A DNA stretch of 64,000 nucleotides from the NCBI RefSeq assembly GCF_000331735.1, contig NC_020126.1, forward strand, positions 1,302,001 through 1,366,000, written 5' to 3'. Position 1 is the stretch's first letter, and every line of letters begins with the position of its first letter. Positions 1 to 64,000 of the stretch are shown in pieces. The stretch is from Myxococcus stipitatus DSM 14675. Its GTDB lineage: Bacteria > Myxococcota > Myxococcia > Myxococcales > Myxococcaceae. The translations under genes and the position numbers were made by a program. Below the pieces are notes generated by a model. The model worked only from the letters and a program-made list of their open reading frames with translations, did no database searches and was not told the DNA's origin.

Positions 1-328
1 TCGTCGGCGTCAGCTTCATGCCGCACTTGGGGCACGTCTCACCGGGCTTGTTGGACTGGACCTCGGGGTGCATCGGGCAGGCGTAGGCGGCCGTGCCCGC
101 GTCCTGGCCGGAGGAAGTGTTGCCTTCCGGATGATGCGCGTGTGGCTGTGACGGCGCCGCGGGCGGCGGCGTGGACGGCGGGGCCGCGAGCGCGCTCGGG
201 AGGGAGGCGGGCGGGGCCTCGGGCGCGTCGGGGCTCGAGGGGTCCACCGATGGGGCGAGGCGCCTGGGCTCGGAAGCACAGGCGGCGAGCGTGAAAACGC
301 TCGCGAGTACACACAAGAAGGGACGCAT
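1..328 (-). CDS. Heavy-metal-binding-domain lipoprotein (3' part off the window)
   Basis: The frame reads leftward from an ATG at 328 and is still open at base 1, giving 109 residues of a longer protein. The N-terminus is a lipoprotein signal (MRPFLCVLAS, then a hydrophobic run ending in LAAC with Cys17), so the product should be anchored to an envelope membrane. A Pro/Ala/Ser-rich linker with a short HAHH stretch follows. The visible C-terminal part matches the small heavy-metal-binding domain often joined to copper and silver efflux systems: YACPMHPEV, then CPKCGMKL. The Cys, Met and His residues would bind soft metal ions. It lies 1.3 kb downstream of the RND efflux operon on the same strand, separated only by the amidase, which supports a periplasmic metal-binding role. 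The metal is not determined by the sequence. Confidence 0.85.
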   Translation of the reverse strand, partial: MRPFLCVLASVFTLAACASEPRRLAPSVDPSSPDAPEAPPASLPSALAAPPSTPPPAAPSQPHAHHPEGNTSSGQDAGTAAYACPMHPEVQSNKPGETCPKCGMKLTPT

Positions 329-691
329 GTTGGACCTCGGCGTGGCGCGATGAGGGCCGCCACGAATCGAAGTCCCGTTCAGCAAGCCCCAGGCCACATC
401 GCTGAACGCACAACTCCCTGAACTGACGGCGGACCCACGTCAGGGGAGCTGTGTCGGGCCCCGCATCCCTGTAACTGGGGTCATCACACTGTGATGAGCG
501 GAGTGATGCCCGGCTGTTCACCGACGCACGAGCCGGCCGGTGTTGTGTCCACCAGCAGGTGCTGTCCCTGTCCGCGCGTCACCCCGCCAAGATGCCCGGG
601 CACAGGCCCCGGAAAGACGACGCGCGGGAGAGGACTCCTTGGAAAGTCCTCGACCCGCGCGAGTCCCGGCGGAGGCTTCAGCCGCCTGAGT
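329..691. other. Intergenic region, 363 bp, no gene seen
   Basis: I see no credible coding sequence here; the open frames that cross it have no support. It holds the upstream region of the leftward lipoprotein at 328, a perfect 17-bp palindrome at 481-497, a weaker inverted repeat (ctgacg at 423-428, cgtcag at 438-443), and a 7-bp hairpin at 630-651 beyond the amidase stop that lacks a T-run. Confidence 0.6.
481..497. promoter_or_regulatory. 17-bp perfect palindrome, candidate operator
   Basis: The sequence tcatcaca-c-tgtgatga has two 8-base arms that are exact reverse complements around a single central C. It lies 153 bp upstream of the metal-binding lipoprotein start (328, leftward) and about 195 bp beyond the amidase stop (692). 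This shape fits a dimeric repressor or activator site. The regulator is unknown and none is encoded nearby. Confidence 0.4.
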
Positions 692-1507
692 TCAGGAGAT
701 GCCCTTGCGCAGCCGGGCCCAGTCGAAGTTGGGGGCCGGGTCGTTCTTGCGGCCCTTGGGCACCGCCACGTCGGCGTGGCCCACGATGTTCTTCATGGGC
801 ACGTCGTACTTCTGCTTCAGGTGGCTGGTGAGCTGCGTGAGGGCCTTGTACTGCGCTTCGGTGAAGGGCGTCTTGCCGCTGCCATCGTTGACGATTTCGA
901 TGCCGATGGAGCGGGCGTTCATGTCGGTGGGGACGCCGTGGAGCTGGCTCTTGCCGGCATGCCACGCGCGCTTCTCGTCACCGACGAGCTGATAGATCTT
1001 CCCGTCGCGGTCCACCATGTAGTGCGCCGACACGCCGCTCTTCGGGTTGCGCATCCACGACAGGTCCGCCTTGCCGTCGTTGGAGGCGGTGTGGTGCATC
1101 ACGATGGAGTCGATGTCCGTCCCGTTGCGCGAGTCGGAGTTCGGCGAGGGCGCGCTGATGACGGCGGGCTTGCTGCCCGGCGTGGTGGGCGTCGTCGGCG
1201 TGGTGGGCTTCGTCAGCGCCTTCTTCAGCGCCGCCTGGCTCTGCTCACCGTAGTAGCCGGTGGTGGGCAGGTTTTTGTCACCCTGGAACTTTTTCAACGC
1301 AGCTTCAGTCTGCGAACCAAAGATGCCGGGGCCCGAGGCCACCTGGGCCTTCGTCATGTAGCCCAACTGAACGAAGGCATCTTGAAGTTGCTTCACCTTC
1401 GGGCCGCTGTCGCCCTTGCGCAGGCCCGCCGGAGGAGCGGAGACAGTGCTGCTGGTGGCCGTGGCCGTCGTGCGCGCCGTAGTGGCAGTGGAAAGACGGA
1501 TGCTCAT
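692..1507 (-). CDS. N-acetylmuramoyl-L-alanine amidase with peptidoglycan-binding domain
   Basis: A 271-residue cell-wall hydrolase predicted to cleave the amide bond between MurNAc and L-Ala of the stem peptide. Residues about 28-96 form a peptidoglycan-binding domain (LRKGDSGPKVKQLQ, FGSQTEAALKKFQ). A Thr-Pro linker (PTTPTTPTTP, 101-110) leads to an Amidase_2 domain at about 125-271. Probable zinc ligands are His138 (VMHHT), His244 (VGHADV) and Asp256 (KNDP), with GIEIVN at about 202-207. The ATG at 1507 (MSIRLS) is chosen over an upstream in-frame start because the extra 25 residues look non-coding. No clear signal peptide is visible, so its route to the wall is uncertain. It lies between two metal-related transcription units without obvious functional linkage. 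Confidence 0.9.
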   Translation of the reverse strand: MSIRLSTATTARTTATATSSTVSAPPAGLRKGDSGPKVKQLQDAFVQLGYMTKAQVASGPGIFGSQTEAALKKFQGDKNLPTTGYYGEQSQAALKKALTKPTTPTTPTTPGSKPAVISAPSPNSDSRNGTDIDSIVMHHTASNDGKADLSWMRNPKSGVSAHYMVDRDGKIYQLVGDEKRAWHAGKSQLHGVPTDMNARSIGIEIVNDGSGKTPFTEAQYKALTQLTSHLKQKYDVPMKNIVGHADVAVPKGRKNDPAPNFDWARLRKGIS

Positions 1508-1606
1508 GTCGGGGCCCCGGTGGGTAGAGGATGTGAAGACACGAAATTGTCGAACCTTTGGGGTGAAAGTTGCCGAAGGCACGCTTTGAAGTGTTGTGCC
1601 TACCTC

Positions 1607-4600
1607 TCAAGACACCCCATTCCGTTCATCGGCCACATTTCTCGTGAGCCTGTCTTTGACGCCATGCACAAATGCGTAAAAAGTGGGCAACACCAGCAGC
1701 GTGAAGAGCGTGGAGGTGACGAGTCCACCGACCATGACCACCGCGAGGGGCCGCTCAATCTCCGTCCCGTGCAAAGGCAACACAAGCAGGGGCAGCAGGC
1801 CCAGGATGGCGGTGGCCGCGGTCATCAGCTTGGGGCGCACGCGGCCCAGGCTGGCTTCACGGATGGCCTGCTCAAAGGGTTTGCCACGCGCGAGCAGGTC
1901 CTTGGTCTGTGACACGAGCACCAGGCCGTTCTGCACCGCGATGCCAAACAACCCGATGAGGCCCACGAGGCTGGAGACGTTCCACGTCTCGCCTGCGATG
2001 AGCAGCGCGAGGATGCCTCCGACGAAGGCGTCCGGGAGCGTGGCGAGGATGACGAGCGCCTCCGCCACGGAGTCCAGCGCGAGGTAGAGCAGGATGAACA
2101 CCGCGAGGATGGCGACGGCGATGGCCATGGCCAGCGACTGCGCGGCGCGCTGCTGGCTCTCCACGCGGCCGCCCACGTCGATGAAGTAGCCGGTGGGCAG
2201 CGTCAGCTCCGCCGCCAGTCGCTCCCGCACCTCGGCCGCGGTGCTGCCCAGGTCGCGTCCGGACACGCTGGCCTCCACCGCCAGCCGGCGACTGCCCGCC
2301 TCGCGCCGGATGCTGCCCGCACCGAAGGTCTCCTCGATGGTGGCCAATTGGCTGAGCGGGATGCGCGTGCCGTCGTGTCCATCCACCAGCAGGTTGCGCA
2401 GCGCCTGGAGGTCGCCTCGGCGGTGGTCGGCCAGGCGCAACACCAGGTCATGCCGCCGCTGCCCCTGCCACACCTGTGAGGACTCCTCGCCCACCAGCCC
2501 CACGCGCACCGCGCGGATGACGTCTCCCGGCGTCAGTCCCACACGCGCCACCGCGGCGCGATTCACGGTGATGCGAAGCTGCGGCAGGCCGCTGAGCTTC
2601 TCGACGCGCAGGTCCTCCACGCCGTCCACCTGCGCGAGGACGGCGCGTGCCTTCTCTCCCAGCGCGGCGAGCGTCTCCATCTCCGGGCCGAAGATGCGCA
2701 CGGACAGGTCCGCGGGGCTGCCGCCCAGGCCCTCGTCGATGCGCATGCCCAACGGCGTGGTGAAGAGCACGTTGACGCCGGGCACCTTCGCCACCGCCAC
2801 GCGCATCGCGTCCTCCAGCTCCTCCAGTCCTCGGCCGCGCTCCTTCTTGAGCACCACGAGCACGTCCGACACGGTGTGCGGCATCGGGTCCTCGGTGCGC
2901 TCCGCGCGACCGGTGCGGCGCACGACGTCCTCCACCTCGGGGAAGCCCAGCAGCACGTCCTCCACCAGGTGGTTGAGCCGGTCCACCTCCTCGAGCGAGG
3001 CCTCGGGAGGCAGCACCGTCTGGAGCAGGAACGCGCCTTCGTCCAGGCGGGGCATGAAGTCGCTGCCCACCGCGAAGGCGAGGCCCAGCGCGGGAATCGT
3101 GATGACCAGGGCCACCAGCCGCACCAGCCCCGCACGGTGCATGCAGCGCTCCAGCAGCGGGGCGTAGACCTCCTTGACCTTGCGGATGAGCCACACGTCC
3201 TCGGGTGCCCCGGGCCGAGGCGCCTCGAGCAGCAGCGCGGAGGCGACGGGCACCAGCGTGAGGGCCAGGGCCAGCGACGCGGCGAGGCAGGCCACCACCG
3301 CGGCGGCGAGCGGCTGGTACATGCGCCCCTCGATGCCCGTCATCGCGAACAGCGGGATGAAGACGGACACGACGATGAGCGTGGCGAAGGCGATGGGGCG
3401 TCCCACCTCCAGCGAGGCGGAGAGCGCCTCCTCGCGCACGGACTTGCGGCCGGAGCCCTCGCGCAGGTCGTGGATGATGTTCTCCGTGACGATGATGGCC
3501 GCGTCCACCAGCAGGCCCACTGCGATGGCCAGGCCGCCCAGCGTCATGGTGTTGATGCCGATGCCGCCGAGCTTCAGGAGAATCCCCGCGAGCGCCAGGG
3601 ACAGAGGCAGGGTGAGCGTGACGATGAGCGCCGCGCGCCAGTCCCCGAGCAGCCCGAAGAGGACGAGCACCACCAGCAGCGCGCCCAGCAGGATGGCGCG
3701 GCTGACTCCGCCGAGCGAGGCATCCACCAGCTCCGACTGGTCATACACGACGCGCAGTTGCACGCCCTGCGGCATGGCCCCCGAGAGCTCCCGGATGGCC
3801 TCCCGCACACCCTTCGCCACGAGCTGCGTGTCCGAGCCGAACTGCTTGATGACCCGACAGCTCACGACTTCGCCCTTGAGCCGGTGCGCGATGCCTCGGC
3901 GCACCGCGGGGCCTTCGCGCACGTCGGCCACGTCCGCCAGCAGCACGGGGGTTCCCGCGCGCAAGGCGACCACCGTCGAGTTCAGGTCCTCCACCGTCTG
4001 CGCGCGCCCCACCGCGCGCACGGTCCACTCCATGGGGCCCTGCACCACGAAGCCGCCGGAGGCATTGAGGTTGGCGCCCTCCAGCGCGTGCTCCACTTCG
4101 TCCAGGGTGATGCCTCGCGCCACCATCTGGTCGGGGTCCAGCAGCACCTGGAACTGGCGCAGGTAGCCGCCCAGCCGCTCCACGCCCGCGACACCGGGCA
4201 CCGCGAGCAGCCGGTTCTTCACCTCGAACTCGGCCAGGTCCCTGAGGGCCATCAGGTCCGCGGCGCCAGGCTCCGCCTCGAGGGTGAACTCGAACACCTC
4301 GTTGAGGCGTCCCGTGAGGCTGGAGACGAGCGGTGCATCGGTGCCGGGGGGCAGCTCGCCCTGGGCCTGGGACACGCGCTCGGCGACGTACTGGCGGCTG
4401 CGGAAGTAGTCCGCGTCGGGCTCGAACTCCACCGTCACCTGGGTGACGCCCAGCTGGGAGGTGGAGCGGATGCGGCGCACCTCGGGCAGGCCCGCGAGCG
4501 CCACCTCCATGGGAATGGCCACCGCCGTCTCCAGCTCCTCCGCGCCCATGGCGGCGTTCTGGACGATGACGTTGAAGATGGGCGCGGACAGGTCCGGGAA

Positions 4601-4738
4601 GACGTCGCGACGCAGCCCATGCAACGCCACCGCGCCGAAGGCCGACAGCGCCAGGGCCAGCACCACGGTGAGGCCGGGCCGCGCGAAGGACGTGCGCAGC
4701 ACCTTCGCCACCATCGAGCTCTGGGGCTCAGTGGCCAT
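1607..4738 (-). CDS. Heavy-metal efflux RND pump, CzcA/CusA family
   Basis: This 1043-residue protein is the inner-membrane proton-driven pump of a tripartite metal exporter. Length and layout fit the HME-RND family: TM1 near residues 20-40, a large periplasmic loop, TM helices 2-6, a second periplasmic loop, then helices 7-12. The TM4 signature near residue 400 reads VGLLVDAAIIVTEN. It keeps the proton-relay Asp and Glu but lacks the first Asp of the CzcA motif (DFG), so this segment is closer to CusA. The periplasmic segment PLGMRIDEGLGGSPADL has Glu where CusA has a copper-binding Met, so Cu(I)/Ag(I) specificity is not assured. The ATG at 4738 is preferred to the GTG nine bases upstream because a full ribosome-binding site lies 5 nt before it. 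The gene overlaps the adaptor gene by 11 bp. The symbol is left blank because the metal is unknown. Confidence 0.93.
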   Translation of the reverse strand: MATEPQSSMVAKVLRTSFARPGLTVVLALALSAFGAVALHGLRRDVFPDLSAPIFNVIVQNAAMGAEELETAVAIPMEVALAGLPEVRRIRSTSQLGVTQVTVEFEPDADYFRSRQYVAERVSQAQGELPPGTDAPLVSSLTGRLNEVFEFTLEAEPGAADLMALRDLAEFEVKNRLLAVPGVAGVERLGGYLRQFQVLLDPDQMVARGITLDEVEHALEGANLNASGGFVVQGPMEWTVRAVGRAQTVEDLNSTVVALRAGTPVLLADVADVREGPAVRRGIAHRLKGEVVSCRVIKQFGSDTQLVAKGVREAIRELSGAMPQGVQLRVVYDQSELVDASLGGVSRAILLGALLVVLVLFGLLGDWRAALIVTLTLPLSLALAGILLKLGGIGINTMTLGGLAIAVGLLVDAAIIVTENIIHDLREGSGRKSVREEALSASLEVGRPIAFATLIVVSVFIPLFAMTGIEGRMYQPLAAAVVACLAASLALALTLVPVASALLLEAPRPGAPEDVWLIRKVKEVYAPLLERCMHRAGLVRLVALVITIPALGLAFAVGSDFMPRLDEGAFLLQTVLPPEASLEEVDRLNHLVEDVLLGFPEVEDVVRRTGRAERTEDPMPHTVSDVLVVLKKERGRGLEELEDAMRVAVAKVPGVNVLFTTPLGMRIDEGLGGSPADLSVRIFGPEMETLAALGEKARAVLAQVDGVEDLRVEKLSGLPQLRITVNRAAVARVGLTPGDVIRAVRVGLVGEESSQVWQGQRRHDLVLRLADHRRGDLQALRNLLVDGHDGTRIPLSQLATIEETFGAGSIRREAGSRRLAVEASVSGRDLGSTAAEVRERLAAELTLPTGYFIDVGGRVESQQRAAQSLAMAIAVAILAVFILLYLALDSVAEALVILATLPDAFVGGILALLIAGETWNVSSLVGLIGLFGIAVQNGLVLVSQTKDLLARGKPFEQAIREASLGRVRPKLMTAATAILGLLPLLVLPLHGTEIERPLAVVMVGGLVTSTLFTLLVLPTFYAFVHGVKDRLTRNVADERNGVS

Positions 4739-5921
4739 GGTGGTCACCTCCGCCCGCGGACTTCTCCACCTCCGCCTTGAGGAGGAACGCCCCGTCCACC
4801 ACCACCTGCTCGCCGACCTTCAGCCCGGAGAGAATCTCCACGTGGTCTCCGAGCGTGCGGCCCCGTCCCACTTCGCGCCGCTCGAAGGAGCCGCGCTCCT
4901 GGGTGGGCAGGAAGACGACCCAGCCGTTCTCCAACCGCTGGAGCGACGCGGCGGGGACGGTGGTGATGGTGCCGTCGGGGCTGCCCAGGGGAATGGACGC
5001 GGTGGCGGACATGCCGGGCTTGAGCAGGCCCTCGGCGTTGTCCAGCACCAGCCGCACGGGGATGGTGCGCGAGGACGCATCCACGCGCTGCCCCACGTGG
5101 CCCACCTTCGCGGTGAGCTCCTTGCCCGGGAAGGCCGCGAAGGTGACGCGGGCCTCGGTGTCCTTCTGGATGCGCACGGCGTCGCGCTCGAACGCGTGGA
5201 CGATGAGCCACAGCGAGCCCAGGTCTCCGATGCGGAAGAGGGGATGCTCCGCGTCCGCCATCTGTCCCATCCTCGCGTCGCGCTCGATGACGGTGCCGTG
5301 GATGGGGGCGCGCAGGATGAAGCCCGGAGTGCCCGCGCCTCCTCGCAGCTCGTCCTCGCTCGCGCCCAGGGCCACCAGCTCCGCGCGGGCGGCGGCGACC
5401 TGCGCCTCGGCGCTGGCGGCCTCCGCGTCCGCGGCCTGCACGTCCTTCTGCGCCACGATGCGCTCGGCGGCGAGGGTGCGCTTGCGCTCCGCCGTCTGCC
5501 GCGAGGCGGCGGCCTGCGCCTGGGCGGCTTGGAGGGCCGCGCGCGCCTTGCCCAGCTCCGGACTGCGCAGCTCGGCGAGCTTCTCTCCCTGCTTCACCTG
5601 CTGACCGGTGGTGACGAAGACGGTGCCCACGCGGGCGGAGATGGGGGAGGCCACCTCCGCGTAGGCGTCCTCGCTGAAGGTCAGCTCCCCGAGCGCGGTG
5701 ACGTTGTCGCCTCCCGGGCGCGCGGACGCGGGCGCGGTGGTGACGCGCAAGTCCCGCAGCATCTCCGGCGCGATGTGGACGTGGGACTCGTCGTGGTCCT
5801 CGTCATGGCCCTGGGCCTGGGCGTGTTCATCGTGCGCGTGTTCGTCCTCCTTGCCGGCTGACTCGCGCTTGCACGCGGCGAGGAGGAGGAGGGTGGACAG
5901 GAGGAGGGACGAGGGCTTCAT
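4728..5921 (-). CDS. RND efflux periplasmic adaptor, CzcB/CusB family, His-rich
   Basis: A 397-residue membrane-fusion lipoprotein linking pump and outer-membrane channel. The signal ends in a lipobox (LLAAC, Cys17). Residues 28-49 are rich in His, Asp and Glu (HAHDEHAQAQGHDEDHDESH), and the C-terminus is GGGDHHGH, so both ends could bind metal. The barrel-sandwich hybrid and a long alpha-hairpin (Ala/Gln/Glu-rich, about 120-185) and the beta-barrel region (DARMGQMADAEHPLFRIGDL) follow the usual order. The start codon overlaps the channel gene's stop by 4 bp (ATGA), and the 3' end overlaps the pump gene, so the three genes are translationally coupled. His-rich tails are common in Czc/Cus-type adaptors and do not define the substrate. 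Confidence 0.93.
   Translation of the reverse strand: MKPSSLLLSTLLLLAACKRESAGKEDEHAHDEHAQAQGHDEDHDESHVHIAPEMLRDLRVTTAPASARPGGDNVTALGELTFSEDAYAEVASPISARVGTVFVTTGQQVKQGEKLAELRSPELGKARAALQAAQAQAAASRQTAERKRTLAAERIVAQKDVQAADAEAASAEAQVAAARAELVALGASEDELRGGAGTPGFILRAPIHGTVIERDARMGQMADAEHPLFRIGDLGSLWLIVHAFERDAVRIQKDTEARVTFAAFPGKELTAKVGHVGQRVDASSRTIPVRLVLDNAEGLLKPGMSATASIPLGSPDGTITTVPAASLQRLENGWVVFLPTQERGSFERREVGRGRTLGDHVEILSGLKVGEQVVVDGAFLLKAEVEKSAGGGDHHGH
4744..4751 (-). promoter_or_regulatory. Ribosome-binding site that fixes the RND pump start
   Basis: On the minus strand the sequence is ggaggtga, followed by 5 nt and the ATG at 4738. An in-frame GTG at 4747 lies inside this site and so is unlikely to be used. 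The site is embedded in the last codons of the adaptor gene, which suggests translational coupling. Confidence 0.7.
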
Positions 5922-7144
5922 GGCAGGACTCCTGTCTCGACGGCGAGCTGCACGCGGGCGAGCGCGGCCTGGAGGTGGCTGTCGAGCAGCGCGATGCGCG
6001 TCTCGAGGGTTTCACGGCGGACGAGGAGGAGCTCCGCGAGGTCCATCTCCCCGGCCTCGTAGGACTTGCGCGCCAGGGCTTCGTTCTCGTCGAGGAGGGG
6101 CAGGGCGTCGCGCTCGAGGACCTGGAGCGACTGCTGGCGCTTCGTGTCGCGGATGCGCGCGGCCTCCACCTGGATGTCGCGCGCCCTGCGAGCGGTCTCC
6201 AGCGCCGTGCGCAGTCGCCGCACCCGCGCATCCTGCGTCACGGTGTCCTCCTGTCCTCGCGAGAAGACAGGCAGCGGCACGCTGAGGGTGCCGAGCACCG
6301 CGGACTCATCCACCTCGCTCTCGTAGCGCACGCCCAGGCTGACGTCGGGCCAGCGCTGGCTCTTGCCCAGGCGCAGCTCCGCCTCCGCCTGCGCGAGCCC
6401 TGACTCCAGCGCGACGATGTCCGCGCGCTCGTGAGACGAAGGCGCGGGCACCGGGAGCGACGCGAGCTCGCGGAGGCTGCCGCGCACCGTGAGCGGCTCC
6501 TCGAGCGGGAGGCCCAGCAGCACGCGCAGCTCACCGAGCGAGATGCTCTCCTCGCCCTCCGCCACGGCCACCGCGGCGTGGGTCCTGGCGAGCGCCACCC
6601 GCGTCACGTTGGCGTCGACGACGGGGACATCTCCCGCCTCGAGGCGCTTCTTCGTGGACTCGGCCAGGTGCTTCGCGGCCTCTTGCGTCTCGTGCAGCAA
6701 CCGCGACAGCTCGCGGGCGTGGAGTGCGCGGAGGAAGGCCGCGCCCACTTCGCCGAGCACGCGGCGCTCGGTGTCGCTCTTCTCGGCGCTCTGCCTCGCG
6801 AGGCCCGCGCGCGCGGACTCACGTCGCGCGCCTTGCTTGCCCCCCAACTCGAAGGGCTGACTGAGCCCCACGGAGAACTGGGTGCCACGCCTGCCGGCGT
6901 CCAGCTTGCGAGGCCCCACCTCGGCGCTGAGCGTGGGGTTCTCGCGCAAGAGGGGGCTGGCGCCAGCGACGGGGCCTTGGGCTTCGGCGACAAGGTCCTC
7001 CGCTTCCCGCAACGCGGGGGCTCGCGCTCGGGCCAGGGCCAGGGCGTCTTGGAAGGACAACTCGGAGGGAAGGGCGGCGCTGGCGCGTGGCCAGACGAGG
7101 GCCGCGGCGAGCACACAGGCCGCCGTCGCGGAGAGGTTGGGCAC
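5918..7144 (-). CDS. Outer-membrane efflux channel, TolC/CzcC family
   Basis: A 408-residue outer-membrane factor of the metal exporter. A cleavable signal (MPNLSATAACVLAAAL, then ASA) is followed by two TolC-type repeats, each beginning with a helical stretch such as LSFQDALALARARAPALREA, and long Ala/Leu/Arg-rich helices typical of the periplasmic tunnel. There is no lipobox. The start is GTG at 7144 with gaggt about 8 nt upstream on the minus strand. The stop codon overlaps the adaptor start by 4 bp. Gene order from 5' to 3' is channel, adaptor, pump, as in czcCBA operons. Confidence 0.9.
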   Translation of the reverse strand: MPNLSATAACVLAAALVWPRASAALPSELSFQDALALARARAPALREAEDLVAEAQGPVAGASPLLRENPTLSAEVGPRKLDAGRRGTQFSVGLSQPFELGGKQGARRESARAGLARQSAEKSDTERRVLGEVGAAFLRALHARELSRLLHETQEAAKHLAESTKKRLEAGDVPVVDANVTRVALARTHAAVAVAEGEESISLGELRVLLGLPLEEPLTVRGSLRELASLPVPAPSSHERADIVALESGLAQAEAELRLGKSQRWPDVSLGVRYESEVDESAVLGTLSVPLPVFSRGQEDTVTQDARVRRLRTALETARRARDIQVEAARIRDTKRQQSLQVLERDALPLLDENEALARKSYEAGEMDLAELLLVRRETLETRIALLDSHLQAALARVQLAVETGVLP

Positions 7145-7241
7145 GGAGATGACCTCGCGAAAGGAAAGCGAGCGTCAGGCAGGAGGTGCCCGGCGGGCAC
7201 ACGTCACCTGGAGGCGTTCGCGCGATGAAGGGGACGGTTCC

Positions 7242-7589
7242 TCAGGCGCGTCCGTCTCTGGGCACGTGAAGGATGCCGTCCGGGTCCGCCGACGCGGGCG
7301 CGTCCTCGTCCTGGGCGATGAGCGGGGGCCTGTAGGCCTCCAGCCAGAAGAGAGGGTGCGCGGTGGGGGCCGCCACCGCGCGTACATGTCCACAACAGGT
7401 ACAGTCAGCGCAGTCCGAGTCGCACTGGCCACGCTCGTTGTCATCTGGACAACCCAGCTCGCAGACCGCGTCCGCCCTGTCGAAGAGGGCCAGGCTCAGG
7501 CCACTCTCCATCGGGGCGAACAGCAGCAGGCAGAGGCACAGCCAGACGCGCGCCAGCACGGCCTCGGCTTCTAGCACGGCCCCGCACAT
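7242..7589 (-). CDS. Small Cys-rich exported protein at the head of the metal-efflux operon
   Basis: A 115-residue protein I cannot assign to a named family. It begins with a hydrophobic stretch (VLARVWLCLCLLLF) that could act as a signal peptide, followed by a cysteine-dense core: CELGCPDD, then CDSDCADCTCCGH. The rest is acidic and proline-rich (LIAQDEDAPASADPDG). The Cys spacing suggests metal binding or disulphides in the periplasm. It ends 97 bp before the channel gene and points the same way, so it is probably the first gene of the efflux operon. The start is uncertain: ATG 7589 is annotated, but a GTG codon ten codons downstream would begin closer to the hydrophobic segment. Confidence 0.6.
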   Translation of the reverse strand: MCGAVLEAEAVLARVWLCLCLLLFAPMESGLSLALFDRADAVCELGCPDDNERGQCDSDCADCTCCGHVRAVAAPTAHPLFWLEAYRPPLIAQDEDAPASADPDGILHVPRDGRA

Positions 7590-7668
7590 CGCGCACGGGG
7601 TCGTGCTCTCCGCGTGAAGTGGAAGCCCCGACGCGAGAGGACCCGCGCCCGTGCTCGCGCGCTTCAGC

Positions 7669-8637
7669 TCAGGCGGCGCCGCCCGGAGTCGTGGGCTGCG
7701 AGTGCTGAATCAGCTCGGTGGAGAAGTAGCGCTCCATGCGGTCCGGGAACACCGTCACCACCTGCGCGCCCGGGCCCAGCCGACGCGCCGCTTCCACCGC
7801 GGCCACGTAGTTGAGGCCGGAGGAGGGGCCGACGGGGAAGCCTCGGCGGATGAGGGCGCGCGCGGTGCGCATGGCCTCGTCGTCCGACACGTCCAGCTCC
7901 ACGCGGCCCGGCATGTCCGCCTCGCGGTAGAGCTTGGACATGCCGTCCACCACGCCGGGGACGCGAGGGCTGAAGCTGCAGCACTCGATGTCGCAGCCCA
8001 GGCCCGCGATGGGGCGCGCGATGAACGCCGTCACCGGGCAGCCCGCTTCCGCGAAGGCTTGATACAGGCCGACCACGGTGCCGCCCGTGCCCACGCCGCT
8101 CACCACGCCGTGCACCAGGCCGCCGGGAATCTGCGAGAGCACTTCCTGGCCCGTCCACACGCGGTGGGCCTCGGCATTGTCCGGGTTCTCGAACTGGCGC
8201 GGCGCGAAGGCCTTGCGCTCGCGGGCAATCTCCTCCGCCTTGAGGATGGCGCCGCGCACGCCGGCTTCCTTCGGCACCAGCACCACGTTGCCGCCGTACG
8301 CGCGGATGGTGAGCACGCGCTCGCCGGTGACACCCTCGGGCATCACGGCCGTGAAGCGCACGCCCATCTGCGCGCTGGCCAGCGCCAGCGCGATGCTCGT
8401 CGAGCCGCTGGACGCCTCCACCACCTCGCCACCCGGGCTCAGCTCGCCCAGTCGCCACGCCTTCTCCAGCATGTAGCGCGCGATGCGGTCCTTGGTGGAG
8501 CCGCTGGGGTTGAGGAACTCCAGCTTGCACCAGATGGTGGGGCCATCCGCCTCCAAGCGGACGGGAACGAGGGGGGTGGGGGCGATGGCTTGCAGGAAGC
8601 GGCCATCCGCGGGCAGCGGGCGACAGGGCGGACGCAT
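7669..8637 (-). CDS. PLP-dependent cysteine synthase / cystathionine beta-synthase family enzyme
   Basis: This 322-residue fold-type II PLP enzyme probably makes cysteine from O-acetylserine (or a related activated serine) and sulfide. Lys49 in NPSGSTKDR is the Schiff-base lysine. SSGSTSIALA contacts the substrate, and GVGTGGTV is the phosphate-binding loop. The C-terminal FPVGPSSGLNYVAA supplies the conserved serine near the PLP ring nitrogen. An odd feature is a Cys cluster, CDIECC (215-220), just after the IAGLG segment. No CBS or heme domain is present, so it is not a full cystathionine beta-synthase. It is divergent from the sensor kinase gene. CysK and CysM sub-types cannot be separated by eye. 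Confidence 0.88.
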   Translation of the reverse strand: MRPPCRPLPADGRFLQAIAPTPLVPVRLEADGPTIWCKLEFLNPSGSTKDRIARYMLEKAWRLGELSPGGEVVEASSGSTSIALALASAQMGVRFTAVMPEGVTGERVLTIRAYGGNVVLVPKEAGVRGAILKAEEIARERKAFAPRQFENPDNAEAHRVWTGQEVLSQIPGGLVHGVVSGVGTGGTVVGLYQAFAEAGCPVTAFIARPIAGLGCDIECCSFSPRVPGVVDGMSKLYREADMPGRVELDVSDDEAMRTARALIRRGFPVGPSSGLNYVAAVEAARRLGPGAQVVTVFPDRMERYFSTELIQHSQPTTPGGAA

Positions 8638-8805
8638 GGGACTTCCCTATCGCGAAACGCCTCCGTCCGTCAGCGTCCTGAACGCCCTGTCCTTTCTCAT
8701 TCCATGAGTTGTCTGCTTGTCCTGGAAGGAAGCAGTCCTGGAATGGAGATGGATGTGGCGAGCCCTGGGCCCTACGGCTACGAAGGGCGCCTGGCCCCGC
8801 ACACC

Positions 8806-10278
8806 ATGAGTCCTGCTCCTCCGCTCATCCTCAATGTCGACGCCGACGCGAGCACGCGCGCGCTGACGAGCCGCATCCTGGGGCTCGCGGGCTTCCAGGT
8901 GAGGGAGGCGGGCTCCGGCGCGGAGGCCCTGGCGCTGGCGGACGAGCGCACGGACCTGGTCATCCTCGAGGTCCGCCTCCCGGACATCCGAGGCCGGGAG
9001 GTGTGCCGCGAGCTGAAGGCCTCGCCTCGCACCCGAGGGGTGCTCGTCCTCCAGTTGTCCGCGCAGGCCGTGGCGCCGGGCGACCAGGCGCTCGATGTGC
9101 GGCACGGCGCGGACGGCTACCTGGCGACGCCGGTGGACCCGGAGGAGCTGGTCGCGCAGGTCCAGGCCCTGCTGCGGCTGCGGCGGGCCGAGCAGGAGGT
9201 GCACACGCTGTCCATGGAGGTGGCGCGGCAGCGCCAGTTGCTGGACATGGCGATGGCCTCCGCCGCGGACCCCATTGCCCTCTACGACGCCACCGGCCGG
9301 CTGCTCTTCGCGAACCAGGCGGCGCTCGTGTTCGCGGCGCGTGGGGCGCATGACGTCCTGGCGCCGGTCCTCTCGCTGGAGGAGCAGGAGGCGAAGGACC
9401 CGTCCCTGGCGCCCTTCTTCCGGTTGATGGAGGTGGCGCTGCGCACGGGCGAGGTGCAGCGCGGCGCCTTCACCGTGCCGACGGCTCCGGGCCCGCGTCA
9501 CTTCGACTTCACGCTGTCGCCGACGTCGGGCGCGGACGGGCGCGTGGCCGCGCTGATGGCCACCGCGCGCGACGTCACCCAGGCGCGAGGCGAGGAGGAG
9601 TTCCGCGAGCAGTTCATCGGCATGCTGGGGCATGACCTGCGCAACCCGCTCAACGCGCTGTCCATGTCCGCGCAGCAGCTCAAGCGCAAGGGCAACCTGG
9701 ACGAGCGCCAGACGGCGCTCACCGAGCGCATCCTCACCAGCGCGGACCGGATGAACCGGATGATCCGCCAGCTCCTCGACTTCGCTCGCGCGAGGCTGGG
9801 CGGCGGTGTCCCGGTGGTGCCGTCGGCGTGCGACGTGTTCGACATCGCGCACCGCACGGTGGACGAGATGCGCGCCAGTCACCCGGGGCGGAAGCTGGTG
9901 CTGGAGGTGCTCGGCCAGGGAGCGGGCGCGTGGGATGGGGACCGGCTGGAGCAGGCGTTCAGCAACCTGCTGGCGAACGCGCTCAAGTACAGCCCCGAGG
10001 ACAGCCCCGTGCGGATGTGGGGCGAAGCGCGGGAGCGGGACGTGGTGCTGCGCGTCCACAACGGAGGCCCCCCGATTCCTCCCGAGGATGTGCCGCACGT
10101 CTTCGCCGCCTGGCGCCGAGGGACGCGCGCCGTGCAGCACGAGTCGAGCGCTCCTTCGGGCCTGGGGTTGGGGCTCTACATCACGCGGCAGATCCTGCTG
10201 GCCCACGGCGGCGAGGTGTCGGTGGAGTCCAGCCTGTCGGGCGGGACGACGTTCACGGTGCGACTGCCCCGAGGCTGA
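8806..10278 (+). CDS. Hybrid sensor: degenerate receiver, PAS-like domain, histidine kinase
   Basis: A cytoplasmic 490-residue signalling protein. Residues about 6-120 form a CheY-like receiver, about 135-255 a PAS-like sensor (DPIALYDATGRLLFANQA), then a dimerisation/phosphoacceptor helix with His276 (FIGMLGHDLRNPL), and a catalytic domain with N-box NLLANALKY and G2 box SGLGLGLYI. The receiver has lost key residues: the acidic pair is Asp12-Ala13 rather than two acids, the phosphorylation Asp is Glu55 (VILEVRLPD), and the conserved Lys is Thr108 (YLATPVD). It therefore probably cannot be phosphorylated and may act as a fixed or protein-binding module. The ATG at 8806 puts these residues at CheY-like numbers. 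In-frame ATGs at 8743 (ggaagga 12 nt upstream) and 8704 are alternatives. No membrane segment is visible. Confidence 0.88.
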   Translation: MSPAPPLILNVDADASTRALTSRILGLAGFQVREAGSGAEALALADERTDLVILEVRLPDIRGREVCRELKASPRTRGVLVLQLSAQAVAPGDQALDVRHGADGYLATPVDPEELVAQVQALLRLRRAEQEVHTLSMEVARQRQLLDMAMASAADPIALYDATGRLLFANQAALVFAARGAHDVLAPVLSLEEQEAKDPSLAPFFRLMEVALRTGEVQRGAFTVPTAPGPRHFDFTLSPTSGADGRVAALMATARDVTQARGEEEFREQFIGMLGHDLRNPLNALSMSAQQLKRKGNLDERQTALTERILTSADRMNRMIRQLLDFARARLGGGVPVVPSACDVFDIAHRTVDEMRASHPGRKLVLEVLGQGAGAWDGDRLEQAFSNLLANALKYSPEDSPVRMWGEARERDVVLRVHNGGPPIPPEDVPHVFAAWRRGTRAVQHESSAPSGLGLGLYITRQILLAHGGEVSVESSLSGGTTFTVRLPRG

Positions 10279-10407
10279 GCTCCACCGGGGCAGGCCGCCC
10301 GGGTGGGGAGTACCCGAGCAGCCCGTGTGGGCACGCCGTCCTCCCGCGAGACGTGCGCGTTGACGACGGCCTGTACCTGTGTTCAGGCTCGGTCCGGAGA
10401 GGTGCGC

Positions 10408-13400
10408 ATGCCCCCGCAAATCAGCCTCGACTTCGCCGCCGAATGTGAGGCGCATCCAGCGCTGGCGAGCTTCCATCCCGTGGTCCGCAGGTGGTTCGCC
10501 GAGCGCCTGGGGGAACCCACGCGTCCGCAGGTCGAGGGGTGGCCGCTCATCCAGGCGGGGCACGACGTGCTCATCGCCGCGCCGACGGGCAGTGGCAAGA
10601 CACTCACCGCGTTCCTCGCGGCGCTGGACTCGCTGTTCCGCCTGGCGCTGGAGGGCGGGCTGGAGGACCGCACGCAGGTGCTCTACGTGTCGCCGCTCAA
10701 GGCGCTGGGCAACGACGTGCAGAAGAACTTGCTCCAGCCGCTGGAGGAATTGCTCACCCGGGCGCGCGCGGAGGGCTACACCCCGAAGGACCTGCGCGTG
10801 CAGGTGCGCAGCGGGGACACGCCCGCGTCGGAGCGCTCGCAGATGGTGCGCCGGCCTCCGCACATCCTCATCACCACGCCGGAGTCGTTCTACCTCTACC
10901 TCACCGCCGAGCGCGCGCGGGCGACGCTGCGCGGGGTGCGCACCGTCATCGTCGACGAAATCCACGCGCTCGCACGCGACAAGCGCGGCAGCCACTTCAC
11001 GCTGTCGATGGAGCGGCTCAAGGCCCTGACGGAGGTGCGTCCGCAGCTCATCGGCCTGTCCGCCACGCAGAAGCCGCTGGACGCCATCGCGGGCTTCCTC
11101 ACGGGCGCGTCGCACCTCGAGTGCCGCAAGGTGGAGGTGGGCCACCTGCGTCCGTGGGACATGACGCTGGAGATTCCAGACGCGGAGCTGTCCTCGCTCG
11201 CGAGCCACGAGATGTGGGGCCAGGTCTATGACCGGCTGGTGGCGCTGTCGGGCGCGCACCGCACCACGCTCATCTTCGTCAACACGCGGAAGATGGCGGA
11301 GCGCGTGGCGCATGACTTGGGTGAGCGCCTGGGCGAGGGGCTGGTCGCGGCGCACCACGGCAGCATGGCGCGCGAAATCCGGTTGGCCGCGGAGGAGAAG
11401 CTGAAGGACGGGCGGCTGCGCGTCATGGTGGCCACCGCGTCGCTGGAGCTGGGCATCGACGTGGGCAACGTGGACCTCGTCGTCCAGCTGGGCACCACGA
11501 AGGCCATCTCCGTGCTGCTCCAGCGCGTGGGCCGCGCGGGCCACCACAAGGCGGCCATCTCCAAGGGCATCCTCTTCGCGATGACGCGCGACGAATTGGT
11601 GGAGTGCGCCGCGCTCCTCAACGCCGTGCGAGAGGGGGACCTGGACCGGGTCATCATTCCGCAGAAGCCGCTGGACGTGCTGGCACAGCAGGTGGTGGCG
11701 GCGTGCGCCTGTGAAGAGTGGGACGAGCGCGCGCTGTTCAGCCTCTTCAAGCGGGCGCACCCGTATCGGGACCTGACGTGGGAGGAGTACCAGTCCGTGC
11801 TGGAGGTGCTGTCGGAAGGCGTCGCCGACCGGCGCGGACGTGCGGGCATCCACCTGCACCGGGACCGCGTGAATCAGCGGCTCAAGGGCCGGCGCGGCGT
11901 GCGCATCACCGCGCTGACCAACGGCGGCGCGATTCCCGACACCTTCACCTTCAGCGTCACCGCCGAGCCGGAGGGCAAGGTGGTGGGCACGCTGGATGAG
12001 GACTTCGCGGTGGAGTCATCGCCCGGAGACGTCTTCCTCCTGGGCAGCACCGCGTGGCGGATTCAGCGGGTGATGGGGAGCACCGTGGTCGTGGAGGACG
12101 CGCGAGGCGCGGCGCCCAACGTCCCCTTCTGGCGGGGCGAGGCCCCCGGCCGCACCGACGAGCTGTCGCTCCAGGTGGGCCGGCTGCGCGAGGACCTGCT
12201 CGCGCGCGACGACGCGGCCGGCTTCCTGGAGAAGGAGCTGCGCATGCCGCAGCCCGCGGTGGACGCGCTCCTGGGCTACCTGCGGCTGGGGCGGAAGATG
12301 CTGGACGCGATGCCCAGCCAGAACCTCGTGGTGGCCGAGCGCTTCTTCGATGAAGCGGGCGGCATGCAGCTCATCATCCACGCCCCCTTCGGCAGCCGCA
12401 TCAACCGGGCCTGGGGCATGGCGCTGCGCAAGCGCTTCTGCCGCTCGTTCGACTTCGAGCTCCAGGCCGCGGCGACGGAGGACGGCATCCTCCTGTCGCT
12501 GGGCGAGCAGCACTCGTTCCCGCTGGCGGACATCTTCGACTTCCTGCACCCGGACAACGTGGAGGAGGTGCTGGTGCAGGCGGTGCTCCAGTCTCCGCTG
12601 TTCGGCACGCGCTTCCGCTGGGTGGCCACGCGGGCGCTGGCGCTGAACCGGATGATGAGCGGCAAGCGCGTGCCGCCCAACCTCCAGCGCGCGCGCAGCG
12701 AGGACCTGCTGGCCGCTGTCTTCCCGGCGCAGGTGGGCTGTCAGGACAACCACGGCGGCGGCGATGTCGAGCTGCCGGACCATCCGCTGGTGAAGCAGAC
12801 GATGGACGACTGCCTCCACGAGTCCATGGACGTGGAGGGGCTGCGTGAGGTGCTGCGGCGCATGAAGGATGGCCGCATCCGGTTGGAGGCCCGCGACGTG
12901 CCGGAGCCGAGCGTCCTCTCGCACGCGATGATTCACAGCCAGCCGTACACCTTCCTCGACGATGCGCCCGCCGAGGAGCGCCGCGTGCGCAACGTGGCCC
13001 TGCGCCGCGCGATGCCGGCCGAGGACGCCGCGGCCTTCGGCGCGCTGGACGCCGCCGCCATCGCCACCGTCGTGGAGGACGCCTCGCCGCCCATGCGCGA
13101 CGAGGACGAGCTGCACGACCTCCTCCTCCAGTGGGTGCTGGTGCGGGACACGGAGGTGCCTCGGGGCCTCGCGGAGCCGCTGTTCCAGCAGGGCCGGGTG
13201 GCGTGGCTGGAGCTGCCCGGTGGACGCTTCCTCGTCGCGGCGGAGCGGGGCAACGCGGTGCGGGTGCTCTTCCCGGACGCGGTGCTGGTGCCGCCGCTGC
13301 CAGTGCTGGCGCATGACCGGCCCGTGGACCGTGAGGCCGCGGTGCTCATGGTGGTGCGCGGGCGCATGGAGAACGTGGGCCCGACGACGGTGGCGGAGCT

Positions 13401-14754
13401 GGCTCGGCGGTGTGTGCTGAGCGAGGACGACGTCAACGCGGCGATGTACCAACTGGAGATGCAGGGCACGGTGCTGCGCGGACAGTTCCGTCCGCTGGAG
13501 GTGCCGCTCGCGCCGGGAGAAGCTCCCGCGCTGGAGTGGTGCGACCGGCGTCTGCTCCAGCGCATCCACCGGATGACGGTGGGGCGGCTGCGGCGCGAAA
13601 TCGAGCCGCTGAGCGGGCGCGACTTCATGCGCTTCCTCTTCCGCTGGCACCACATGGAGGACGTGGAGGCGCTGCGGGGCTCCACGGGGTTCCTCAAGGC
13701 GGTGCGGTTGCTCCAGGGCTATGAGGCACCGGCCTCCGCGTGGGAGCGCTTCTTGTTGCCCGCGCGCATGCGGGGTTACACGCCGGACCTGCTGGAGCGG
13801 GCCTGCTACGGAGGCGAGGTGGCCTGGGGCCGCCTCACGATGAAGGAGCCGAAGCCCGTGGCGGGACCTCGCCGGGGTGCGCCGGTGACGCCTCCGGAGC
13901 CGGAGACTCCCGCGCCCACGCGCTCACGGGCCTCGCCCACTCGCAATGCGCCGCTGACCTTCGCGCTGCGAGAGGACCTGGAGTGGATGCTCGTGGCGGC
14001 GCGGCCCCATGCGGTGCTCGCGGATGGCGATGTATGGACGCCGCCGGACCTCAGCGTCGCCGCGAAGGACGTGGTGTCGGTGCTGGAGCGGCGCGGCGCG
14101 TGCTTCTTCCAGGACCTGGTGTCGCGCGCGCGGCGCCTGCCGTCGGAAATCGAGGACGCGCTGTGGGAGCTCGTCGCCCGGGGACTGGTGACAGCGGACG
14201 CGGTGCAGAACCTGCGCATCCTCCAGAGCCCCGCGCACCGCAAGCGGCAGAAGCTGTTGCAGCGCGGAGGCCCGGGACGCTGGAGCCTGCTCGCGCCCGC
14301 GGAGCCGAAGACGCCGGACGAGGTGATGGATGGCCTGGCGCGCCTGTTCCTCCAGCGCTACGGCATCGTCTGGCGCGACCTGGTGATGCGCGAGGCGCTG
14401 GCGCCCACGTGGCGTGAGCTGCTGTTCGTCTATCGGCGGATGGAGGCGCGAGGCGAGGTGCGGGGCGGGCGCTTCGTCGCGGGCTTCGTCGGAGAGCAGT
14501 TCGCGCTGCCGGAGGCGGTGGACATGGCGCGCGCGGTGCGGCGGCAGCCTCCGTCCGGCGTGCGGATTCAAATCTCCGGGGTGGACCCGCTCAACCTCAC
14601 GGGCGTGGTGACTCCGGGGCCGCGCGTGCCCGCCATGCCGAACAACGTCGTCACCTACGTCGACGGTGTCCCCGGGGGCGTGGATGCCCAGGCGGATGAC
14701 GACGAGGAGGACGCGGGCGAGGATTCAGAGGGCGGCGTGGCCCAGCCGAGCTGA
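10408..14754 (+). CDS. lhr: Large ATP-dependent DNA helicase Lhr
   Basis: A 1448-residue superfamily 2 helicase of the Lhr family, which translocates 3' to 5' on single-stranded DNA and is tied to DNA repair. Visible motifs are Walker A APTGSGKT (58-65), VSPLKALGND (motif Ia), TTPESFYLYL (Ib), DEIH (183-186), LSATQ (III), and the motif V/VI region GIDVGNVDLVVQ and QRVGRAGHH. The core and winged-helix/beta-barrel region (to about 850) is followed by the long C-terminal extension seen in full-length Lhr, including a winged-helix segment (GRMENVGPTTVAELARRCVL). The corresponding E. coli region has been reported to have uracil-DNA glycosylase activity, which is not testable here. A site reading ggagaggtg precedes the ATG, which is preferred over an upstream open stretch. 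It converges on the metallophosphoesterase gene with a 27-bp gap. Confidence 0.95.
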   Translation: MPPQISLDFAAECEAHPALASFHPVVRRWFAERLGEPTRPQVEGWPLIQAGHDVLIAAPTGSGKTLTAFLAALDSLFRLALEGGLEDRTQVLYVSPLKALGNDVQKNLLQPLEELLTRARAEGYTPKDLRVQVRSGDTPASERSQMVRRPPHILITTPESFYLYLTAERARATLRGVRTVIVDEIHALARDKRGSHFTLSMERLKALTEVRPQLIGLSATQKPLDAIAGFLTGASHLECRKVEVGHLRPWDMTLEIPDAELSSLASHEMWGQVYDRLVALSGAHRTTLIFVNTRKMAERVAHDLGERLGEGLVAAHHGSMAREIRLAAEEKLKDGRLRVMVATASLELGIDVGNVDLVVQLGTTKAISVLLQRVGRAGHHKAAISKGILFAMTRDELVECAALLNAVREGDLDRVIIPQKPLDVLAQQVVAACACEEWDERALFSLFKRAHPYRDLTWEEYQSVLEVLSEGVADRRGRAGIHLHRDRVNQRLKGRRGVRITALTNGGAIPDTFTFSVTAEPEGKVVGTLDEDFAVESSPGDVFLLGSTAWRIQRVMGSTVVVEDARGAAPNVPFWRGEAPGRTDELSLQVGRLREDLLARDDAAGFLEKELRMPQPAVDALLGYLRLGRKMLDAMPSQNLVVAERFFDEAGGMQLIIHAPFGSRINRAWGMALRKRFCRSFDFELQAAATEDGILLSLGEQHSFPLADIFDFLHPDNVEEVLVQAVLQSPLFGTRFRWVATRALALNRMMSGKRVPPNLQRARSEDLLAAVFPAQVGCQDNHGGGDVELPDHPLVKQTMDDCLHESMDVEGLREVLRRMKDGRIRLEARDVPEPSVLSHAMIHSQPYTFLDDAPAEERRVRNVALRRAMPAEDAAAFGALDAAAIATVVEDASPPMRDEDELHDLLLQWVLVRDTEVPRGLAEPLFQQGRVAWLELPGGRFLVAAERGNAVRVLFPDAVLVPPLPVLAHDRPVDREAAVLMVVRGRMENVGPTTVAELARRCVLSEDDVNAAMYQLEMQGTVLRGQFRPLEVPLAPGEAPALEWCDRRLLQRIHRMTVGRLRREIEPLSGRDFMRFLFRWHHMEDVEALRGSTGFLKAVRLLQGYEAPASAWERFLLPARMRGYTPDLLERACYGGEVAWGRLTMKEPKPVAGPRRGAPVTPPEPETPAPTRSRASPTRNAPLTFALREDLEWMLVAARPHAVLADGDVWTPPDLSVAAKDVVSVLERRGACFFQDLVSRARRLPSEIEDALWELVARGLVTADAVQNLRILQSPAHRKRQKLLQRGGPGRWSLLAPAEPKTPDEVMDGLARLFLQRYGIVWRDLVMREALAPTWRELLFVYRRMEARGEVRGGRFVAGFVGEQFALPEAVDMARAVRRQPPSGVRIQISGVDPLNLTGVVTPGPRVPAMPNNVVTYVDGVPGGVDAQADDDEEDAGEDSEGGVAQPS

Positions 14755-14781
14755 AGGCGGGCGGGGCTCGCGTGACACGCG

Positions 14782-15615
14782 TCAGGCGGAGGCCTTCGGT
14801 TGCGGGGCCGCGCGCTCGAGCAGCACGGCCCGGCTGTCCACGTTGAGCACCTGGACTCCGCTCGCGAGCGTGGCGAGCGGGGAGTCCCAGTGGGCGTGGC
14901 CGCAGACGACCAGCAGTCCCGTGCACTTCTGGACACATTCGCGGATGAGGGGACTGCCGCGCAGGTCGGTGCCCTCGACGTTGGGACCCTGGTGCAGCAC
15001 CAGCAGCTCGGGGCGCTCGCGCAGGGTGTCGCGGAGCAGCCGCAGATGAGTGGCCTCCTCTCGCCGCCCGGGCTTGTCGGAGTTGCCGATGATGGAGCCC
15101 ACGCCCGCGAAGCGCAGTCCCTCCAGCTCCACCACTTCGCCATCGAGCAGGTGGATGCCCGGCCGCTGCTGGAAGCGGGTCTGCTCGCGCGGCCCGCCGA
15201 ACGAGTCGTGATTGCCCGCCACGCCCACCACCCAGCGGAAGTACCGGGCGAAGGCCTGCCAGACGGACCGCACATCGCCGGAGGCCCCGCGCACATTCGC
15301 GCCAGGGGCCGAGTACAGGTCCCCCGCGAGCACCACGCCCACGCTCCCCGGGGGCGGCAGCTCTCCCAGCTCGCCGAGCAGCGCGACCTCGTCGGCCAGC
15401 ATCTCTCCGAGCAGGGTCATCTCTCCATCGAAGACCCGATGGGGCGCGACGCCCTGGAGGTCGGAGAGCACGAGCAGCGCGGAGACGTCGTCGGGGAGCA
15501 CGTCCACCGTGCCGCGCAGCAGCGGGAACCACGCGGTGCGGGTTCCACCGCGCGGCGCGGCCTCGAGGTAGGGCCAGCGTTGGCTGGGTGAGTCATCCAA
15601 AGTCAGGATTCGCAT
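14782..15615 (-). CDS. Metallophosphoesterase (calcineurin-like) with a non-standard first motif
   Basis: A 277-residue enzyme of the two-metal phosphoesterase superfamily, probably cytoplasmic because no signal is visible. Motifs in order are LSDLQG (Asp52), AGDLYS, GNHDSF, LHQGPN and CGHAHWD, which match D-x-H / GD / GNHD / H / GHxH. The exception is the first motif, which reads D-x-Q (Gln54) instead of D-x-H, so one metal ligand is changed. The ATG at 15615 (MRILTL) is chosen because the core fold starts here. An upstream extension of 25 residues has no support. The substrate is unknown. It converges on lhr. Confidence 0.82.
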   Translation of the reverse strand: MRILTLDDSPSQRWPYLEAAPRGGTRTAWFPLLRGTVDVLPDDVSALLVLSDLQGVAPHRVFDGEMTLLGEMLADEVALLGELGELPPPGSVGVVLAGDLYSAPGANVRGASGDVRSVWQAFARYFRWVVGVAGNHDSFGGPREQTRFQQRPGIHLLDGEVVELEGLRFAGVGSIIGNSDKPGRREEATHLRLLRDTLRERPELLVLHQGPNVEGTDLRGSPLIRECVQKCTGLLVVCGHAHWDSPLATLASGVQVLNVDSRAVLLERAAPQPKASA

Positions 15616-15664
15616 GAGCGCCCAGGTCGGGCGCCTCTCCGCGTTCCTGACACCAGCAGTCCGC

Positions 15665-16225
15665 TCAGAGAATGCTGGGCGCGCTCCCACGCAGCATGAA
15701 GAACACCACCACGCCCGTCACCGACACGTACACCCAGATGGGCGCCAGCCACCGCGTCACCTTGCGGTGCCGGGTGAACTCCTTGCGCCACGCGAAGTAG
15801 AACGCCACCAGCGCCAGCGGCACCACGCCCATGGACAGCAGCACGTGGCTGGCCAGGATGCACAGGTACAGCCCGCGCCAGTCACCCGCGTAGCGCGTGT
15901 CGCCGTGCACGTAGTGGTAGGCGAGGTAGCAGACCAGGAAGAGCGCCGACGCCGCGAAGGCCGCCACCATCAAGTACTGGTGCACACGCCGCGCGCCCTT
16001 CTTGATGGCCACCCAGCCCGCGATGAGCAGCGCCGCCGCCGTCGCGTTGAGGCTCGCGTTGACGGACGGAAGGAAGCGCAGATCCACGCCCTCCACCCCC
16101 GCGCGCTGCCCCAGGAGGATCCACGCAATGAATGCGAGTGCGGCTACGGAGATAACGCCAGTGAAAACGTAGAAAGCCCGGTCAGTGACGCGGGGTTCGA
16201 GCGAAGCGGACGGGGCGTTCGACAT
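15665..16225 (-). CDS. DUF420 family integral membrane protein
   Basis: A 186-residue membrane protein of the DUF420 (YozB/CtaM-like) family. Five predicted TM helices include FYVFTGVISVAALAFIAW, ATAAALLIAGWVAI, MVAAFAASALFLVCYLAY, HVLLSMGVVPLALVAFYF and PIWVYVSVTGVVVFFML. Family features visible are FLPSVNASLN before TM2, conserved His residues (VHQYL, YHYVHG, ILASHVLL) and FTRHRKVTRW before the last helix. Family members have been linked to cytochrome oxidase assembly, and the conserved His residues would fit heme or metal handling. No oxidase genes are in this window. It is divergent from the exported five-gene operon. Confidence 0.85.
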   Translation of the reverse strand: MSNAPSASLEPRVTDRAFYVFTGVISVAALAFIAWILLGQRAGVEGVDLRFLPSVNASLNATAAALLIAGWVAIKKGARRVHQYLMVAAFAASALFLVCYLAYHYVHGDTRYAGDWRGLYLCILASHVLLSMGVVPLALVAFYFAWRKEFTRHRKVTRWLAPIWVYVSVTGVVVFFMLRGSAPSIL

Positions 16226-16288
16226 GGGGGCCTATCTCTCGCGTCGCGCCCCTCGATGCAACCAACGCCGTCTCATCTTCCAATGAAA

Positions 16289-16300
16289 CCGACATGTCGG
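16289..16300. promoter_or_regulatory. 12-bp perfect palindrome upstream of the exported-protein operon
   Basis: ccgacatgtcgg is self-complementary and ends 13 bp before the candidate -35 element at 16314. It also lies 64 bp upstream of the divergent DUF420 start. It could be an operator serving either gene. No regulator is identified. Confidence 0.35.
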
Positions 16301-16313
16301 ATGAACGAAAAAA

Positions 16314-16342
16314 TTAGCCTGACTGGATTCTCACCCTGTAAT
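16314..16342 (+). promoter_or_regulatory. Candidate sigma-70-type promoter for the five-gene exported operon
   Basis: TTAGCC at 16314-16319 and TGTAAT at 16337-16342 (five of six bases match TATAAT) are spaced 17 bp apart. They sit in a locally AT-rich stretch that stands out in this GC-rich window. Transcription would begin near 16349, leaving a leader of about 47 nt before the GTG at 16396. Confidence 0.45.
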
Positions 16343-16384
16343 TCTTGCATACTCCGTTCCAGTCGCCCCCGACATCCCCTCCAC

Positions 16385-16390
16385 GGAGGT
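16385..16390 (+). promoter_or_regulatory. Ribosome-binding site that selects a GTG start
   Basis: ggaggt is followed by 5 nt and the GTG at 16396. An alternative in-frame TTG at 16345 has no such site and would put an unlikely Pro/Ser-rich segment before the signal peptide. Confidence 0.7.
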
Positions 16391-16395
16391 CCCCC

Positions 16396-18444
16396 GTGCT
16401 CGCCGAGCGTTGCCTCGCCATCATGGCTGGCGTCGCCTTGTTACTGGCCCAACCCGTCTCTGCCCAAGAGGCGGCGGTTTGTGCGCCTGTCGCGAAGGTC
16501 CGCCCCGAACGACATTTGAGGCAGTTGACGCTTGACCTGCTGGGTCGACCTCCCACCTGGGAGGAGTACAAGGCGGTCCAGGCGAAGGGGGCGGTGTCGC
16601 AAGAAGACATCCGCGCGATGCTGGGCACCGAGGCCTTCTACACGCGCGTGCGCAACTTCCACCGCGCGCTCTTGCGCTCGAACATCAGCGCCAGCGTCTT
16701 CAACAACGGCAACTCGCGGCTGGGAGGCAACGGCACCACCGCCCCGTTCGGCTTCGCGAACAACCCCACCGTGTCGCTGCGTGGAACCAACAACCAGACG
16801 TGCAACGCTGAAATCGAGCAGAGCGCGTGCCAGGCGACGACGCAGGACCCGCACATCTTCGACGAGTTCCCGGTGCCGGGGCGCAAGTGCCATGACGACA
16901 TGGGCGTGCCCATGCCGGTCAGCTTCGACTACGACACCAACTTCTACACGTGCACGGAGTTGGGCGCCGCGACGGGGAACGTGGCGACGGACTGCTCCGA
17001 GCTGAAGGTAGCCCCCACGGACGCGAACAAGTGGCCCCGCTACCGCTACTTCTGTGACAAGCGCCAGGTGAGCGGTGTCACCAAGTCCTATCTGTGCCTG
17101 CCGGACAAGACCAAGAGCACCACAGCCGCGCTGTCGAAGGAGGTCGAGGACGCCAACAAGTACGTGGTGTCCTTCGACCACCCGGACCCCGCATCGAAGC
17201 CCGCACTCACGACGCTGAAGCGCTGCACGCTGGACCTGAACCTGAACAACAACATCCGGGGCTCCTACGTCTCCTCCTCGCGGGGCTGCATCCAGCGCGA
17301 GGGCTACGTGACGAAGCCCGCGGGTTATTGGGCGCCTCCGGGCGCGCCGACGACCGTGAAGGTGTGCGCCATCGAGGCCCAGGAGCGGGACTTCAACCCC
17401 TGGACGCGCGACTCGTGTGAGACGGCCCGCTTCGTCAATGACCGCAGCTGCGGGTGCGGCGTGGGCATGCGCCGCTGCGAGGTCCCCAACATCGGCACGG
17501 TGGCGACGGACCCGCTGTACGTGCGCAACGTGCATGACCTGCGCGTGGCCGCCATCAACGAGGAGCCGCTGCGCATCGCCGAGTCGGTCGTCCGCCTGGA
17601 CGAGCCCTACTACAACATCCTCACCACGCGCCGCTCCTACGTGAACGGCACGCTGGCGGAGTACTTCCGGCAGCGCCAGGGCGTGGGCGTCTTCAGCATC
17701 ACCGCCCCCGCGCCGGTGGAGGCCATCCCCGCGGTTCCGTACAACGACAACACCACGTGGAAGGAATACATCCGCGACGAGGCGCACTCCGGGGTCCTCA
17801 CGACGCCGTCGTTCCTCTACCGCTTCCCCACGCACCGCGCCCGCGTCGCCGAGTTCTACGAGGCCTTCCTCTGCAAGACCTTCGTGCCCGGCCCGGAGGC
17901 GTCCCTGCCCGCGCCCGAGGATGCGTGCAACCGCGAGAACAACCTGGCCAGGCGCTGCGGCTGCAACTACTGCCACGCCACCATCGAGCCCACGGGCGCG
18001 CACTGGGGCCGCTACGCCGAGCGCGCCGCGCAGTTCCTGCCGCCCACGCAGTTCCCCCGGTTCGACCCGAAGTGCCGCGACTGCGCCATCAACGGCGACA
18101 CCAACTGCGGCGGCGAGTGTAGCCAGTACATCATGCAGGCGTACGACGGCGACGGCGCCAGCAGCCTGGGCCTGCTCAAGACGTACCTGTACCGCACGTC
18201 CGACGAGGAGCAGAACATCGAGGCGGGCCCGCGGCTCCTGGTGGAGCGCATGTACCAGTCGGGTGAGCTGGAGCGCTGCACGGTGAAGCGCGTCTGGAAC
18301 GAGTTCCTCGGCCGGCCGATGACGGCGGAGGAGCAGCGCATGTACCTGGCCCCGCTCGCCAGCGACTTCGCCAAGAGCGGCCATCGCTTCAAGACGCTCG
18401 TGGAGCGCGTGGTGTCCACCGACGCCTACCGGAGGATTGACTGA
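16396..18444 (+). CDS. Exported planctomycete-type cytochrome protein (DUF1549/DUF1588-like)
   Basis: A 682-residue secreted protein and first gene of a five-gene set. The signal peptide runs through MAGVALLLAQPVSAQ. Near the N-terminus, LRQLTLDLLGRPPTWEEY resembles DUF1549. The middle is Cys-rich (SCGCGVGMRRCEVP). Around 470-545 a DUF1588-like region reads HSGVLTTPSFLYRFPTHRAR, then CGCNYCHATIEPTG, containing one CXXCH heme-attachment motif at 523-527. More Cys pairs follow (CRDCAINGDTNCGGEC). The C-terminus (VWNEFLGRPMTAEEQRMYL) resembles the terminal domain of the same family. A c-type heme is expected, with the protein in the periplasm or outside the cell. The stop overlaps the next start by one base. 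The family's function is not established. Confidence 0.8.
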   Translation: MLAERCLAIMAGVALLLAQPVSAQEAAVCAPVAKVRPERHLRQLTLDLLGRPPTWEEYKAVQAKGAVSQEDIRAMLGTEAFYTRVRNFHRALLRSNISASVFNNGNSRLGGNGTTAPFGFANNPTVSLRGTNNQTCNAEIEQSACQATTQDPHIFDEFPVPGRKCHDDMGVPMPVSFDYDTNFYTCTELGAATGNVATDCSELKVAPTDANKWPRYRYFCDKRQVSGVTKSYLCLPDKTKSTTAALSKEVEDANKYVVSFDHPDPASKPALTTLKRCTLDLNLNNNIRGSYVSSSRGCIQREGYVTKPAGYWAPPGAPTTVKVCAIEAQERDFNPWTRDSCETARFVNDRSCGCGVGMRRCEVPNIGTVATDPLYVRNVHDLRVAAINEEPLRIAESVVRLDEPYYNILTTRRSYVNGTLAEYFRQRQGVGVFSITAPAPVEAIPAVPYNDNTTWKEYIRDEAHSGVLTTPSFLYRFPTHRARVAEFYEAFLCKTFVPGPEASLPAPEDACNRENNLARRCGCNYCHATIEPTGAHWGRYAERAAQFLPPTQFPRFDPKCRDCAINGDTNCGGECSQYIMQAYDGDGASSLGLLKTYLYRTSDEEQNIEAGPRLLVERMYQSGELERCTVKRVWNEFLGRPMTAEEQRMYLAPLASDFAKSGHRFKTLVERVVSTDAYRRID

Positions 18445-19118
18445 TGCGCCGCCTGCTCTTGACCGCCGCGCTCGTCGTCCTGAGCGCCGGCTGCAGCAAG
18501 TCCGAGGAAGCGAAGTCCGGCCCCACGCAGGACGGGACGCTCGAGCCGGTGGCCAACCCCCACCAGCCCGGGGACTTCGAGCCGCTGCCGGACCCGGAAG
18601 CCCAGGGTGGCAGCGTGGGCCGCGCGCCGCGCCGGCTCACCGTCGCGCAGCTCGACGCCGCCATTCAGGAAGCCGTGGGCCGCCGCTGGGGCGGAAGTGA
18701 CGGCATCGATGCTCGCGCCACGTCGCTGGGCCGCGCTGACTTCGCGCTGGTGGCCAGCGAGAACACCGAGCCGAACCTGGTGTTCGCCAAGTTCCTGGAG
18801 GACGGCGCGCGTGTCGTGTGTATCGGCCAGGCCGCGGACGAGGTGAAGCTGACGGACGCGTCCAAGCGGACGCTGTCCCGCACGCTCCCTGGCACATGGG
18901 ATGACCTGCGCAAGCTGTCGAGTGCGCAGGTCAATGAGTTCCTGGTCTACAACTCGTTGCGCTTCTGGGGTGCTCCTCTGGAGGGCGAGGAACTGACGAA
19001 GTGGGCCCGTTTCTTCACCCAGGCGGCTGCCCGGGCGGAGACGGCCAAGCGGCGGTCGGATGTGTTGGCGGTGATGTGCATCGCCATGCTGACCGATTCG
19101 CGGTTCATCACCTACTGA
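18444..19118 (+). CDS. Lipoprotein of the cytochrome/DUF1501 operon
   Basis: A 224-residue lipoprotein (MRRLLLTAALVVLSAGC, Cys17 in the lipobox). After a Pro/Gly-rich linker it has PRRLTVAQLDAAIQEAVGRR, recalling the RRLT start of DUF1587, and it ends VLAVMCIAMLTDSRFITY, recalling the 'LxSPRFLY' end of DUF1592. It may therefore be a compact or split relative of the planctomycete multi-domain proteins. That relation is by pattern only. It starts at the stop of the preceding gene (TGATG), so the two are coupled. No heme motif is present. Confidence 0.7.
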   Translation: MRRLLLTAALVVLSAGCSKSEEAKSGPTQDGTLEPVANPHQPGDFEPLPDPEAQGGSVGRAPRRLTVAQLDAAIQEAVGRRWGGSDGIDARATSLGRADFALVASENTEPNLVFAKFLEDGARVVCIGQAADEVKLTDASKRTLSRTLPGTWDDLRKLSSAQVNEFLVYNSLRFWGAPLEGEELTKWARFFTQAAARAETAKRRSDVLAVMCIAMLTDSRFITY

Positions 19119-19135
19119 AGCGCGGAGTGACTCCG

Positions 19136-20536
19136 ATGAAGAAGAATCGCCTCGACGAGAATCACCGTCCAGAGCGCCGCACCTTCCTCAAGGCCGCGGC
19201 GGGATTCATGGGCTCCACGCTGTTCGGTGGCGTGCCCTTCCGTGCCTTCGCGCAGGCGGCCACGCTGGCGCCGGCCGACCGTTGCTTCGTCTTCGTGTAC
19301 TTCAACGGCGGCTGGGACCAGCTGCTCGCCTTCGACCCGAAGGACCCGGATGAGTTCACCCCGGACCGCGCGGCCGAGACGCGCATCCTCCCGGGCTACA
19401 ACCTCATCAACGACCCGGCGCGCTTCTCCACGATTCCCCTGCGCCCGGAGCTGCCGGGCGTGGGTCGCTCCAACATCGACTTCGGTCCCGCGGTGGGTCG
19501 CCTGGCGAACCACTTCGACCTGATGACGGTGGTGCGCGGCATCAACATGAACACGCTGGGCCACGAGGTGGGCTACCGCTACTTCCTCACCGGGAAGATG
19601 CCCATCGGCAGCGCGGCGCGTGGCTCCTCCACGGCGACGGAAATCGTGGGGCAGATGAAGCCCCGCGTGCCCATCTCCAACATCGCCTTCAACGTGGAGT
19701 CGTACAACGACCGCTACCCCGGCTACGCCAACGCCCTGCGCGTCAGCCGCAAGGATGACCTGCTGCTCACGCTCAAGCCCAGCTCGCAGCTGCTGGACAG
19801 CGACATCGAGAAGCAGCTCACCGACTTCCGCGGTCAGCCCATCACCTGCGAGCAGGCCGCCTACGGCGCGCGCGGCGTGGGCACCACGTACCAGAACAGC
19901 CGCGACCAGATGCACCAGGTGATGGCGCAGCAGATGGAGTCGTCGTTCCGCTTCGAGGCGAACAACGAGGAGATGGAGGAGGTCCGCCGCCGCTACGGGC
20001 TGGACCAGGGCGGGCGCTACGACACCGAGGCGGGCCGCGCCGCGATGGTGGCCACCGCGCTCAAGAAGGGCATCGCCCAGTGTGTCACCATCAACCTCAC
20101 GGGCGGCCTGGACACGCACTTCGGCTCGCAGCTCGTCCATGCCTCCAACCAGCGCCGAGGCTTCGACGCGCTCGCCAGCCTGGTGGACGACCTGCGCAAG
20201 TCCGACCACCCGAGCGGCGGGAAGTTCATGGACCACACCACCATCATGGTGTTCTCCGAGTTCTCCCGCACGCCGCTCATCAACAGCGCCGGCGGCCGCG
20301 ACCACCACCTGTGCAACTCCTGCATGATCATGGGCGCGGGCGTGAAGCACAACTACGTCTTCGGCCGCAGCGGTGACATCGGCATGTCGCCGGGCACGTT
20401 CGACCTGCGCAACGGCGCGTCGGACCCCAACGGCGAGAACATCTTCCCCGAGCACGTCATCGCCACGGTGTTGGCGTCGGCGGGCCTGGACTACAGCATC
20501 ACCCGCGTGGAGCCCCTCCGTCCCATCCTCGCCTGA
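19136..20536 (+). CDS. DUF1501 family protein with a Tat signal
   Basis: A 466-residue protein exported by the twin-arginine route: RRTFLK at 14-19, then a hydrophobic stretch and AFAQA. Family features include VYFNGGWDQL near the start of the mature chain, NMNTLGHEVGYRY, the segment NLTGGLDTHF, VFSEFSRTP, and GGRDHHLCNSCMIMG near the C-terminus. These place it in DUF1501, a relative of the alkaline-phosphatase/sulfatase fold. In planctomycetes such genes typically pair with DUF1549/DUF1800-type partners, as here with DUF1549-like genes. Tat export implies folding, perhaps with a cofactor, before transport. It lies 17 bp after the preceding lipoprotein. The substrate is unknown. Confidence 0.9.
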   Translation: MKKNRLDENHRPERRTFLKAAAGFMGSTLFGGVPFRAFAQAATLAPADRCFVFVYFNGGWDQLLAFDPKDPDEFTPDRAAETRILPGYNLINDPARFSTIPLRPELPGVGRSNIDFGPAVGRLANHFDLMTVVRGINMNTLGHEVGYRYFLTGKMPIGSAARGSSTATEIVGQMKPRVPISNIAFNVESYNDRYPGYANALRVSRKDDLLLTLKPSSQLLDSDIEKQLTDFRGQPITCEQAAYGARGVGTTYQNSRDQMHQVMAQQMESSFRFEANNEEMEEVRRRYGLDQGGRYDTEAGRAAMVATALKKGIAQCVTINLTGGLDTHFGSQLVHASNQRRGFDALASLVDDLRKSDHPSGGKFMDHTTIMVFSEFSRTPLINSAGGRDHHLCNSCMIMGAGVKHNYVFGRSGDIGMSPGTFDLRNGASDPNGENIFPEHVIATVLASAGLDYSITRVEPLRPILA

Positions 20537-20541
20537 ATCGC

Positions 20542-22101
20542 ATGAGCACCCATCCCCGAGCCCCCCGTAGGACCGACGGGGGGCGGCGTGCCTCCCTCGT
20601 CTTCCTCCTCCCCCTCTGCGCCGCCGTCGTCCTCTCCGCGTGCGGCGATGACTCGCTTCCGCTGGACCGGCCTCGGCCCACCTCCTTCCGGCCCACCGAG
20701 GTCCGGGCGAAGACGACGTTGGCGTCCGCGCCGGGCTTCGCGGACCAGTCCGGTGGCGGCATCTTCGCCAACACGGCGGGCGGCGTGGTGCGTCTGCGAT
20801 TGGACGGCTCGCTCGCCGCGCTGGCGCCACACCCTGGCAACAGCGCCGCGCTGGGCCGGGTGAACGCCGTCTTCCGGATGGGGCCTCACAGCGCGCTGGT
20901 GGAGGCGGAGAACGGCCTCTTCCTCGCGGAGTCGGGGTGGCTCATCTCCCCGCCGTGGCGCGACGCGCTGGGCCTGGGCATCACCGCCACCACGCAGTCC
21001 GCGGATGGCGCGGTGTGGCTGGCGCATCCCACGGGGCTCTTCCAGCTGCGCGGTGGCGCGCTCTCCGCGCTGAAGGTGAAGGGCGAGGCGCTCACCGGCA
21101 TCACCGCGCTGGCCGCGGCGCCCACGGAGGATGGGTCCGCCGGGGTGTGGTTCCTGCGCGACGGGAAGCTGAACGTCGCGGTGGCCACCAGCCTGATGAA
21201 CTTCGAGGTGCACGAGGAGCGGCCGCCCCTGGAGAAGGGCGAGGTGGTGGAGTCCCTGGCGGGTCTGGGCGCGGGCGTGGGCACGGCGGGGGAGCTGTGG
21301 CTGCTCACCAACCAGGGCTTGCTGCGCAGGCCGCGCGAGGGCTGGCGGCGGGTGTCCTTGCCGCAGCGGCCCGTGCAGCTGCTCGCGTCGGGGCGCTTCC
21401 TGTGGGTGAAGTCGAGCGACGCGCTGCTGCTGTTCGACGCGGACTCCGACGAGTGGGGGCTCGCGCAGGGCCTGGACACGCGGGAGTTCCGCTTCCTGTC
21501 CGCGGACGAGAGCGGCTGTGCGTGGGTGCAGGTGGGGGGCGAGACGGTGGCGGTGAGCCGCGCTCCGGCGCCGCGCGTGTCGGGACTCCACCAGGGCATG
21601 CAGGTGGTGGAGGACGGGTTGGTCGTGCGCGCGGTGATGCCGCCCGGCGTGGACCCGGAGGAGGTGGTGTTCCAGGTGGGCGGCGCGGAGTTCCCCGCCA
21701 GCGGCGAGGGCCCCGTGTACAGCCTGGGAGGCCAGGAGGCGGACGGCACGCCGAAGCCGTACTCCTTCGTGGGCCTGCCCTCGGGACGCCAGTCGTTGAG
21801 CGTGGTGGCGCGCTTCCTGGATGGCACGGAGGCCCGGCGCCGGGTGCCCTTCGACTACCAGCCGGTGAGCACCGTGGCGCTGAGCTGGGCGACGGACATC
21901 CGCCCCATCCACCTGGCGCGCTGTGAGAAGTGCCACGCCACCGGCCCGGGCCGCACGCTGAACACCTACGAGCTGTGGCGGGAGAACGCGACGCTCATCA
22001 CCGCCGCGGTGAGAGACCAGCGCATGCCCGCCGACGGACCCTTGGACTCGCAGCTCACCTCCCTCATCCAGCGCTGGGCCGCGTCCGGCGCGAAGCCCTG
22101 A
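20542..22101 (+). CDS. Propeller-like lipoprotein with a C-terminal monoheme cytochrome domain
   Basis: A 519-residue lipoprotein (LVFLLPLCAAVVLSAC lipobox). Residues about 60-350 show repeated short beta-strand motifs such as GGIFANTAGGVVRLRLDG, NGLFLAESGW, TGLFQLRGGAL and GVWFLRDGKL, suggesting a beta-propeller like two-component-regulator or PQQ types. A beta-sandwich-like region follows. The last 70 residues form a planctomycete-type cytochrome domain: IRPIHLARCEKCHATG with CXXCH at 461-465, and QRMPADGPLDS, whose Met could be the distal heme ligand. It sits 5 bp after the DUF1501 gene. A role in electron transfer or ligand sensing at the cell surface is inferred. Confidence 0.78.
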   Translation: MSTHPRAPRRTDGGRRASLVFLLPLCAAVVLSACGDDSLPLDRPRPTSFRPTEVRAKTTLASAPGFADQSGGGIFANTAGGVVRLRLDGSLAALAPHPGNSAALGRVNAVFRMGPHSALVEAENGLFLAESGWLISPPWRDALGLGITATTQSADGAVWLAHPTGLFQLRGGALSALKVKGEALTGITALAAAPTEDGSAGVWFLRDGKLNVAVATSLMNFEVHEERPPLEKGEVVESLAGLGAGVGTAGELWLLTNQGLLRRPREGWRRVSLPQRPVQLLASGRFLWVKSSDALLLFDADSDEWGLAQGLDTREFRFLSADESGCAWVQVGGETVAVSRAPAPRVSGLHQGMQVVEDGLVVRAVMPPGVDPEEVVFQVGGAEFPASGEGPVYSLGGQEADGTPKPYSFVGLPSGRQSLSVVARFLDGTEARRRVPFDYQPVSTVALSWATDIRPIHLARCEKCHATGPGRTLNTYELWRENATLITAAVRDQRMPADGPLDSQLTSLIQRWAASGAKP

Positions 22102-22114
22102 CCGAGTCACGTCC

Positions 22115-25100
22115 ATGAATCGAATCGTTCGCGCGGCCCCCCTCCTCGCGCTCCTCGCCGGCGCCTGCTCGGATGAGCTGGACCCGGCGCGTGAAGTCCC
22201 CCTGCCGCCTCCCGTGGACCAGTGCACGGGGCTGCCTCCGGTCGCCCTGCGCGCCGAGCCCGTCCGCGTGCGCGTGGGCAACCCCGTGGCGCTGGTGGCC
22301 TCCGGAGGCAGCGGCCAGTACCGCTACGTGCTCCAGGAGGGAGGCTCGTCCGGAGAGCTGCGCGCGGACCGCTTCGTCGCGGGACACACGCCGGGCAGGG
22401 ACACGCTGGTGGTGGAGGATGCGCGCTGCCCCGGGGACGCGCGCGTCACGGTGGAGGTGCTGGCGCCCTTCGACATCGCTCCGGCTCGCGCGGACGTGCG
22501 GCCCCAGACGACCTTCCAGGTGGCGGCGCGGGGCCTGCTGGGACCGGCGACGTTCAGCCTGACGCAGAGTGGCTCCGGCGCCACGCTCTCTCCGGAGGGC
22601 CGCTACACGGCGGGCACCGGCGAGGGCCTGGACCTCATCACCGTGCGCGACTCGCAGACGGGGGACGAGGCGGTGCTCCAGTACAACGTGAGCCGGACGG
22701 CGCGGCTCGCCGGAGCGCCCGCGTACCTCGCGGTGCCGTCGGGCTCCTCCGTGCCGCTGGGCACGCGCGGTGGCAGCGACGCGGTGGTGTGGACGAAGGT
22801 GTCGGGGCCCGGGACGCTCGCGCCCGGACGCATCGGCTTCCAGCCCGGGGACACGGGCGTGGCCGTGCTGGAGGCGGCGGACCCGTTCACCGGGGACAAG
22901 GCGGCGGTGACGGTGGTGGTGATGGACGAGCTGACGCGGCCGACGCAGGCGCACGGCCGGCTCAGCGATGTGGCCTCGCTGGTGACGGCGGACTTCGACG
23001 GCGACGGCATCCAGGACCTCGCGGTGGGACAGCGCGAGAGCGACATGGGCGCGCCGGTGAGCGGCGGGGCCGTGTTCATCTACAAGGGCGGCAGCGGCGG
23101 ACTGGATGCGAAGCCGCTGTGGGTGCTCGAGGGGACCACCGAGTCCGCGTTCTTCGGTGAGGTGCTGGCCGCGGGGGACCTGGACGGTGATGGCCGCGCG
23201 GAGCTGGTGGTGTCCTCGCCCGGCGCCGACGTCGCCATCAACAACGCCGGCGCGGTGTATCTGTATACGTTCAAGGGCGGCTCGCCCGCGCCGCTGCGCT
23301 CGCCGCTCGCCGGACTGCTGGCCAGCTCCGCGTTCGGCGCGGGCCTGTCCGTGGCGGACGTGAATGGGGACGGACGGATGGACCTGGTGGTGGGGACTCC
23401 CGCGGGGGACCTGGCGCCCACCAGCGCCATCCGCGCGCGCGGCACGGTGGACATCTACCTGTCGACGCCCAGCGCGCCCGTGCCGGACCTGCCCAGCATC
23501 CGCCTGGGAGGCTCGGACCTCTCGCGTGAGGGGGCCCCCATGGCGCGCTCGAGCACGGACCTGGGGCGCGCGCTGGTGGCGGCGGACTTCAACAAGGACG
23601 GGCGCCTGGATATCGCGGCGCTCAGCCGGGTGAGTCGCTACGCGGCGGACGGCAGCATCCCGGGGATGCAGGTGACCATCTCCGTCTTCTTCGCGCGCGC
23701 CGAGGGACAGCGCTTCCGCGCGACGCCGGATGTCTATGTGCTGCCCGCCAACCTGGCGGACGCGAACGAGGGGACGTGGCGTCTGTCCTCCGTCGCGGGT
23801 GACGGGACGCGGCCCCCGCTGTTGATGGCGGTGGCGGACCGCGCGGACTCGCCGGACCTGAGCACCAGTGGCGGCGTGAAGTCCGGTGGAGACGCGGGCG
23901 GGGTGCTGCTGTTCGACCTGAGCGGCTTCACGCCCACGGGGGACCCGGTGGCCACGCCTCCCCAGGTGAAGCGCGAGGAGGCCTTCGCGCGCATCTATGG
24001 CGATGCGTCCGGCATCGTCGCGGGGCGCAGCTTCGCGGTGCTGGACGTGGACGGCGCTCCGGGGCCGGAGCTGCTGCTGGGCGCGCCGTACGCCGCGCCG
24101 CCCGCTCCGGGCAACACGACGCTGCGCTTCGGCGGCAAGGTGCTGGTGTACCCGCTGGCGACGCTGACGAAGGGCGCCCTCATCAACAAGCCGCTGACGG
24201 CGCTCAACGGCGTGGCGAAGTCGGAGACGCTGGGCGCGGGGCTCGCGGCGTGGCGCTTCTCGGATGGGGAGTCGCTGGCGGTCGTCGCGGGCCGCGCCTC
24301 CACGGACCAGGGTGTCTTCACCGGCCGGGTGGAGCTGTTCCGCAGGGCGGGCGCGTCGCTGGCGGAGTGGACGCGCAGCACCTCCAACGTCCCGGCGATG
24401 CCCAGCACGGAGCTGGTGGGCAACCAGGTGGCCGTGGCGGTGGGGCCTCGCGGGAGCGTGGCGCTGCTGGGCGCGCAGGGGTGGTCCGGTCCAGGCGTCA
24501 ACGCGGATGGCGACGCGATGGGCATTGGCCGCGCCTATGTGCGCGACGTGGCCCGAGGCGCGACGGCCCTGGTGGTGGAGGAGGGTGCCCCCACTCCGCA
24601 CAAGGCGGGGCGCATGGTGGGCACGGACGTGGCCTTCACGGACTTCAACGGGGACGGCATCCCGGACACCGCCGTGGGCGCGCAGACCTTCTTCGCACCC
24701 GCCAGCAACAGCGCGGAGATTGCCGCGACCTACCACACGAACCGCGCGGAGTGCTTCACCACCGGGACGCAGACCGTGGGCGGCGTGTTGGTCTCGCTGG
24801 GACAGGCGGACGGCACGTACAAGCCCGCCTACCGGCTGTGGGCGCCCAACCAAATCACGGGCTGCGTGCCGGACACGGACGCGCGCTGCAAGCGCACGAA
24901 CATGGGCCGCGGAGTCGTGGGCGGCTTCGACTTCAACGGCGACGGGAAGGAAGACCTGGGCGTGCTGCGCGACCGGGGCATGGAGGTCTTCCTGGGCCGC
25001 GCGCCGGATGACGCGTCGCTCTCGAAGCTCACCCTGGGGTGCAACCCCGTCTACTCGTGGCCCTCCATCGGCCTCAACACCTTCGCCCCCACGAACCTGG

Positions 25101-25855
25101 GAGACATCAACGCGGATGGCTGCGCCGACCTGGCGTGGCGGTACGCGGAAGGGGCCCGCTCCGGCGTGGCCATCCTCCTGGGCTACGACGCGGGAGGCGC
25201 CAAGTGCGGTGGACGCACGACGCCCACCGTGTGGCGCATCGCGGGAGACAGCGAGGCGCAGCTCAACAACATGGGCCTGGGCGTGGCCATCGCCCGCGCG
25301 GGCAAGCTCATGCGCAACCCCAACGGCACCGGGGACACGCGCGACTTCCTCGCCGTCAGCGCCAGCGCCGTCGTCTTCAACAGCGTCACGCAGCCCGTGG
25401 TGCTCCTCTTCGACCTGGCGCAGCTGCGCACGGTGATGGCCAACAAGCAGACCGACAGCCTGCCCCTCGTCGCGGGGGCCCTGGGCGACGGGCTCACCCC
25501 CGTGGTGGTGGTGCACCAGACGCGCGCGGTGTTCTTCGGCTCCTCGCTGGCGGGGAACCTGGACCTGTCGGGCGATGGCGTGGAGGACCTGGTCGTCGGC
25601 GCGTATGGCGCTTCGGTGGCCTCGGATGGCGGCGGCGCCGTGTTCATCTACGCGGGCACTCCCAACATGGGAGGCGCGCTGTCGCCCTTCCTCACCGTGG
25701 CGGGGGATGTCTCGGAGCGCAGCCAGGTGGGGATGGAAGTCGCGGTAACCCCTGGAAAGGGAGGAACACCTCCAACGCTGGTGATTGGCGCGCCGGCGAG
25801 CTACCGGACGGGGACGCGGAACGGGACGGCGTACGTGCTGCCGCTGCGCTTCTAG
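22115..25855 (+). CDS. Large FG-GAP/Ig-like repeat lipoprotein
   Basis: A 1246-residue lipoprotein (LLALLAGAC lipobox, Cys18). Residues about 40-285 contain three Ig-like repeats (for example VRVGNPVALVASGGSGQYRY). From about 290 to 1160 there are roughly nine FG-GAP/integrin-alpha-like blades, each with a calcium-loop pattern: ADFDGDGIQDLAVG, GDLDGDGRAELVVS, ADVNGDGRMDLVVG, ADFNKDGRLDIAAL, LDVDGAPGPELLLG, TDFNGDGIPDTAVG, FDFNGDGKEDLGVL, GDINADGCADLAWR and LDLSGDGVEDLVVG. This predicts calcium-stabilised beta-propellers used for binding at the surface. It is the last gene of the five-gene set, 13 bp after the cytochrome lipoprotein. The ligand is unknown. Confidence 0.85.
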   Translation: MNRIVRAAPLLALLAGACSDELDPAREVPLPPPVDQCTGLPPVALRAEPVRVRVGNPVALVASGGSGQYRYVLQEGGSSGELRADRFVAGHTPGRDTLVVEDARCPGDARVTVEVLAPFDIAPARADVRPQTTFQVAARGLLGPATFSLTQSGSGATLSPEGRYTAGTGEGLDLITVRDSQTGDEAVLQYNVSRTARLAGAPAYLAVPSGSSVPLGTRGGSDAVVWTKVSGPGTLAPGRIGFQPGDTGVAVLEAADPFTGDKAAVTVVVMDELTRPTQAHGRLSDVASLVTADFDGDGIQDLAVGQRESDMGAPVSGGAVFIYKGGSGGLDAKPLWVLEGTTESAFFGEVLAAGDLDGDGRAELVVSSPGADVAINNAGAVYLYTFKGGSPAPLRSPLAGLLASSAFGAGLSVADVNGDGRMDLVVGTPAGDLAPTSAIRARGTVDIYLSTPSAPVPDLPSIRLGGSDLSREGAPMARSSTDLGRALVAADFNKDGRLDIAALSRVSRYAADGSIPGMQVTISVFFARAEGQRFRATPDVYVLPANLADANEGTWRLSSVAGDGTRPPLLMAVADRADSPDLSTSGGVKSGGDAGGVLLFDLSGFTPTGDPVATPPQVKREEAFARIYGDASGIVAGRSFAVLDVDGAPGPELLLGAPYAAPPAPGNTTLRFGGKVLVYPLATLTKGALINKPLTALNGVAKSETLGAGLAAWRFSDGESLAVVAGRASTDQGVFTGRVELFRRAGASLAEWTRSTSNVPAMPSTELVGNQVAVAVGPRGSVALLGAQGWSGPGVNADGDAMGIGRAYVRDVARGATALVVEEGAPTPHKAGRMVGTDVAFTDFNGDGIPDTAVGAQTFFAPASNSAEIAATYHTNRAECFTTGTQTVGGVLVSLGQADGTYKPAYRLWAPNQITGCVPDTDARCKRTNMGRGVVGGFDFNGDGKEDLGVLRDRGMEVFLGRAPDDASLSKLTLGCNPVYSWPSIGLNTFAPTNLGDINADGCADLAWRYAEGARSGVAILLGYDAGGAKCGGRTTPTVWRIAGDSEAQLNNMGLGVAIARAGKLMRNPNGTGDTRDFLAVSASAVVFNSVTQPVVLLFDLAQLRTVMANKQTDSLPLVAGALGDGLTPVVVVHQTRAVFFGSSLAGNLDLSGDGVEDLVVGAYGASVASDGGGAVFIYAGTPNMGGALSPFLTVAGDVSERSQVGMEVAVTPGKGGTPPTLVIGAPASYRTGTRNGTAYVLPLRF

Positions 25856-25874
25856 CGAAACTCGCGGGGGGCCA

Positions 25875-25903
25875 TTGGGAACGGCGGATGTCGGGCCTAT
25901 CCT
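25875..25903 (+). promoter_or_regulatory. Candidate promoter for the 137-residue STAS-like gene
   Basis: TTGGGA at 25875-25880 and TATCCT at 25898-25903 are spaced 17 bp apart, placing a start near 25910, 20 bp before the ATG at 25930. It sits in the 74-bp gap after the FG-GAP gene, so the next gene may be transcribed separately. Confidence 0.35.
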
Positions 25904-25929
25904 GGGCCCGGCCTCACCGTGGGAGTTTC

Positions 25930-26343
25930 ATGGCAAGGGATTGGGAGCAGGAGTGGAGCCACGGCGAGCAGCGCGCGTGGCTGGACGCACCGGATATCCT
26001 CTGCGCCCGTTTCCGAGGCGCCATCACCGAGGACACCTCGCGCTGGTCCTGTGGCCTCTACGAGACGCTCGCGGCGCGAGGGCGCTTCTACCTGGCGGCC
26101 GACATCGCCGAGTCGCAGCTCAGCCCGGAGTCGCGCCGCTACCTGGTGACCCACGCGAAGGCGGAGTGGTTCCTGGGCATCGTCTACATCGGCGCGGCGC
26201 TGGAGCAGAAGGCCACCACCAAGAGCTTGATGGTGGGCTCCATGCTGGGCGGCGGCCGGCCGCTGGACGTGCGCTACGCGGACTCGCTCGAGGAGGCTCG
26301 CGCGTGGATTGCCGGCCACCGCGCGAAGTCCTCCGAGCGCTGA
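25930..26343 (+). CDS. Hypothetical protein, STAS/SpoIIAA-like
   Basis: A 137-residue soluble protein. The alternation of strands and helices (APDILCARFRGAITEDT, then ARGRFYLAADIAES, AEWFLGIVYIGAALEQK and SLEEARAWIAGHR) resembles SpoIIAA/STAS-like domains that myxobacteria carry in many copies. No catalytic motif is visible. STAS-like proteins usually act in regulatory partner switching or lipid/nucleotide binding, but no partner kinase is adjacent. The ATG at 25930 is chosen over upstream frame extension, which lies antisense-like over the previous gene. It converges on the EamA transporter gene with an 8-bp gap. Confidence 0.65.
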   Translation: MARDWEQEWSHGEQRAWLDAPDILCARFRGAITEDTSRWSCGLYETLAARGRFYLAADIAESQLSPESRRYLVTHAKAEWFLGIVYIGAALEQKATTKSLMVGSMLGGGRPLDVRYADSLEEARAWIAGHRAKSSER

Positions 26344-26351
26344 CCCGCGCT

Positions 26352-27299
26352 TCAGCTCGGAGCGCTCCGTGGGGGCTTGGGCGCGCCCTGCTGCGGCAGC
26401 TTGTTGGCCAGCGCCGCGCCTCCCAGGATGAGCGCGCCGCCCACGACGAGTGACAGCGTGAAGGGCTCGTCGAGGAACACGACGCCCAGCACCACCGCCA
26501 CCAGCGTGTCGAGCAGCGCCATGGCGCCCAGCGCCGTGAGCGAGATGCGCGGCAGGAGCCAGTAGAGACACAGGTACGTGAAGGCCGTGCCGAACACCGC
26601 GAGGTAGAAGACGGCGCCCATCGCGCGAGGCGTCCACTGCGCGGCGGAGTGCGGCTCCAGCAGGAACGACAGGGCCACCAGCGGCACCGCGCTGCTGAGC
26701 GACTGGCCGAAGACGAGCGTCCGCGGCGGCACGTTCGTCATGAAGCGTTTGATGAGCACGTTGGCCACCGCGATGATGGCCACGGACAGGAGCGCCAGCC
26801 CCACGCCCAGCAGCACCTTGCCGGAGAGCGCCAGTCCCTGGAGGTTGGAGGACTGGAGGATCACCACGCCCCCGACGCCCATGCCCGCCGCCAGCAGCTT
26901 GCCCGGCGTCAGCGGCTGGTCCGGCAGCAGCACGCGGCCCACGAACAGGAGCCACACGGGGAAGGTGGAGAACAGCAGCGCCGCCCAGCTGGAGGGAATC
27001 CACTGCTGCGCGAAGAAGAGCAGCCCGAAGGGGAAGGCGAGCTGGAGCATGCCCAGCCCCGCGATGCGCTTCGCGGTGCGCGCGTCCAAATGTCCCTTCA
27101 GCTGGGTGAAGGGCAGCATCACCAGCGCGGTGAGCAGCAGGCGCGAGCCCAGGAAGCGCAGCGGAGGCAGGTCCTCGAGCCCCACCTTCACCACGGACCA
27201 CGTGGAGCCCCACAAGAGGAAGCAGGTGCAGTAGGCGAGGGCAATCTTCAGGGGACTGGCGGTCTTCACGGGGGTGCCAGTCGCGGTGGCGGAATCCAT
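26352..27299 (-). CDS. EamA/DMT family transporter
   Basis: A 315-residue inner-membrane protein with about ten TM helices arranged as two EamA repeats. The first repeat begins ALAYCTCFLLWGSTWSVVKV, whose WGST motif is typical of the family. The second begins near LGVGLALLSVAIIAVANVLI and ends GVVFLDEPFTLSLVVGGALI, with the common 'LxEPxT' signature. Such proteins export amino acids or other small metabolites, and the substrate cannot be told from sequence. A Pro/Lys-rich cytoplasmic tail ends the protein. Confidence 0.88.
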   Translation of the reverse strand: MDSATATGTPVKTASPLKIALAYCTCFLLWGSTWSVVKVGLEDLPPLRFLGSRLLLTALVMLPFTQLKGHLDARTAKRIAGLGMLQLAFPFGLLFFAQQWIPSSWAALLFSTFPVWLLFVGRVLLPDQPLTPGKLLAAGMGVGGVVILQSSNLQGLALSGKVLLGVGLALLSVAIIAVANVLIKRFMTNVPPRTLVFGQSLSSAVPLVALSFLLEPHSAAQWTPRAMGAVFYLAVFGTAFTYLCLYWLLPRISLTALGAMALLDTLVAVVLGVVFLDEPFTLSLVVGGALILGGAALANKLPQQGAPKPPRSAPS

Positions 27300-27371
27300 G
27301 CGGGCGTCGCCATAACATCCGCCTCGAGGCCATGCACGGTGCGTTGCACGCGGGAGGCGGCCGGCCGGGCG

Positions 27372-28397
27372 TCAACCCGGCAGCCGCTGTGGGTTCTTCC
27401 GTGCGGGCGCGAACAGGTCCCCCACGGCGTCCAGGCGCGCGCGCAGCGTGCGGAGGTTGAAGCGCGAGGGGTCCAGGGTCGGACTCACCTCGCTCCAGCG
27501 CAGGGGCGCCGAGAAGGTCGCGGGCTCGCGCGCTCGGAGGGAGTAGGGCGCCACCACCGTCTTGCCCCGCGCGTTCTGTCCCGCGTCCAGGTAGAGCCGC
27601 CCGTGACGCGCGCGCACCTCGCGGACCGTGGTGGCGCGTGTCCCCAGCCGGCGCTCGAGTTCCTTCGCCAGGGCATTGGCGTGGGCCCGTACCCGCGCGT
27701 AGGTGTGGCCCGGGGCCAGCGGCACCAGGACATGCAGCCCGCGCTTGCCGGAGGTCTTGGGGAAGCCCTCCAGGCCCTGCTGCTCCAGAAGCTCCCGCAG
27801 CGCGAGCGCCGCCGCGACGACGTCCGGCCAGCCTCCGTCACCCGGGTCCAGGTCCATGACGAGGAAGTCCGGCCGCGAGAGCTGGGGGGCTCGGCTCAGC
27901 CACATGTGCAGCGTGAGCGCGGATTGGTTGGCGAGCCAGAGCAGGGGCTCCTCGCCCGTCACATTCACGTGCCGCAGCGTCTTGTGCACATGGCGCACGC
28001 TCAGGAACGGGAGCCAGGCGGGCATGCCCGACAGCGAGTGGCGGAAGAAGCCGGGGGCCTCGATTCCCCGGGGCCACTGCTGCACGGCGATGGGCCTGTC
28101 CTCGAGGACGGGGACGAGCAGCGGCGCCACGTCGCGGTAGTACGCGAAGACGTCCGCCTTCGTCAGTCCGCTCCCGGGGAAGAGGACGCGGTCTGCGTGC
28201 GTGAGCTTCGCGCGCCCTGGACGTGGGGCGGAGGACTCGGGCGACGCGGTGCGCGCGGCGGGGGCCCTGGGGGCGCGGCGCTCGCCGGTGGCGGGTGCGG
28301 GCTGGGGAGCGCGGCGTGGGGGCCGCTGGCGCCGGTCGGTGTGGAGTCGTGGGTCGGGGCGTTTCACGGGCCAACGGTTGGCATCCCGCGAGGCCAT
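27372..28397 (-). CDS. Stand-alone LigD-type DNA polymerase/primase domain (NHEJ)
   Basis: A 341-residue protein corresponding to the polymerase domain of LigD, which fills gaps with (ribo)nucleotides during non-homologous end joining. After a basic, Pro/Arg-rich N-terminal 60 residues, family motifs are clear: HADRVLFPGSGLTKADV, QSALTLHMWLSR, the metal-binding DLDPGDG, KTSGKRGLHVLVPL and QNARGKTVVAPYSLRAR. No ligase or nuclease domain is present. The rest of the NHEJ machinery (Ku, ligase) is not in the window. The start is ATG 28397 or ATG 28427 (ten residues longer); neither has a strong ribosome-binding site. It is divergent from the ferritin-like gene. Confidence 0.88.
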   Translation of the reverse strand: MASRDANRWPVKRPDPRLHTDRRQRPPRRAPQPAPATGERRAPRAPAARTASPESSAPRPGRAKLTHADRVLFPGSGLTKADVFAYYRDVAPLLVPVLEDRPIAVQQWPRGIEAPGFFRHSLSGMPAWLPFLSVRHVHKTLRHVNVTGEEPLLWLANQSALTLHMWLSRAPQLSRPDFLVMDLDPGDGGWPDVVAAALALRELLEQQGLEGFPKTSGKRGLHVLVPLAPGHTYARVRAHANALAKELERRLGTRATTVREVRARHGRLYLDAGQNARGKTVVAPYSLRAREPATFSAPLRWSEVSPTLDPSRFNLRTLRARLDAVGDLFAPARKNPQRLPG

Positions 28398-28556
28398 CGC
28401 AATGTCATGAGGTGAGCGTGAGGGCATGCCCGAGGGCGCGAGGTCTCGTCCGCTCGCCCGCCGGAAGGGCGACCGGTCCAGGGCCTCGCGGGGCGGGTTG
28501 GACTTCGAGGGGAGGCTTCTCACATTGCATGCGTCCCTGGTGCGGAGGAAGTCGAC

Positions 28557-29045
28557 ATGGCCGAGAAGTCCGAGGTGGCACGGCTGCGCAGCCTGGCGCA
28601 GCTCGACGCGGACGCGGTGGGGGCCTACGACACGGCGCTCTCCCGCATCCCGGAGCCGTTGGTCCGAGAGCGGTTGGGCGAGTTTCGCGCCGACCACCTG
28701 CGCCATGTGCGGGAGCTCAATGCCTTCATCCACCTCTTCGGCGGCGTGCCGCTGGAGCTGCGGCCGGACCTGAAGGGCGCGGCGATGAAGGGGCTGACCG
28801 CGATGTCCTGCATGATGGGCACCGAGGCGGCGCTGGTCGCGATGATGGGCAACGAGGAGTTCTCCAACCGGGCCTATGACCTGGCGCTGCGCTTCGACTG
28901 GAGCCCGGATGTCCAGGGACTCATCGAGCGCCACCGCGAGGACGAGCGGCGTCACATCCTGTGGATTCGTGAGGCGGTCCGGACCCGGCCCTGGGAGAAG
29001 GAGCGGGCCTCCGTGGGTGAGGAGGGCTCCGAAGTCCAGGCCTGA
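28557..29045 (+). CDS. Ferritin-like four-helix protein (DUF2383 type)
   Basis: A 162-residue cytoplasmic protein predicted to be a four-helix bundle. Pattern features are LAQLDADAVGAYDTALSRI in helix 1, FRADHLRHVRELNAFIHLFG in helix 2 with an Asp/His pair, GTEAALVAMMGNEEFSNRAY in helix 3 and IERHREDERRHILWIREAV in helix 4. The Glu/His residues in helices 2-4 could form a di-metal site, as in DUF2383/PA2169-like proteins. The ATG at 28557 follows ggagga by 6-7 nt. No partner gene is evident. Stress or metal handling is inferred from the fold only. Confidence 0.75.
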   Translation: MAEKSEVARLRSLAQLDADAVGAYDTALSRIPEPLVRERLGEFRADHLRHVRELNAFIHLFGGVPLELRPDLKGAAMKGLTAMSCMMGTEAALVAMMGNEEFSNRAYDLALRFDWSPDVQGLIERHREDERRHILWIREAVRTRPWEKERASVGEEGSEVQA

Positions 29046-29113
29046 GCCGCGCGCAGATATATCCAGGGAGCCCTGTCGTTCTAGCCTCACGACATGGGTT
29101 GCCTGGAGGCGGC

Positions 29114-30643
29114 ATGAAGCGGTGGGTCATACTCGCGGCGATGGCGGTTGTAGCAACGGGCTGTGCGACGTTGCGCAGCGACCTGGAGATTCCGGACCGG
29201 GAGGCCATCTACGACCGGCCCCTCGACGAGATGTGGCCGGAGGTCCGGGAGTTCTTCACGCGCAATGAGCTGCCGTTCCGCGAGGACCGGGGCAGCATGG
29301 TGCTGGAGACGGAGTGGCGGCAGGAGTTCGGCGGCTCGAAGATCGCCGGCTTCTTCCATCGCTACATGGTCGTGGGGCGGCGGGAGACGCCGACCGCGAG
29401 CAAGCTCCAGATCTTCCGCATCACCAAGAGCCTGAACAAGGCGATGTCCATCGCTGGCAAGGAGCTGGACTGGGGCACCTCGCGCACCCTGTTCGCGGGA
29501 GCGGGGAGCGCCGGTGGCGGCAGTGGAGCGCAGGAGACCAGCCCCGAGGACTGGGAGGAGGTCATCGCGGCGCCGCGTGGCGAGAACTCCTTCTTCGCGG
29601 AGTCGGGCCAGGGCCAGCGGGACCTGGTGATGGAGTGGCGGGTGTTCCGCGACGTGTCGCCTCGGCTGGCGAAGGAGGAGAGCGCGCCGAAGCCGGTGAG
29701 GGTGGCCAAGGCGCCGTCGGCGACGAGCGCGCCGTCCCAGATGGCGATGGAGTGTGGCCTGCCCATCCTGGGATTGGGCAAGCAGGCGAAGCCTGGCGCG
29801 GTGCTGCTGTTGGGCGAGCTGCACGGCACCGAGGAGGTTCCTCGCTTCGTGGCCCAGTCCGCGTGTCAGGCCGTGGTGGCGGGAATCCCGGTGACGGTGG
29901 GACTGGAGCTGCCGCTGGAGAACCAGACGCGCGTGGATGCCTTCCTGGAGAGCGCGGGGGCGGAGCAGGACTGGCTGAAGCTGATGGAGTCACCGTTCTG
30001 GCGCAGCCCGTATCCGGATGGCCGCGGCAGCGAGGCGATGGCGAACCTGATGGAGCAACTGCGGCTGCTGCGCTCGCGCGGGCTGGACGTGGAGGTCTTC
30101 GTGTTCGACCACCCGAAGGCGAACGGGCAGGAGCGCGAGAACGCGATGGCGGCGACGGTGGTGCACCAGGTGGAGTCGTCCCCCACGCGCTTCCACATGA
30201 TTCTCTCCGGCAACATCCACTCTCGGACGAAGAAGGGGCTGCCCTGGGATGAGCAGCGCAAGCCGATGGGGTACCTGGTCAGCGAGAAGCTGGATGACGT
30301 GGTGGCGCTGGACATGGCGTATGACAGCGGCACGGCGTGGATCTGCTCGGTGGACGGCAAGGGCATTCGCGACAGGCTGGACTGCGGGGTGCGGGACACC
30401 AAGGGCCGCAACAACGGCGACCGGTACTTCATGCACCTCTGGGGTTCTGCGAACGCGGAGGGCTACCACGGGGTCTTCTACGTGGGGCCGGTGAAGGCCT
30501 CGGAGCCCGCGGTGCATCGAGGACTGGGGCGACCCGGCGCCAACGACAACTCCGTGCATCCCGCGAGCGACGAGGCGCGCAGGATGGCCTCGGTGCGTGA
30601 CGATATGTCGGGAAGTTCCCTTCGTTCTGGCGTCCTGCGGTGA
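29114..30643 (+). CDS. Lipoprotein with C-terminal TIKI/ChaN-like domain, copy 1
   Basis: A 509-residue lipoprotein (lipobox VATGC, Cys17). Residues about 20-125 form a helix-grip-like region (AIYDRPLDEMWPEVREFF) reminiscent of BamC-type lipoproteins, by pattern only. A variable Gly/Ser-rich linker follows. Residues about 218-480 resemble the TIKI/EreA/ChaN superfamily, with two GX2H motifs, GELH at 234-237 and GNIH at 366-369, plus conserved acidic residues (VGLELPLE). Members are proteases, esterases or heme-binding proteins, so chemistry cannot be chosen. Copy 2 follows immediately, with very high identity over most of its length. Copy 1 has an extra C-terminal tail (after MASVR) that seems to come from a one-base shift through the ancestral stop. 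Confidence 0.75.
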   Translation: MKRWVILAAMAVVATGCATLRSDLEIPDREAIYDRPLDEMWPEVREFFTRNELPFREDRGSMVLETEWRQEFGGSKIAGFFHRYMVVGRRETPTASKLQIFRITKSLNKAMSIAGKELDWGTSRTLFAGAGSAGGGSGAQETSPEDWEEVIAAPRGENSFFAESGQGQRDLVMEWRVFRDVSPRLAKEESAPKPVRVAKAPSATSAPSQMAMECGLPILGLGKQAKPGAVLLLGELHGTEEVPRFVAQSACQAVVAGIPVTVGLELPLENQTRVDAFLESAGAEQDWLKLMESPFWRSPYPDGRGSEAMANLMEQLRLLRSRGLDVEVFVFDHPKANGQERENAMAATVVHQVESSPTRFHMILSGNIHSRTKKGLPWDEQRKPMGYLVSEKLDDVVALDMAYDSGTAWICSVDGKGIRDRLDCGVRDTKGRNNGDRYFMHLWGSANAEGYHGVFYVGPVKASEPAVHRGLGRPGANDNSVHPASDEARRMASVRDDMSGSSLRSGVLR

Positions 30644-30659
30644 GTCTCCTGGAGGTGGC

Positions 30660-32114
30660 ATGATGCGATGGTCTGTCCTCGCGGTTCTGGCGGGTGCATT
30701 CGTGGTGACCGGCTGCGCGACCTGGCGCAGCGACCTGGAGATTCCGGACCGGGAGGCCATCTACGAGCAGCCCCTCGAGATGGTGTGGCCGGAGGTCCGG
30801 GAGTTCTTCACGCGCAATGAGCTGCCGTTCCGCGAGGACCGGGGCAGCATGGTGCTGGAGACGGAGTGGCGGCAGGAGTTCGGCGGCTCGCGCATCGCGG
30901 GCTTCTTCCACCGGTACATGGTGGTGGGGCGCCGCGAGACGCCGACGTCGTGCAAGCTGCAGATCTTCCGCATCACCAAGAGCACTGGCAGGACGCTGTC
31001 CGCCCCCGGCAGCGAACTGGGCTGGGGCCAGACGGCGGGAAGGACCGAGGGCCTCTCTCCGGAGGACGATGGCAACTTCGGTGCCCCTCAGGGAGAGGTC
31101 GCCGTCGCCGCGGGGTCGGGCCAGACGCAGCGAGACATGGTGATGGAGTGGCGGGTGTTCCGCGACGTGGACTCTCGGATGGCGAAGGACGAGAGCGCGC
31201 CGAAGCCGGTGAAGGTGGCCCGTGCCGCGAAGGCGACGAGCGCGCCTTCTCAGATGGCGGTGGAGTGTGGCCTGCCCATCCTGGGCCTGGGCAAGCAAGC
31301 GAAGCCCGGCGCGGTGATGTTGCTGGGGGAGCTGCACGGCACGCGCGAGGTCCCGCGCTTCGTGGCCCAGTCCGCGTGTCAGGCCCTGGTGGCCGGTGTT
31401 CCGGTGACAGTGGGGCTGGAGCTGCCGCTGGAGAACCAGACGCGCGTGGATGCCTTCCTGGAGAGCCCGGGGACCGATGACGACTGGCTGAAGCTGATGG
31501 AGTCGCCGTTCTGGCGCAGCCCGTATCCGGATGGCCGTGGCAGCGAGGGCATGGCGAACCTGCTGGAGCAGCTGCGCCTGCTGCGCGCGCTGGGGCTGGA
31601 TGTGGAGGTCTTCGTGTTCGACCACCCGAAGGCGAACGGGCAGGAGCGCGAGGACGCGATGGCGGCGACGGTGGTCCACCAGGTGGAGTCGTCGCCCACG
31701 CGCTTCCACCTGATTCTCTCCGGCAACGTCCACTCGCGGACGAAGAAGGGGCTGCCCTGGGACCCGGAGCGCAAGCCGATGGGCTACCTGGTCAAAGACA
31801 GGCTGGACGACGTGGTGGCGCTGGACATGGCGTACGACAGCGGCACGGCGTGGATCTGCTCGGTGGACAGCAAGGGCGTCCAGGACAAGCTGGACTGCGG
31901 GGTGCGGGACACCAAGGGGCGCAACAACGGCGAGCGGTACTTCGTGCACCTCTGGGAGTCGACGAACGGGGAGGGCTACCAGGGCGTCTTCTACGTCGGC
32001 CCGGTGAATGCGTCCTTGCCGGCGGTCCAGCGAGGGCTGGGGCGGCCTGGGTCGAACGACAACTCGGCGCACCCCGCTCGGGAGGGGGAGAAGTCGCTGG
32101 CGTCGACGCGGTGA
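30660..32114 (+). CDS. Lipoprotein with C-terminal TIKI/ChaN-like domain, copy 2
   Basis: A 484-residue paralogue of the preceding gene. The lipobox is VVTGC (Cys19), followed by the near-identical N-terminal module (RSDLEIPDREAIYEQPLEMV), a shorter divergent linker and the TIKI-like domain with GELH at 223-226 and GNVH at 355-358. It ends SLASTR and lacks the tail of copy 1. The start is ATG 30660 with a second ATG at 30663, preceded by ggaggtgg. It begins 16 bp after copy 1 and has its own duplicated leader, so it may be co-transcribed or separately driven. Divergence is concentrated in the linker and signal peptide, which suggests selection on both folded domains. Confidence 0.75.
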   Translation: MMRWSVLAVLAGAFVVTGCATWRSDLEIPDREAIYEQPLEMVWPEVREFFTRNELPFREDRGSMVLETEWRQEFGGSRIAGFFHRYMVVGRRETPTSCKLQIFRITKSTGRTLSAPGSELGWGQTAGRTEGLSPEDDGNFGAPQGEVAVAAGSGQTQRDMVMEWRVFRDVDSRMAKDESAPKPVKVARAAKATSAPSQMAVECGLPILGLGKQAKPGAVMLLGELHGTREVPRFVAQSACQALVAGVPVTVGLELPLENQTRVDAFLESPGTDDDWLKLMESPFWRSPYPDGRGSEGMANLLEQLRLLRALGLDVEVFVFDHPKANGQEREDAMAATVVHQVESSPTRFHLILSGNVHSRTKKGLPWDPERKPMGYLVKDRLDDVVALDMAYDSGTAWICSVDSKGVQDKLDCGVRDTKGRNNGERYFVHLWESTNGEGYQGVFYVGPVNASLPAVQRGLGRPGSNDNSAHPAREGEKSLASTR

Positions 32115-32181
32115 CAGCAGGGACGGGCGGGCTGTGTCGAGGCTGCTGCGAGACTCGGCCCGCTGACGTACGCTGCCGCGC

Positions 32182-33564
32182 GTGAGCGACACGACTGTCT
32201 ACCAGCCGGACTTCCTGTACGAGGGAGGCCGGCTCCTCGAAGGGCGCCCCCTGGCCGTGGGCGCCGATGGCCGAATCCTCCCTGCGTCGTCCGTGCCCGC
32301 CGGAGCGAGCGTCGTGCGCCTGCCGGGCCGGGTGCTCCTGCCGGGCCTGGTCAATGGCCACTCGCATGCCTTCCAGCGGCTCATCCGCGGGCGCACGGAG
32401 TACGTGGCCTCCGGGCGCGAGGCGGATGACTTCTGGAGCTGGCGCGAGGCGATGTACCGCGCCGCCGAGTCGCTGGGGCCCGAGGACCTCTACGTCGCCT
32501 CCCGGCAGGTCTTCGTGGAGATGGCCCTGGCGGGCATCACCACGGTGGGCGAGTTCCACTACGTGCACCACCAGCAGGAGGGCACGCCGTACGCGGACCG
32601 CAACGCGCTGGCGCACGCGGTCATCCGGGCCGCTCGCGACGCGGGCCTGCGCATCTGCCTGTTGCGCGTGGGCTATGCGCGCGCGGGCTTCCAGGTGGCG
32701 CCGAATCCGCGTCAGCGCCGCTTCATCGACCCGGACGTGGACACGTTCCTCGCCTCCGCGGAGTCGCTGGCCCGCGAGGTGCGAGGCGACTCGGCGGTGA
32801 GCGTGGGCCTGGCGCCGCACAGCGTCCGCGCGGTGACGAAGGAGTGGCTGAAGGTCATCGCGGGCGTGCGTGGCTTCCCCGTGCACATGCACGTGGCGGA
32901 GCAGCCGAAGGAAATCGAGGCATGTCTGGCGGAGCATGGCCGGCGCCCGGTGGAGCTGTTGTCGGACCTGGGGCTCCTGCGTCCGGACTTCACCGCCGTG
33001 CACGGCGTCCACCTGACGGAGGAGGAGGTGTCCATGCTGGGCACCGGCCGCGCGACGGTGTGCGCGTGCCCGTCCACCGAGCGGAACCTGGGAGATGGCA
33101 TCGTCCCGGCGGACGCGCTGGTGAGGGCGGGCGCGGGCATCAGCCTGGGCTCGGACAGCCAGGCGCATGTGGACCTGCTGGACGAGGCGCGTCAGCTGGA
33201 GGGGCACCTGCGGCTGTCACGCCTGCGGCGCGCGGTGCTGGACCCGGGCGGGGGCGAGGTGTCGGGGCTGGGGGCTCGGCTGCTCGGCATGGCGACCGTG
33301 GAGGGGGCTCGCAGCCTGGGGCTGTCCACGGGGGCGCTCGAGCCGGGGGCACCGGCGGACTTCTTCACGGTGGACGTGGGGCATCCGTCGCTCGTGGGGG
33401 CGAGCCCGTCGTCGCTCCTGGCCTCCATCGTCCTGGGCGCGGAGAAGTCGGCGGTGCGCGAGGTGGCGGTGGATGGACGGCTGGTGGTGCGAGACGGGCG
33501 CCATCCGCTCGCGGAGGAGAGCGGGCGCGCGTTCCAGACGCTCGCGCGTGCGCTGTACCCGTGA
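32182..33564 (+). CDS. hutF: Formimidoylglutamate deiminase
   Basis: A 460-residue amidohydrolase that converts N-formimidoyl-L-glutamate to N-formylglutamate and ammonia in histidine breakdown. Metal and catalytic motifs are visible: GLVNGHSHAFQR (HxH), VHMHVAEQPKEIE, AVHGVHLTEEE and LGSDSQAHVDLL (Asp). WSWREAMYRAAESL and the family-typical DFWSW segment distinguish HutF from generic deaminases. The start is GTG 32182; no better start is present. The next gene is an M20 deacylase, but hutG, hutH, hutU and hutI are absent from the window. Confidence 0.85.
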   Translation: MSDTTVYQPDFLYEGGRLLEGRPLAVGADGRILPASSVPAGASVVRLPGRVLLPGLVNGHSHAFQRLIRGRTEYVASGREADDFWSWREAMYRAAESLGPEDLYVASRQVFVEMALAGITTVGEFHYVHHQQEGTPYADRNALAHAVIRAARDAGLRICLLRVGYARAGFQVAPNPRQRRFIDPDVDTFLASAESLAREVRGDSAVSVGLAPHSVRAVTKEWLKVIAGVRGFPVHMHVAEQPKEIEACLAEHGRRPVELLSDLGLLRPDFTAVHGVHLTEEEVSMLGTGRATVCACPSTERNLGDGIVPADALVRAGAGISLGSDSQAHVDLLDEARQLEGHLRLSRLRRAVLDPGGGEVSGLGARLLGMATVEGARSLGLSTGALEPGAPADFFTVDVGHPSLVGASPSSLLASIVLGAEKSAVREVAVDGRLVVRDGRHPLAEESGRAFQTLARALYP

Positions 33565-33627
33565 AAGGACAGGGGGCTGGCGCGGGGCGCCGCGCGGTGG
33601 CATGACGCGGCCACTGGAGGCTGTCCC

Positions 33628-34764
33628 ATGAGCGACACGCTGCCCGCGCTGCGGGCCACCCTGACGGAGCTGGTGGCGATGGACACCACGTCCTCGCGAC
33701 CCAATGCTCCGCTCATCGACTATGCGCAGGCGCGGCTGGAGGCCGCGGGCTTCAGCGCGGAGCGACAGCGGTACACCGATGACGCGGGGACGGAGAAGGT
33801 GAACCTGGTGGCCGTGAAGGGCGGCTCCGGGCGCGCGGCGCTCGCGTTGGTGGGGCACTCCGACTGCGTGCCCTTCGACGCGGAGTGGACGGACGCGCTG
33901 AAGCTGACGGAGCGGGACGGCAAGCTCTACGGGCGCGGCGCGTGTGACACGAAGGGCTTCATCGCCTGTGCGCTGCACGCCGCGGAGCGCGCCGAGCGGC
34001 TCCAGGCTCCGCTGATGGTGGTCCTCACCGCGGACGAGGAAGTGGGGCTGGTGGGCGCCAAGAAGCTGGTGGCCGCGGGGCTGGGCCGTGCGCGGCACGC
34101 CATCGTCGGCGAGCCCACGAAGCTCACGCCCGTGCGCGCGAACAAGGGCTACTGCCTGGCGGAGGTGGAGGTGCTGGGCAAGGAAGGGCACAGCGCGTAT
34201 CCGGAGACGGGCGCGTCCGCCATCTTCCGCGCGGGGCGGTTCCTGCAGCGGTTGGAGCAGCTCGCGACGACGGTGCTGCGCGAGGAGCGGGACGAGGGCT
34301 TCCAGCCGCCGTTCACCACGGTGAACGTGGGCGTCATCCAGGGTGGCAAGGCGAAGAACATCCTGCCGGGCTCGTGCCGCTTCACCGTGGAGTGGCGGCC
34401 GATTCCGGGCCAGTCGACGCAGCGGGTGGCGGAGATTCTGGAGTCCATCCGGCAGGAGCTGGTGCGAGACGAGCCCGCCTACGAGGCGCACATCCGCGTG
34501 CTGCGGACGGACCGGGGCGTGAATACGCGCGCCGACGCGGAGGTGGTGCGCTTCCTGTCCGAGGCCAGTGGCAACGAGTCCACGACGGTGCCCTTCGGCA
34601 CGGAGGCTCCGCAGATGACGGAGCTGGGCGCGGAGGCCGTGGTGTTCGGGCCCGGAGACATCCGCGTGGCGCACCAGACGGGCGAGTACGTGCCGGTCGA
34701 AGACCTGGTGCGCTGTGAGGCCATCCTGGCTCGTGCCGTCGCGCACTTCTGTAGCGGACGCTGA
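33628..34764 (+). CDS. M20 family deacylase, acetylornithine deacetylase-like
   Basis: A 378-residue zinc hydrolase of the ArgE/DapE/CPG2 group. Metal-site motifs are VGHSDCVPFD (His), GRGACDTKGF (bridging Asp), TADEEVGLVG (catalytic Glu and ligand Glu), VGEPTKL (Glu) and VAHQTGEYVP (His). FGTEAPQM and the GPGDIRVAH context fit ArgE best, giving removal of an acetyl group from N2-acetylornithine. Its position 63 bp after hutF and on the same strand leaves open that it acts on N-formylglutamate instead, which is inference only. The symbol is withheld for that reason. Confidence 0.8.
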   Translation: MSDTLPALRATLTELVAMDTTSSRPNAPLIDYAQARLEAAGFSAERQRYTDDAGTEKVNLVAVKGGSGRAALALVGHSDCVPFDAEWTDALKLTERDGKLYGRGACDTKGFIACALHAAERAERLQAPLMVVLTADEEVGLVGAKKLVAAGLGRARHAIVGEPTKLTPVRANKGYCLAEVEVLGKEGHSAYPETGASAIFRAGRFLQRLEQLATTVLREERDEGFQPPFTTVNVGVIQGGKAKNILPGSCRFTVEWRPIPGQSTQRVAEILESIRQELVRDEPAYEAHIRVLRTDRGVNTRADAEVVRFLSEASGNESTTVPFGTEAPQMTELGAEAVVFGPGDIRVAHQTGEYVPVEDLVRCEAILARAVAHFCSGR

Positions 34765-34773
34765 GCCGTGACC

Positions 34774-34793
34774 GAGGGTGGGGTCGCACCCTC
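34774..34793 (+). terminator. Hairpin after the M20 deacylase gene, weak terminator candidate
   Basis: gagggtg (34774-34780) pairs with caccctc (34787-34793) around a 6-nt loop, 10 bp after the stop codon. It lacks a T-run, so intrinsic termination would be weak. Confidence 0.3.
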
Positions 34794-34842
34794 CATGAGT
34801 GGGTGCGGCCGCGCCCCCTGCCCGTGTGTCCTGGCAGGGCGC

Positions 34843-34874
34843 CTGACGTCCATCGGCGTCGACCAAGACGTCAG
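34843..34874. promoter_or_regulatory. Inverted repeat with paired GACGTC sites, candidate operator
   Basis: ctgacgtc (34843-34850) and gacgtcag (34867-34874) are exact reverse complements separated by 16 nt. Each contains the self-complementary GACGTC, and these are 22 bp apart, about two helical turns. The site lies directly upstream of the ribosome-binding site (ggaggt, 34881) of the 122-residue gene. Confidence 0.35.
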
Positions 34875-34891
34875 CGCGTGGGAGGTCGTGC

Positions 34892-35260
34892 GTGAGCAGG
34901 GCCGTGCTGATTCATGAGGCAAGCTCGGACCCGCGCAACGTCCTCGCGCAGGTCATCACCCACCCTTCCGCGCCGTGGGAGTCCATCGCGGTGGCAGGCG
35001 AGCTGATGGCCCTCGATGCGCGATTCAATGTCTGGTTTCTCGAGGTGGGGAAGCCGCGCTTTGACGTGGAGGCGCTCGAGGCGGTGCTGAGCCTGGCGGA
35101 CGAGGTGGACGACTCGATTGCGCGAGCCTGGCGCGACCGCCCTGACGCGGGTTGGAATGCCCTCCGGAGTGCGCTGGGGTGCTGTAGCGAGGACACGTGC
35201 CGGGCGCATTCCTCCTTTGTGAGGGAAGCGCCGTGCGGCGCGAACGGCACTGGTTATTAA
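34892..35260 (+). CDS. Hypothetical protein
   Basis: A 122-residue protein of no recognised family. The GTG start has ggaggt 5 nt upstream. The chain begins with an alpha/beta-like part (SRAVLIHEASSDPRNVLAQV, then FNVWFLEVGKPRFDVEALEAVL) and ends in a Cys-containing tail (GCCSEDTC, then APCGANG). There is no signal peptide or membrane segment, so it is probably cytoplasmic. A distinctive paired-palindrome site lies just upstream. It sits between a deacylase and a flavodoxin-fold reductase with no evident functional link. Confidence 0.55.
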   Translation: MSRAVLIHEASSDPRNVLAQVITHPSAPWESIAVAGELMALDARFNVWFLEVGKPRFDVEALEAVLSLADEVDDSIARAWRDRPDAGWNALRSALGCCSEDTCRAHSSFVREAPCGANGTGY

Positions 35261-35317
35261 GAAACCGTGCCGCGCGGCCTTGTGCCCTCGCGCGGGCGCT
35301 TCCCCTGGGTGAACAAG

Positions 35318-35920
35318 ATGAGCCCTTCCTCCGTGACGCCACGCAACGTCCTGTTCCTGCTCGCCAGCTCGCGTGAAGGGGGCAATGCCGAGCAGCTCGC
35401 ACGCAAGGCCGCGGAGGCACTTCCCCCGGGCACGGTGACGGACTGGCTCCGGCTGGAGGATTCCCTGGTGGAGCCCTTCCGGGACCTGCGCCACGCGCCA
35501 GGGGGTTACACGCGTCCTCCCCCGCCGGAGCTCCTGGCGCTCGCCGAGCGCACCCTGGCCGCCGACGAGGTGGTCATCGTCGCCCCCGTGTACTGGTACA
35601 ACCTGCCCTCGACCGCGCTGGCCTACCTGGAGCACTGGTCCTGGTGGATGCGCGTGCCGGAGCTGCGCTTCGCCGAGCGCATGCGGGGCAAGGTCCTGTC
35701 GCTGGTGACCGCCCACTCCTCCGAGGAGGACGACTCCGTCGCCACCCCGAGCCTGATGAGCCTCCGGATGAGCGCCGACTACCTGGAGATGCGGTGGCGC
35801 GGTGGCCTCATCGGCCATGGCAACCGGCCGGGCGAGGTGTTGCAGGACACGCGTGCTCTCTCTGCTGCCCGTGAGTTTCTCGTGCGTCCCCTGTCTGTCG
35901 CAAAAGTCGAGGCTGCCTGA
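35318..35920 (+). CDS. Flavodoxin-fold NAD(P)H-dependent oxidoreductase
   Basis: A 200-residue cytoplasmic flavoprotein. NVLFLLASSREGGNAEQLA is the first strand and FMN phosphate-binding loop, and IVAPVYWYNLPSTALAYLEH contacts the flavin ring. VLSLVTAHSSEEDD follows as the fourth strand region. This matches NADPH-dependent FMN reductases and NAD(P)H quinone dehydrogenases. The substrate is not defined. The ATG at 35318 is preferred to a GTG at 35267 because the added 17 residues lie before the first strand and look non-conserved. Confidence 0.78.
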   Translation: MSPSSVTPRNVLFLLASSREGGNAEQLARKAAEALPPGTVTDWLRLEDSLVEPFRDLRHAPGGYTRPPPPELLALAERTLAADEVVIVAPVYWYNLPSTALAYLEHWSWWMRVPELRFAERMRGKVLSLVTAHSSEEDDSVATPSLMSLRMSADYLEMRWRGGLIGHGNRPGEVLQDTRALSAAREFLVRPLSVAKVEAA

Positions 35921-35945
35921 GTTCCACCCCCTGATGCCCGCTGAT

Positions 35946-35975
35946 TTGACGCGCGCTCCCGCACGCCACTAGGTT
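35946..35975 (+). promoter_or_regulatory. Candidate promoter for the DUF2167 gene
   Basis: TTGACG at 35946-35951 and TAGGTT at 35970-35975 are spaced 18 bp apart. The -35 matches consensus at five of six positions, and the -10 is a weaker match. The leader to the ATG at 36098 would be about 115 nt. Confidence 0.4.
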
Positions 35976-36097
35976 GCCGCGCCTTCGGAACCGGGGGGCC
36001 TCGCGGTGCGCTTCGGCGCACGCCGTGCCGTCAGCCCCTGTGGCGTGTCTCGTCCCCCTCCCGTTCCGTGTCTGAGAATCCCTGGAGGGGAGAACAC

Positions 36098-37000
36098 ATG
36101 CAGCGTGGGCGATGGTTGTTCGTGGTGTTGTCGTTGGTGGCGATGAACGCGTGGGCGCAGGCGCCCGAGCAAGGCGCCGAGCAGGAGGAGGCCGCGCTCC
36201 CGTCGCTGCCCGAGCTGCACCCGAAGACGGGCGAGGTGGTGCTGGGCAACGGCATGGCGAAGATGGTGGTGCCCGCCAACTTCGGCTACCTCTCGCCCGA
36301 AGAGGCGGAGAAGGTCCTGGTGGAGGTCTGGGGCAATCCTCCGGGCTCCACGACGCTGGGCATGCTGGTGCCGTCGGATGTGGCGGTGGACTCGCCCGCG
36401 GGCTGGGGCGTCGTCATCTCGTATGACGACGATGGCCACGTGGAGGACGAGGACGCGGCGGGCATCGACTACGGGGACCTGCTCAAGGACATGCAGGAGG
36501 GCACCCGCGAGGAGAACAAGGAGCGCGCGAGCGCCGGCTACGGGACGGTGGACCTGGTGGGTTGGGCCGCGCAGCCGCACTACGACGCGAGCTCGCGCAA
36601 GCTGTACTGGGCGCAGGAGCTGGCCTTCGGTGACTCGAAGGAGCACACGCTGAACTACAACGTCCGCGTGCTGGGCAAGGAGGGCGTGCTGGTGCTCAAC
36701 GCCGTCTCCAGCATGGTGGCGCTGCCCCAGGTGGAGAAGGACATGCAGCAGGTGCTGGGCTTCACGCACTTCATGCCGGGTCACCGTTACGAGGACTTCG
36801 ACCCCAGCACGGGTCGCGTGGCGGCGTACGGCATCGGCGGTCTGGTGGCCGGCAAGGTCGCCGCGAAGGCGGGCCTCTTCAAGGGTCTGCTCGCGGTGCT
36901 GGTGGCGGGCAAGAAGGCCATCTTCGCGGGCCTCGCGGTCCTGGTCGTCGCGCTGGGCAAGCTGTTCAAGCGCGGCGGCAACAGCGACGGCACGCCGTAG
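36098..37000 (+). CDS. DUF2167 family membrane-anchored protein
   Basis: A 300-residue exported protein. A signal peptide (RWLFVVLSLVAMNAWAQ) is followed by the DUF2167 domain, recognisable from LHPKTGEVVLGNGMAKMVVP, AEKVLVEVWGNPPG, GWGVVISYDDDGHVEDEDA and LYWAQELAFGD with LNYNVRVLGKEGVL. The C-terminus has a Gly/Lys-rich hydrophobic segment (about 250-290, GLLAVLVAGKKAIFAGLAVL) that probably anchors it in the membrane, ending in KLFKRGG. The family's function is unknown. The ATG at 36098 follows ggaggggag. A strong terminator follows the gene. Confidence 0.85.
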   Translation: MQRGRWLFVVLSLVAMNAWAQAPEQGAEQEEAALPSLPELHPKTGEVVLGNGMAKMVVPANFGYLSPEEAEKVLVEVWGNPPGSTTLGMLVPSDVAVDSPAGWGVVISYDDDGHVEDEDAAGIDYGDLLKDMQEGTREENKERASAGYGTVDLVGWAAQPHYDASSRKLYWAQELAFGDSKEHTLNYNVRVLGKEGVLVLNAVSSMVALPQVEKDMQQVLGFTHFMPGHRYEDFDPSTGRVAAYGIGGLVAGKVAAKAGLFKGLLAVLVAGKKAIFAGLAVLVVALGKLFKRGGNSDGTP

Positions 37001-37022
37001 TCACTCATCGGACGCTGAAGAG

Positions 37023-37057
37023 AAGAGGCCCGGGACATCTCGTCCCGGGCCTCTTTT
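37023..37057 (+). terminator. Intrinsic terminator after the DUF2167 gene
   Basis: A 14-bp perfect stem (37023-37036 with 37042-37055, core gaggcccgggac/gtcccgggcctc) closes a 5-nt loop and runs into TTTT at 37054-37057. It begins 23 bp after the stop codon. It also lies just beyond the 3' end of mfd on the other strand, so it may stop both transcripts, although the T-run favours the plus strand. Confidence 0.85.
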
Positions 37058-37069
37058 CATTCCACCTGC

Positions 37070-40000
37070 TCAGCTCCGGGGCAGCGAGCAGTGGCCCAGG
37101 TCGCGAAGCACCTTGCGCGCCTCGGAGATGAGGTCGTGGCCCTGGACACCTTGGGCCACGCGGCCGATGAGCTTCATGTCCGGCGTGAGGCGGTAGTAGC
37201 CCTTGGAGCGCTGCACCAGGGCCGCGACCTTGGGGCCGTCCAGCAGCGCATCCGCGCCCAGTGTCACCACCAGCCGCTGCGGGCCCACTTCCAGGCCGCG
37301 CAGCCGCAGCTCGCGCATGTCGATCTTCAGCAGCGTGAGCTCGGAGAGGTGGTCCACCTCGTCGGGGGCCTCGCCGTAGCGGTCCACCAGCTCCGCGCGC
37401 AGGTCCGTGACTTCGTCGGGGTGGCTGGCCTGGCTGAAGCGCTTGTAGAAGACGAGCCGCTGGTGCACGTCCGCGACGTAGTCGTCGGGGATGAGCGCGG
37501 GCATGGGCAGCGTGACGTCCGGCTCGATTTGAACCTTGGGCGGCTGGCCCTGGAGCTCCGCGACGGCCTCTTCCAGGAGCTGCGCGTACATGTCGAAGCC
37601 AATCTCCGCGATGGCGCCCGACTGCTTCTCGCCCAGGAGGTTGCCCGCGCCGCGAATCTCCAGGTCATGGCTGGCGATGGAGAAGCCCGCGCCCAGCTCG
37701 GTGAAGTTCTGGAGTACCTCCAGCCGTCGCTGCGCGTCGCGCGTCACCGCCCGGCGCGTGGGCACCAGCAGATAGGCATACGCGCGCTCCCTCGAGCGGC
37801 CCACGCGTCCTCGGAGCTGGTAGAGCTGCGCCAGGCCGAACTGGTCCGCGCGGTTCACGATCATCGTGTTGGCGCTGGAGATGTCGATGCCGCTCTCGAT
37901 GATGGCGGTGCAGAGGAGGACCTGGTGCTTGCGCTCGGTGAACTCGAGCATCACCTTCTCCAGCTGCCCCTCGCCCATCTGTCCGTGCGCGACGCCGATG
38001 GAGAGCTGCGGCACCAGCTCCCGGAGCTGCTGCTCCATGGAGGGGAGTGACTCGACGCGGTTGTGCACGAAGAACACCTGCCCGCCGCGCGCAATCTCCC
38101 GCTCGATGGCCTCCTTCACCACCTGCGCGTCGAACTTCATCACGAAGGTGCGGATGGCGCGCCGGTCCTGCGGCGGCGTGGCGATGATGCTCATGTCGCG
38201 CACGCCCGACATGCTCATGTGCAGCGTGCGAGGGATGGGCGTGGCCGTCAGCGTCAGCACGTCAATCTGGGAGCGCCACTTCTTGAGCGACTCCTTCTGC
38301 TTCACGCCGAAGCGCTGCTCCTCGTCGACAATCATCAGGCCCAGGTCCTTGAAGGCCACCTCGCCGCCCAGCAGCTTGTGCGTGCCGATGAGGATGTCGA
38401 CCTTGCCTTCCTTCGCGCGCTTGAGGATGTCGCGCACCTCCGGCGGCTTCTTCATGCCGGAGATGACCTCCACCGTGACGGGGTAGTCCTTGAAGCGCTT
38501 CTTGAACGAGAGGAAGTGCTGCTGCGCCAGCACCGTCGTCGGCACCAGCACCGCCACCTGCTTGCGGTCCAGCGTGGCCTTGAAGGCCGCGCGCATGGCG
38601 ACCTCCGTCTTGCCGTAGCCCACGTCGCCGCAGACGAGCCGGTCCATGGGCTCCGGCTTCTGCATGTCCGACAGCACGTCGTCGATGGCCTTCGCCTGGT
38701 CCGGCGTCTCCTCGAACTCGAAGTCCGCCTCGAACTGGGCGAAGTAGCGGTCCGGCGCGCTGAAGGCATGGCCCGGGTGCGCCTTGCGCGAAGCGGCGAT
38801 TTGCAGGAGCTCCGCCGCCATCTTGAGCAGCTGTTCCTTGACGCGCTTCTTCGTCTTCTCCCAGCTCGCCGTGCCCAGCTTGTCCAGCTGGACCGACTCC
38901 GGATTGCCGCCGGTGAACTTCTGGATGAGCCGCATGCGGCCCACCGGCAGATAGATCTTGTCGCGGCCCGCGTACTCGAGGACGAGGAAGTCCCCGGGCA
39001 CGCCGTTCACCTGCATCTTCGTCAGGCCCGAGTACCGGCCGATGCCGAAGTCGGTGTGGACGATGAGGTCGCCTTCCTTCAGGTCCTTGAAGCCCGCGGC
39101 GAACGCATCCAGCTTCTTGCTGCGCTTGACGCGGCGACGCGCGCGGACGCCGAAGATCTCCTCGTCCGACAGCACCGCCAGCCCGCCCGAGCCATCCACG
39201 AAGCCCTGGCTCACCTCTCCCGTGAAGAGGTGCGCCCAGACGGACGGCTCATACAGCGCCGAGGCATCCGTCATGGGCTCGGTGTGCACCTTCACCATGA
39301 CGTTGCGGTCCAGCAGCAGGCGCTTGAGCCGGTCCGCCTGGCTCAGCGTCCCGCACGCCACCGCGCACGCCACGCGCGAGTCGCGCCAGCGCTGCAGGCG
39401 CTCCACCAGCGGCGACAGCGCGCCCTCCTCGCCGTGGTGCGCGAGGATGGCCTCGCGAAGGTCCTGCGTGCCGCCGAACTGGAAGAGGACCGGCGGCTTC
39501 TCCGACTGGGTCAGCGACAGGCCACCGCCCTCGACGACGCGGAACGCGGCGAGCTTCTCCGCCACCGCCTCGCGCGAGAGGAAGTGCTCGGCCGGAGGGC
39601 AGATGAGGTCCTTGCGCTCCTCGGCCGCGGCGAACGTGAGCTCCAGCTCATCCCACAGCGCGTCCGCGGCGCGGCCCAGCTCCAGCGGGTCGTCCAGGTA
39701 GAAGATGGGCGGCTGCGTGCTCCACGGGCCCAGGAAGTCGAACAGCGTGGCCAGGCCCCCCTCGAAGAGTCCGGGGAGCAGTCCCTCCAGGCCGAAGCCG
39801 GGCAGGCCCTCGCGCAGGGCGTCCAGTCGCTCGCGCAGCTGGATGGTGGGCAGGTTGATGCGGTCGGCCACCGCGCGGGCGGCGGCCTCGGCGCGGGGAC
39901 GCGTGTCCTCCGTGAGCAGCAACTCGCGCGCGGGGACCAGGTCCACTTCCTTCAGCGCGTCCACCGTGCGCTGCGACTCCGGGTCGAACACGCGGATGGA

Positions 40001-40666
40001 GTCGATGGTGTCGCCGAAGAACTCCAGACGCACCGGCTTGTCGTAGAGCGGGCTGAAGACATCCAGCAGGCCGCCGCGCACGGAGAACGTGCCCACGTCC
40101 TCCACCAGCGGGCTGTTCTGGTAGCCCATCCGCGCCAGCTTCCGCGCCAGCGTGTCGCGGTCGTAATCCTGACCCACGACGACGCGGTCCGTGAGCGCGT
40201 CCATGACGTCCGGGCGCAGCACGCGGCGGTGCAGCGCGCGCAGGGATATCACCAGCACCGGGAAGCGGGTGCCTCGAGACAGGTGATACAGCGCGCCCAG
40301 TCGTTCCGTGACGGGGGCCGCGTCCGGCGAGAGCTCGTCGTACGGGAGCACCTCGTCGGCGGGCAGGCGCAGCACGCTCGGCTTCAGCAGGGTGCCCGTT
40401 CCGCCCAGGAAGAACGCCAGGTCGGAGGCCAGCGCGTCCGCCGCCTCCTCGTCCGCCGCGACGCACACCAGCGGGGCGCGGGCCTCGCGGTGCAGCCGGG
40501 CCAGCACGTGGCCTCGGGCGGAGCCCTTGAGCCCCTGCGTGCGCACGCGGTGACCTGGGCGCAGCTCCGCCAGCAACCGGGTGAGGGTGTCACCTGCCAC
40601 GAGAGGCACGCCGCCATGCTGCGCCGCCGCCTCGCCATCCAGCCTCTGAGTGAAAGGAGTGTCCAT
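37070..40666 (-). CDS. mfd: Transcription-repair coupling factor Mfd
   Basis: A 1198-residue ATP-dependent translocase that removes stalled RNA polymerase and recruits UvrA. Order of modules: UvrB-like N-terminal region, an RNA-polymerase-interaction domain (EGDLIVHTDFGIGRYSGLTK, then YLPVGRMRLIQKF), the helicase lobes with Walker A CGDVGYGKTEVA, DEEQRFGVKQKE, TATPIPRTLHMS and LRGRVGRSRERAYAYL, and the C-terminal TRCF domain (ending before LGHCSLPRS). Length matches the family. The ATG at 40666 (MDTPFTQRLD) is preferred over an upstream 39-residue extension that overlaps the divergent kinase promoter region. Confidence 0.96.
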   Translation of the reverse strand: MDTPFTQRLDGEAAAQHGGVPLVAGDTLTRLLAELRPGHRVRTQGLKGSARGHVLARLHREARAPLVCVAADEEAADALASDLAFFLGGTGTLLKPSVLRLPADEVLPYDELSPDAAPVTERLGALYHLSRGTRFPVLVISLRALHRRVLRPDVMDALTDRVVVGQDYDRDTLARKLARMGYQNSPLVEDVGTFSVRGGLLDVFSPLYDKPVRLEFFGDTIDSIRVFDPESQRTVDALKEVDLVPARELLLTEDTRPRAEAAARAVADRINLPTIQLRERLDALREGLPGFGLEGLLPGLFEGGLATLFDFLGPWSTQPPIFYLDDPLELGRAADALWDELELTFAAAEERKDLICPPAEHFLSREAVAEKLAAFRVVEGGGLSLTQSEKPPVLFQFGGTQDLREAILAHHGEEGALSPLVERLQRWRDSRVACAVACGTLSQADRLKRLLLDRNVMVKVHTEPMTDASALYEPSVWAHLFTGEVSQGFVDGSGGLAVLSDEEIFGVRARRRVKRSKKLDAFAAGFKDLKEGDLIVHTDFGIGRYSGLTKMQVNGVPGDFLVLEYAGRDKIYLPVGRMRLIQKFTGGNPESVQLDKLGTASWEKTKKRVKEQLLKMAAELLQIAASRKAHPGHAFSAPDRYFAQFEADFEFEETPDQAKAIDDVLSDMQKPEPMDRLVCGDVGYGKTEVAMRAAFKATLDRKQVAVLVPTTVLAQQHFLSFKKRFKDYPVTVEVISGMKKPPEVRDILKRAKEGKVDILIGTHKLLGGEVAFKDLGLMIVDEEQRFGVKQKESLKKWRSQIDVLTLTATPIPRTLHMSMSGVRDMSIIATPPQDRRAIRTFVMKFDAQVVKEAIEREIARGGQVFFVHNRVESLPSMEQQLRELVPQLSIGVAHGQMGEGQLEKVMLEFTERKHQVLLCTAIIESGIDISSANTMIVNRADQFGLAQLYQLRGRVGRSRERAYAYLLVPTRRAVTRDAQRRLEVLQNFTELGAGFSIASHDLEIRGAGNLLGEKQSGAIAEIGFDMYAQLLEEAVAELQGQPPKVQIEPDVTLPMPALIPDDYVADVHQRLVFYKRFSQASHPDEVTDLRAELVDRYGEAPDEVDHLSELTLLKIDMRELRLRGLEVGPQRLVVTLGADALLDGPKVAALVQRSKGYYRLTPDMKLIGRVAQGVQGHDLISEARKVLRDLGHCSLPRS

Positions 40667-40874
40667 GAGTGGACCCCTGAGGGCCGCAGGGTAATTAGGG
40701 GCGAGCCCCTGACAGGTCAACGACAGAGCGCATTGCGTGTCGTGTGTCGGAGGCGACGCGGGCGTGAGTGCTGTGTCCGCCACGTATCAGCCGTACCGGG
40801 GGTGGGTTGGCCGCCCGCCCGGGGCAAGAATTACTCTCCACCAAGGCATCGCTGGGGGGTGCCACACGCCAGCC

Positions 40875-42377
40875 ATGCAATCCGGCCGTTGCAACAGGGT
40901 GATGAACAACGGGGCGGGCGCGCCCCCCTCCGAGGCTGTGGTCGTGTTGCGCAGCGTTCGCTCCGCTGGGCACGGCATCCTGGACTTCGAGTGCGTCTCC
41001 GCGAATGCGCATGCCGAGCGCTGGCTGGGACGGGAAGAGCGCTCCCTGGTGCGTCAGCGGCTGCTGGAAGAAGCCCCCTGGGTGGGCGAATGTGGCCTGT
41101 TCGCCTCTTGTGTCCGCGTGGCGGTGCGCCGGGAGCCGGAAGTGGTGCGTGTGTCGCGCCAGTCCTCCGTGGGCACGGTGTGGATGCTGGCGCGCGTCTC
41201 CCCGTGGGAGGACGGCGTCGTCGTCTTCCTGGAGGATTTGACGGAGCGGATGGCGTCGGAGGAGGCGCTGCGCCGGGACCATGACCTGCTGCATGCGGTC
41301 ATCGAGAGCGCCACGGACGCCATCTACGTGAAGGACCTGGACGCGCGCTACGTGCTCATCAACCCGGCCACCGCGCGGGCCTTCAACCGGGCGCCGCAGG
41401 ACATCCTCGGGCGCACCGACCTGGAGCTCCTGGGGGACACGGCGGCGCCCGCGGTGACGAATGATCGCGAGGTCATCGAGTCCGGCGTCACCGCGACGTA
41501 CGAGGACGCGGACGGTGGACCCGGCAGCGACCAGATATGGCAGACGACCAAGGGCGTGCTGCGCCGGGGGGATGGCACCGTCTACGGCTTGTTCGGCATC
41601 AGCCGCGACGTCACCGCGCGCCGCCGCCAGGAGCACGAGCGCGACGAGGAGGCCCGGTTCCAGGAGCGCTTCATCGGGGTGCTGGGGCATGACCTGGGAA
41701 ACCCGCTGGCCGCCGTGAGGCTGTCCGCCGCGGCGCTCCTGGCGCAGCCCACGCTGACGCCCGAGGTGCGCCGCGTGGCCCAGCGCATCGACGGGAGCGC
41801 CGAGCGCATGGCGCGGCTGGTGAAACAGTTGCTTGATTTCACGCGGGCGCGGATGGCGGGAGGCATTCCCTTGCGTCCGCGCGAGGTGTGCATGGCGTCG
41901 GTGTGTCGCCGCATCATCTCGGAGCTGGAGCCCGCGCACCCCGAGCAGCGCGTGGACCTGGAAGTGGACGGCGAGTGCCGCGGTGTGTGGGACGAGGAGC
42001 GGCTGGGGCAGGTGCTCTCGAACCTGGTGGGCAATGCGCTGCAACACAGCCCCCGAGGCACCTCGGTGCGCGTGCGGCTGGCGGCGAACGACCCGTTGTT
42101 CCAGCGGGTGGAGGTCCACAACCTGGGGCCGCCGATTCCGGACTCCCTGCGCCCGCGCCTGTTCGCGCCCTTCCACCGCGCGGCGCCGGACCCCGGAGGG
42201 CCTCGGCCTCATCGTCACGGGCTGGGGTTGGGGCTCTACATCGTCTCGCAAATCGTCACGGCCCACGGTGGGTGGGTGGACGTCGCGTCCTCGCTGGATG
42301 CGGGGACGTGCTTCGCGGTGACGCTGCCTCGCATCGCCCAGGCGTCGGAGGAGTCTCCGCCGCCGCGCTGGGCCTGA
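40875..42377 (+). CDS. PAS-domain sensor histidine kinase
   Basis: A 500-residue soluble kinase. Two PAS-type modules precede the kinase: a degenerate one at about 20-125 and a clear PAS/PAC at about 140-255 (IESATDAIYVKDLDARYVLIN, ending GLFGISRDVTARRR). The phosphoacceptor helix has His272 (FIGVLGHDLGNPLAAVRL). The catalytic domain has N-box LSNLVGNALQHSP and G2 box HGLGLGLYIVSQI, and its G1 box reads HNLGPPIP rather than the usual DxGxG. It resembles the kinase part of the hybrid sensor at 8806. No response regulator is adjacent. The start is ATG 40875; ATG 40902 is an alternative. Confidence 0.85.
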   Translation: MQSGRCNRVMNNGAGAPPSEAVVVLRSVRSAGHGILDFECVSANAHAERWLGREERSLVRQRLLEEAPWVGECGLFASCVRVAVRREPEVVRVSRQSSVGTVWMLARVSPWEDGVVVFLEDLTERMASEEALRRDHDLLHAVIESATDAIYVKDLDARYVLINPATARAFNRAPQDILGRTDLELLGDTAAPAVTNDREVIESGVTATYEDADGGPGSDQIWQTTKGVLRRGDGTVYGLFGISRDVTARRRQEHERDEEARFQERFIGVLGHDLGNPLAAVRLSAAALLAQPTLTPEVRRVAQRIDGSAERMARLVKQLLDFTRARMAGGIPLRPREVCMASVCRRIISELEPAHPEQRVDLEVDGECRGVWDEERLGQVLSNLVGNALQHSPRGTSVRVRLAANDPLFQRVEVHNLGPPIPDSLRPRLFAPFHRAAPDPGGPRPHRHGLGLGLYIVSQIVTAHGGWVDVASSLDAGTCFAVTLPRIAQASEESPPPRWA

Positions 42378-42387
42378 GGCTTCGACT

Positions 42388-42708
42388 TCAGTCGCGGGCG
42401 TAGCGAGCCGCGGCGCGCAGGCGCATCAGGTCATCGAGCGCGCCCGGGTCCACCAGCTCCAGCGCCGCGGCACCGGAGAGGCCGGTGTAGCGGGCGCGGT
42501 AGTCCTCCTCGTCCTCTTCGTCGTCCTTGTCGTCGCCCTTGTCATCCCCATCCCCGCCGCCCTTGCCGTCGTCGGGGCGCAGGGACAGGGGCTCCGGCCG
42601 GGACAGCCCCGGCTCGATGCGGGGAGTGGACAGCGCTTCGGCTCGCAGGGAGGCCAACAGGCCGGCGATGGCCAGGCAGAACAGCAGCGCGGTGGAGAAG
42701 GTCTTCAT
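42388..42708 (-). CDS. Small acidic exported protein
   Basis: A 106-residue protein with a signal peptide (MKTFSTALLFCLAIAGLLAS) and a strongly acidic low-complexity middle (GDGDDKGDDKDDEEDEEDY). The C-terminal part, AALELVDPGALDDLMRLRAA, is probably helical. No known family is recognised. The Asp/Glu run might bind calcium or other cations, but this is speculative. The ATG is preceded by ggag on the minus strand. It converges on the histidine kinase with a 10-bp gap and lies in the same direction as, and just after, the cytochrome c gene. Confidence 0.6.
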   Translation of the reverse strand: MKTFSTALLFCLAIAGLLASLRAEALSTPRIEPGLSRPEPLSLRPDDGKGGGDGDDKGDDKDDEEDEEDYRARYTGLSGAAALELVDPGALDDLMRLRAAARYARD

Positions 42709-42782
42709 GAGGGGGCTCCGTTTCTCCCCTGGCCTGACGCGCCGCGCGCGGGGTTATTCAGTGCGCCCCTCGAGACGGGGCG

Positions 42783-43106
42783 CTACTTCGCCTTCAGGGT
42801 GCGGATGTATCCCACCAGCGCGTCAATCTGCGCGGCGGTGAGCTTCTCCTTGAAGGGCTTCATCTTCGTGTTGCGAGGAGAGCCGTCGGCAATCATCTGG
42901 CGGATGTCCGTGTCCGTCACGGCCGCCTGCCAGGCGGGCTGGCTCATGTCGGCGAGAGACTCCTTCTGGCCCATCTTGGTCTTCGCCTTGCCGTCATCGC
43001 CATGACAGGACTTGCACTTGGCCTTCCACACGTCCACCACGTCGTCCGCCGCGAAGGCGTTCGGGGCCAGACACAGGCTCAGCACCACGACAAGCCGCTT
43101 CATCAT
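42783..43106 (-). CDS. Monoheme class I cytochrome c
   Basis: A 107-residue periplasmic electron carrier. The signal peptide (MMKRLVVVLSLCLAPNAFA) is followed by a single heme-attachment motif CKSCH at 31-35 and Met82 in TKMKPFKE as the probable distal ligand. Helices at the end (AAQIDALVGYIRTLK) match the usual cytochrome c fold. A second ATG at 43103 is equally possible. Partners are not evident in the window. Confidence 0.88.
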   Translation of the reverse strand: MMKRLVVVLSLCLAPNAFAADDVVDVWKAKCKSCHGDDGKAKTKMGQKESLADMSQPAWQAAVTDTDIRQMIADGSPRNTKMKPFKEKLTAAQIDALVGYIRTLKAK

Positions 43107-43205
43107 CGCTACTGCCTCCTTGGGTGGACGGAGACTGTCGCATGGAACGCCGTGCGCCGGGAGTACACCGGACGGCGGTGCCCGCGCGGGTGAAGTCCCC
43201 GACGC

Positions 43206-44903
43206 TCAGGGGCCCGAGCGGGGCCAGAACGGCGCGGTGCTCCCGGGCGGTGCCAGCCAGACGGACTGGAGGAAGCGCGTGGCGTTGTGGTCCGCGTCGT
43301 CGCCCTGCGTGGTGAGGACGTGCGCGGTGGTGAGCACCAGGAGCGTCACGAAGCTGGCGACGAGGGAGGCCCGCTCCGGGCCCTGTTGCTCCGGCCGCGT
43401 GGCCAGGGCGGTGAGGACCCAACCCGCCACGGCGACGAGGAGGGCGAGCAGCACCTTGCCCGCGAATGGCTGGGGCAGCCCCAGGAAGGACAGCACGGAG
43501 GGCGGGAAGAAGCCCTCGCGCAGCAGGGGCTCCGTCAGCCCTCCCAGGACGTTGGAGACGTCGTCGGGGATGTAGTTGACGAAGGTGGCCAGGCCCGTGG
43601 TGAGGATGGCCGCCGCGCACAGCATCGCGCCGATGCCCAGGCCCACCGCGTGGCCGCGCTCGCGCAGCCGCTCCAGCCAGAGTCCCGCGGGCAGGAGGAG
43701 GAAGGGCACCAGCCCCGTGAGGTGGCGAGGCCCCGTCGTCCAGCCCCACGAGTCATACGAGAACGACGACGTGAAGTAGAGGTAGCCCACGCCGAGCGCC
43801 GCCGTCATCCAGGCGCAGGCGCGCGCCTCGGCCGAAGCGCTCCCCCCGCGGAAGGAGAGCCGCGTCAGGCCGGGAACCGCGAGCAGCAGGAACGGGGCGA
43901 GCGTGAAGAGTCCGCGCAGCGGGGAGATGAGCGACAGCGTGAAGGCGCGCGGGTCCGGCGTGCGGATGCCGAGGAAGCCGCCCAGGTGCCACGGCTGATA
44001 GCCGGAGTCGTTGAGGTACTTGTAGCCGCTGGTCAGCGGGTGGCCGAAGGTGGCCTGGTGGTAGAGCATGAGCGCCACCACGAAGGGCAGCGCGCCCAAC
44101 GTCGCGAGCCCCGCGGCGCGGCCCAGGCCCTCCAGCCGCTCGCGCAGGGGCGCCTCGCGGAAGAGGAACGTGAGCGCGGCATACAACACCAGCCCGAGCA
44201 CTCCGAGCGCCCCCGTGTACTCCGCCGCCACGGTGGCTCCCGCGAACGCACCCGCGAGGACGTAGCCGCGCTCCCGCCACTCGCCGCGCGCGCAGCGCCA
44301 CAGCGCATGGAAGCCCGCGAAGAGCAGCACCGCGGTGGTCTGGTGGCTCATGAACAGCAGCGAGTAGCTGAACGCCAGCGAGCCCAGTCCGTACGTCACG
44401 GTGAGCGCGTCGGCGACCCGCGCGGACAGGTTCGCGTGCAGGTACTTCCGCACCAGCCACAGCAGGCCCAGCGTGGGCAGCACGGTGAGGAACAGGCGCG
44501 AGAAGAAGACGAGCGGCACCTCGGGCACGGGGCCCGGGCGGGCCACCGCGCGCAGCACCGCGTAGACCGGCACGGCGGCGAACGACAGCAGCGGCGCCTT
44601 GCTGGGGTAGTACTTCCCATCCTTCACGGACAGGTCGCCGACGTAGCCGCGCTCGCGCAGCACGGCGTTGATGTCGAGCGTGCCGTGCTCCACCAGCGAG
44701 ATGCTCTGCCACAGCCGGCACAACTCGTTGGGCGAGCGCAGGCCCGGGTGATACGGGAACAGCAGCAGGTACAGCGCGGCCAGGGCGGCCCACACCGCGC
44801 GCGGGGCGCCTCGCGCGGACGTCGCCGGGGTTGCCCCGGGCGCCGGTGCGGAGGGCTCGGACGGAGCGGGCGAGGGAGTGGTGGGCCCTGGCGCCAGGCT
44901 CAC
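43206..44903 (-). CDS. Multi-pass membrane glycosyltransferase-like protein (GT39/ArnT-like)
   Basis: A 565-residue inner-membrane protein with about 11-12 TM helices after a Pro/Ala-rich cytoplasmic start. The first large loop reads SPNELCRLWQSISLVEHG, then GDLSVKDGKYYPSKAPLLSF. Acidic and Lys/Tyr residues at this position are typical of lipid-linked sugar transferases of the GT-C fold. A second segment, HPLTSGYKYLNDSGYQ, faces the periplasm. It probably moves a sugar from a polyprenyl carrier onto an acceptor, but neither is identifiable. The start is GTG 44903. It follows the fusion gene in the same direction with a 34-bp gap, so they probably form an operon. Confidence 0.7.
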   Translation of the reverse strand: MSLAPGPTTPSPAPSEPSAPAPGATPATSARGAPRAVWAALAALYLLLFPYHPGLRSPNELCRLWQSISLVEHGTLDINAVLRERGYVGDLSVKDGKYYPSKAPLLSFAAVPVYAVLRAVARPGPVPEVPLVFFSRLFLTVLPTLGLLWLVRKYLHANLSARVADALTVTYGLGSLAFSYSLLFMSHQTTAVLLFAGFHALWRCARGEWRERGYVLAGAFAGATVAAEYTGALGVLGLVLYAALTFLFREAPLRERLEGLGRAAGLATLGALPFVVALMLYHQATFGHPLTSGYKYLNDSGYQPWHLGGFLGIRTPDPRAFTLSLISPLRGLFTLAPFLLLAVPGLTRLSFRGGSASAEARACAWMTAALGVGYLYFTSSFSYDSWGWTTGPRHLTGLVPFLLLPAGLWLERLRERGHAVGLGIGAMLCAAAILTTGLATFVNYIPDDVSNVLGGLTEPLLREGFFPPSVLSFLGLPQPFAGKVLLALLVAVAGWVLTALATRPEQQGPERASLVASFVTLLVLTTAHVLTTQGDDADHNATRFLQSVWLAPPGSTAPFWPRSGP

Positions 44904-44937
44904 GGTGAAGTGCTCCCCGGGGCGCTGCGGCGGGCCG

Positions 44938-46287
44938 TCACGCGTCGGACCCCGTGACGCGGGCCACGGCGAAGAGGCTCATGCCCACGGGCAGCTTCAC
45001 GTGGGCCTCGGCGCGGGCGAACAGCGGGGCCAGCGTGTCGTAGAGCTTGAGCTGGAGCTTGGGCACCGAGCGGCGGCGCAAGAGGCGGCTGTTGACGAAC
45101 CAGCCGGGCATGCCCACCAGGTTCATCCACTCCAGCTTCTCCACCTCGAAGCCGTTCTCCTCCAGCACGGCGCGCAGCGTGGCCGGCGTGTAGCGGCGGT
45201 GGTGGCCCACGGCCTCGTCGATGCTGCCGAACAGCTGCTCCAGCGCGGGCACCAGGATGAGCACGCGCCCGCCCGGGGCAAGAATCTGGCGGAAGCGGCG
45301 CACCGCAGACGCGTCGTCGGGGATGTGCTCCAGCACGTTGGAGAGGACGATGGTGTCCAGCTGCTCGCCCTTGAGCGACTCCCAATCCGCGAGCGCCACA
45401 TCGGACAGGTAGGGGCGCACGTGCGGCCGGCCTCGGAAGAGGTTCTTCAGCCGGTCCACGTAGAAGCGGTCCACCTCCAGCGCGATGAGCAGCTCCGCGC
45501 CGGACTCCAGCTCGCGGGTGATCGTGCCGATGCCCGCGCCAATCTCCAGCACGCGGCGGCCCAGGTGCGCGCGGAAGCGGCGGCCCAGCCACTGGTTGTA
45601 GTGGACGGCGCCGTCCATGCGCTCCAGCGTGGTGTAGCCCTCGTGCTGGTTGTCGGCGTCGTCGCGCACGGTGGCGTAGCGCATCAGCGTGCGCAGCTGC
45701 GACAGGCGCGCCGCGCGGGGGCGGCGAGGCACGGCCTGGAGCGGCGGCAGGGTGACTTCGGTGAGCCGGAAGAGCTGCGCGGCCAGCTTCACCACCAGCT
45801 CCGCGTCCACCGCGTCGTCATCGCTGGTGAGCGTGACGGAGCGCAGGGCCTCCGTGCGGAACGCGCGCACGCCGCTGAGCGGGTCCTTCACCGCCACGTC
45901 CGTGACGAAGCGGGTGACGTGGCCCAGCGCGCGCTCGGCCCACGCCTCGGGGTCGAGCCCCGCGGTGCCCCGGCGTCCGAAGACGGCGTCCGCGGTGTCG
46001 TCCTTCAACGGCCCCATCAGCGCCTGATGTGCGTCCGGCGAGTAGGCGGCGTCCGGGTCCTGGAGCACCGTCACGGCGCTCGTCACATGGGACAGCGCCG
46101 CGCGGATGGCCGCGCCCTTGCCTCCTTGGACGCTGAGAACCTGGAGGCCCGGCCGCGAGGCGACATCGGGCTGGCCGTCGCCGGCGAGGACGACTTCCGC
46201 GCGTCCGGCGAGCTCTCGGGCGAAGTGGGCAGCGGCATCCACGGTGGAGGAGTCGAAGGGGATGATGACCGAATGCTGGAAGCTCAC
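44938..46287 (-). CDS. Glycosyltransferase family 2 / SAM methyltransferase fusion
   Basis: A 449-residue two-domain enzyme. The N-terminal half (about 5-200) is a GT2 domain of the dolichyl-phosphate-mannose-synthase type: HSVIIPFDSS, GGKGAAIRAAL, the metal-binding QDPDAAYSPDAH and KDPLSGVRAFR. The C-terminal half (about 215-449) is a class I methyltransferase: VLEIGAGIGTITRELE is the SAM loop, followed by VLSNVLEHIPDD and ILAPGGRVLILVPA. The two activities could act in turn on a lipid-linked sugar and a glycan. The GTG at 46287 is chosen close to the first strand; a TTG at 46383 would add 32 residues. It is divergent from the Wzc kinase. Confidence 0.78.
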   Translation of the reverse strand: MSFQHSVIIPFDSSTVDAAAHFARELAGRAEVVLAGDGQPDVASRPGLQVLSVQGGKGAAIRAALSHVTSAVTVLQDPDAAYSPDAHQALMGPLKDDTADAVFGRRGTAGLDPEAWAERALGHVTRFVTDVAVKDPLSGVRAFRTEALRSVTLTSDDDAVDAELVVKLAAQLFRLTEVTLPPLQAVPRRPRAARLSQLRTLMRYATVRDDADNQHEGYTTLERMDGAVHYNQWLGRRFRAHLGRRVLEIGAGIGTITRELESGAELLIALEVDRFYVDRLKNLFRGRPHVRPYLSDVALADWESLKGEQLDTIVLSNVLEHIPDDASAVRRFRQILAPGGRVLILVPALEQLFGSIDEAVGHHRRYTPATLRAVLEENGFEVEKLEWMNLVGMPGWFVNSRLLRRRSVPKLQLKLYDTLAPLFARAEAHVKLPVGMSLFAVARVTGSDA

Positions 46288-46502
46288 GGCGGGCTCACTA
46301 GCACAGGCGCCTGGGATGCGCGCGTTCCGGCCTCCAAGAAGGGTGTCCGGAGGGCTTCCAAGCAGTGGCGGAACGATGGACAACCCGCACCGGACACGGC
46401 ACGCTCGAAGCTGGTTTTCGCGGGTGTGGGTGAAGGTCGGGGCCGGCGGACGCCGGGTCGCCGCCGCACCCAGGCGCTCGCAGGCTCCAGGAGAGACAAG
46501 TC

Positions 46503-48689
46503 GTGGATGGAACCGTGTTCGACCCGGCCGGTGGCACCAGTGGCCTGACGCCCGCGGGCTTGATGCTCCGCGTGCGGGCGCTGTGGCGACGCAAGTGGGT
46601 CGTGCTCGGCGTCGCGGCGGTGGTCGCGGTGCTGGGGGCCGTCTACACGCTGCGCCAGCCCAAGGTCTTCTCCGCCAGCACCTCGCTCATCATCGACGTG
46701 ATGGCGCCTCGCTTCCTGGACGGCGAGGTGAAGGAGGTCATGGGGGAGGAGCGCGGCAACTACTGGTTCAACAAGGAGTACTACGCGACCCAGAGCGAAA
46801 TCATCACCTCGCGCGCGGTGGCGGGCCGGGTGGTGGACAAGGTGGGGCTGTCCACGGACGCGGCCTTCCTGGGCCTCTCCGGCGTGTCGGACGAGAAGAC
46901 GCGCGTGCAGGCGATGCAGGGCGCGGACGCGGTGGGGATGCTCCAGGGCCGCATCCGGGTGATTCCCGCGAAGGACTCGCGGGTGATGAACATCGCGGTG
47001 GATGACGTGGACGCGGCGCGCGCGGCGCTGCTCGCGAACGAGGTGGCCGCCGCGTACATGGCGGAGAACCTGGCGCTCAAGCTGCGCATGACGGAGGACG
47101 CGCGCACCTGGCTGGAGGGGCGGCTGGAGGAGCTGGAGAGCCAGTCGAAGGTGAGCGAGCTGGCCGTCTACGACTTCAAGAAGGACGCGGACATGTTGTC
47201 CACGTCGCTCGAGTCGCGGATGAGCATCGTCAGCGACCGCATCAACAGCTACAACCTGAGCCTCACCGAGGTGAGCGCGCGCATCGCCGCATTGCAGGCG
47301 CGCGTGGAGGCCATCGAGAAGCTGCGCAAGGCGTCACCAGACGACGAGACGTGGGCGGAGGCCCTGCCGGGCGCGAAGGATGGCCCCATCCAGGACCTCA
47401 AGAAGAGCTACACCGAAGTGCGCGTGGCGTGCGCGGAGCTGTCCGAGCGCTACTTCCCCGAGCACCCCAAGCTCCAGGAGTGCCAGGGCAAGCTGGCGGT
47501 GATCCAGGCCGACTTCCTCAAGAGCCTGCGCAACGTGGTGCGCTCGGCGGAGACGGAGCTGTCGGAGGCGGAGGCGCAGCGCAAGAACCTGGTGAAGCTG
47601 TTGGACGAGGCCAAGGCGGAGGCCTTCCTCGTGAACAAGAAGTCCATCGAGTACGACCGCCTCAAGCGCGAGTCGGACAACAACCAGCGCCTCTACGAGC
47701 TGGTGCTCAAGCGGCTCAAGGACATCGAGCTGTCGGGCCTGTTGCGCACCAGCAACGTGCGCGTGCTGGACCTGGCGCGGCCCGTCTTCGTGCCCGTGAA
47801 GCCCAACGTGAAGCGCAACCTGCTGGTGGGCCTGGTGATGGGCCTGCTCGCGGGCGTGGGCGTGGCGCTGCTGCTGGACCTCTTGGAGAACAGCGTGGCC
47901 ACGCAGACGGACATCGAGGAGCGGCTGGGGTTGGCCTTCCTCGGCGTCATGCCGCGCATCGAGGGCAACCGGGCGCCGAAGGACCGCGACCTCTTCGTCC
48001 ACCGCGAGCCCAAGTCCTCCGTGGCGGAGTGCTGCCGCGCCATCCGGACGAACCTGTTGTTCATGTCGCCGGACACGCCGTTCAAGACGCTGGTGGTGAC
48101 GTCCAGCGGTCCGCAGGAGGGCAAGTCCACCACGGCCATCAGCCTGGGCGTGGCGATGGCCCAGAGCGGCAACCGCGTGCTGCTGCTGGACACGGACATG
48201 CGCAGGCCGCGGCTGCACCGCGCCTTCGGCGTGCCCAACGAGCTGGGCATCTCCTCGCTGGTGGTGGGCGAGGGCTCGCTCGACGCGGCCGTGAAGAGCA
48301 CGGAGGTGCCCGGCCTCTTCGTGTTGCCGTGCGGCCCGCTGCCGCCCAACCCGGCGGAGCTGCTGCACACGCGCGCCTTCACGGAGCTGCTCAAGACGGT
48401 GGCGGGGAAGTTCGACCGCGTGCTCCTGGACAGCCCGCCGCTCAACGCGGTGGCGGACGCGGCGGTGCTGGCCACGCAGAGTGACGGCGTGGTGTTGGTG
48501 CTGAAGGCCGGCAAGACGAACCGCGAGGCGGCGCGGCGTGCGTTGCGCTCGCTGGCGGATGTGCAGGCGCGCATGTACGGGGCCATCCTCAACGACGTGG
48601 ACCTGCGGGCGCCGCGCTATGGGGACACGTACCTGGCCTATGGCCAGTACGGCGCCGAGGAGACGAAGGACAGGGTGGCGCAGTCGTGA
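46503..48689 (+). CDS. wzc: Wzc-type polysaccharide co-polymerase / bacterial tyrosine kinase
   Basis: A 728-residue inner-membrane protein that sets chain length and export of a Wzx/Wzy-made polysaccharide. TM1 (VVLGVAAVVAVLGAVYTL, about 32-50) and TM2 (LLVGLVMGLLAGVGVALLL, about 440-460) flank a large periplasmic coiled-coil Wzz domain. The cytoplasmic BY-kinase has Walker A SSGPQEGKSTT (Lys541), Walker A' LLLDTDMRRPRL and Walker B VLLDSPP. The C-terminal tail has only a few tyrosines (YGDTYLAYGQYG), fewer than in classic Wzc. The start is GTG with aggaga upstream. The stop overlaps the next start (GTGA). It leads a five-gene coupled operon. The symbol is given by family. Confidence 0.9.
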   Translation: MDGTVFDPAGGTSGLTPAGLMLRVRALWRRKWVVLGVAAVVAVLGAVYTLRQPKVFSASTSLIIDVMAPRFLDGEVKEVMGEERGNYWFNKEYYATQSEIITSRAVAGRVVDKVGLSTDAAFLGLSGVSDEKTRVQAMQGADAVGMLQGRIRVIPAKDSRVMNIAVDDVDAARAALLANEVAAAYMAENLALKLRMTEDARTWLEGRLEELESQSKVSELAVYDFKKDADMLSTSLESRMSIVSDRINSYNLSLTEVSARIAALQARVEAIEKLRKASPDDETWAEALPGAKDGPIQDLKKSYTEVRVACAELSERYFPEHPKLQECQGKLAVIQADFLKSLRNVVRSAETELSEAEAQRKNLVKLLDEAKAEAFLVNKKSIEYDRLKRESDNNQRLYELVLKRLKDIELSGLLRTSNVRVLDLARPVFVPVKPNVKRNLLVGLVMGLLAGVGVALLLDLLENSVATQTDIEERLGLAFLGVMPRIEGNRAPKDRDLFVHREPKSSVAECCRAIRTNLLFMSPDTPFKTLVVTSSGPQEGKSTTAISLGVAMAQSGNRVLLLDTDMRRPRLHRAFGVPNELGISSLVVGEGSLDAAVKSTEVPGLFVLPCGPLPPNPAELLHTRAFTELLKTVAGKFDRVLLDSPPLNAVADAAVLATQSDGVVLVLKAGKTNREAARRALRSLADVQARMYGAILNDVDLRAPRYGDTYLAYGQYGAEETKDRVAQS

Positions 48690-49948
48690 GCACGTCCACG
48701 GTGGGAGCAGGTCTCCGGGTGCTTCACCTGGGCAAGTTCTATCCGCCCGCGTCGGGTGGCATCGAGAGCCATGTCCAGACGCTGGCCCGCGCGCAGGCGG
48801 CGCAGGGGGCGCAAGTCGAGGTGCTGTGCGCCAACCACTCGTCGGACTCGGGGAACACGAGCCACGAGTTCCATGGCCGCAGCCCCACGCACGAGAGCTG
48901 GGACGGGCTGGTGCGCGTGGTGCGGCTGGGGCGTCGTGCCTCCGTCGCGCGCATGGATGTGCTGCCGGAGTTGCCCGGCGTGCTGCGGCGGATGTTGGAG
49001 CGGGGCGTGGACGTGGTGCACCTGCACACGCCGAACCCCACCATGTTGCTGGCGCTGGACCTGGTGCCTCGGCTGCCCACGGTCTTCATCACGCACCACA
49101 GCGACATCATCCGGCAGAAGGTGGCGGGCGCGCTCTTCCGCCCCCTCGAGCTGATGCTGTATGCGCGCGCGAACCGGATTCTGTCGGACAGCGAGGCGTA
49201 TGTGCATGGCTCCTCGCTGCTGAAGATGTTCCGGCAGAAGGTGCGGGCGCTGCCGCTGGGCATCGACCTGGAGCCGTACCTGAAGCCCTCGGCCGAGGTG
49301 CTGCGGGAGGAGGCTCGCTGGCGCGAGGAGCACGCGGGCGTGCCGCTGTGGCTGATGGTGGGGCGGCTCGTCTACTACAAGGGCTTGTTCACCGCGCTGG
49401 AGGCGCTGGCGCGCGTGCCGGGGCGCCTGGTGGTGGTGGGCGTGGGGCCGCTGGAGGAGGAGGGCCGCGCGCGGGCGAAGGCGCTGGGCGTGGAGTCGCG
49501 AGTGACGTGGGCGGGCTATCTGCCGCCGGACTCGCTGATGGGGGCCTTCCGCGCGGCGACCGCGCTGTGGTTCCCGAGCAACGCCCGCAGCGAGGCCTAT
49601 GGCCTGTCGCAGGTGGAGGCCATGGCGAGCGGGCTCCCCGTGCTGAACACGGCGATTCCGCACTCGGGCGTGCCGTGGGTGAGCAAGCACGAGGAGACGG
49701 GGCTGACGGTGCCGGTGGGGGACTCGAACGCGCTCGCGCGAGCGGCGCGGCGGTTGCTCGAGACGCCGGGGCTGGCGGAGCAGTTGGGCCAGGGGGCTCG
49801 GGCTCGCGCGGAGGCCGAGTTCCGGGATGACGTCATGGCCACGCGCTGCCTCAAGCTGTACTCGGAGGCGCTCGGGCGCCCCGCGCCGGTGGTGGTCGAG
49901 GACGCTCCTCGAGGAGTCTCGGACGAGAGTGTCCGGGGCGCGTCATGA
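48686..49948 (+). CDS. Glycosyltransferase family 4
   Basis: A 420-residue retaining GT-B enzyme, likely cytoplasmic and membrane-associated. LHLGKFYPPASGGIESHVQ is the N-terminal Gly-rich loop, WLMVGRLVYYKG starts the C-terminal Rossmann fold, and EAYGLSQVE is the EX7E sugar-nucleotide motif. The GTG start overlaps the Wzc stop by 4 bp. The chain ends in an acidic tail. Donor and acceptor are unknown. Confidence 0.88.
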   Translation: MSTSTVGAGLRVLHLGKFYPPASGGIESHVQTLARAQAAQGAQVEVLCANHSSDSGNTSHEFHGRSPTHESWDGLVRVVRLGRRASVARMDVLPELPGVLRRMLERGVDVVHLHTPNPTMLLALDLVPRLPTVFITHHSDIIRQKVAGALFRPLELMLYARANRILSDSEAYVHGSSLLKMFRQKVRALPLGIDLEPYLKPSAEVLREEARWREEHAGVPLWLMVGRLVYYKGLFTALEALARVPGRLVVVGVGPLEEEGRARAKALGVESRVTWAGYLPPDSLMGAFRAATALWFPSNARSEAYGLSQVEAMASGLPVLNTAIPHSGVPWVSKHEETGLTVPVGDSNALARAARRLLETPGLAEQLGQGARARAEAEFRDDVMATRCLKLYSEALGRPAPVVVEDAPRGVSDESVRGAS

Positions 49949-51072
49949 TGCGCGTGCTGCACGTCTACAGCGGCAACCTCTACGGGGGCATCGAGTCGTT
50001 CCTCGTCTCGCTCGCGCGCGAGTCGGCGCGGTCTCCGTCGGACACGGTGCATGAGTTCGCGCTGTGCTTCGAGGGGCGGCTGGCCGATGAGCTTCGCGCC
50101 GCGAACCAGATGGTGCACTCCCTGGGCGCCGCGAGGGTGGGGCGTCCCTGGACGGTGTGGACCGCGCGCCGGGCGCTCGGCGCCGTGTTGAAGGCAGGGG
50201 GCTACGACGCGGCCATCTGTCACGCGGCCTGGCCGCAGGCCCTGTTCGGCCCGGTGGTCCGCTCCGCCGGTGTGCCGCTGGTGTTCTTCCAGCATGACGC
50301 GCTGATGGGCACGCATTGGCTGGAGCGCTGGGCGAGTGTCACCTCGCCGGAGCTGGTGCTGGCCAACAGCCACTACACCGCGCGCTCGCTGGTGAATGTC
50401 TATCCGCGCGCGCAGTACCGCGTGCGCCATCCGCTCGCGCCCCAGGCGGCGCGGGTCCCGGAGTCGTCGGAGCGGAACCTCCTGCGGGCCGACTTCGGCG
50501 CGAGCGACGATGACGTGGTCATCATCCACGCCAGCCGGATGCAGGAGTGGAAGGGGCACCGGCTGCTGCTGGAGGCCCTGGGCCGCATGCGCGAGGCGCG
50601 AGGCTGGCGGCTGTGGATGGTGGGCGGTGCCCAGCGCGAGGAGGAGGTGCGGTATCTCGACGGGCTCGTGGCCCAGTCCAAGGCCCTGGGGTTGGAGGGC
50701 CGGGTGCGGTTCCTGGGACAGCGCTCGGATGTGCCTCGGCTGATGCGCGCGGCGGACCTGCACTGTCAGCCCAACACGTCGCCGGAGCCCTTTGGCCTCG
50801 CGTTCATCGAGGCGCTCCAAGCGGGCCTTCCGGTGGTGACGACCGCGCTGGGGGGGCCCTTGGAGATCGTGGACGCGACGTGCGGGAAGCTCGTCGCGCC
50901 CGATGCGGGGGCGCTGTCGTCCGCGCTCTTGCGGCTGGTGGTGGATGCGGAGGCTCGGCGCAGGCTGGGCGCGGCGGGGCCAGCTCGCGCGGCGATGCTC
51001 TGTGGCGCGGAGTCCTTCCTGCGCGGCCTGGATGAGGACCTCCGCACCGTCGTCGCCGGAGCGGCCTCGTGA
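49945..51072 (+). CDS. Glycosyltransferase family 4
   Basis: A 375-residue GT-B enzyme. LHVYSGNLYGGIESFL is the Gly-rich N-terminal loop, VIIHASRMQEWKGHRLLLEAL starts the C-terminal domain, and EPFGLAFIE is the EX7E motif. Start and stop both overlap neighbouring genes by 4 bp (ATGA; GTGA), which indicates tight translational coupling with the other transferase and the Wzy-like gene. The sugar is not defined by sequence. Confidence 0.88.
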   Translation: MMRVLHVYSGNLYGGIESFLVSLARESARSPSDTVHEFALCFEGRLADELRAANQMVHSLGAARVGRPWTVWTARRALGAVLKAGGYDAAICHAAWPQALFGPVVRSAGVPLVFFQHDALMGTHWLERWASVTSPELVLANSHYTARSLVNVYPRAQYRVRHPLAPQAARVPESSERNLLRADFGASDDDVVIIHASRMQEWKGHRLLLEALGRMREARGWRLWMVGGAQREEEVRYLDGLVAQSKALGLEGRVRFLGQRSDVPRLMRAADLHCQPNTSPEPFGLAFIEALQAGLPVVTTALGGPLEIVDATCGKLVAPDAGALSSALLRLVVDAEARRRLGAAGPARAAMLCGAESFLRGLDEDLRTVVAGAAS

Positions 51073-52550
51073 GTCCGCCGCGCTCGCCCCTCGCGGCGAG
51101 ACCCGGGCTTCAGGGCCCCGGGGTGCTCGGGCGAAAGTACGTGCGCCGGGCCCCGGATGCTCCGCTGGAGGTGGTCGGCGAGCCCGATGCGGCGTCGGGC
51201 CAGAAGCAGCGGCCCGCCGCCAGGCAGGGCCTGCTGTCGTCGAGCAAGCTGGTGCCGCTGTTCGTCGCGCTGCTCATCGGCTGTCAGTTGGTGCTGTTGG
51301 TGAATGCCATCGCGCCGCTGCGCATGGTGGTGCGCATCCTGGCGTTCGGCTTGAGCCTCGCCTTGTTGGTGCTCGTGCCGGGGCGTGCGCTGAAGCACCC
51401 GGCGCTGCCCTTCGTGTTGGGGGCGATGGGCGTCACGGCGCTCAACTTCTTCCACCCGGGGACGGTGAGCCCGCTGGGAGGCGCCGCGCAGCTCGGCATC
51501 CAGCTCTCCATCATGGCGCCGCTGTTCTGGGTGACGCGGCTGTCCATCGACTCGAAGACGTTCCGGCTCACGCTGGCGCTGCTGTTCTTCTTCAACACGG
51601 CCAGCGCGGCGGTGGGGGTGCTCCAGGTCTACTTCCCCGGCCGCTTCCAGCCCGTCATCTCGTCCGCGGTGCAGTCGCAGGGCGACTCCTACCTGCGCAG
51701 CCTGGAGTTCGAGACCGCCAGCGGCGCGCGGGTCTTCCGTCCCATGGGCCTGACGGACATGCCCGGTGGCGCGGCGACGGGCGCTTTCTACGCGGTGCTG
51801 CTGGGCAGTGGCTTCCTGCTGTCCTCGCGCCAAGGGGCGGCGCGCTGGGTGAGTGCGGGCGGCATCCTGGTGGGACTGGTCAGCCTCTACCTCTGCCAGG
51901 TGCGAGCGATCGCCTTGACGTTGGGCGTCTGTCTGGCCGCGATGTCCTTCGTGCTCATGCTGAGCGGACGCCTGGCGCGACTGGTGAAGCTGGTCGCGGT
52001 GGTGGGGACGGCGGCTGTGTTTGCCTTCGGGTGGGCCGTCGCGGTGGGCGGGGACGCGGTGCAGTCGCGCTGGAACAGCCTGTTCGAGGCGAAGCCCGAG
52101 GACGTCTACCGCAGCAACCGGGGCCACTTCCTGGAGGGGACGTTCGAGCACCTGTTGCCGGAGTACCCGCTGGGCGCGGGGCTGGGCCGCTACGGCATGG
52201 CCAACGCGTACTTCGGTGACAACTCCGACCCGGAGCACCCGCCGCTGTGGGCGGAGATTCAGTGGACCGCGTGGGTCTACGACGGCGGAGCCTTGGTGAT
52301 GTTGCTGTACCCGCTGGGGGTCCTGGTGTCGATGGCGTGGGTGTTCCAGGCGGCTCGGAAGCGCGAGGACTCGGGCGAAGAGTTCTGGCTGTGGGGCAGC
52401 GTCATCTTCGCGTACAACCTGGGGGCACTGGCGCTGACCTTCAGCTACCCGTTCTTCATGAGCCAGGTGGGCATGGAGTTCTGGCTGCTCAACGCGGCGC
52501 TCTTTGGCGCCTGGAATCATGCGAAGACCCTACACGCTCATCGCCGGTGA
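51069..52550 (+). CDS. O-antigen ligase/Wzy-like polysaccharide polymerase
   Basis: A 493-residue inner-membrane protein with about ten or eleven TM helices after a 60-residue basic cytoplasmic tail. The family feature is a large periplasmic loop late in the protein (about 330-395: SNRGHFLEGTFEHLLPEYPL, then GLGRYGMANAYFGD), where Arg, His and Gly residues act in Wzy and WaaL enzymes. In this operon, downstream of the Wzc kinase and with a Wzx flippase in the same locus, polymerase is more likely than ligase. The GTG start overlaps the previous gene by 4 bp. Confidence 0.78.
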   Translation: MSPPRSPLAARPGLQGPGVLGRKYVRRAPDAPLEVVGEPDAASGQKQRPAARQGLLSSSKLVPLFVALLIGCQLVLLVNAIAPLRMVVRILAFGLSLALLVLVPGRALKHPALPFVLGAMGVTALNFFHPGTVSPLGGAAQLGIQLSIMAPLFWVTRLSIDSKTFRLTLALLFFFNTASAAVGVLQVYFPGRFQPVISSAVQSQGDSYLRSLEFETASGARVFRPMGLTDMPGGAATGAFYAVLLGSGFLLSSRQGAARWVSAGGILVGLVSLYLCQVRAIALTLGVCLAAMSFVLMLSGRLARLVKLVAVVGTAAVFAFGWAVAVGGDAVQSRWNSLFEAKPEDVYRSNRGHFLEGTFEHLLPEYPLGAGLGRYGMANAYFGDNSDPEHPPLWAEIQWTAWVYDGGALVMLLYPLGVLVSMAWVFQAARKREDSGEEFWLWGSVIFAYNLGALALTFSYPFFMSQVGMEFWLLNAALFGAWNHAKTLHAHRR

Positions 52551-53661
52551 CTTCGTAGCGACTGGTGGCATGGACCGGGCCAACCTGGCGCTGGCGCTGT
52601 GGCTGGCGAAGCAGGGCGGCCCCGTGCGGTTGGTGGCCCATCGCATCGCGGACGAGCTGCGCGTCTTTCCCAACGTGCGCTTCGTGCGTGTGCCCAAGCC
52701 CGCGAACGCCTACCTCCTCGGCGAGCCGCTCCTGAACGTCCTGGGTCGCGCGTGGGCGCTGCGCACGCGGGCCGAAGGGGGGCGCGTCCTGGCCAACGGT
52801 GGCAACTGCCCGGTGCCGGGCGCGAACTGGGTGCACTACGTCCATGGGGCGTATGTCTCCGAGCCGGTGGGCGGAGTGCTTCGTCGCCTCAAGGGGCGGG
52901 TGAGCCACCACCGCTATGTGAATGACGAGCGCAAGGCGCTGCTGCGCTCGCGCGTCATCCTGGCGAACTCGGAGCGGACGAAGGCGGACCTGGTGGCGGC
53001 GACGGGCGTTCCCGAGGCAAGGGTCCACGTCGTCTACTACGGCAGCGACCCGGAGCGTTTCCATCCCGTGTCGCCCGAGGAGCGGCGCGCGGCGCGAGCG
53101 GAGCTGGGGTGGCCGGAAGGTCGCCGCGTGGCCCTCTTCATCGGGGCGCTGGGAGACCGTCGCAAGGGCTTCGATACGCTGTTCCACGCGTGGGCCCGGC
53201 TGCATGCGGGCGCGGATTGGGGCGTGGACCTCAAGGTGGTCGGCGTGGGCGCGCAGCGAGAGCTGTGGGAGCAGGAGGCGCGAGTCCGAGGGCTGACGGA
53301 CCGAGTCGAGTTCCTCGGCTTCCGTCGCGATGTGCCCAAGCTGCTGTCGGCCGCGGACCTGCTGGTCGCGCCCACGCGATACGAAGCCTACGGACTGGGT
53401 GTGCACGAGGCCCTGTGCACGGGCCTGCCCGCGCTGGTGAGTCGCTCGGCCGGAGTGGCGGAGCGCTATCCCGAGGCGCTACGAGCGCTGTTGCTGGACG
53501 ACCCGGATGATGTGGACGGGCTCGTCCGCGCGCTGGAGTCCTGGCGAGCCCACGAAGCGACCCAGGCGCCGCACGTGGCCGCGCTGTCCGAGCGCCTGCG
53601 CGCATGGACCTGGGACCACATGGCGGAGTCGCTCGTGCAGGTGATGGAGCGCGAAGGCTGA
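52519..53661 (+). CDS. Glycosyltransferase family 4
   Basis: A 380-residue GT-B enzyme, last gene of the Wzc operon. TLIAGDFVATGGMDRANLAL is the N-terminal loop, RVALFIGALGDRRKGFDTLF begins the nucleotide-binding domain, and EAYGLGVHE is the EX7E motif. Its ATG lies 32 bp inside the Wzy-like gene, in another frame. It converges with the next transferase (6-bp gap). Confidence 0.87.
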   Translation: MRRPYTLIAGDFVATGGMDRANLALALWLAKQGGPVRLVAHRIADELRVFPNVRFVRVPKPANAYLLGEPLLNVLGRAWALRTRAEGGRVLANGGNCPVPGANWVHYVHGAYVSEPVGGVLRRLKGRVSHHRYVNDERKALLRSRVILANSERTKADLVAATGVPEARVHVVYYGSDPERFHPVSPEERRAARAELGWPEGRRVALFIGALGDRRKGFDTLFHAWARLHAGADWGVDLKVVGVGAQRELWEQEARVRGLTDRVEFLGFRRDVPKLLSAADLLVAPTRYEAYGLGVHEALCTGLPALVSRSAGVAERYPEALRALLLDDPDDVDGLVRALESWRAHEATQAPHVAALSERLRAWTWDHMAESLVQVMEREG

Positions 53662-53667
53662 GCGCGG

Positions 53668-54816
53668 TCAGCGCCGGGCGAGCACGGTGTCGAAGAAGTC
53701 CAGGTGCGCGCGGGCGATGACGGGCCACGAGAACCGCAGGATGGCGCGCTCTCGGCTGCGGGTGGCCAGCTCACGTCGGCGCTCGGGGCTCTCCAGCAGC
53801 TCCGCGAGGGCCCGCGTCCACGCGGCGGTGTCCGCTTCCGGGAGCACGAGTCCCGCGTCGCCCATGGTGTGAGGAATCTCGCCGGAGTTGCTCGCGAGCA
53901 CGGGCACGCCGCACGCGAAGGCCTCCGAAATCATCCGACCGAACTGCTCCTTCCACTGGGGCGTCGTCTGGCTGGGCGCGCAGAGCAGGTCCATGGCGTT
54001 GAGCACCTGGGGGACTCGCTCGTGCGAGACGCCGGTGAGGATGCGCACCCGGTCGCCCTGGCGCGCGGCCCACGCACGAAGCTCCGGCTCCATCGCGCCG
54101 CCTCCCGCGAAGAGCGCGCGCCACGGAGTCTGGAGGTGCTCCAGCGCACCCATCAGGAGGGGCAGGCCCTTCTCCGGCACGAAGCGCCCCAGGTAGCCGA
54201 TGACCGGAGGGCCCTCGCGCGTCCAGCCCACCTCGCGCAGCACGGAGTCTCCCGCCGCGCGGTCGGGCTGGAACACCTCCGTGTCCACACCCATGGGGAT
54301 GATGCAGGAGGGGCGAGACACATAGCCGGGCCTGCCCAGCAGGTTCTCCTTCACCGTCTCGCCGCCGGCAATCCAGCCCGCGCAGCTTCCGACGACGTAG
54401 CGCTCCGCCTGCGCGAAGGGCGGCGGGTAGCGCTTGGACAGGTTCTGGTACGTGCTGAAGACCAGGGGCACGCGGCGGGGCGTGAGCATCGCCACCTCCG
54501 CGCCCGCGAAGACGAAGGGCTCCTCCCACGCGTGCACCAGGTCCACGTTGCTCCGGAGCGCATCGCGCAGCTCGGGGCCGTAGAGGAAGGCATGCGGGAA
54601 GCGGCTGAAGAAGCCGCGCACCGCGCGCACCTTGGCGGGCTCACCGGGCTCCGACTGGAGCTGGATGGGACGAAGCTCGCCTCGGAAGAATCGAGGCGCC
54701 ACCACGCTCACGTCCCAGTTGCCGCTCCCGACGCGCGCCAGCTCGTTGGCGAGGCGCCGGTTGAGCGTGACGACGTATGAGTGCGACACGGTGACGAGTC
54801 TGCGAGGCCGCTGCAT
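53668..54816 (-). CDS. Glycosyltransferase family 4
   Basis: A 382-residue GT-B enzyme. VSHSYVVTLNRRLANELARV is the N-terminal part, VIGYLGRFVPEKGLPLLMGAL starts the donor domain, and EQFGRMISE is the EX7E motif. It is transcribed leftward, facing the Wzc operon, so it is controlled separately from it. ATG start at 54816. Confidence 0.87.
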   Translation of the reverse strand: MQRPRRLVTVSHSYVVTLNRRLANELARVGSGNWDVSVVAPRFFRGELRPIQLQSEPGEPAKVRAVRGFFSRFPHAFLYGPELRDALRSNVDLVHAWEEPFVFAGAEVAMLTPRRVPLVFSTYQNLSKRYPPPFAQAERYVVGSCAGWIAGGETVKENLLGRPGYVSRPSCIIPMGVDTEVFQPDRAAGDSVLREVGWTREGPPVIGYLGRFVPEKGLPLLMGALEHLQTPWRALFAGGGAMEPELRAWAARQGDRVRILTGVSHERVPQVLNAMDLLCAPSQTTPQWKEQFGRMISEAFACGVPVLASNSGEIPHTMGDAGLVLPEADTAAWTRALAELLESPERRRELATRSRERAILRFSWPVIARAHLDFFDTVLARR

Positions 54817-54891
54817 GGGGCTGCTCCGATGTTCGGTGGACCCCAGCAGACGCGCCTGGAGGGGTCAACCAAAGGGTGCGGTGTCCTCGAG

Positions 54892-56118
54892 TCAGCCGCC
54901 GTTCATGAGGGAGCGGTACACGGTGAGCATCTCGCGGGCGTAGCGCTCGCGAGAGAAGCGCTCCACGGCGGTGTGCCGCGCGGCCTGCGCCAGTCGCGTG
55001 CGCAAGGGCTCGTCTCGCAGCAGCGTGCGGAGCGCATCCCCCAGGGAGCGGGAGTCCCCCGGAGGAATGGCGAGGACGTCCACCCCGTGGGTGAGCGCTT
55101 CGGCCGCGCCGCTCTCGCTCGAGACGATGGCGGGCCGCGCACACGCGAGGGCCTCCGCGATGGTGAGGCCGAAGGGCTCTCGCCGCGTGCTCGCGTGCAC
55201 GAAGACATCCAGGGCCCGGTAGATGGACGCGGGCTCGGACTGGAACGGAACGAGTCCCACGCGCCCGGAGAGCTCGAGCAGGTCGATGCGTTGACGAAGC
55301 TCGTCCTCGGAGAACTGCGAGCCCGGTGTCTGGTACAGCGGACCGCCCACCAGATAGAAGCGGACCGGGAGCGACGGCTCCAGACGTGTCAGCTCCGCCG
55401 CCGCGTCCAGGAAGACGTCGTGTCCCTTCCAACGCGCGTAGGTGGCGACCAGCCCCACCCGCAGCGTTCCATCGGGAGCACGAGGCAGGCCCGCGAGGGC
55501 ATCCAGGTCCACGCACGCCTGTGGCGCCGGAGCGAAGCGCTCCACATCCACCCCGTTGTAGACGACCTGGATGGGAACACCCCGGAGCACGGCTCGGGCG
55601 TCCTCGCCCACCGCGCCCGAGTTGGCGATGGCCACGGAGGCGAGTGGCGCCAGCGTCTTCAGCGCGCGTCGCACCAGCGGCCGCTCGCCGAGAAAGTCGT
55701 GGATGTGCCAGACGCGCTTCACGCGAAGCCCCGTGGTGGCGGCGCTGAGCAGGTGCGTCTTGATGCCGTTGGAGTGCACGACGTCCGGCTGGACGTTCGC
55801 GACCTCGCGGCGAAGGGTGCGGCCGTAGTCCGCGAGGAGCAGGGGCGCGGGCGCGAGGCTCCGTGCGAAGCGCAGGGCCTCGCGCGGACCGCGGCCTCGC
55901 AGCGCGCTGTCTCCCAGGGCGGACAGCGCGGGCGGGAGCGCGAGGAGCTTCGCGTCGACTCCCAGCGCGCGGGCTTCGTCGAGCAGCGGCCCCGGCGTCC
56001 CCGCGAGCAGGTGCAGCGACAGCCGAGGGTCCAGGTGGCGCAGGCACGCCATCAAATCCAGCAGCGCACGCTCGGCCCCGCCGACGACACCTACCGGGTT
56101 GAGGAACAGGACTCGCAC
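54892..56118 (-). CDS. Glycosyltransferase family 4
   Basis: A 408-residue GT-B enzyme. RVLFLNPVGVVGGAERALLD has the Gly-Gly-Ala-Glu loop typical of GT4. VHSNGIKTHLL and VWHIHDFLG fit the acceptor side, RVGLVATYARWKGHDVFLDA the donor domain, and EPFGLTIAE is EX7E. GTG start at 56118. The gene precedes the 53668 transferase on the same strand with a 75-bp gap, so the two may be co-transcribed. It is divergent from the Ser/Thr kinase. Confidence 0.87.
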   Translation of the reverse strand: MRVLFLNPVGVVGGAERALLDLMACLRHLDPRLSLHLLAGTPGPLLDEARALGVDAKLLALPPALSALGDSALRGRGPREALRFARSLAPAPLLLADYGRTLRREVANVQPDVVHSNGIKTHLLSAATTGLRVKRVWHIHDFLGERPLVRRALKTLAPLASVAIANSGAVGEDARAVLRGVPIQVVYNGVDVERFAPAPQACVDLDALAGLPRAPDGTLRVGLVATYARWKGHDVFLDAAAELTRLEPSLPVRFYLVGGPLYQTPGSQFSEDELRQRIDLLELSGRVGLVPFQSEPASIYRALDVFVHASTRREPFGLTIAEALACARPAIVSSESGAAEALTHGVDVLAIPPGDSRSLGDALRTLLRDEPLRTRLAQAARHTAVERFSRERYAREMLTVYRSLMNGG

Positions 56119-56288
56119 GCACCCGGGACCGAATCAGACCCCTGTGGACCCGTCAATCCTGCTCCCCGCAATCCGGGTGACAGCCTCGACAGGAAATAGA
56201 GCTGGAATTCGAGATGGAGCTGTGTTCGCTGAGTCGTGCGAGAGGGCACGACGTCGTCGGTGATGGCGTCTGGCCATCAGGCCAGGGG

Positions 56289-57710
56289 ATGATGAGTCGG
56301 ACGATGAGTCCTTCGCGCAAGTGCCCCCGCTGTGGGGTGAAGCACCGCCAGGGTGTGACGGTCTGCCCGAAAGAGGTGTTTCGAGCGGACGTCGTCGCGT
56401 CGGGCGGGCCATATCGCGCGGGCGACGTCGAGGAGGACACGGACGGAGACACACACAAGAGTGTGCGAAGCGCGCTGCCGCCTCCCGCGAGCGCGAAGCC
56501 CGTGGTGCCCAATGCGCCCGTGGTGAACGCGGCTCGGATGTTGAAGTGGGAGGAGTCCGTCACCCGCGACATGCTGTTGGGCTCGAAGGTGGGCGACTAC
56601 GTGCTCAAGCGCCGCATCGGCAGCGGCGGAATGGGCATCGTCTACGAGGGTGAGCACGCGGTCATCGGGCAGCGTGTGGCCATCAAGGTCCTCCGCCCCG
56701 ACGTCGTGGAAGGCCGGCGGGCCAGGGACCTGGCGACGGAGGCTCGCGCGGCGTCGGCCATCCGTCACCGAGGCATCATCGACATCTTCGGCTTTGGCGT
56801 CATTCCAGACGTCGGGCAGTACCTGGTGATGGAGTACCTGGAGGGCACGCCGCTGGATGAGGTCATCCACCAGCGCGCGCCGCTGCCGGACTCGGATGCC
56901 CTCCGCATCCTGGATGCGCTGCTCAGCGCGCTGGGCGCGGCGCACGCGGCGGGCGTCATCCACCGGGACCTCAAGCCCGGCAATGTCTTCATCGTGCGTG
57001 ATGAGGATGGCGCGGAGACGGTGAAGGTCCTCGACTTCGGCATCGCCAAGCGCAGCGAAGCGCCTCATGGGAGCACGCCGCAGACCCACGCGAACTCGAT
57101 GGTCGGCACGCCGGAGTACATCGCGCCGGAGCAGGCGCTGGGCCAGCAGGTGAGTCCTCAGACGGACCTGTATTCGGTGGGCATCATCGCCTACGAGATG
57201 CTCACGCGCCGGCTGCCCTTCGAGGGGACGTCGCCCATGGCCATCGTCGTGCAGCACGTCCGCACGCCACCGCCGAAGCCCTCCACCTTCGTGGAGCTGA
57301 ATCCCGCGCTGGAGGCGCTGGTGTTGCGCCTGCTCGCGAAGGAGCCCTCGCAGCGCCCCACCTCCGCCGAGGCCGTGCGCCGCGAACTGAAGCTCATCCT
57401 CGCGTCGCTCACCGAAGGCGTCACGCGGCTGTCCCCGGTCAAGGTGGACGCGCGGCATCCCTCGGAGGAGACGCAGGTGATGACGCCCCGGCAGGCGCGT
57501 CGCGAGCGGCGGGGGAGGGACGTCCGCCCGGGAGCGCGTCCCGTGGTGATGGCTCCGGTGAGCTGGACGCCGACGGCTACGATGATGCTGGAGCAGACGA
57601 CCTTCGATGCACCGGGGGGACGTCTGGCGTGGCCGCGCAAGTGGTGGTGGGCGGTGGGCATGGCCACCCTGCTCGTCATGGCGGGCGGCTGGGCCGTCCT
57701 GGCTTCGTGA
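56289..57710 (+). CDS. Membrane-anchored Ser/Thr protein kinase with N-terminal zinc ribbon
   Basis: A 473-residue eukaryotic-like kinase. A CPRCGVKHRQGVTVCP zinc-ribbon-like motif lies near residue 12. The kinase domain runs about 100-370, with the Gly loop RIGSGGMGIVYEG, VAIKVLRP (Lys), HRDLKPGN (catalytic loop), DFGIAK, and GTPEYIAPEQ in the activation segment. After a basic Pro/Arg-rich stretch a single TM segment (WWWAVGMATLLVMAGGWAVL) ends the chain, so the kinase faces the cytoplasm with almost no periplasmic part. It sits alone between two leftward blocks of transferases in the polysaccharide locus and may regulate it (inference). Starts at 56289, 56292 and 56304 are all possible. Confidence 0.88.
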   Translation: MMSRTMSPSRKCPRCGVKHRQGVTVCPKEVFRADVVASGGPYRAGDVEEDTDGDTHKSVRSALPPPASAKPVVPNAPVVNAARMLKWEESVTRDMLLGSKVGDYVLKRRIGSGGMGIVYEGEHAVIGQRVAIKVLRPDVVEGRRARDLATEARAASAIRHRGIIDIFGFGVIPDVGQYLVMEYLEGTPLDEVIHQRAPLPDSDALRILDALLSALGAAHAAGVIHRDLKPGNVFIVRDEDGAETVKVLDFGIAKRSEAPHGSTPQTHANSMVGTPEYIAPEQALGQQVSPQTDLYSVGIIAYEMLTRRLPFEGTSPMAIVVQHVRTPPPKPSTFVELNPALEALVLRLLAKEPSQRPTSAEAVRRELKLILASLTEGVTRLSPVKVDARHPSEETQVMTPRQARRERRGRDVRPGARPVVMAPVSWTPTATMMLEQTTFDAPGGRLAWPRKWWWAVGMATLLVMAGGWAVLAS

Positions 57711-57726
57711 GTGGAGCTGTGCCCGC

Positions 57727-58872
57727 TCAGCGCATGAGCCGCAGATAGGCGTCCAGCACGGTGCGCGAGTGCGCGGCCCAGGTGAAGCGAGCGGCCCGAG
57801 CCAGCCGCCGGTCGAGCGCCGGAACCGGCGTGGCTCCGGTGAGCACCGCGTCCAGCGTCCGAGTCCAGGCGGGCACGTCACCCACGGGGCAGTACAGACA
57901 GGTCTCCTCGCCGACCTCCCGGAGCACGGGCAGGTCGCTGGCGATGACGGGAGCACCACACGCGAGGGCCTCGACGAGCGGGAGCCCGAAGCCCTCGGCT
58001 TCGCTGGGGATGAGCACGGCCTTCGCGTTCCGGTACAGGCCCGCGAGTGTCGCGCGCTGCTGGAACGGCGGCTGGAGCAGCGCCTCGCCAATCCCCAGAC
58101 GCGCCACCTGCTCACGCTGAGAGGCGTTCAGCGCGCCGCCTTGCTGCACCAGTCGCAGGTCGGGGTGTCGAGCGCGCAGCGCGGCGAAGACCTCGAAGAG
58201 GACCTCCAGGCGCTTGCGAGGAATCGCGCTGCCGACATGCAGGAGATAGGGCCGTCCTCCCAGCGCGGAGAGCACCTGCTGGCTCTGGTCGCCCGGGACG
58301 GGCTCCAGGCGGTACTCGGGAGAGACGCCCAGCGGCGCCGAGACGAGCCGGGATGGGTCCACCAGTCCATGCGCGAGCAGCTCGTCGCGGATGGCCTGCG
58401 TGGGATGGAAGACGAGGGCGGCGCGCTCGAGGCCCCGGAGCTGGGCCTTCGCCATGAGCCGGAACCAGGTGGGGCGAGGGTCCCGGTGTGGCTCCACGAC
58501 GGAGCGGAACGCGTCCAGGTCGAAGCAATAGACGCCGGTGCGCGAGGCGGGGAGCACGTGCGCCAGCTGCGCGTAGGTGTGGTCCACGATGTGGAACGCG
58601 TCGAACCGCTGTCGCGCGAGGAGCGCCTGCGCGGGATAGCGCCCGAACCGGCCGAGGATGCGGTCCGCGTTGAACGCGGACCGTCGCTCACCCACGCGAG
58701 GCAACCGGCGGACCACGGTGGGCAGCGACGGTCGCAGTCCTCGGACGGACACCTCGCGAGGATGCGCGGTGAGGCCGTCGAGGAGGGCCTCGCCCACCAG
58801 GTCCATGCTGGGCCAGCCCTCTTCGCGAGGGTCCATGAGCAGCGCGAGCCGGAGCGGCGAGGAGGACGTCAA
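57727..58872 (-). CDS. Glycosyltransferase family 4 (TTG start)
   Basis: A 381-residue GT-B enzyme. LRLALLMDPREEGWPSMDLV is the N-terminal strand and loop, YLLHVGSAIPRKRLEVLFEV begins the donor domain, and EGFGLPLVE is the EX7E motif. The start is placed at TTG 58872, which has ggag 6 nt upstream and lies just before the first strand. ATG 58836 would cut into that strand. An upstream extension would overlap the neighbouring gene. It is the last gene of a three-gene leftward unit. Confidence 0.83.
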   Translation of the reverse strand: MTSSSPLRLALLMDPREEGWPSMDLVGEALLDGLTAHPREVSVRGLRPSLPTVVRRLPRVGERRSAFNADRILGRFGRYPAQALLARQRFDAFHIVDHTYAQLAHVLPASRTGVYCFDLDAFRSVVEPHRDPRPTWFRLMAKAQLRGLERAALVFHPTQAIRDELLAHGLVDPSRLVSAPLGVSPEYRLEPVPGDQSQQVLSALGGRPYLLHVGSAIPRKRLEVLFEVFAALRARHPDLRLVQQGGALNASQREQVARLGIGEALLQPPFQQRATLAGLYRNAKAVLIPSEAEGFGLPLVEALACGAPVIASDLPVLREVGEETCLYCPVGDVPAWTRTLDAVLTGATPVPALDRRLARAARFTWAAHSRTVLDAYLRLMR

Positions 58873-58897
58873 GGAAGGCTCCGAGATGAGGTGGGGC

Positions 58898-60037
58898 TCA
58901 CGGCGATGGCCGCAGCAGTGTCTCCACCGTGCGCTCCAGCGCGAAGCGTTCGCGATAGACCTGGGCCGCGCGAGCCCCCAGCGCGGCGAGCTCCTCGGGG
59001 CGCGAGAGGAGCCGCTCGGCGGTGTCGATGAGCGCGCGAGGCGTGCTCCCATCCGCGAGGGCGACCGCGCCCGAGTTCTTCCACAAGGGCTCCGTGAGGT
59101 GCCCCGTCTGGGTGACGAGCGGCAGTCCCAGCGCGAGCCCCGCCATGGCCGTCGTGCGGCGGGTGCTCACGCCATCGGGATACGGCTGCACCAGGAGGTC
59201 CATGGCCGCGAGGTGGGCCACCAGCTCCTCGGGGGCGAGCGAGTCGCGCGAGTGGAGGCGAGAGCGCAGCCCCGGATGACGAGTCCCCACCTCCTCCGCG
59301 AACGGCTGGCTGCCGCGCCCGAGCAGCAGCACCTGGCGCTTGGAGTCCTTGTCCAGCAGCGGAACCAAGGCCGCTTCGAGCGGCGCGCGGAGGGCGGAGC
59401 CGTACGTCCCGAAGTGGCCGAGCCACGGCCCCGTGCCCAGCGCCGCGCGCACGGTCGCGAGCGCCTGCGCGGGCACCGAAGTGGGGAGCGTGCTGGGCAC
59501 GGGCCGCCACTCCGCGCGCTGGCGGATGGGCGAGGGGAGGTGCTCCGCCCACGAGGGGATGGACACGAAGGCGCGGTCCGCCGCGCCGCCTGCCAGTCGC
59601 GCCATCACGCGCGTGACACCCGCGAGCACCTGGTGCCGAGGTCTGGCGGACAGACTCCAGGGGTAGACGATTTCGTGGAAGAAGACCCAGCGCTCATCCT
59701 GGCGGCGCGAGGCGAACCACGTGCAGAAGGGCACGTTCATCGCCTTCATCCCGAAGGCGTGGGGAACGTACTGGAGCAGCAGCCTGCGCGGCGCGCGGCA
59801 GCGGTTCAGCTCGCGCGACAGCCAGCGCAAGCCCAGCGGCAGGAAGAGGCCGGGCGCACGGTGGACGGTGACACCGTGCTCCTCGAAGGTGCCTGGCTCG
59901 CCCGGAGTCCAGACATGGACCTCCTGCCCCTCGCGTGCGAGCGCCTGTGCGACGAGCCGGGTGTAGTCGCTGACGCCGCCCGGCTGGGGAGGATACTCAC
60001 CGGTGAGCAGGTGCCAGGAGCGAGGCGAGTCCCCCAC
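58898..60037 (-). CDS. Glycosyltransferase family 4-like, lacking the EX7E motif
   Basis: A 379-residue GT-B protein. HLLTGEYPPQPGGVSDYTRL is a typical GT4 N-terminal loop, and GPWLGHFGTYGSALRAPLEA starts the C-terminal domain. At the usual EX7E position the chain reads PYPDGVSTRRTTAMAGLALG, a variant seen in some GT4 proteins, with Asp and Arg-Arg in place of the Glu pair. It may still be active or use another donor. GTG start at 60037, with only 3 bp between it and the methyltransferase stop. Middle gene of a leftward unit. Confidence 0.82.
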   Translation of the reverse strand: MGDSPRSWHLLTGEYPPQPGGVSDYTRLVAQALAREGQEVHVWTPGEPGTFEEHGVTVHRAPGLFLPLGLRWLSRELNRCRAPRRLLLQYVPHAFGMKAMNVPFCTWFASRRQDERWVFFHEIVYPWSLSARPRHQVLAGVTRVMARLAGGAADRAFVSIPSWAEHLPSPIRQRAEWRPVPSTLPTSVPAQALATVRAALGTGPWLGHFGTYGSALRAPLEAALVPLLDKDSKRQVLLLGRGSQPFAEEVGTRHPGLRSRLHSRDSLAPEELVAHLAAMDLLVQPYPDGVSTRRTTAMAGLALGLPLVTQTGHLTEPLWKNSGAVALADGSTPRALIDTAERLLSRPEELAALGARAAQVYRERFALERTVETLLRPSP

Positions 60038-60040
60038 GGC

Positions 60041-60709
60041 TCAGGAGGCTTCCATGTCGCGGACGGCGAGGAGCTGGAAGGCGTGCTGGGGGAAGCGCGT
60101 GGCGAAGGGCTCGGTGAGGATGGACAGCCGGCTGCCCAGGCGCGCGGGCTTGATGCGCGGGTGCGCGAAGTCCCCACGCAAGGGCTTCCAGCCGCTCATT
60201 CCCTTGACGCGATAGCCTCGCAGCTCGAAGTCATAGACCTCCCAACCCGAGCGGTGGACCTGGTGGACGTTGTTGTCCCACTCATCCTGGGGAAGAAAGC
60301 CATTGGGCGTGAAGATGACCACGCGCTTGCGCGCGAGGGATTCCATCATCTCCAGCAACTGGTAGCCCTGGGGCTTCTCGAAGTGCTCGATGACGTCCAG
60401 CGCGACGACGGCGTCGAAGCTCTTGGGGGCGAAGTGCTTGCCCGCCTCGAGCAGGTCCATGCAGTGGTACTCCTGATGGATGCCCGCGGCGCGGCTGCGC
60501 TCGATGCTCACCGAATACCCATCCACGCCCACCGAGCGGGAGAAGTGCTGGGAGATGTGGCGAAGGGGCGAGCCCGACCCACAGCCGATGTCGAGCACGC
60601 TGTCGCAGGAGCCGACCAGGGCTTCTCGCAAGGTGCGGTGGAAGACTTCGTGCTCGTCGACGAGCACCTCGCGCTTGAGGAACTGGAGGAGGGTCTGGCT
60701 CGGTGACAT
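60041..60709 (-). CDS. Class I SAM-dependent methyltransferase
   Basis: A 222-residue enzyme, first gene of a three-gene leftward unit with two transferases. VLDIGCGSGSPLRHIS is the SAM-binding loop, followed by SVGVDGYSVS (acidic ribose contact), FDAVVALDVIEHFEKPQGYQ and RKRVVIFTPNGFLPQD. Context suggests methylation of a sugar or glycan. No target motif is visible. The ATG at 60709 (MSPSQTLLQF) is chosen; extension upstream has no support. Confidence 0.85.
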   Translation of the reverse strand: MSPSQTLLQFLKREVLVDEHEVFHRTLREALVGSCDSVLDIGCGSGSPLRHISQHFSRSVGVDGYSVSIERSRAAGIHQEYHCMDLLEAGKHFAPKSFDAVVALDVIEHFEKPQGYQLLEMMESLARKRVVIFTPNGFLPQDEWDNNVHQVHRSGWEVYDFELRGYRVKGMSGWKPLRGDFAHPRIKPARLGSRLSILTEPFATRFPQHAFQLLAVRDMEAS

Positions 60710-60910
60710 GGCCGACGGACCGTAGCCTCGCGGCTCCGTGAGGAGCAACCTTCGTGGTGAAGGGGCGAGCGAACAGCCGAGCCCTGGCGGCTGGTGGGAC
60801 GCGGTGCGCTGCTCTCGTTGCTTGTGAGGCCGGGGTGGGCCTCGTACCATCCGGCCACCTTTCGCGCGCTGGAGCGCGAGCGGAGGCCGGGAGCGGGCCT
60901 CACTCTTGCG

Positions 60911-62413
60911 ATGAACGCGACCGCGGCACCCGAGGTGGACACCGGTGAGGTGAGGGCCCGTGCCCTGAAGGGCATGATCGTGCTGGTGGCGCGCACGCTG
61001 GCCTCGCAAGGGCTGCGCGTCGTGAGCGCCCTGGTGCTCTCCCGTCTGTTGTTCCCGTCCGACTATGGCCTGTTTGGAATTGTCTCGTACGCGGCCTCCC
61101 TGGGCGTGTTCCTGGGCGACCTGGGCCTGAGCGCGGCGCTGGTGCGCCAGCCGCACGAGCCCACGCAGGACGAGACCTTCACCATCTTCTGGTGCCACCA
61201 GGCGCTCACGGCCGTCATCGTCGCGGCGGTGTGTGCGTTGGCTCCGCGGCTCACGGAAGGGTACGCGCTGGGTCCTGGCGCGGTGCCCATGGTGTGTGCG
61301 CTGGCGCTGGGGCTGTTCCTGTCCTCGTTGCGAGTGATTCCGCTGATGGCGCTGGAGCGGAAGCTGGCCTTCCCGGCGATCGCCCGCGCGGAGCTGGTGG
61401 AGAACCTGGCGCAGGTGGCCTGCACGCTGGCGTTCGCCTGGGCGGGGATGGGCGCGTGGGCGCTGGCCCTGGGCGCGCTGGTCCGAGGCGTCGTGGGCCT
61501 CGTGTGCATCTGGTGGGCGTCGCCCTGGCGTCCGCGCGGGGTGTTCCGGCTGGAGGTGTTGCGGCGCCTGCTGGGCTTCGGGTTGGCGTTCCAGCTCCCG
61601 CCGCTGGTGGCGGCGCTGGTGGCGGGGTGGGTGCCGCTGGTGGTGGGGCACGTGCTGGGCAAGGAGAGCGTGGGCCTGGTGAACTGGGCCTGGGCGCTGG
61701 CCTCCACGCCGATGATGTTGAGCGCGGTGCTCAACCGCGTGGCGTTCCCCGCCTACTGCCGCTTGCAGGATGACCCGGCGGGGTTCGCGGAGTACCTGGC
61801 GACCTCGCTGCGGCGGCTGTCCACGGTGCTGCTCCTGGCGCTCCCGGTGGCGGTGATGGGGATGCCGGTGGTGGTGCCGCTGTTCTTCGGGGACCGGTGG
61901 AGCGCGGCGGTGCCGCTGGTGCAGTGGTTCAGCCTGGAGTGCCTGCTCGTCACGCTGACGGGGCTGCTCGCGACGGCGCAGAACGCGGGAGGTCGGCCCT
62001 GGGAGCGGCTGGTGGTGGTGGTGGGCGTGGGCGTGGCGAAGTGGGGCCTGGGGACGTGGGCCATCCACCGCTTCGGGCTGGCGGGCATCGGGCCCATGGG
62101 GGTGACGGTCTCGCTGGCGGAGGTGTGGGTGACGGCGTGGCTGGTGTCCCGGCTGAACCCGGCGCTGCGCGGGTTGGTGTTCCAGGTGGTGGAGCCCGTG
62201 GTCTTCGTGGGGTTGTTGCTGGCGGGGACCTTCGTGGCGGTGGAGGCGTGGGTGATGGAAGGCGCGCTGGTGCGCTGGGTGGCGGGGGTGGGGGTGTTCA
62301 CGTTGTTGCTGCTGGTTCGCGAGCGGGTTCCCGGGACGCTGTCGCTCCTGGGCGTGCTGCGCGACATCCTGGCGTTCGTCCGTTCGCGGCGAGCCGCCAC
62401 AACAGGGATGTGA
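60911..62413 (+). CDS. wzx: Wzx-type lipid-linked oligosaccharide flippase (MOP superfamily)
   Basis: A 500-residue inner-membrane protein with 12-14 predicted TM helices, moving undecaprenyl-linked repeat units to the periplasm. GMIVLVARTLASQGLRVVSA and SRLLFPSDYGLFGIVSYAAS match the start of Polysacc_synt-type flippases. LGLSAALVRQ and FPAYCRLQDDPAGFAEYL are further family-like segments. ATG at 60911 (MNATAAPEV). It shares a 201-bp divergent region with the methyltransferase and precedes two GT2 genes on the same strand. The symbol is by family. Confidence 0.87.
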   Translation: MNATAAPEVDTGEVRARALKGMIVLVARTLASQGLRVVSALVLSRLLFPSDYGLFGIVSYAASLGVFLGDLGLSAALVRQPHEPTQDETFTIFWCHQALTAVIVAAVCALAPRLTEGYALGPGAVPMVCALALGLFLSSLRVIPLMALERKLAFPAIARAELVENLAQVACTLAFAWAGMGAWALALGALVRGVVGLVCIWWASPWRPRGVFRLEVLRRLLGFGLAFQLPPLVAALVAGWVPLVVGHVLGKESVGLVNWAWALASTPMMLSAVLNRVAFPAYCRLQDDPAGFAEYLATSLRRLSTVLLLALPVAVMGMPVVVPLFFGDRWSAAVPLVQWFSLECLLVTLTGLLATAQNAGGRPWERLVVVVGVGVAKWGLGTWAIHRFGLAGIGPMGVTVSLAEVWVTAWLVSRLNPALRGLVFQVVEPVVFVGLLLAGTFVAVEAWVMEGALVRWVAGVGVFTLLLLVRERVPGTLSLLGVLRDILAFVRSRRAATTGM

Positions 62414-62421
62414 GGCATTCG

Positions 62422-63372
62422 ATGGCGAAGGCAGACCTGATCATCTCCATTGTCAATCACAGCAACCCCGAGCTGCTGCACGACTGCCTGCGCACGCTGT
62501 TCGCGACGACGCGGGACTGCACCTTCGAGGTGTGGGTGGTGGACAACGCGACGGATGGGCGAGGCGTGGAGGCGATGCGCCGCGACTTCCCGCAGGTGCG
62601 CTGGTTGTTCAACACGGAGCGCAAGGGATTCTCGGCCAATCACAACCAGGTGCTGAGGCAGGCGCACGGGCGCTACATCTGCATCTTCAACGACGACACC
62701 ATCGTGCACGAGGGCGCGTTCGACGCGCTCGTGCGCTTCATGGATGAGAACCCGCGCGTGGGGATGGCGGGGGCGCGGCTGTTGAACGCGGATGGCACGG
62801 TGCAGAACTGCACCTTCCGCCCCATGTCCTTGTCGGGGCAGTTGTTCGACCTGGTCTTCCTGCCGCGCCCGCTGCACTTCCTGAAGCAGATGGAGATCGA
62901 CCCGGCGCAGTACGGGCATGAGGAGGCCCGGGTGAACTGGGTGCTGGGTGCCTGCATCGTCGTGCGGGATGAGACGCTGGCGGAGGTGGGGCTGCTCGAC
63001 GAGGCGATGTCGCCGTTGGGGAACACGGAAGACACGGACTGGTGTGTGCGGGCGTGGAAGGCGGGCTGGGAGGTGGCGTTCTGCCCGGAGGCGGTGATTA
63101 CGCACCTGTCGAGCCGCTCGTTCCGTCCTTCCGCGACAGGGCCGGACAAGGTGCGGGTGGAGTTGTGGCGCACGCGGGTGGCGTACTTCCGCAAGCACCA
63201 TGGCCGGCTGCAGGAGTGGATGCTGCGCGCCATCCTGGTGGGGACGTTGCCGTACAACTCGATGGTGCTGACGCAGACGTTGTTGCGAGGGCGGATGGCG
63301 CTGCCGGAGTTCCGCAGGCAGCTCTCCACGTTCCTGCGCATCTCCGAGATGGGCCTGCGGGCGCGGGTCTGA
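62422..63372 (+). CDS. Glycosyltransferase family 2 (rhamnosyltransferase-like)
   Basis: A 316-residue GT-A enzyme, beginning ADLIISIVNHSNPELLHDCL. WVVDNATDG and CIFNDDTIVHEGAFDALV include the metal-binding Asp residues, and VLGACIVVRDETLAEVGLLDE followed by NTEDTDWCVRAWKAGWEV is the acceptor/base region typical of rhamnosyltransferase-like GT2. A C-terminal amphipathic tail (about 250-316) may contact the membrane. It starts 9 bp after wzx, so they are probably co-transcribed. Confidence 0.87.
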   Translation: MAKADLIISIVNHSNPELLHDCLRTLFATTRDCTFEVWVVDNATDGRGVEAMRRDFPQVRWLFNTERKGFSANHNQVLRQAHGRYICIFNDDTIVHEGAFDALVRFMDENPRVGMAGARLLNADGTVQNCTFRPMSLSGQLFDLVFLPRPLHFLKQMEIDPAQYGHEEARVNWVLGACIVVRDETLAEVGLLDEAMSPLGNTEDTDWCVRAWKAGWEVAFCPEAVITHLSSRSFRPSATGPDKVRVELWRTRVAYFRKHHGRLQEWMLRAILVGTLPYNSMVLTQTLLRGRMALPEFRRQLSTFLRISEMGLRARV

Positions 63373-63373
63373 C

Positions 63374-64000
63374 ATGCCGTTCTTCTCGGTCGTCATCCCG
63401 ACGTACAACCGGGCGCGGCTGTTGGAGCGGACGCTCGCGTCGGTGTTCGCGCAGGAGGAGCGGGATTACGAGGTGCTCGTCGTGGATGACGGCTCCTCGG
63501 ACGACACGCTGGAGGTGCTGGGGCGGCTCGGCGAGAAGGTGCGAGTGCTCCAGCAGGCCAACGCGGGCCCGGGCGCGGCGCGCAACCTGGGCATCCAGGA
63601 GGCCCGGGGCGAGTACGTGGTGTTCCTGGACAGCGATGACCTGTGGTTCCCGTGGACGCTCGCGGTGTACCGGCAGGTGTTGCGAGAGCAGGGGATGCCC
63701 GCGGTGGTGATGGGCTCGTCGGTGACGTTCCAGAAGGAGGACGAGCTGGCGCGGGTGGCGCGAGAGCCCCTGAACGTGGTGCCCTTCCGGGACTATCTGG
63801 CGAGCGCGGGGGACACGACGCCGCGCACGGCGTGTGTCCTGGCGGTGAGGACGGAGGCGCTGCGGCGCGTGGAGGGCTTCACGCCGTTGCGCATCGTCGC
63901 CGAGGACTACGATTTGCTGTACCGGCTGGGGACCGAGCCTGGGTTTGCCTGGGTGCGTGCGCCGCTCGCGGTGGGCTACCGGAAGCACGAGGGCTCCGAG
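63374..64000 (+). CDS. Glycosyltransferase family 2, cut by the window edge
   Basis: The first 209 residues of a GT-A enzyme; the frame is open at base 64000. FFSVVIPTYNRARLLERTL, VLVVDDGSSDDTLEVLG, NAGPGAARNLGIQEARGEYV and VFLDSDDLW (DxD-type metal site) are classic GT2 motifs, and EDYDLLYRLG gives the likely catalytic acid region. It begins one base after the preceding stop, showing that the operon and the locus continue to the right. Confidence 0.87.
   Translation, partial: MPFFSVVIPTYNRARLLERTLASVFAQEERDYEVLVVDDGSSDDTLEVLGRLGEKVRVLQQANAGPGAARNLGIQEARGEYVVFLDSDDLWFPWTLAVYRQVLREQGMPAVVMGSSVTFQKEDELARVAREPLNVVPFRDYLASAGDTTPRTACVLAVRTEALRRVEGFTPLRIVAEDYDLLYRLGTEPGFAWVRAPLAVGYRKHEGSE

Follow-up and report, generated by a model that had tools for sequence, protein, structure and literature searches.

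Five adjacent genes of Myxococcus stipitatus, p1 to p5, very probably encode a PSCyt/PSD-DUF1501 module in which the PSD protein is split over two genes. The best overall explanation of the locus, to which we give a probability of about 0.5, is an expanded, split form of this module, perhaps working as a redox-linked envelope hydrolase. All coordinates below refer to the window, i.e. the whole 64,000-nucleotide stretch that was analyzed.

Layout of the locus

The five genes occupy positions 16396-25855 in one direction, and inspection predicts an export signal on every product, as the first-pass annotation had described for a row of closely spaced, co-directional genes. p1 (16396-18444, + strand, 682 aa) begins with GTG, and its Shine-Dalgarno sequence, CGGAGGT, is kept in 18/18 aligned intergenic sequences; p2 (18444-19118, +, 224 aa) overlaps it by 1 bp, p3 (19136-20536, +, 466 aa) follows after a 17-bp gap, p4 (20542-22101, +, 519 aa) lies 5 bp after p3, and p5 (22115-25855, +, 1246 aa) 13 bp after p4. 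By inspection, p1 carries a Sec-type signal (VSA/QE) and p3 a Tat signal (RRTFLK), both arginines of which are invariant in 43 relatives, while the lipoboxes of p2 (LSAGC), p4 (LSAC) and p5 (AGAC) argue for an envelope location of these three predicted lipoproteins.

The intergenic region upstream of p1 is a divergent promoter region. It contains the palindrome CCGACATGTCGG (16289..16300, unstranded), a possible operator whose core, ACATGTCGG, is detectable in many relatives in the intergenic alignment, and a conserved element, GTAATTCTTGCATACT (16338..16353, + strand), a possible promoter defined from the alignment of 18 intergenic regions. A scan of the locus for sigma70 promoters and clear terminators, ill-suited to this genome, found neither a sigma70 consensus nor a clear terminator. 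Among the flanking genes, those encoding EamA, LigD and SpoIIAA-like proteins are also partly syntenic in relatives.

On the other side of this region lies a gene for a DUF420 membrane protein (15665..16225, − strand; Pfam E 2e-42), a conserved neighbor that keeps this divergent place in the large majority of those orthologous loci that include upstream sequence. From its divergent orientation, it is predicted not to be co-transcribed with the operon. We take the DUF420 protein to be cytochrome-oxidase-assembly-like, and a periplasmic respiratory or detoxifying peroxidase-like complex linked to it would make sense both of this conserved divergent gene and of two heme motifs in one operon. Such a complex is nevertheless quite improbable, as the adjacency of DUF420 may reflect shared promoter space alone and neither p3 nor p5 is given a role.

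A PSD protein split over two genes

p1 is composed of a DUF1549-like N-terminus (residues 25-96), a Cys-rich insert (~100-360), DUF1592 (365-424), DUF1588 with a CXXCH motif (466-540) and DUF1585 (611-677). The Pfam matches lie below gathering cut-offs, yet they are present in 10-14 of 15 relatives, and in profile comparison residues 378-680 match single-gene DUF1592-1588-1585 proteins with an E value of 2e-10. The motif, CNYCH at residues 523-527 (17962..17976, + strand), is a predicted covalent heme site: CXXCH is kept in 57/57 relatives, with C523, C526 and H527 invariant in the 48 that were aligned. Judged by its sequence, p1 is a probable heme protein. Its AF2 model (pLDDT 88.9, pTM 0.84) has no match below E 4 in a fold search against the PDB, where a sequence search also returned nothing useful. 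With a confident model (pLDDT 89) and no PDB relative, the structure of p1 would show a new fold for a widespread domain group.

p2 is a lipoprotein for which DUF1595 is matched in 8/16 relatives (best 0.0054, below Pfam gathering cut-offs) and whose profile matches residues 63-203, i.e. DUF1587+1595, of single-gene proteins (E 3e-5, probability 74%). Four such single-gene versions are present in the same genome (L151-L154), in the order 1587-1595-1592-1588-1585, L154 being without a DUF1587 match. p2 matches the N-terminal half of these proteins and p1 the C-terminal half; on this evidence p2 is the DUF1587/1595 half that is absent from p1, the PSD protein being split over two genes. A search for p1-p2 homology, as expected of a duplication, found none. 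The first-pass annotation had proposed a DUF1501 protein with a split PSCyt/PSD partner, which the Pfam and profile matches bear out; its allotment of DUF1587/1592-like and DUF1549/1588-like parts to the two genes has to be replaced, p1 carrying DUF1549, 1592, 1588 and 1585 and p2 DUF1587/1595.

The same genome harbors two paralogous loci, L056 near 3.23 Mb and L057 near 3.13 Mb, where p1-like, p2-like and DUF1501 genes are consecutive and the p2-like domain shares a polypeptide with a cytochrome of its own. Within the 16 kb examined at these loci, neither a p4-like nor a p5-like gene was recognized, and the fused lipoproteins gave nothing useful against PDB sequences.

p3 belongs with the alkaline phosphatase superfamily

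p3 matches DUF1501 (Pfam E 6.8e-30). The best 50 Foldseek matches of its model in the PDB are sulfatases, phosphatases, NPP, LtaS and their relatives; the first has an E value of 1.6e-5 and a probability of 1.0, but a TM score of ~0.35 and a large rmsd. A sequence search against the PDB gave nothing useful. Residues D326, H328, D389 and H390 are invariant in 43/43 relatives, and the motif T-x-x-H-x(8)-T-G-x-x-P is conserved at T140 (40/43), H143 (42/43), T152 (41/43), G153 (42/43) and P156 (42/43). Comparing this motif with sulfatases and NPP, we take Thr140 (codon 19553..19555, + strand) to stand at the nucleophile position and predict it to be catalytic; the roles of the metal ligands and of the nucleophile are those we infer from this comparison. 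A formylglycine sulfatase was considered and rejected, T-L-G-H being found where the nucleophile motif C/S-x-P-x-R is expected. Taken together, sequence and model indicate that p3 is probably a metal-dependent enzyme resembling phosphatases or sulfatases.

Two propeller lipoproteins

p4 is a lipoprotein with a propeller-like region followed by a C-terminal mono-heme cytochrome c domain, Cytochrome_CBB3 being matched in 10/11 relatives (best 7e-6). Sequence searches of the PDB gave a weak match to a propeller sensor domain (E 0.0035) and nothing useful for the heme domain; by profile, p4 matches propeller-cytochrome genes that lie upstream at distant loci (E 9e-40). Its CEKCH motif (residues 461-465; 21922..21936, + strand) has Met495 (RMPADGP) as probable distal ligand. 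CXXCH is present in 42/43 relatives, the remaining sequence being truncated, and C461, C464, H465, R494, M495 and P496 are invariant (n=11). c-type cytochrome assembly genes are present in the genome, and p4, like p1, is from its sequence a probable heme protein. Both CXXCH motifs lie where they had first been reported and are conserved among relatives, and the heme-carrying propeller predicted earlier corresponds to p4.

p5 is a lipoprotein in which three Ig-like repeats precede FG-GAP integrin-type propeller repeats (Pfam E 3e-44), and its best PDB sequence matches are integrin alpha structures. The calcium-binding FG-GAP protein of the first-pass annotation is thus recovered with 8 calcium-loop motifs. 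Its three Ig-like repeats are confirmed, in diverged form (1, 13 and 11 of 1000 shuffles reach their pairwise scores); against its count of about nine FG-GAP blades, Pfam gives 8 stretches.

Two propeller-type lipoproteins, p4 with a propeller sensor domain as best structure match and p5 integrin-like, would also suit a structural or sensory surface complex, in which the hemes sense or stabilize, ligand or Ca2+ is bound by the propellers, and p3 has degenerated into a binding protein without catalytic activity. We regard this as unlikely: the operon is without a kinase or regulator, and metal ligands invariant in all 43 relatives, together with a Thr140 kept in 40 of them, argue for catalysis by p3 over a degenerate binding protein.

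Conservation and inheritance of the five genes

Full p1 orthologues are found in 81/96 Myxococcaceae genomes and p5 orthologues in 80/96; both are present in 80, p1 only in 1, p5 only in 0 and neither in 15, so that the genes do co-occur as the first reading of the locus demanded. The set is co-inherited by nearly all large-genome Myxococcaceae, the M. xanthus lineage included, and the order p1-p5 is the same in all orthologous loci of sufficient length, with the exception of one incomplete MAG. Since the order is conserved across relatives and p1 and p5 co-occur in 80/96 genomes, the arrangement is not due to chance. Over 31 species, the five proteins show correlated pairwise distances (0.93-0.97), as expected under joint vertical inheritance; note that such correlations can equally arise from neighbors that are merely inherited vertically. 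From sequence comparison, we read the set as a single-copy operon, vertically inherited in Myxococcaceae.

A conserved neighborhood without joint function would be in line with the synteny that Myxococcaceae retain, which extends in part to the EamA, LigD and SpoIIAA-like flanks. We find it very hard to credit, as the genes outside p1-p5 are lost in other genera where p1-p5 are retained, the spacing is tight with one overlap, and a p1-p2-p3 core is found again at divergent loci elsewhere in Myxococcota. At six distant Myxococcota loci a p4-like gene stands beside this core. Across Myxococcota, the core is p1-p2-p3 and p5 is a Myxococcaceae addition, gained later than the core. The first-pass annotation had not remarked on the single-gene versions or the pair of paralogous loci, nor on conservation throughout the family, the superfamily of p3 or the greater age of the core.

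A proposed mechanism and its implications

In the split-module reading, p1 and p2 would pair in the envelope and rebuild the all-in-one PSD protein. Lipid-anchored p4 could transfer electrons between the heme in DUF1588 of p1 and the one at its own C-terminus, and p3, exported folded by Tat, would use metal and a Thr nucleophile for hydrolysis or transfer, perhaps on a polymer or lipid made anionic by phosphate or sulfate groups. The calcium-stabilized propeller and Ig-like repeats of p5 may serve to capture the substrate or to keep the complex together. The whole would then probably modify or break down, in a redox-linked manner, a polymer of the envelope or the extracellular space. That the five products form one complex is rather likely, whereas the redox-linked hydrolase mechanism itself is tentative; the first suggestion, that an extracellular substrate is degraded or undergoes redox chemistry, is plausible. 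To our knowledge, catalysis by the alkaline phosphatase superfamily has been linked to heme redox chemistry in no PSCyt/PSD system.

A bolder version, which we think improbable, is a new surface machine for predation or matrix remodeling, in which split-PSD heme redox chemistry of unprecedented fold drives or gates p3 through Thr140 and the calcium-dependent propeller aims it. If true, its chemistry would account for the PSCyt/PSD-DUF1501/DUF1552 pairs that abound in Planctomycetes and Verrucomicrobia. Under the split-module reading, p1 and p4 should carry heme, p1 should form a complex with p2, and the nucleophile of p3 should be Thr140. The module is here single-copy, conserved and divided into separable parts, and M. 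xanthus, a species in which genes are routinely deleted, belongs to the lineage that has it.

Comparison with known systems

Our literature search found no paper connecting Myxococcus with the PSCyt/PSD-DUF1501 module. DUF1501-DUF1800 pairs, which occur with bacterial chitin synthase (PMC5122149), share the Tat-exported DUF1501 protein and differ in the partner, here PSCyt/PSD. A DUF1800-type partner was rejected, the similarity being marginal (E 0.07 for one p1 relative, 1e-3 for one paralogue).

Cbp2D of Cellvibrio japonicus, as presented in the relevant passages of PMC8981238, likewise links exported small c-type cytochromes (X183/X132) to a PSD domain, here a DUF1587 match; it also carries CBM2, YceI-like and FN3 domains, and those passages describe no DUF1501 partner. 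According to them, its CjX183 cytochrome reduces LPMOs, a precedent for reading the operon as an electron-donor complex for oxidative polysaccharide cleavage, in which the cytochromes feed LPMO-like enzymes, a role proposed for Cbp2D, and p3 and p5 are binding or structural. The M. stipitatus genome has one AA10 LPMO, and in Myxococcaceae AA10 is confined to operon-bearing genomes; in 26/81 of those, however, it is absent or below cut-off, and an obligate AA10 partner was rejected on this count. Pfam finds no carbohydrate-binding module or YceI domain in p1-p5. On both counts the operon differs from a Cbp2D-type donor, and the conserved catalytic motif of p3 is left unexplained. We therefore hold an electron-donor complex to be a poor candidate.

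Nearer to home, the single-gene DUF1587-1595-1592-1588-1585 proteins have the same domains and a CXXCH in DUF1588; they differ in being one gene with strong Pfam scores, without the DUF1549-like start or Cys-rich insert of p1. The paralogous loci share the row of p1-like, p2-like and DUF1501 genes and differ in the fusion of the p2-like domain to a cytochrome.

The closest known system is the PSCyt/PSD-DUF1501 module of Planctomycetes and Verrucomicrobia, which PMC4452313 and PMC4960237 cite from Kamneva et al. 2012 as the 'DUF1501 module'; its PSCyt/PSD genes are described in PMC5615132. PSCyt/PSD-DUF1501 genes are numerous in some members of these two groups, and no function has been assigned to them since their naming in Rhodopirellula baltica (PMC5615132, PMC2754498). 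As in that module, the operon encodes exported PSCyt/PSD proteins with CXXCH adjoining a gene for a Tat-exported DUF1501 protein. In contrast to the canonical form, in which one polypeptide holds the PSD domains, these are here split over p1 and p2 with the gene order reversed; the cytochrome resides on p4, the propeller lipoprotein; there is an extra FG-GAP protein, p5; and the set is single-copy and vertically inherited, whereas the module is multi-copy in Planctomycetes and Verrucomicrobia. By its sequence features, the operon is best classed as a variant, not a canonical example, of the PSCyt/PSD-DUF1501 module.

Operon layout and the relation between p1 and p2

The genes p1 (16396-18444), p2 (18444-19118), p3 (19136-20536), p4 (20542-22101) and p5 (22115-25855), all on the plus strand, lie in a window covering 1.302-1.366 Mb of the 10,350,586-bp genome and are arranged as the first-pass annotation described, with neighbours overlapping or spaced by 1-17 bp. 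By inspection, all five proteins carry the export signals it had read (Sec for p1, Tat for p3, lipoboxes for p2, p4 and p5), and the CXXCH motifs are found where it placed them, at residues 523-527 of p1 and 461-465 of p4. We consider the operon, with a probability of about 0.9, to be a split PSCyt/PSD-DUF1501 module.

p1 displays weak Pfam matches to DUF1549, DUF1592, DUF1588 and DUF1585, each common to 10-14 of 15 relatives, and p2 a DUF1595 match in 8 of 16 relatives. Four single-gene proteins of the same genome have the domain order DUF1595-1592-1588-1585, preceded by DUF1587 in three of them. In the profile of these proteins, the DUF1587/1595 part is matched by p2 (E = 3e-5, probability 74%) and the DUF1592-1588-1585 part by p1 residues 378-680 (E = 2e-10), indicating that p2 and p1 correspond to the separated halves of a single-gene PSD protein; their gene order is the reverse of the domain order. 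p1 has in addition a DUF1549-like start and a Cys-rich insert. That p1 and p2 are copies of each other was rejected, as their comparison found no such relation. At two paralogous loci of this genome, a p1-like gene accompanies a DUF1501 gene and a lipoprotein gene that joins a cytochrome to a p2-like domain. The AlphaFold2 model of p1 (pLDDT 88.9, pTM 0.84) had no Foldseek match in the PDB better than E = 4.6, and its sequence profile had zero PDB matches, so the modelled fold seems absent from solved structures.

Properties of p3, p4 and p5

p3 is a DUF1501 protein (Pfam E = 7e-30), whose model (pLDDT 85) matches sulfatases, alkaline phosphatase, NPP and LtaS in Foldseek, all members of the alkaline phosphatase superfamily; E values reach 1.6e-5 and probability 1.0, at a TM of only about 0.35. 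All 43 relatives keep D326, H328, D389 and H390, and nearly all have T140 (40/43), H143 (42/43), T152 (41/43), G153 (42/43) and P156 (42/43). We take the stretch T-L-G-H-x8-T-G-x-x-P to resemble the helix that bears the nucleophile in sulfatases and nucleotide pyrophosphatases. The Thr at this putative nucleophile position speaks against a formylglycine sulfatase and argues for a predicted phosphatase- or transferase-like enzyme.

A cytochrome c model is matched by 10 of 11 p4 relatives (best 7e-6), and the invariant Met495 is the probable distal heme ligand. The remainder of p4 looks propeller-like, judged by a weak match to a propeller sensor and a strong profile match to propeller-cytochrome lipoproteins; six distant Myxococcota loci (L107, L108, L110, L113, L116 and L117) encode these upstream of their p1-p2-p3 genes. 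In p5, the FG-GAP repeats are strongly supported (E = 3e-44, 8 stretches), but calcium loops number eight rather than the roughly nine blades previously claimed; the three Ig-like repeats, diverged, do lie N-terminal to them. p5 shows kinship with integrin-type propellers. As p5 was not found beside the distant Myxococcota p1-p2-p3 cores, this core, joined in six cases by a p4-like gene, appears older, and p5 a later gain in Myxococcaceae.

In another Myxococcota family, a 1138-aa RCC1-repeat (propeller) protein (L053:4942-8355, minus strand) lies directly 3' of a divergent p1-DUF1501 pair and may take the place of the propeller partners. An open frame with 15 calcium-loop motifs (L107:15058-17391, minus strand) is encoded on the strand opposite to a nearby divergent p1-p2-p3 core.

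Conservation and genomic surroundings

Named relatives assign the window to Myxococcus. The orthologous loci among 57 named loci, obtained by scanning 84,980 species genomes, retain p1-p5, with p5 seen wherever the contig is long enough; the one exception, an incomplete MAG (L082), is missing p4 and p5. p3 occurs in 26 of the 26 other genomes of the genus among 60 relatives (80-99% identity), the order p1-p2-p3-p4 is the same in the loci fetched for genus relatives, with p5 added in longer stretches, and the whole operon is present in M. xanthus strain AM003 (L081). A full p1 orthologue was found in 81 and p5 in 80 of 96 Myxococcaceae genomes. The two occur together: both are present in 80, p1 only in 1 (G028, 78% complete), p5 only in 0 and neither in 15, mostly small, genomes. 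Pairwise distances among the five proteins correlate at 0.93-0.97 (31 species), which fits joint vertical descent. A full myxobacterial operon (p1 identity 66%) also stands in BNCN01000002.1 (L069), titled Comamonas sp. KCTC 72670, a record that is for this reason probably mislabelled or contaminated.

In the large majority of those orthologous loci that include upstream sequence, a DUF420 gene points away from p1. The divergent promoter region between these two genes (16226-16395) contains a conserved CCGACATGTCGG-type palindrome, a GTAATTC-N2-GCATACT element that is likewise conserved, and a CGGAGGT ribosome site without variation; their roles we infer.

Elsewhere in the window, a CzcCBA-like metal RND efflux operon (1610-7144, minus strand) and two tandem near-duplicate lipoprotein genes (29114-32111), both with ...DLEIPDREAIYD/E...VREFFTRNELPFREDRGSM... 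and NlpB/BamC-like by appearance, were noted. Judged from translations alone, 43200-62410 holds a polysaccharide cluster with a Wzx-like flippase (60794-62410), a Wzy-like protein, glycosyltransferases and a Wzc-like tyrosine kinase (46503-48686); it seems to resemble the region for biosurfactant polysaccharide (BPS) in M. xanthus.

Comparison with known systems

An already known, functionally dark module has here a genuine variant, ancient and well conserved, in a lineage that includes a tractable laboratory species. The analysis establishes the gene identities, the split, the conservation and the conserved motifs; we infer a complex, an electron path, a substrate and a role for p5. The products probably form one envelope complex, and the leading but tentative mechanism is that p3 modifies or breaks down an anionic polymer or lipid in a redox-linked way. 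The genome encodes one AA10 LPMO, a candidate electron acceptor; AA10 above cut-off is absent from 26 of 81 operon-bearing genomes, which rules it out as an obligate partner.

The first description of PSCyt/PSD genes came from Rhodopirellula; their function is repeatedly called unknown, and a tie to sulfatases or carbohydrate-binding modules is sometimes drawn (PMC5615132, PMC2754498). A "DUF1501 module" is reported for PVC bacteria, as cited in PMC4452313 and PMC4960237, and DUF1501-DUF1800 pairs accompany a bacterial chitin synthase (PMC5122149). The nearest biochemistry is the reduction of LPMOs by CjX183, a cytochrome of Cellvibrio Cbp2D (PMC8981238).
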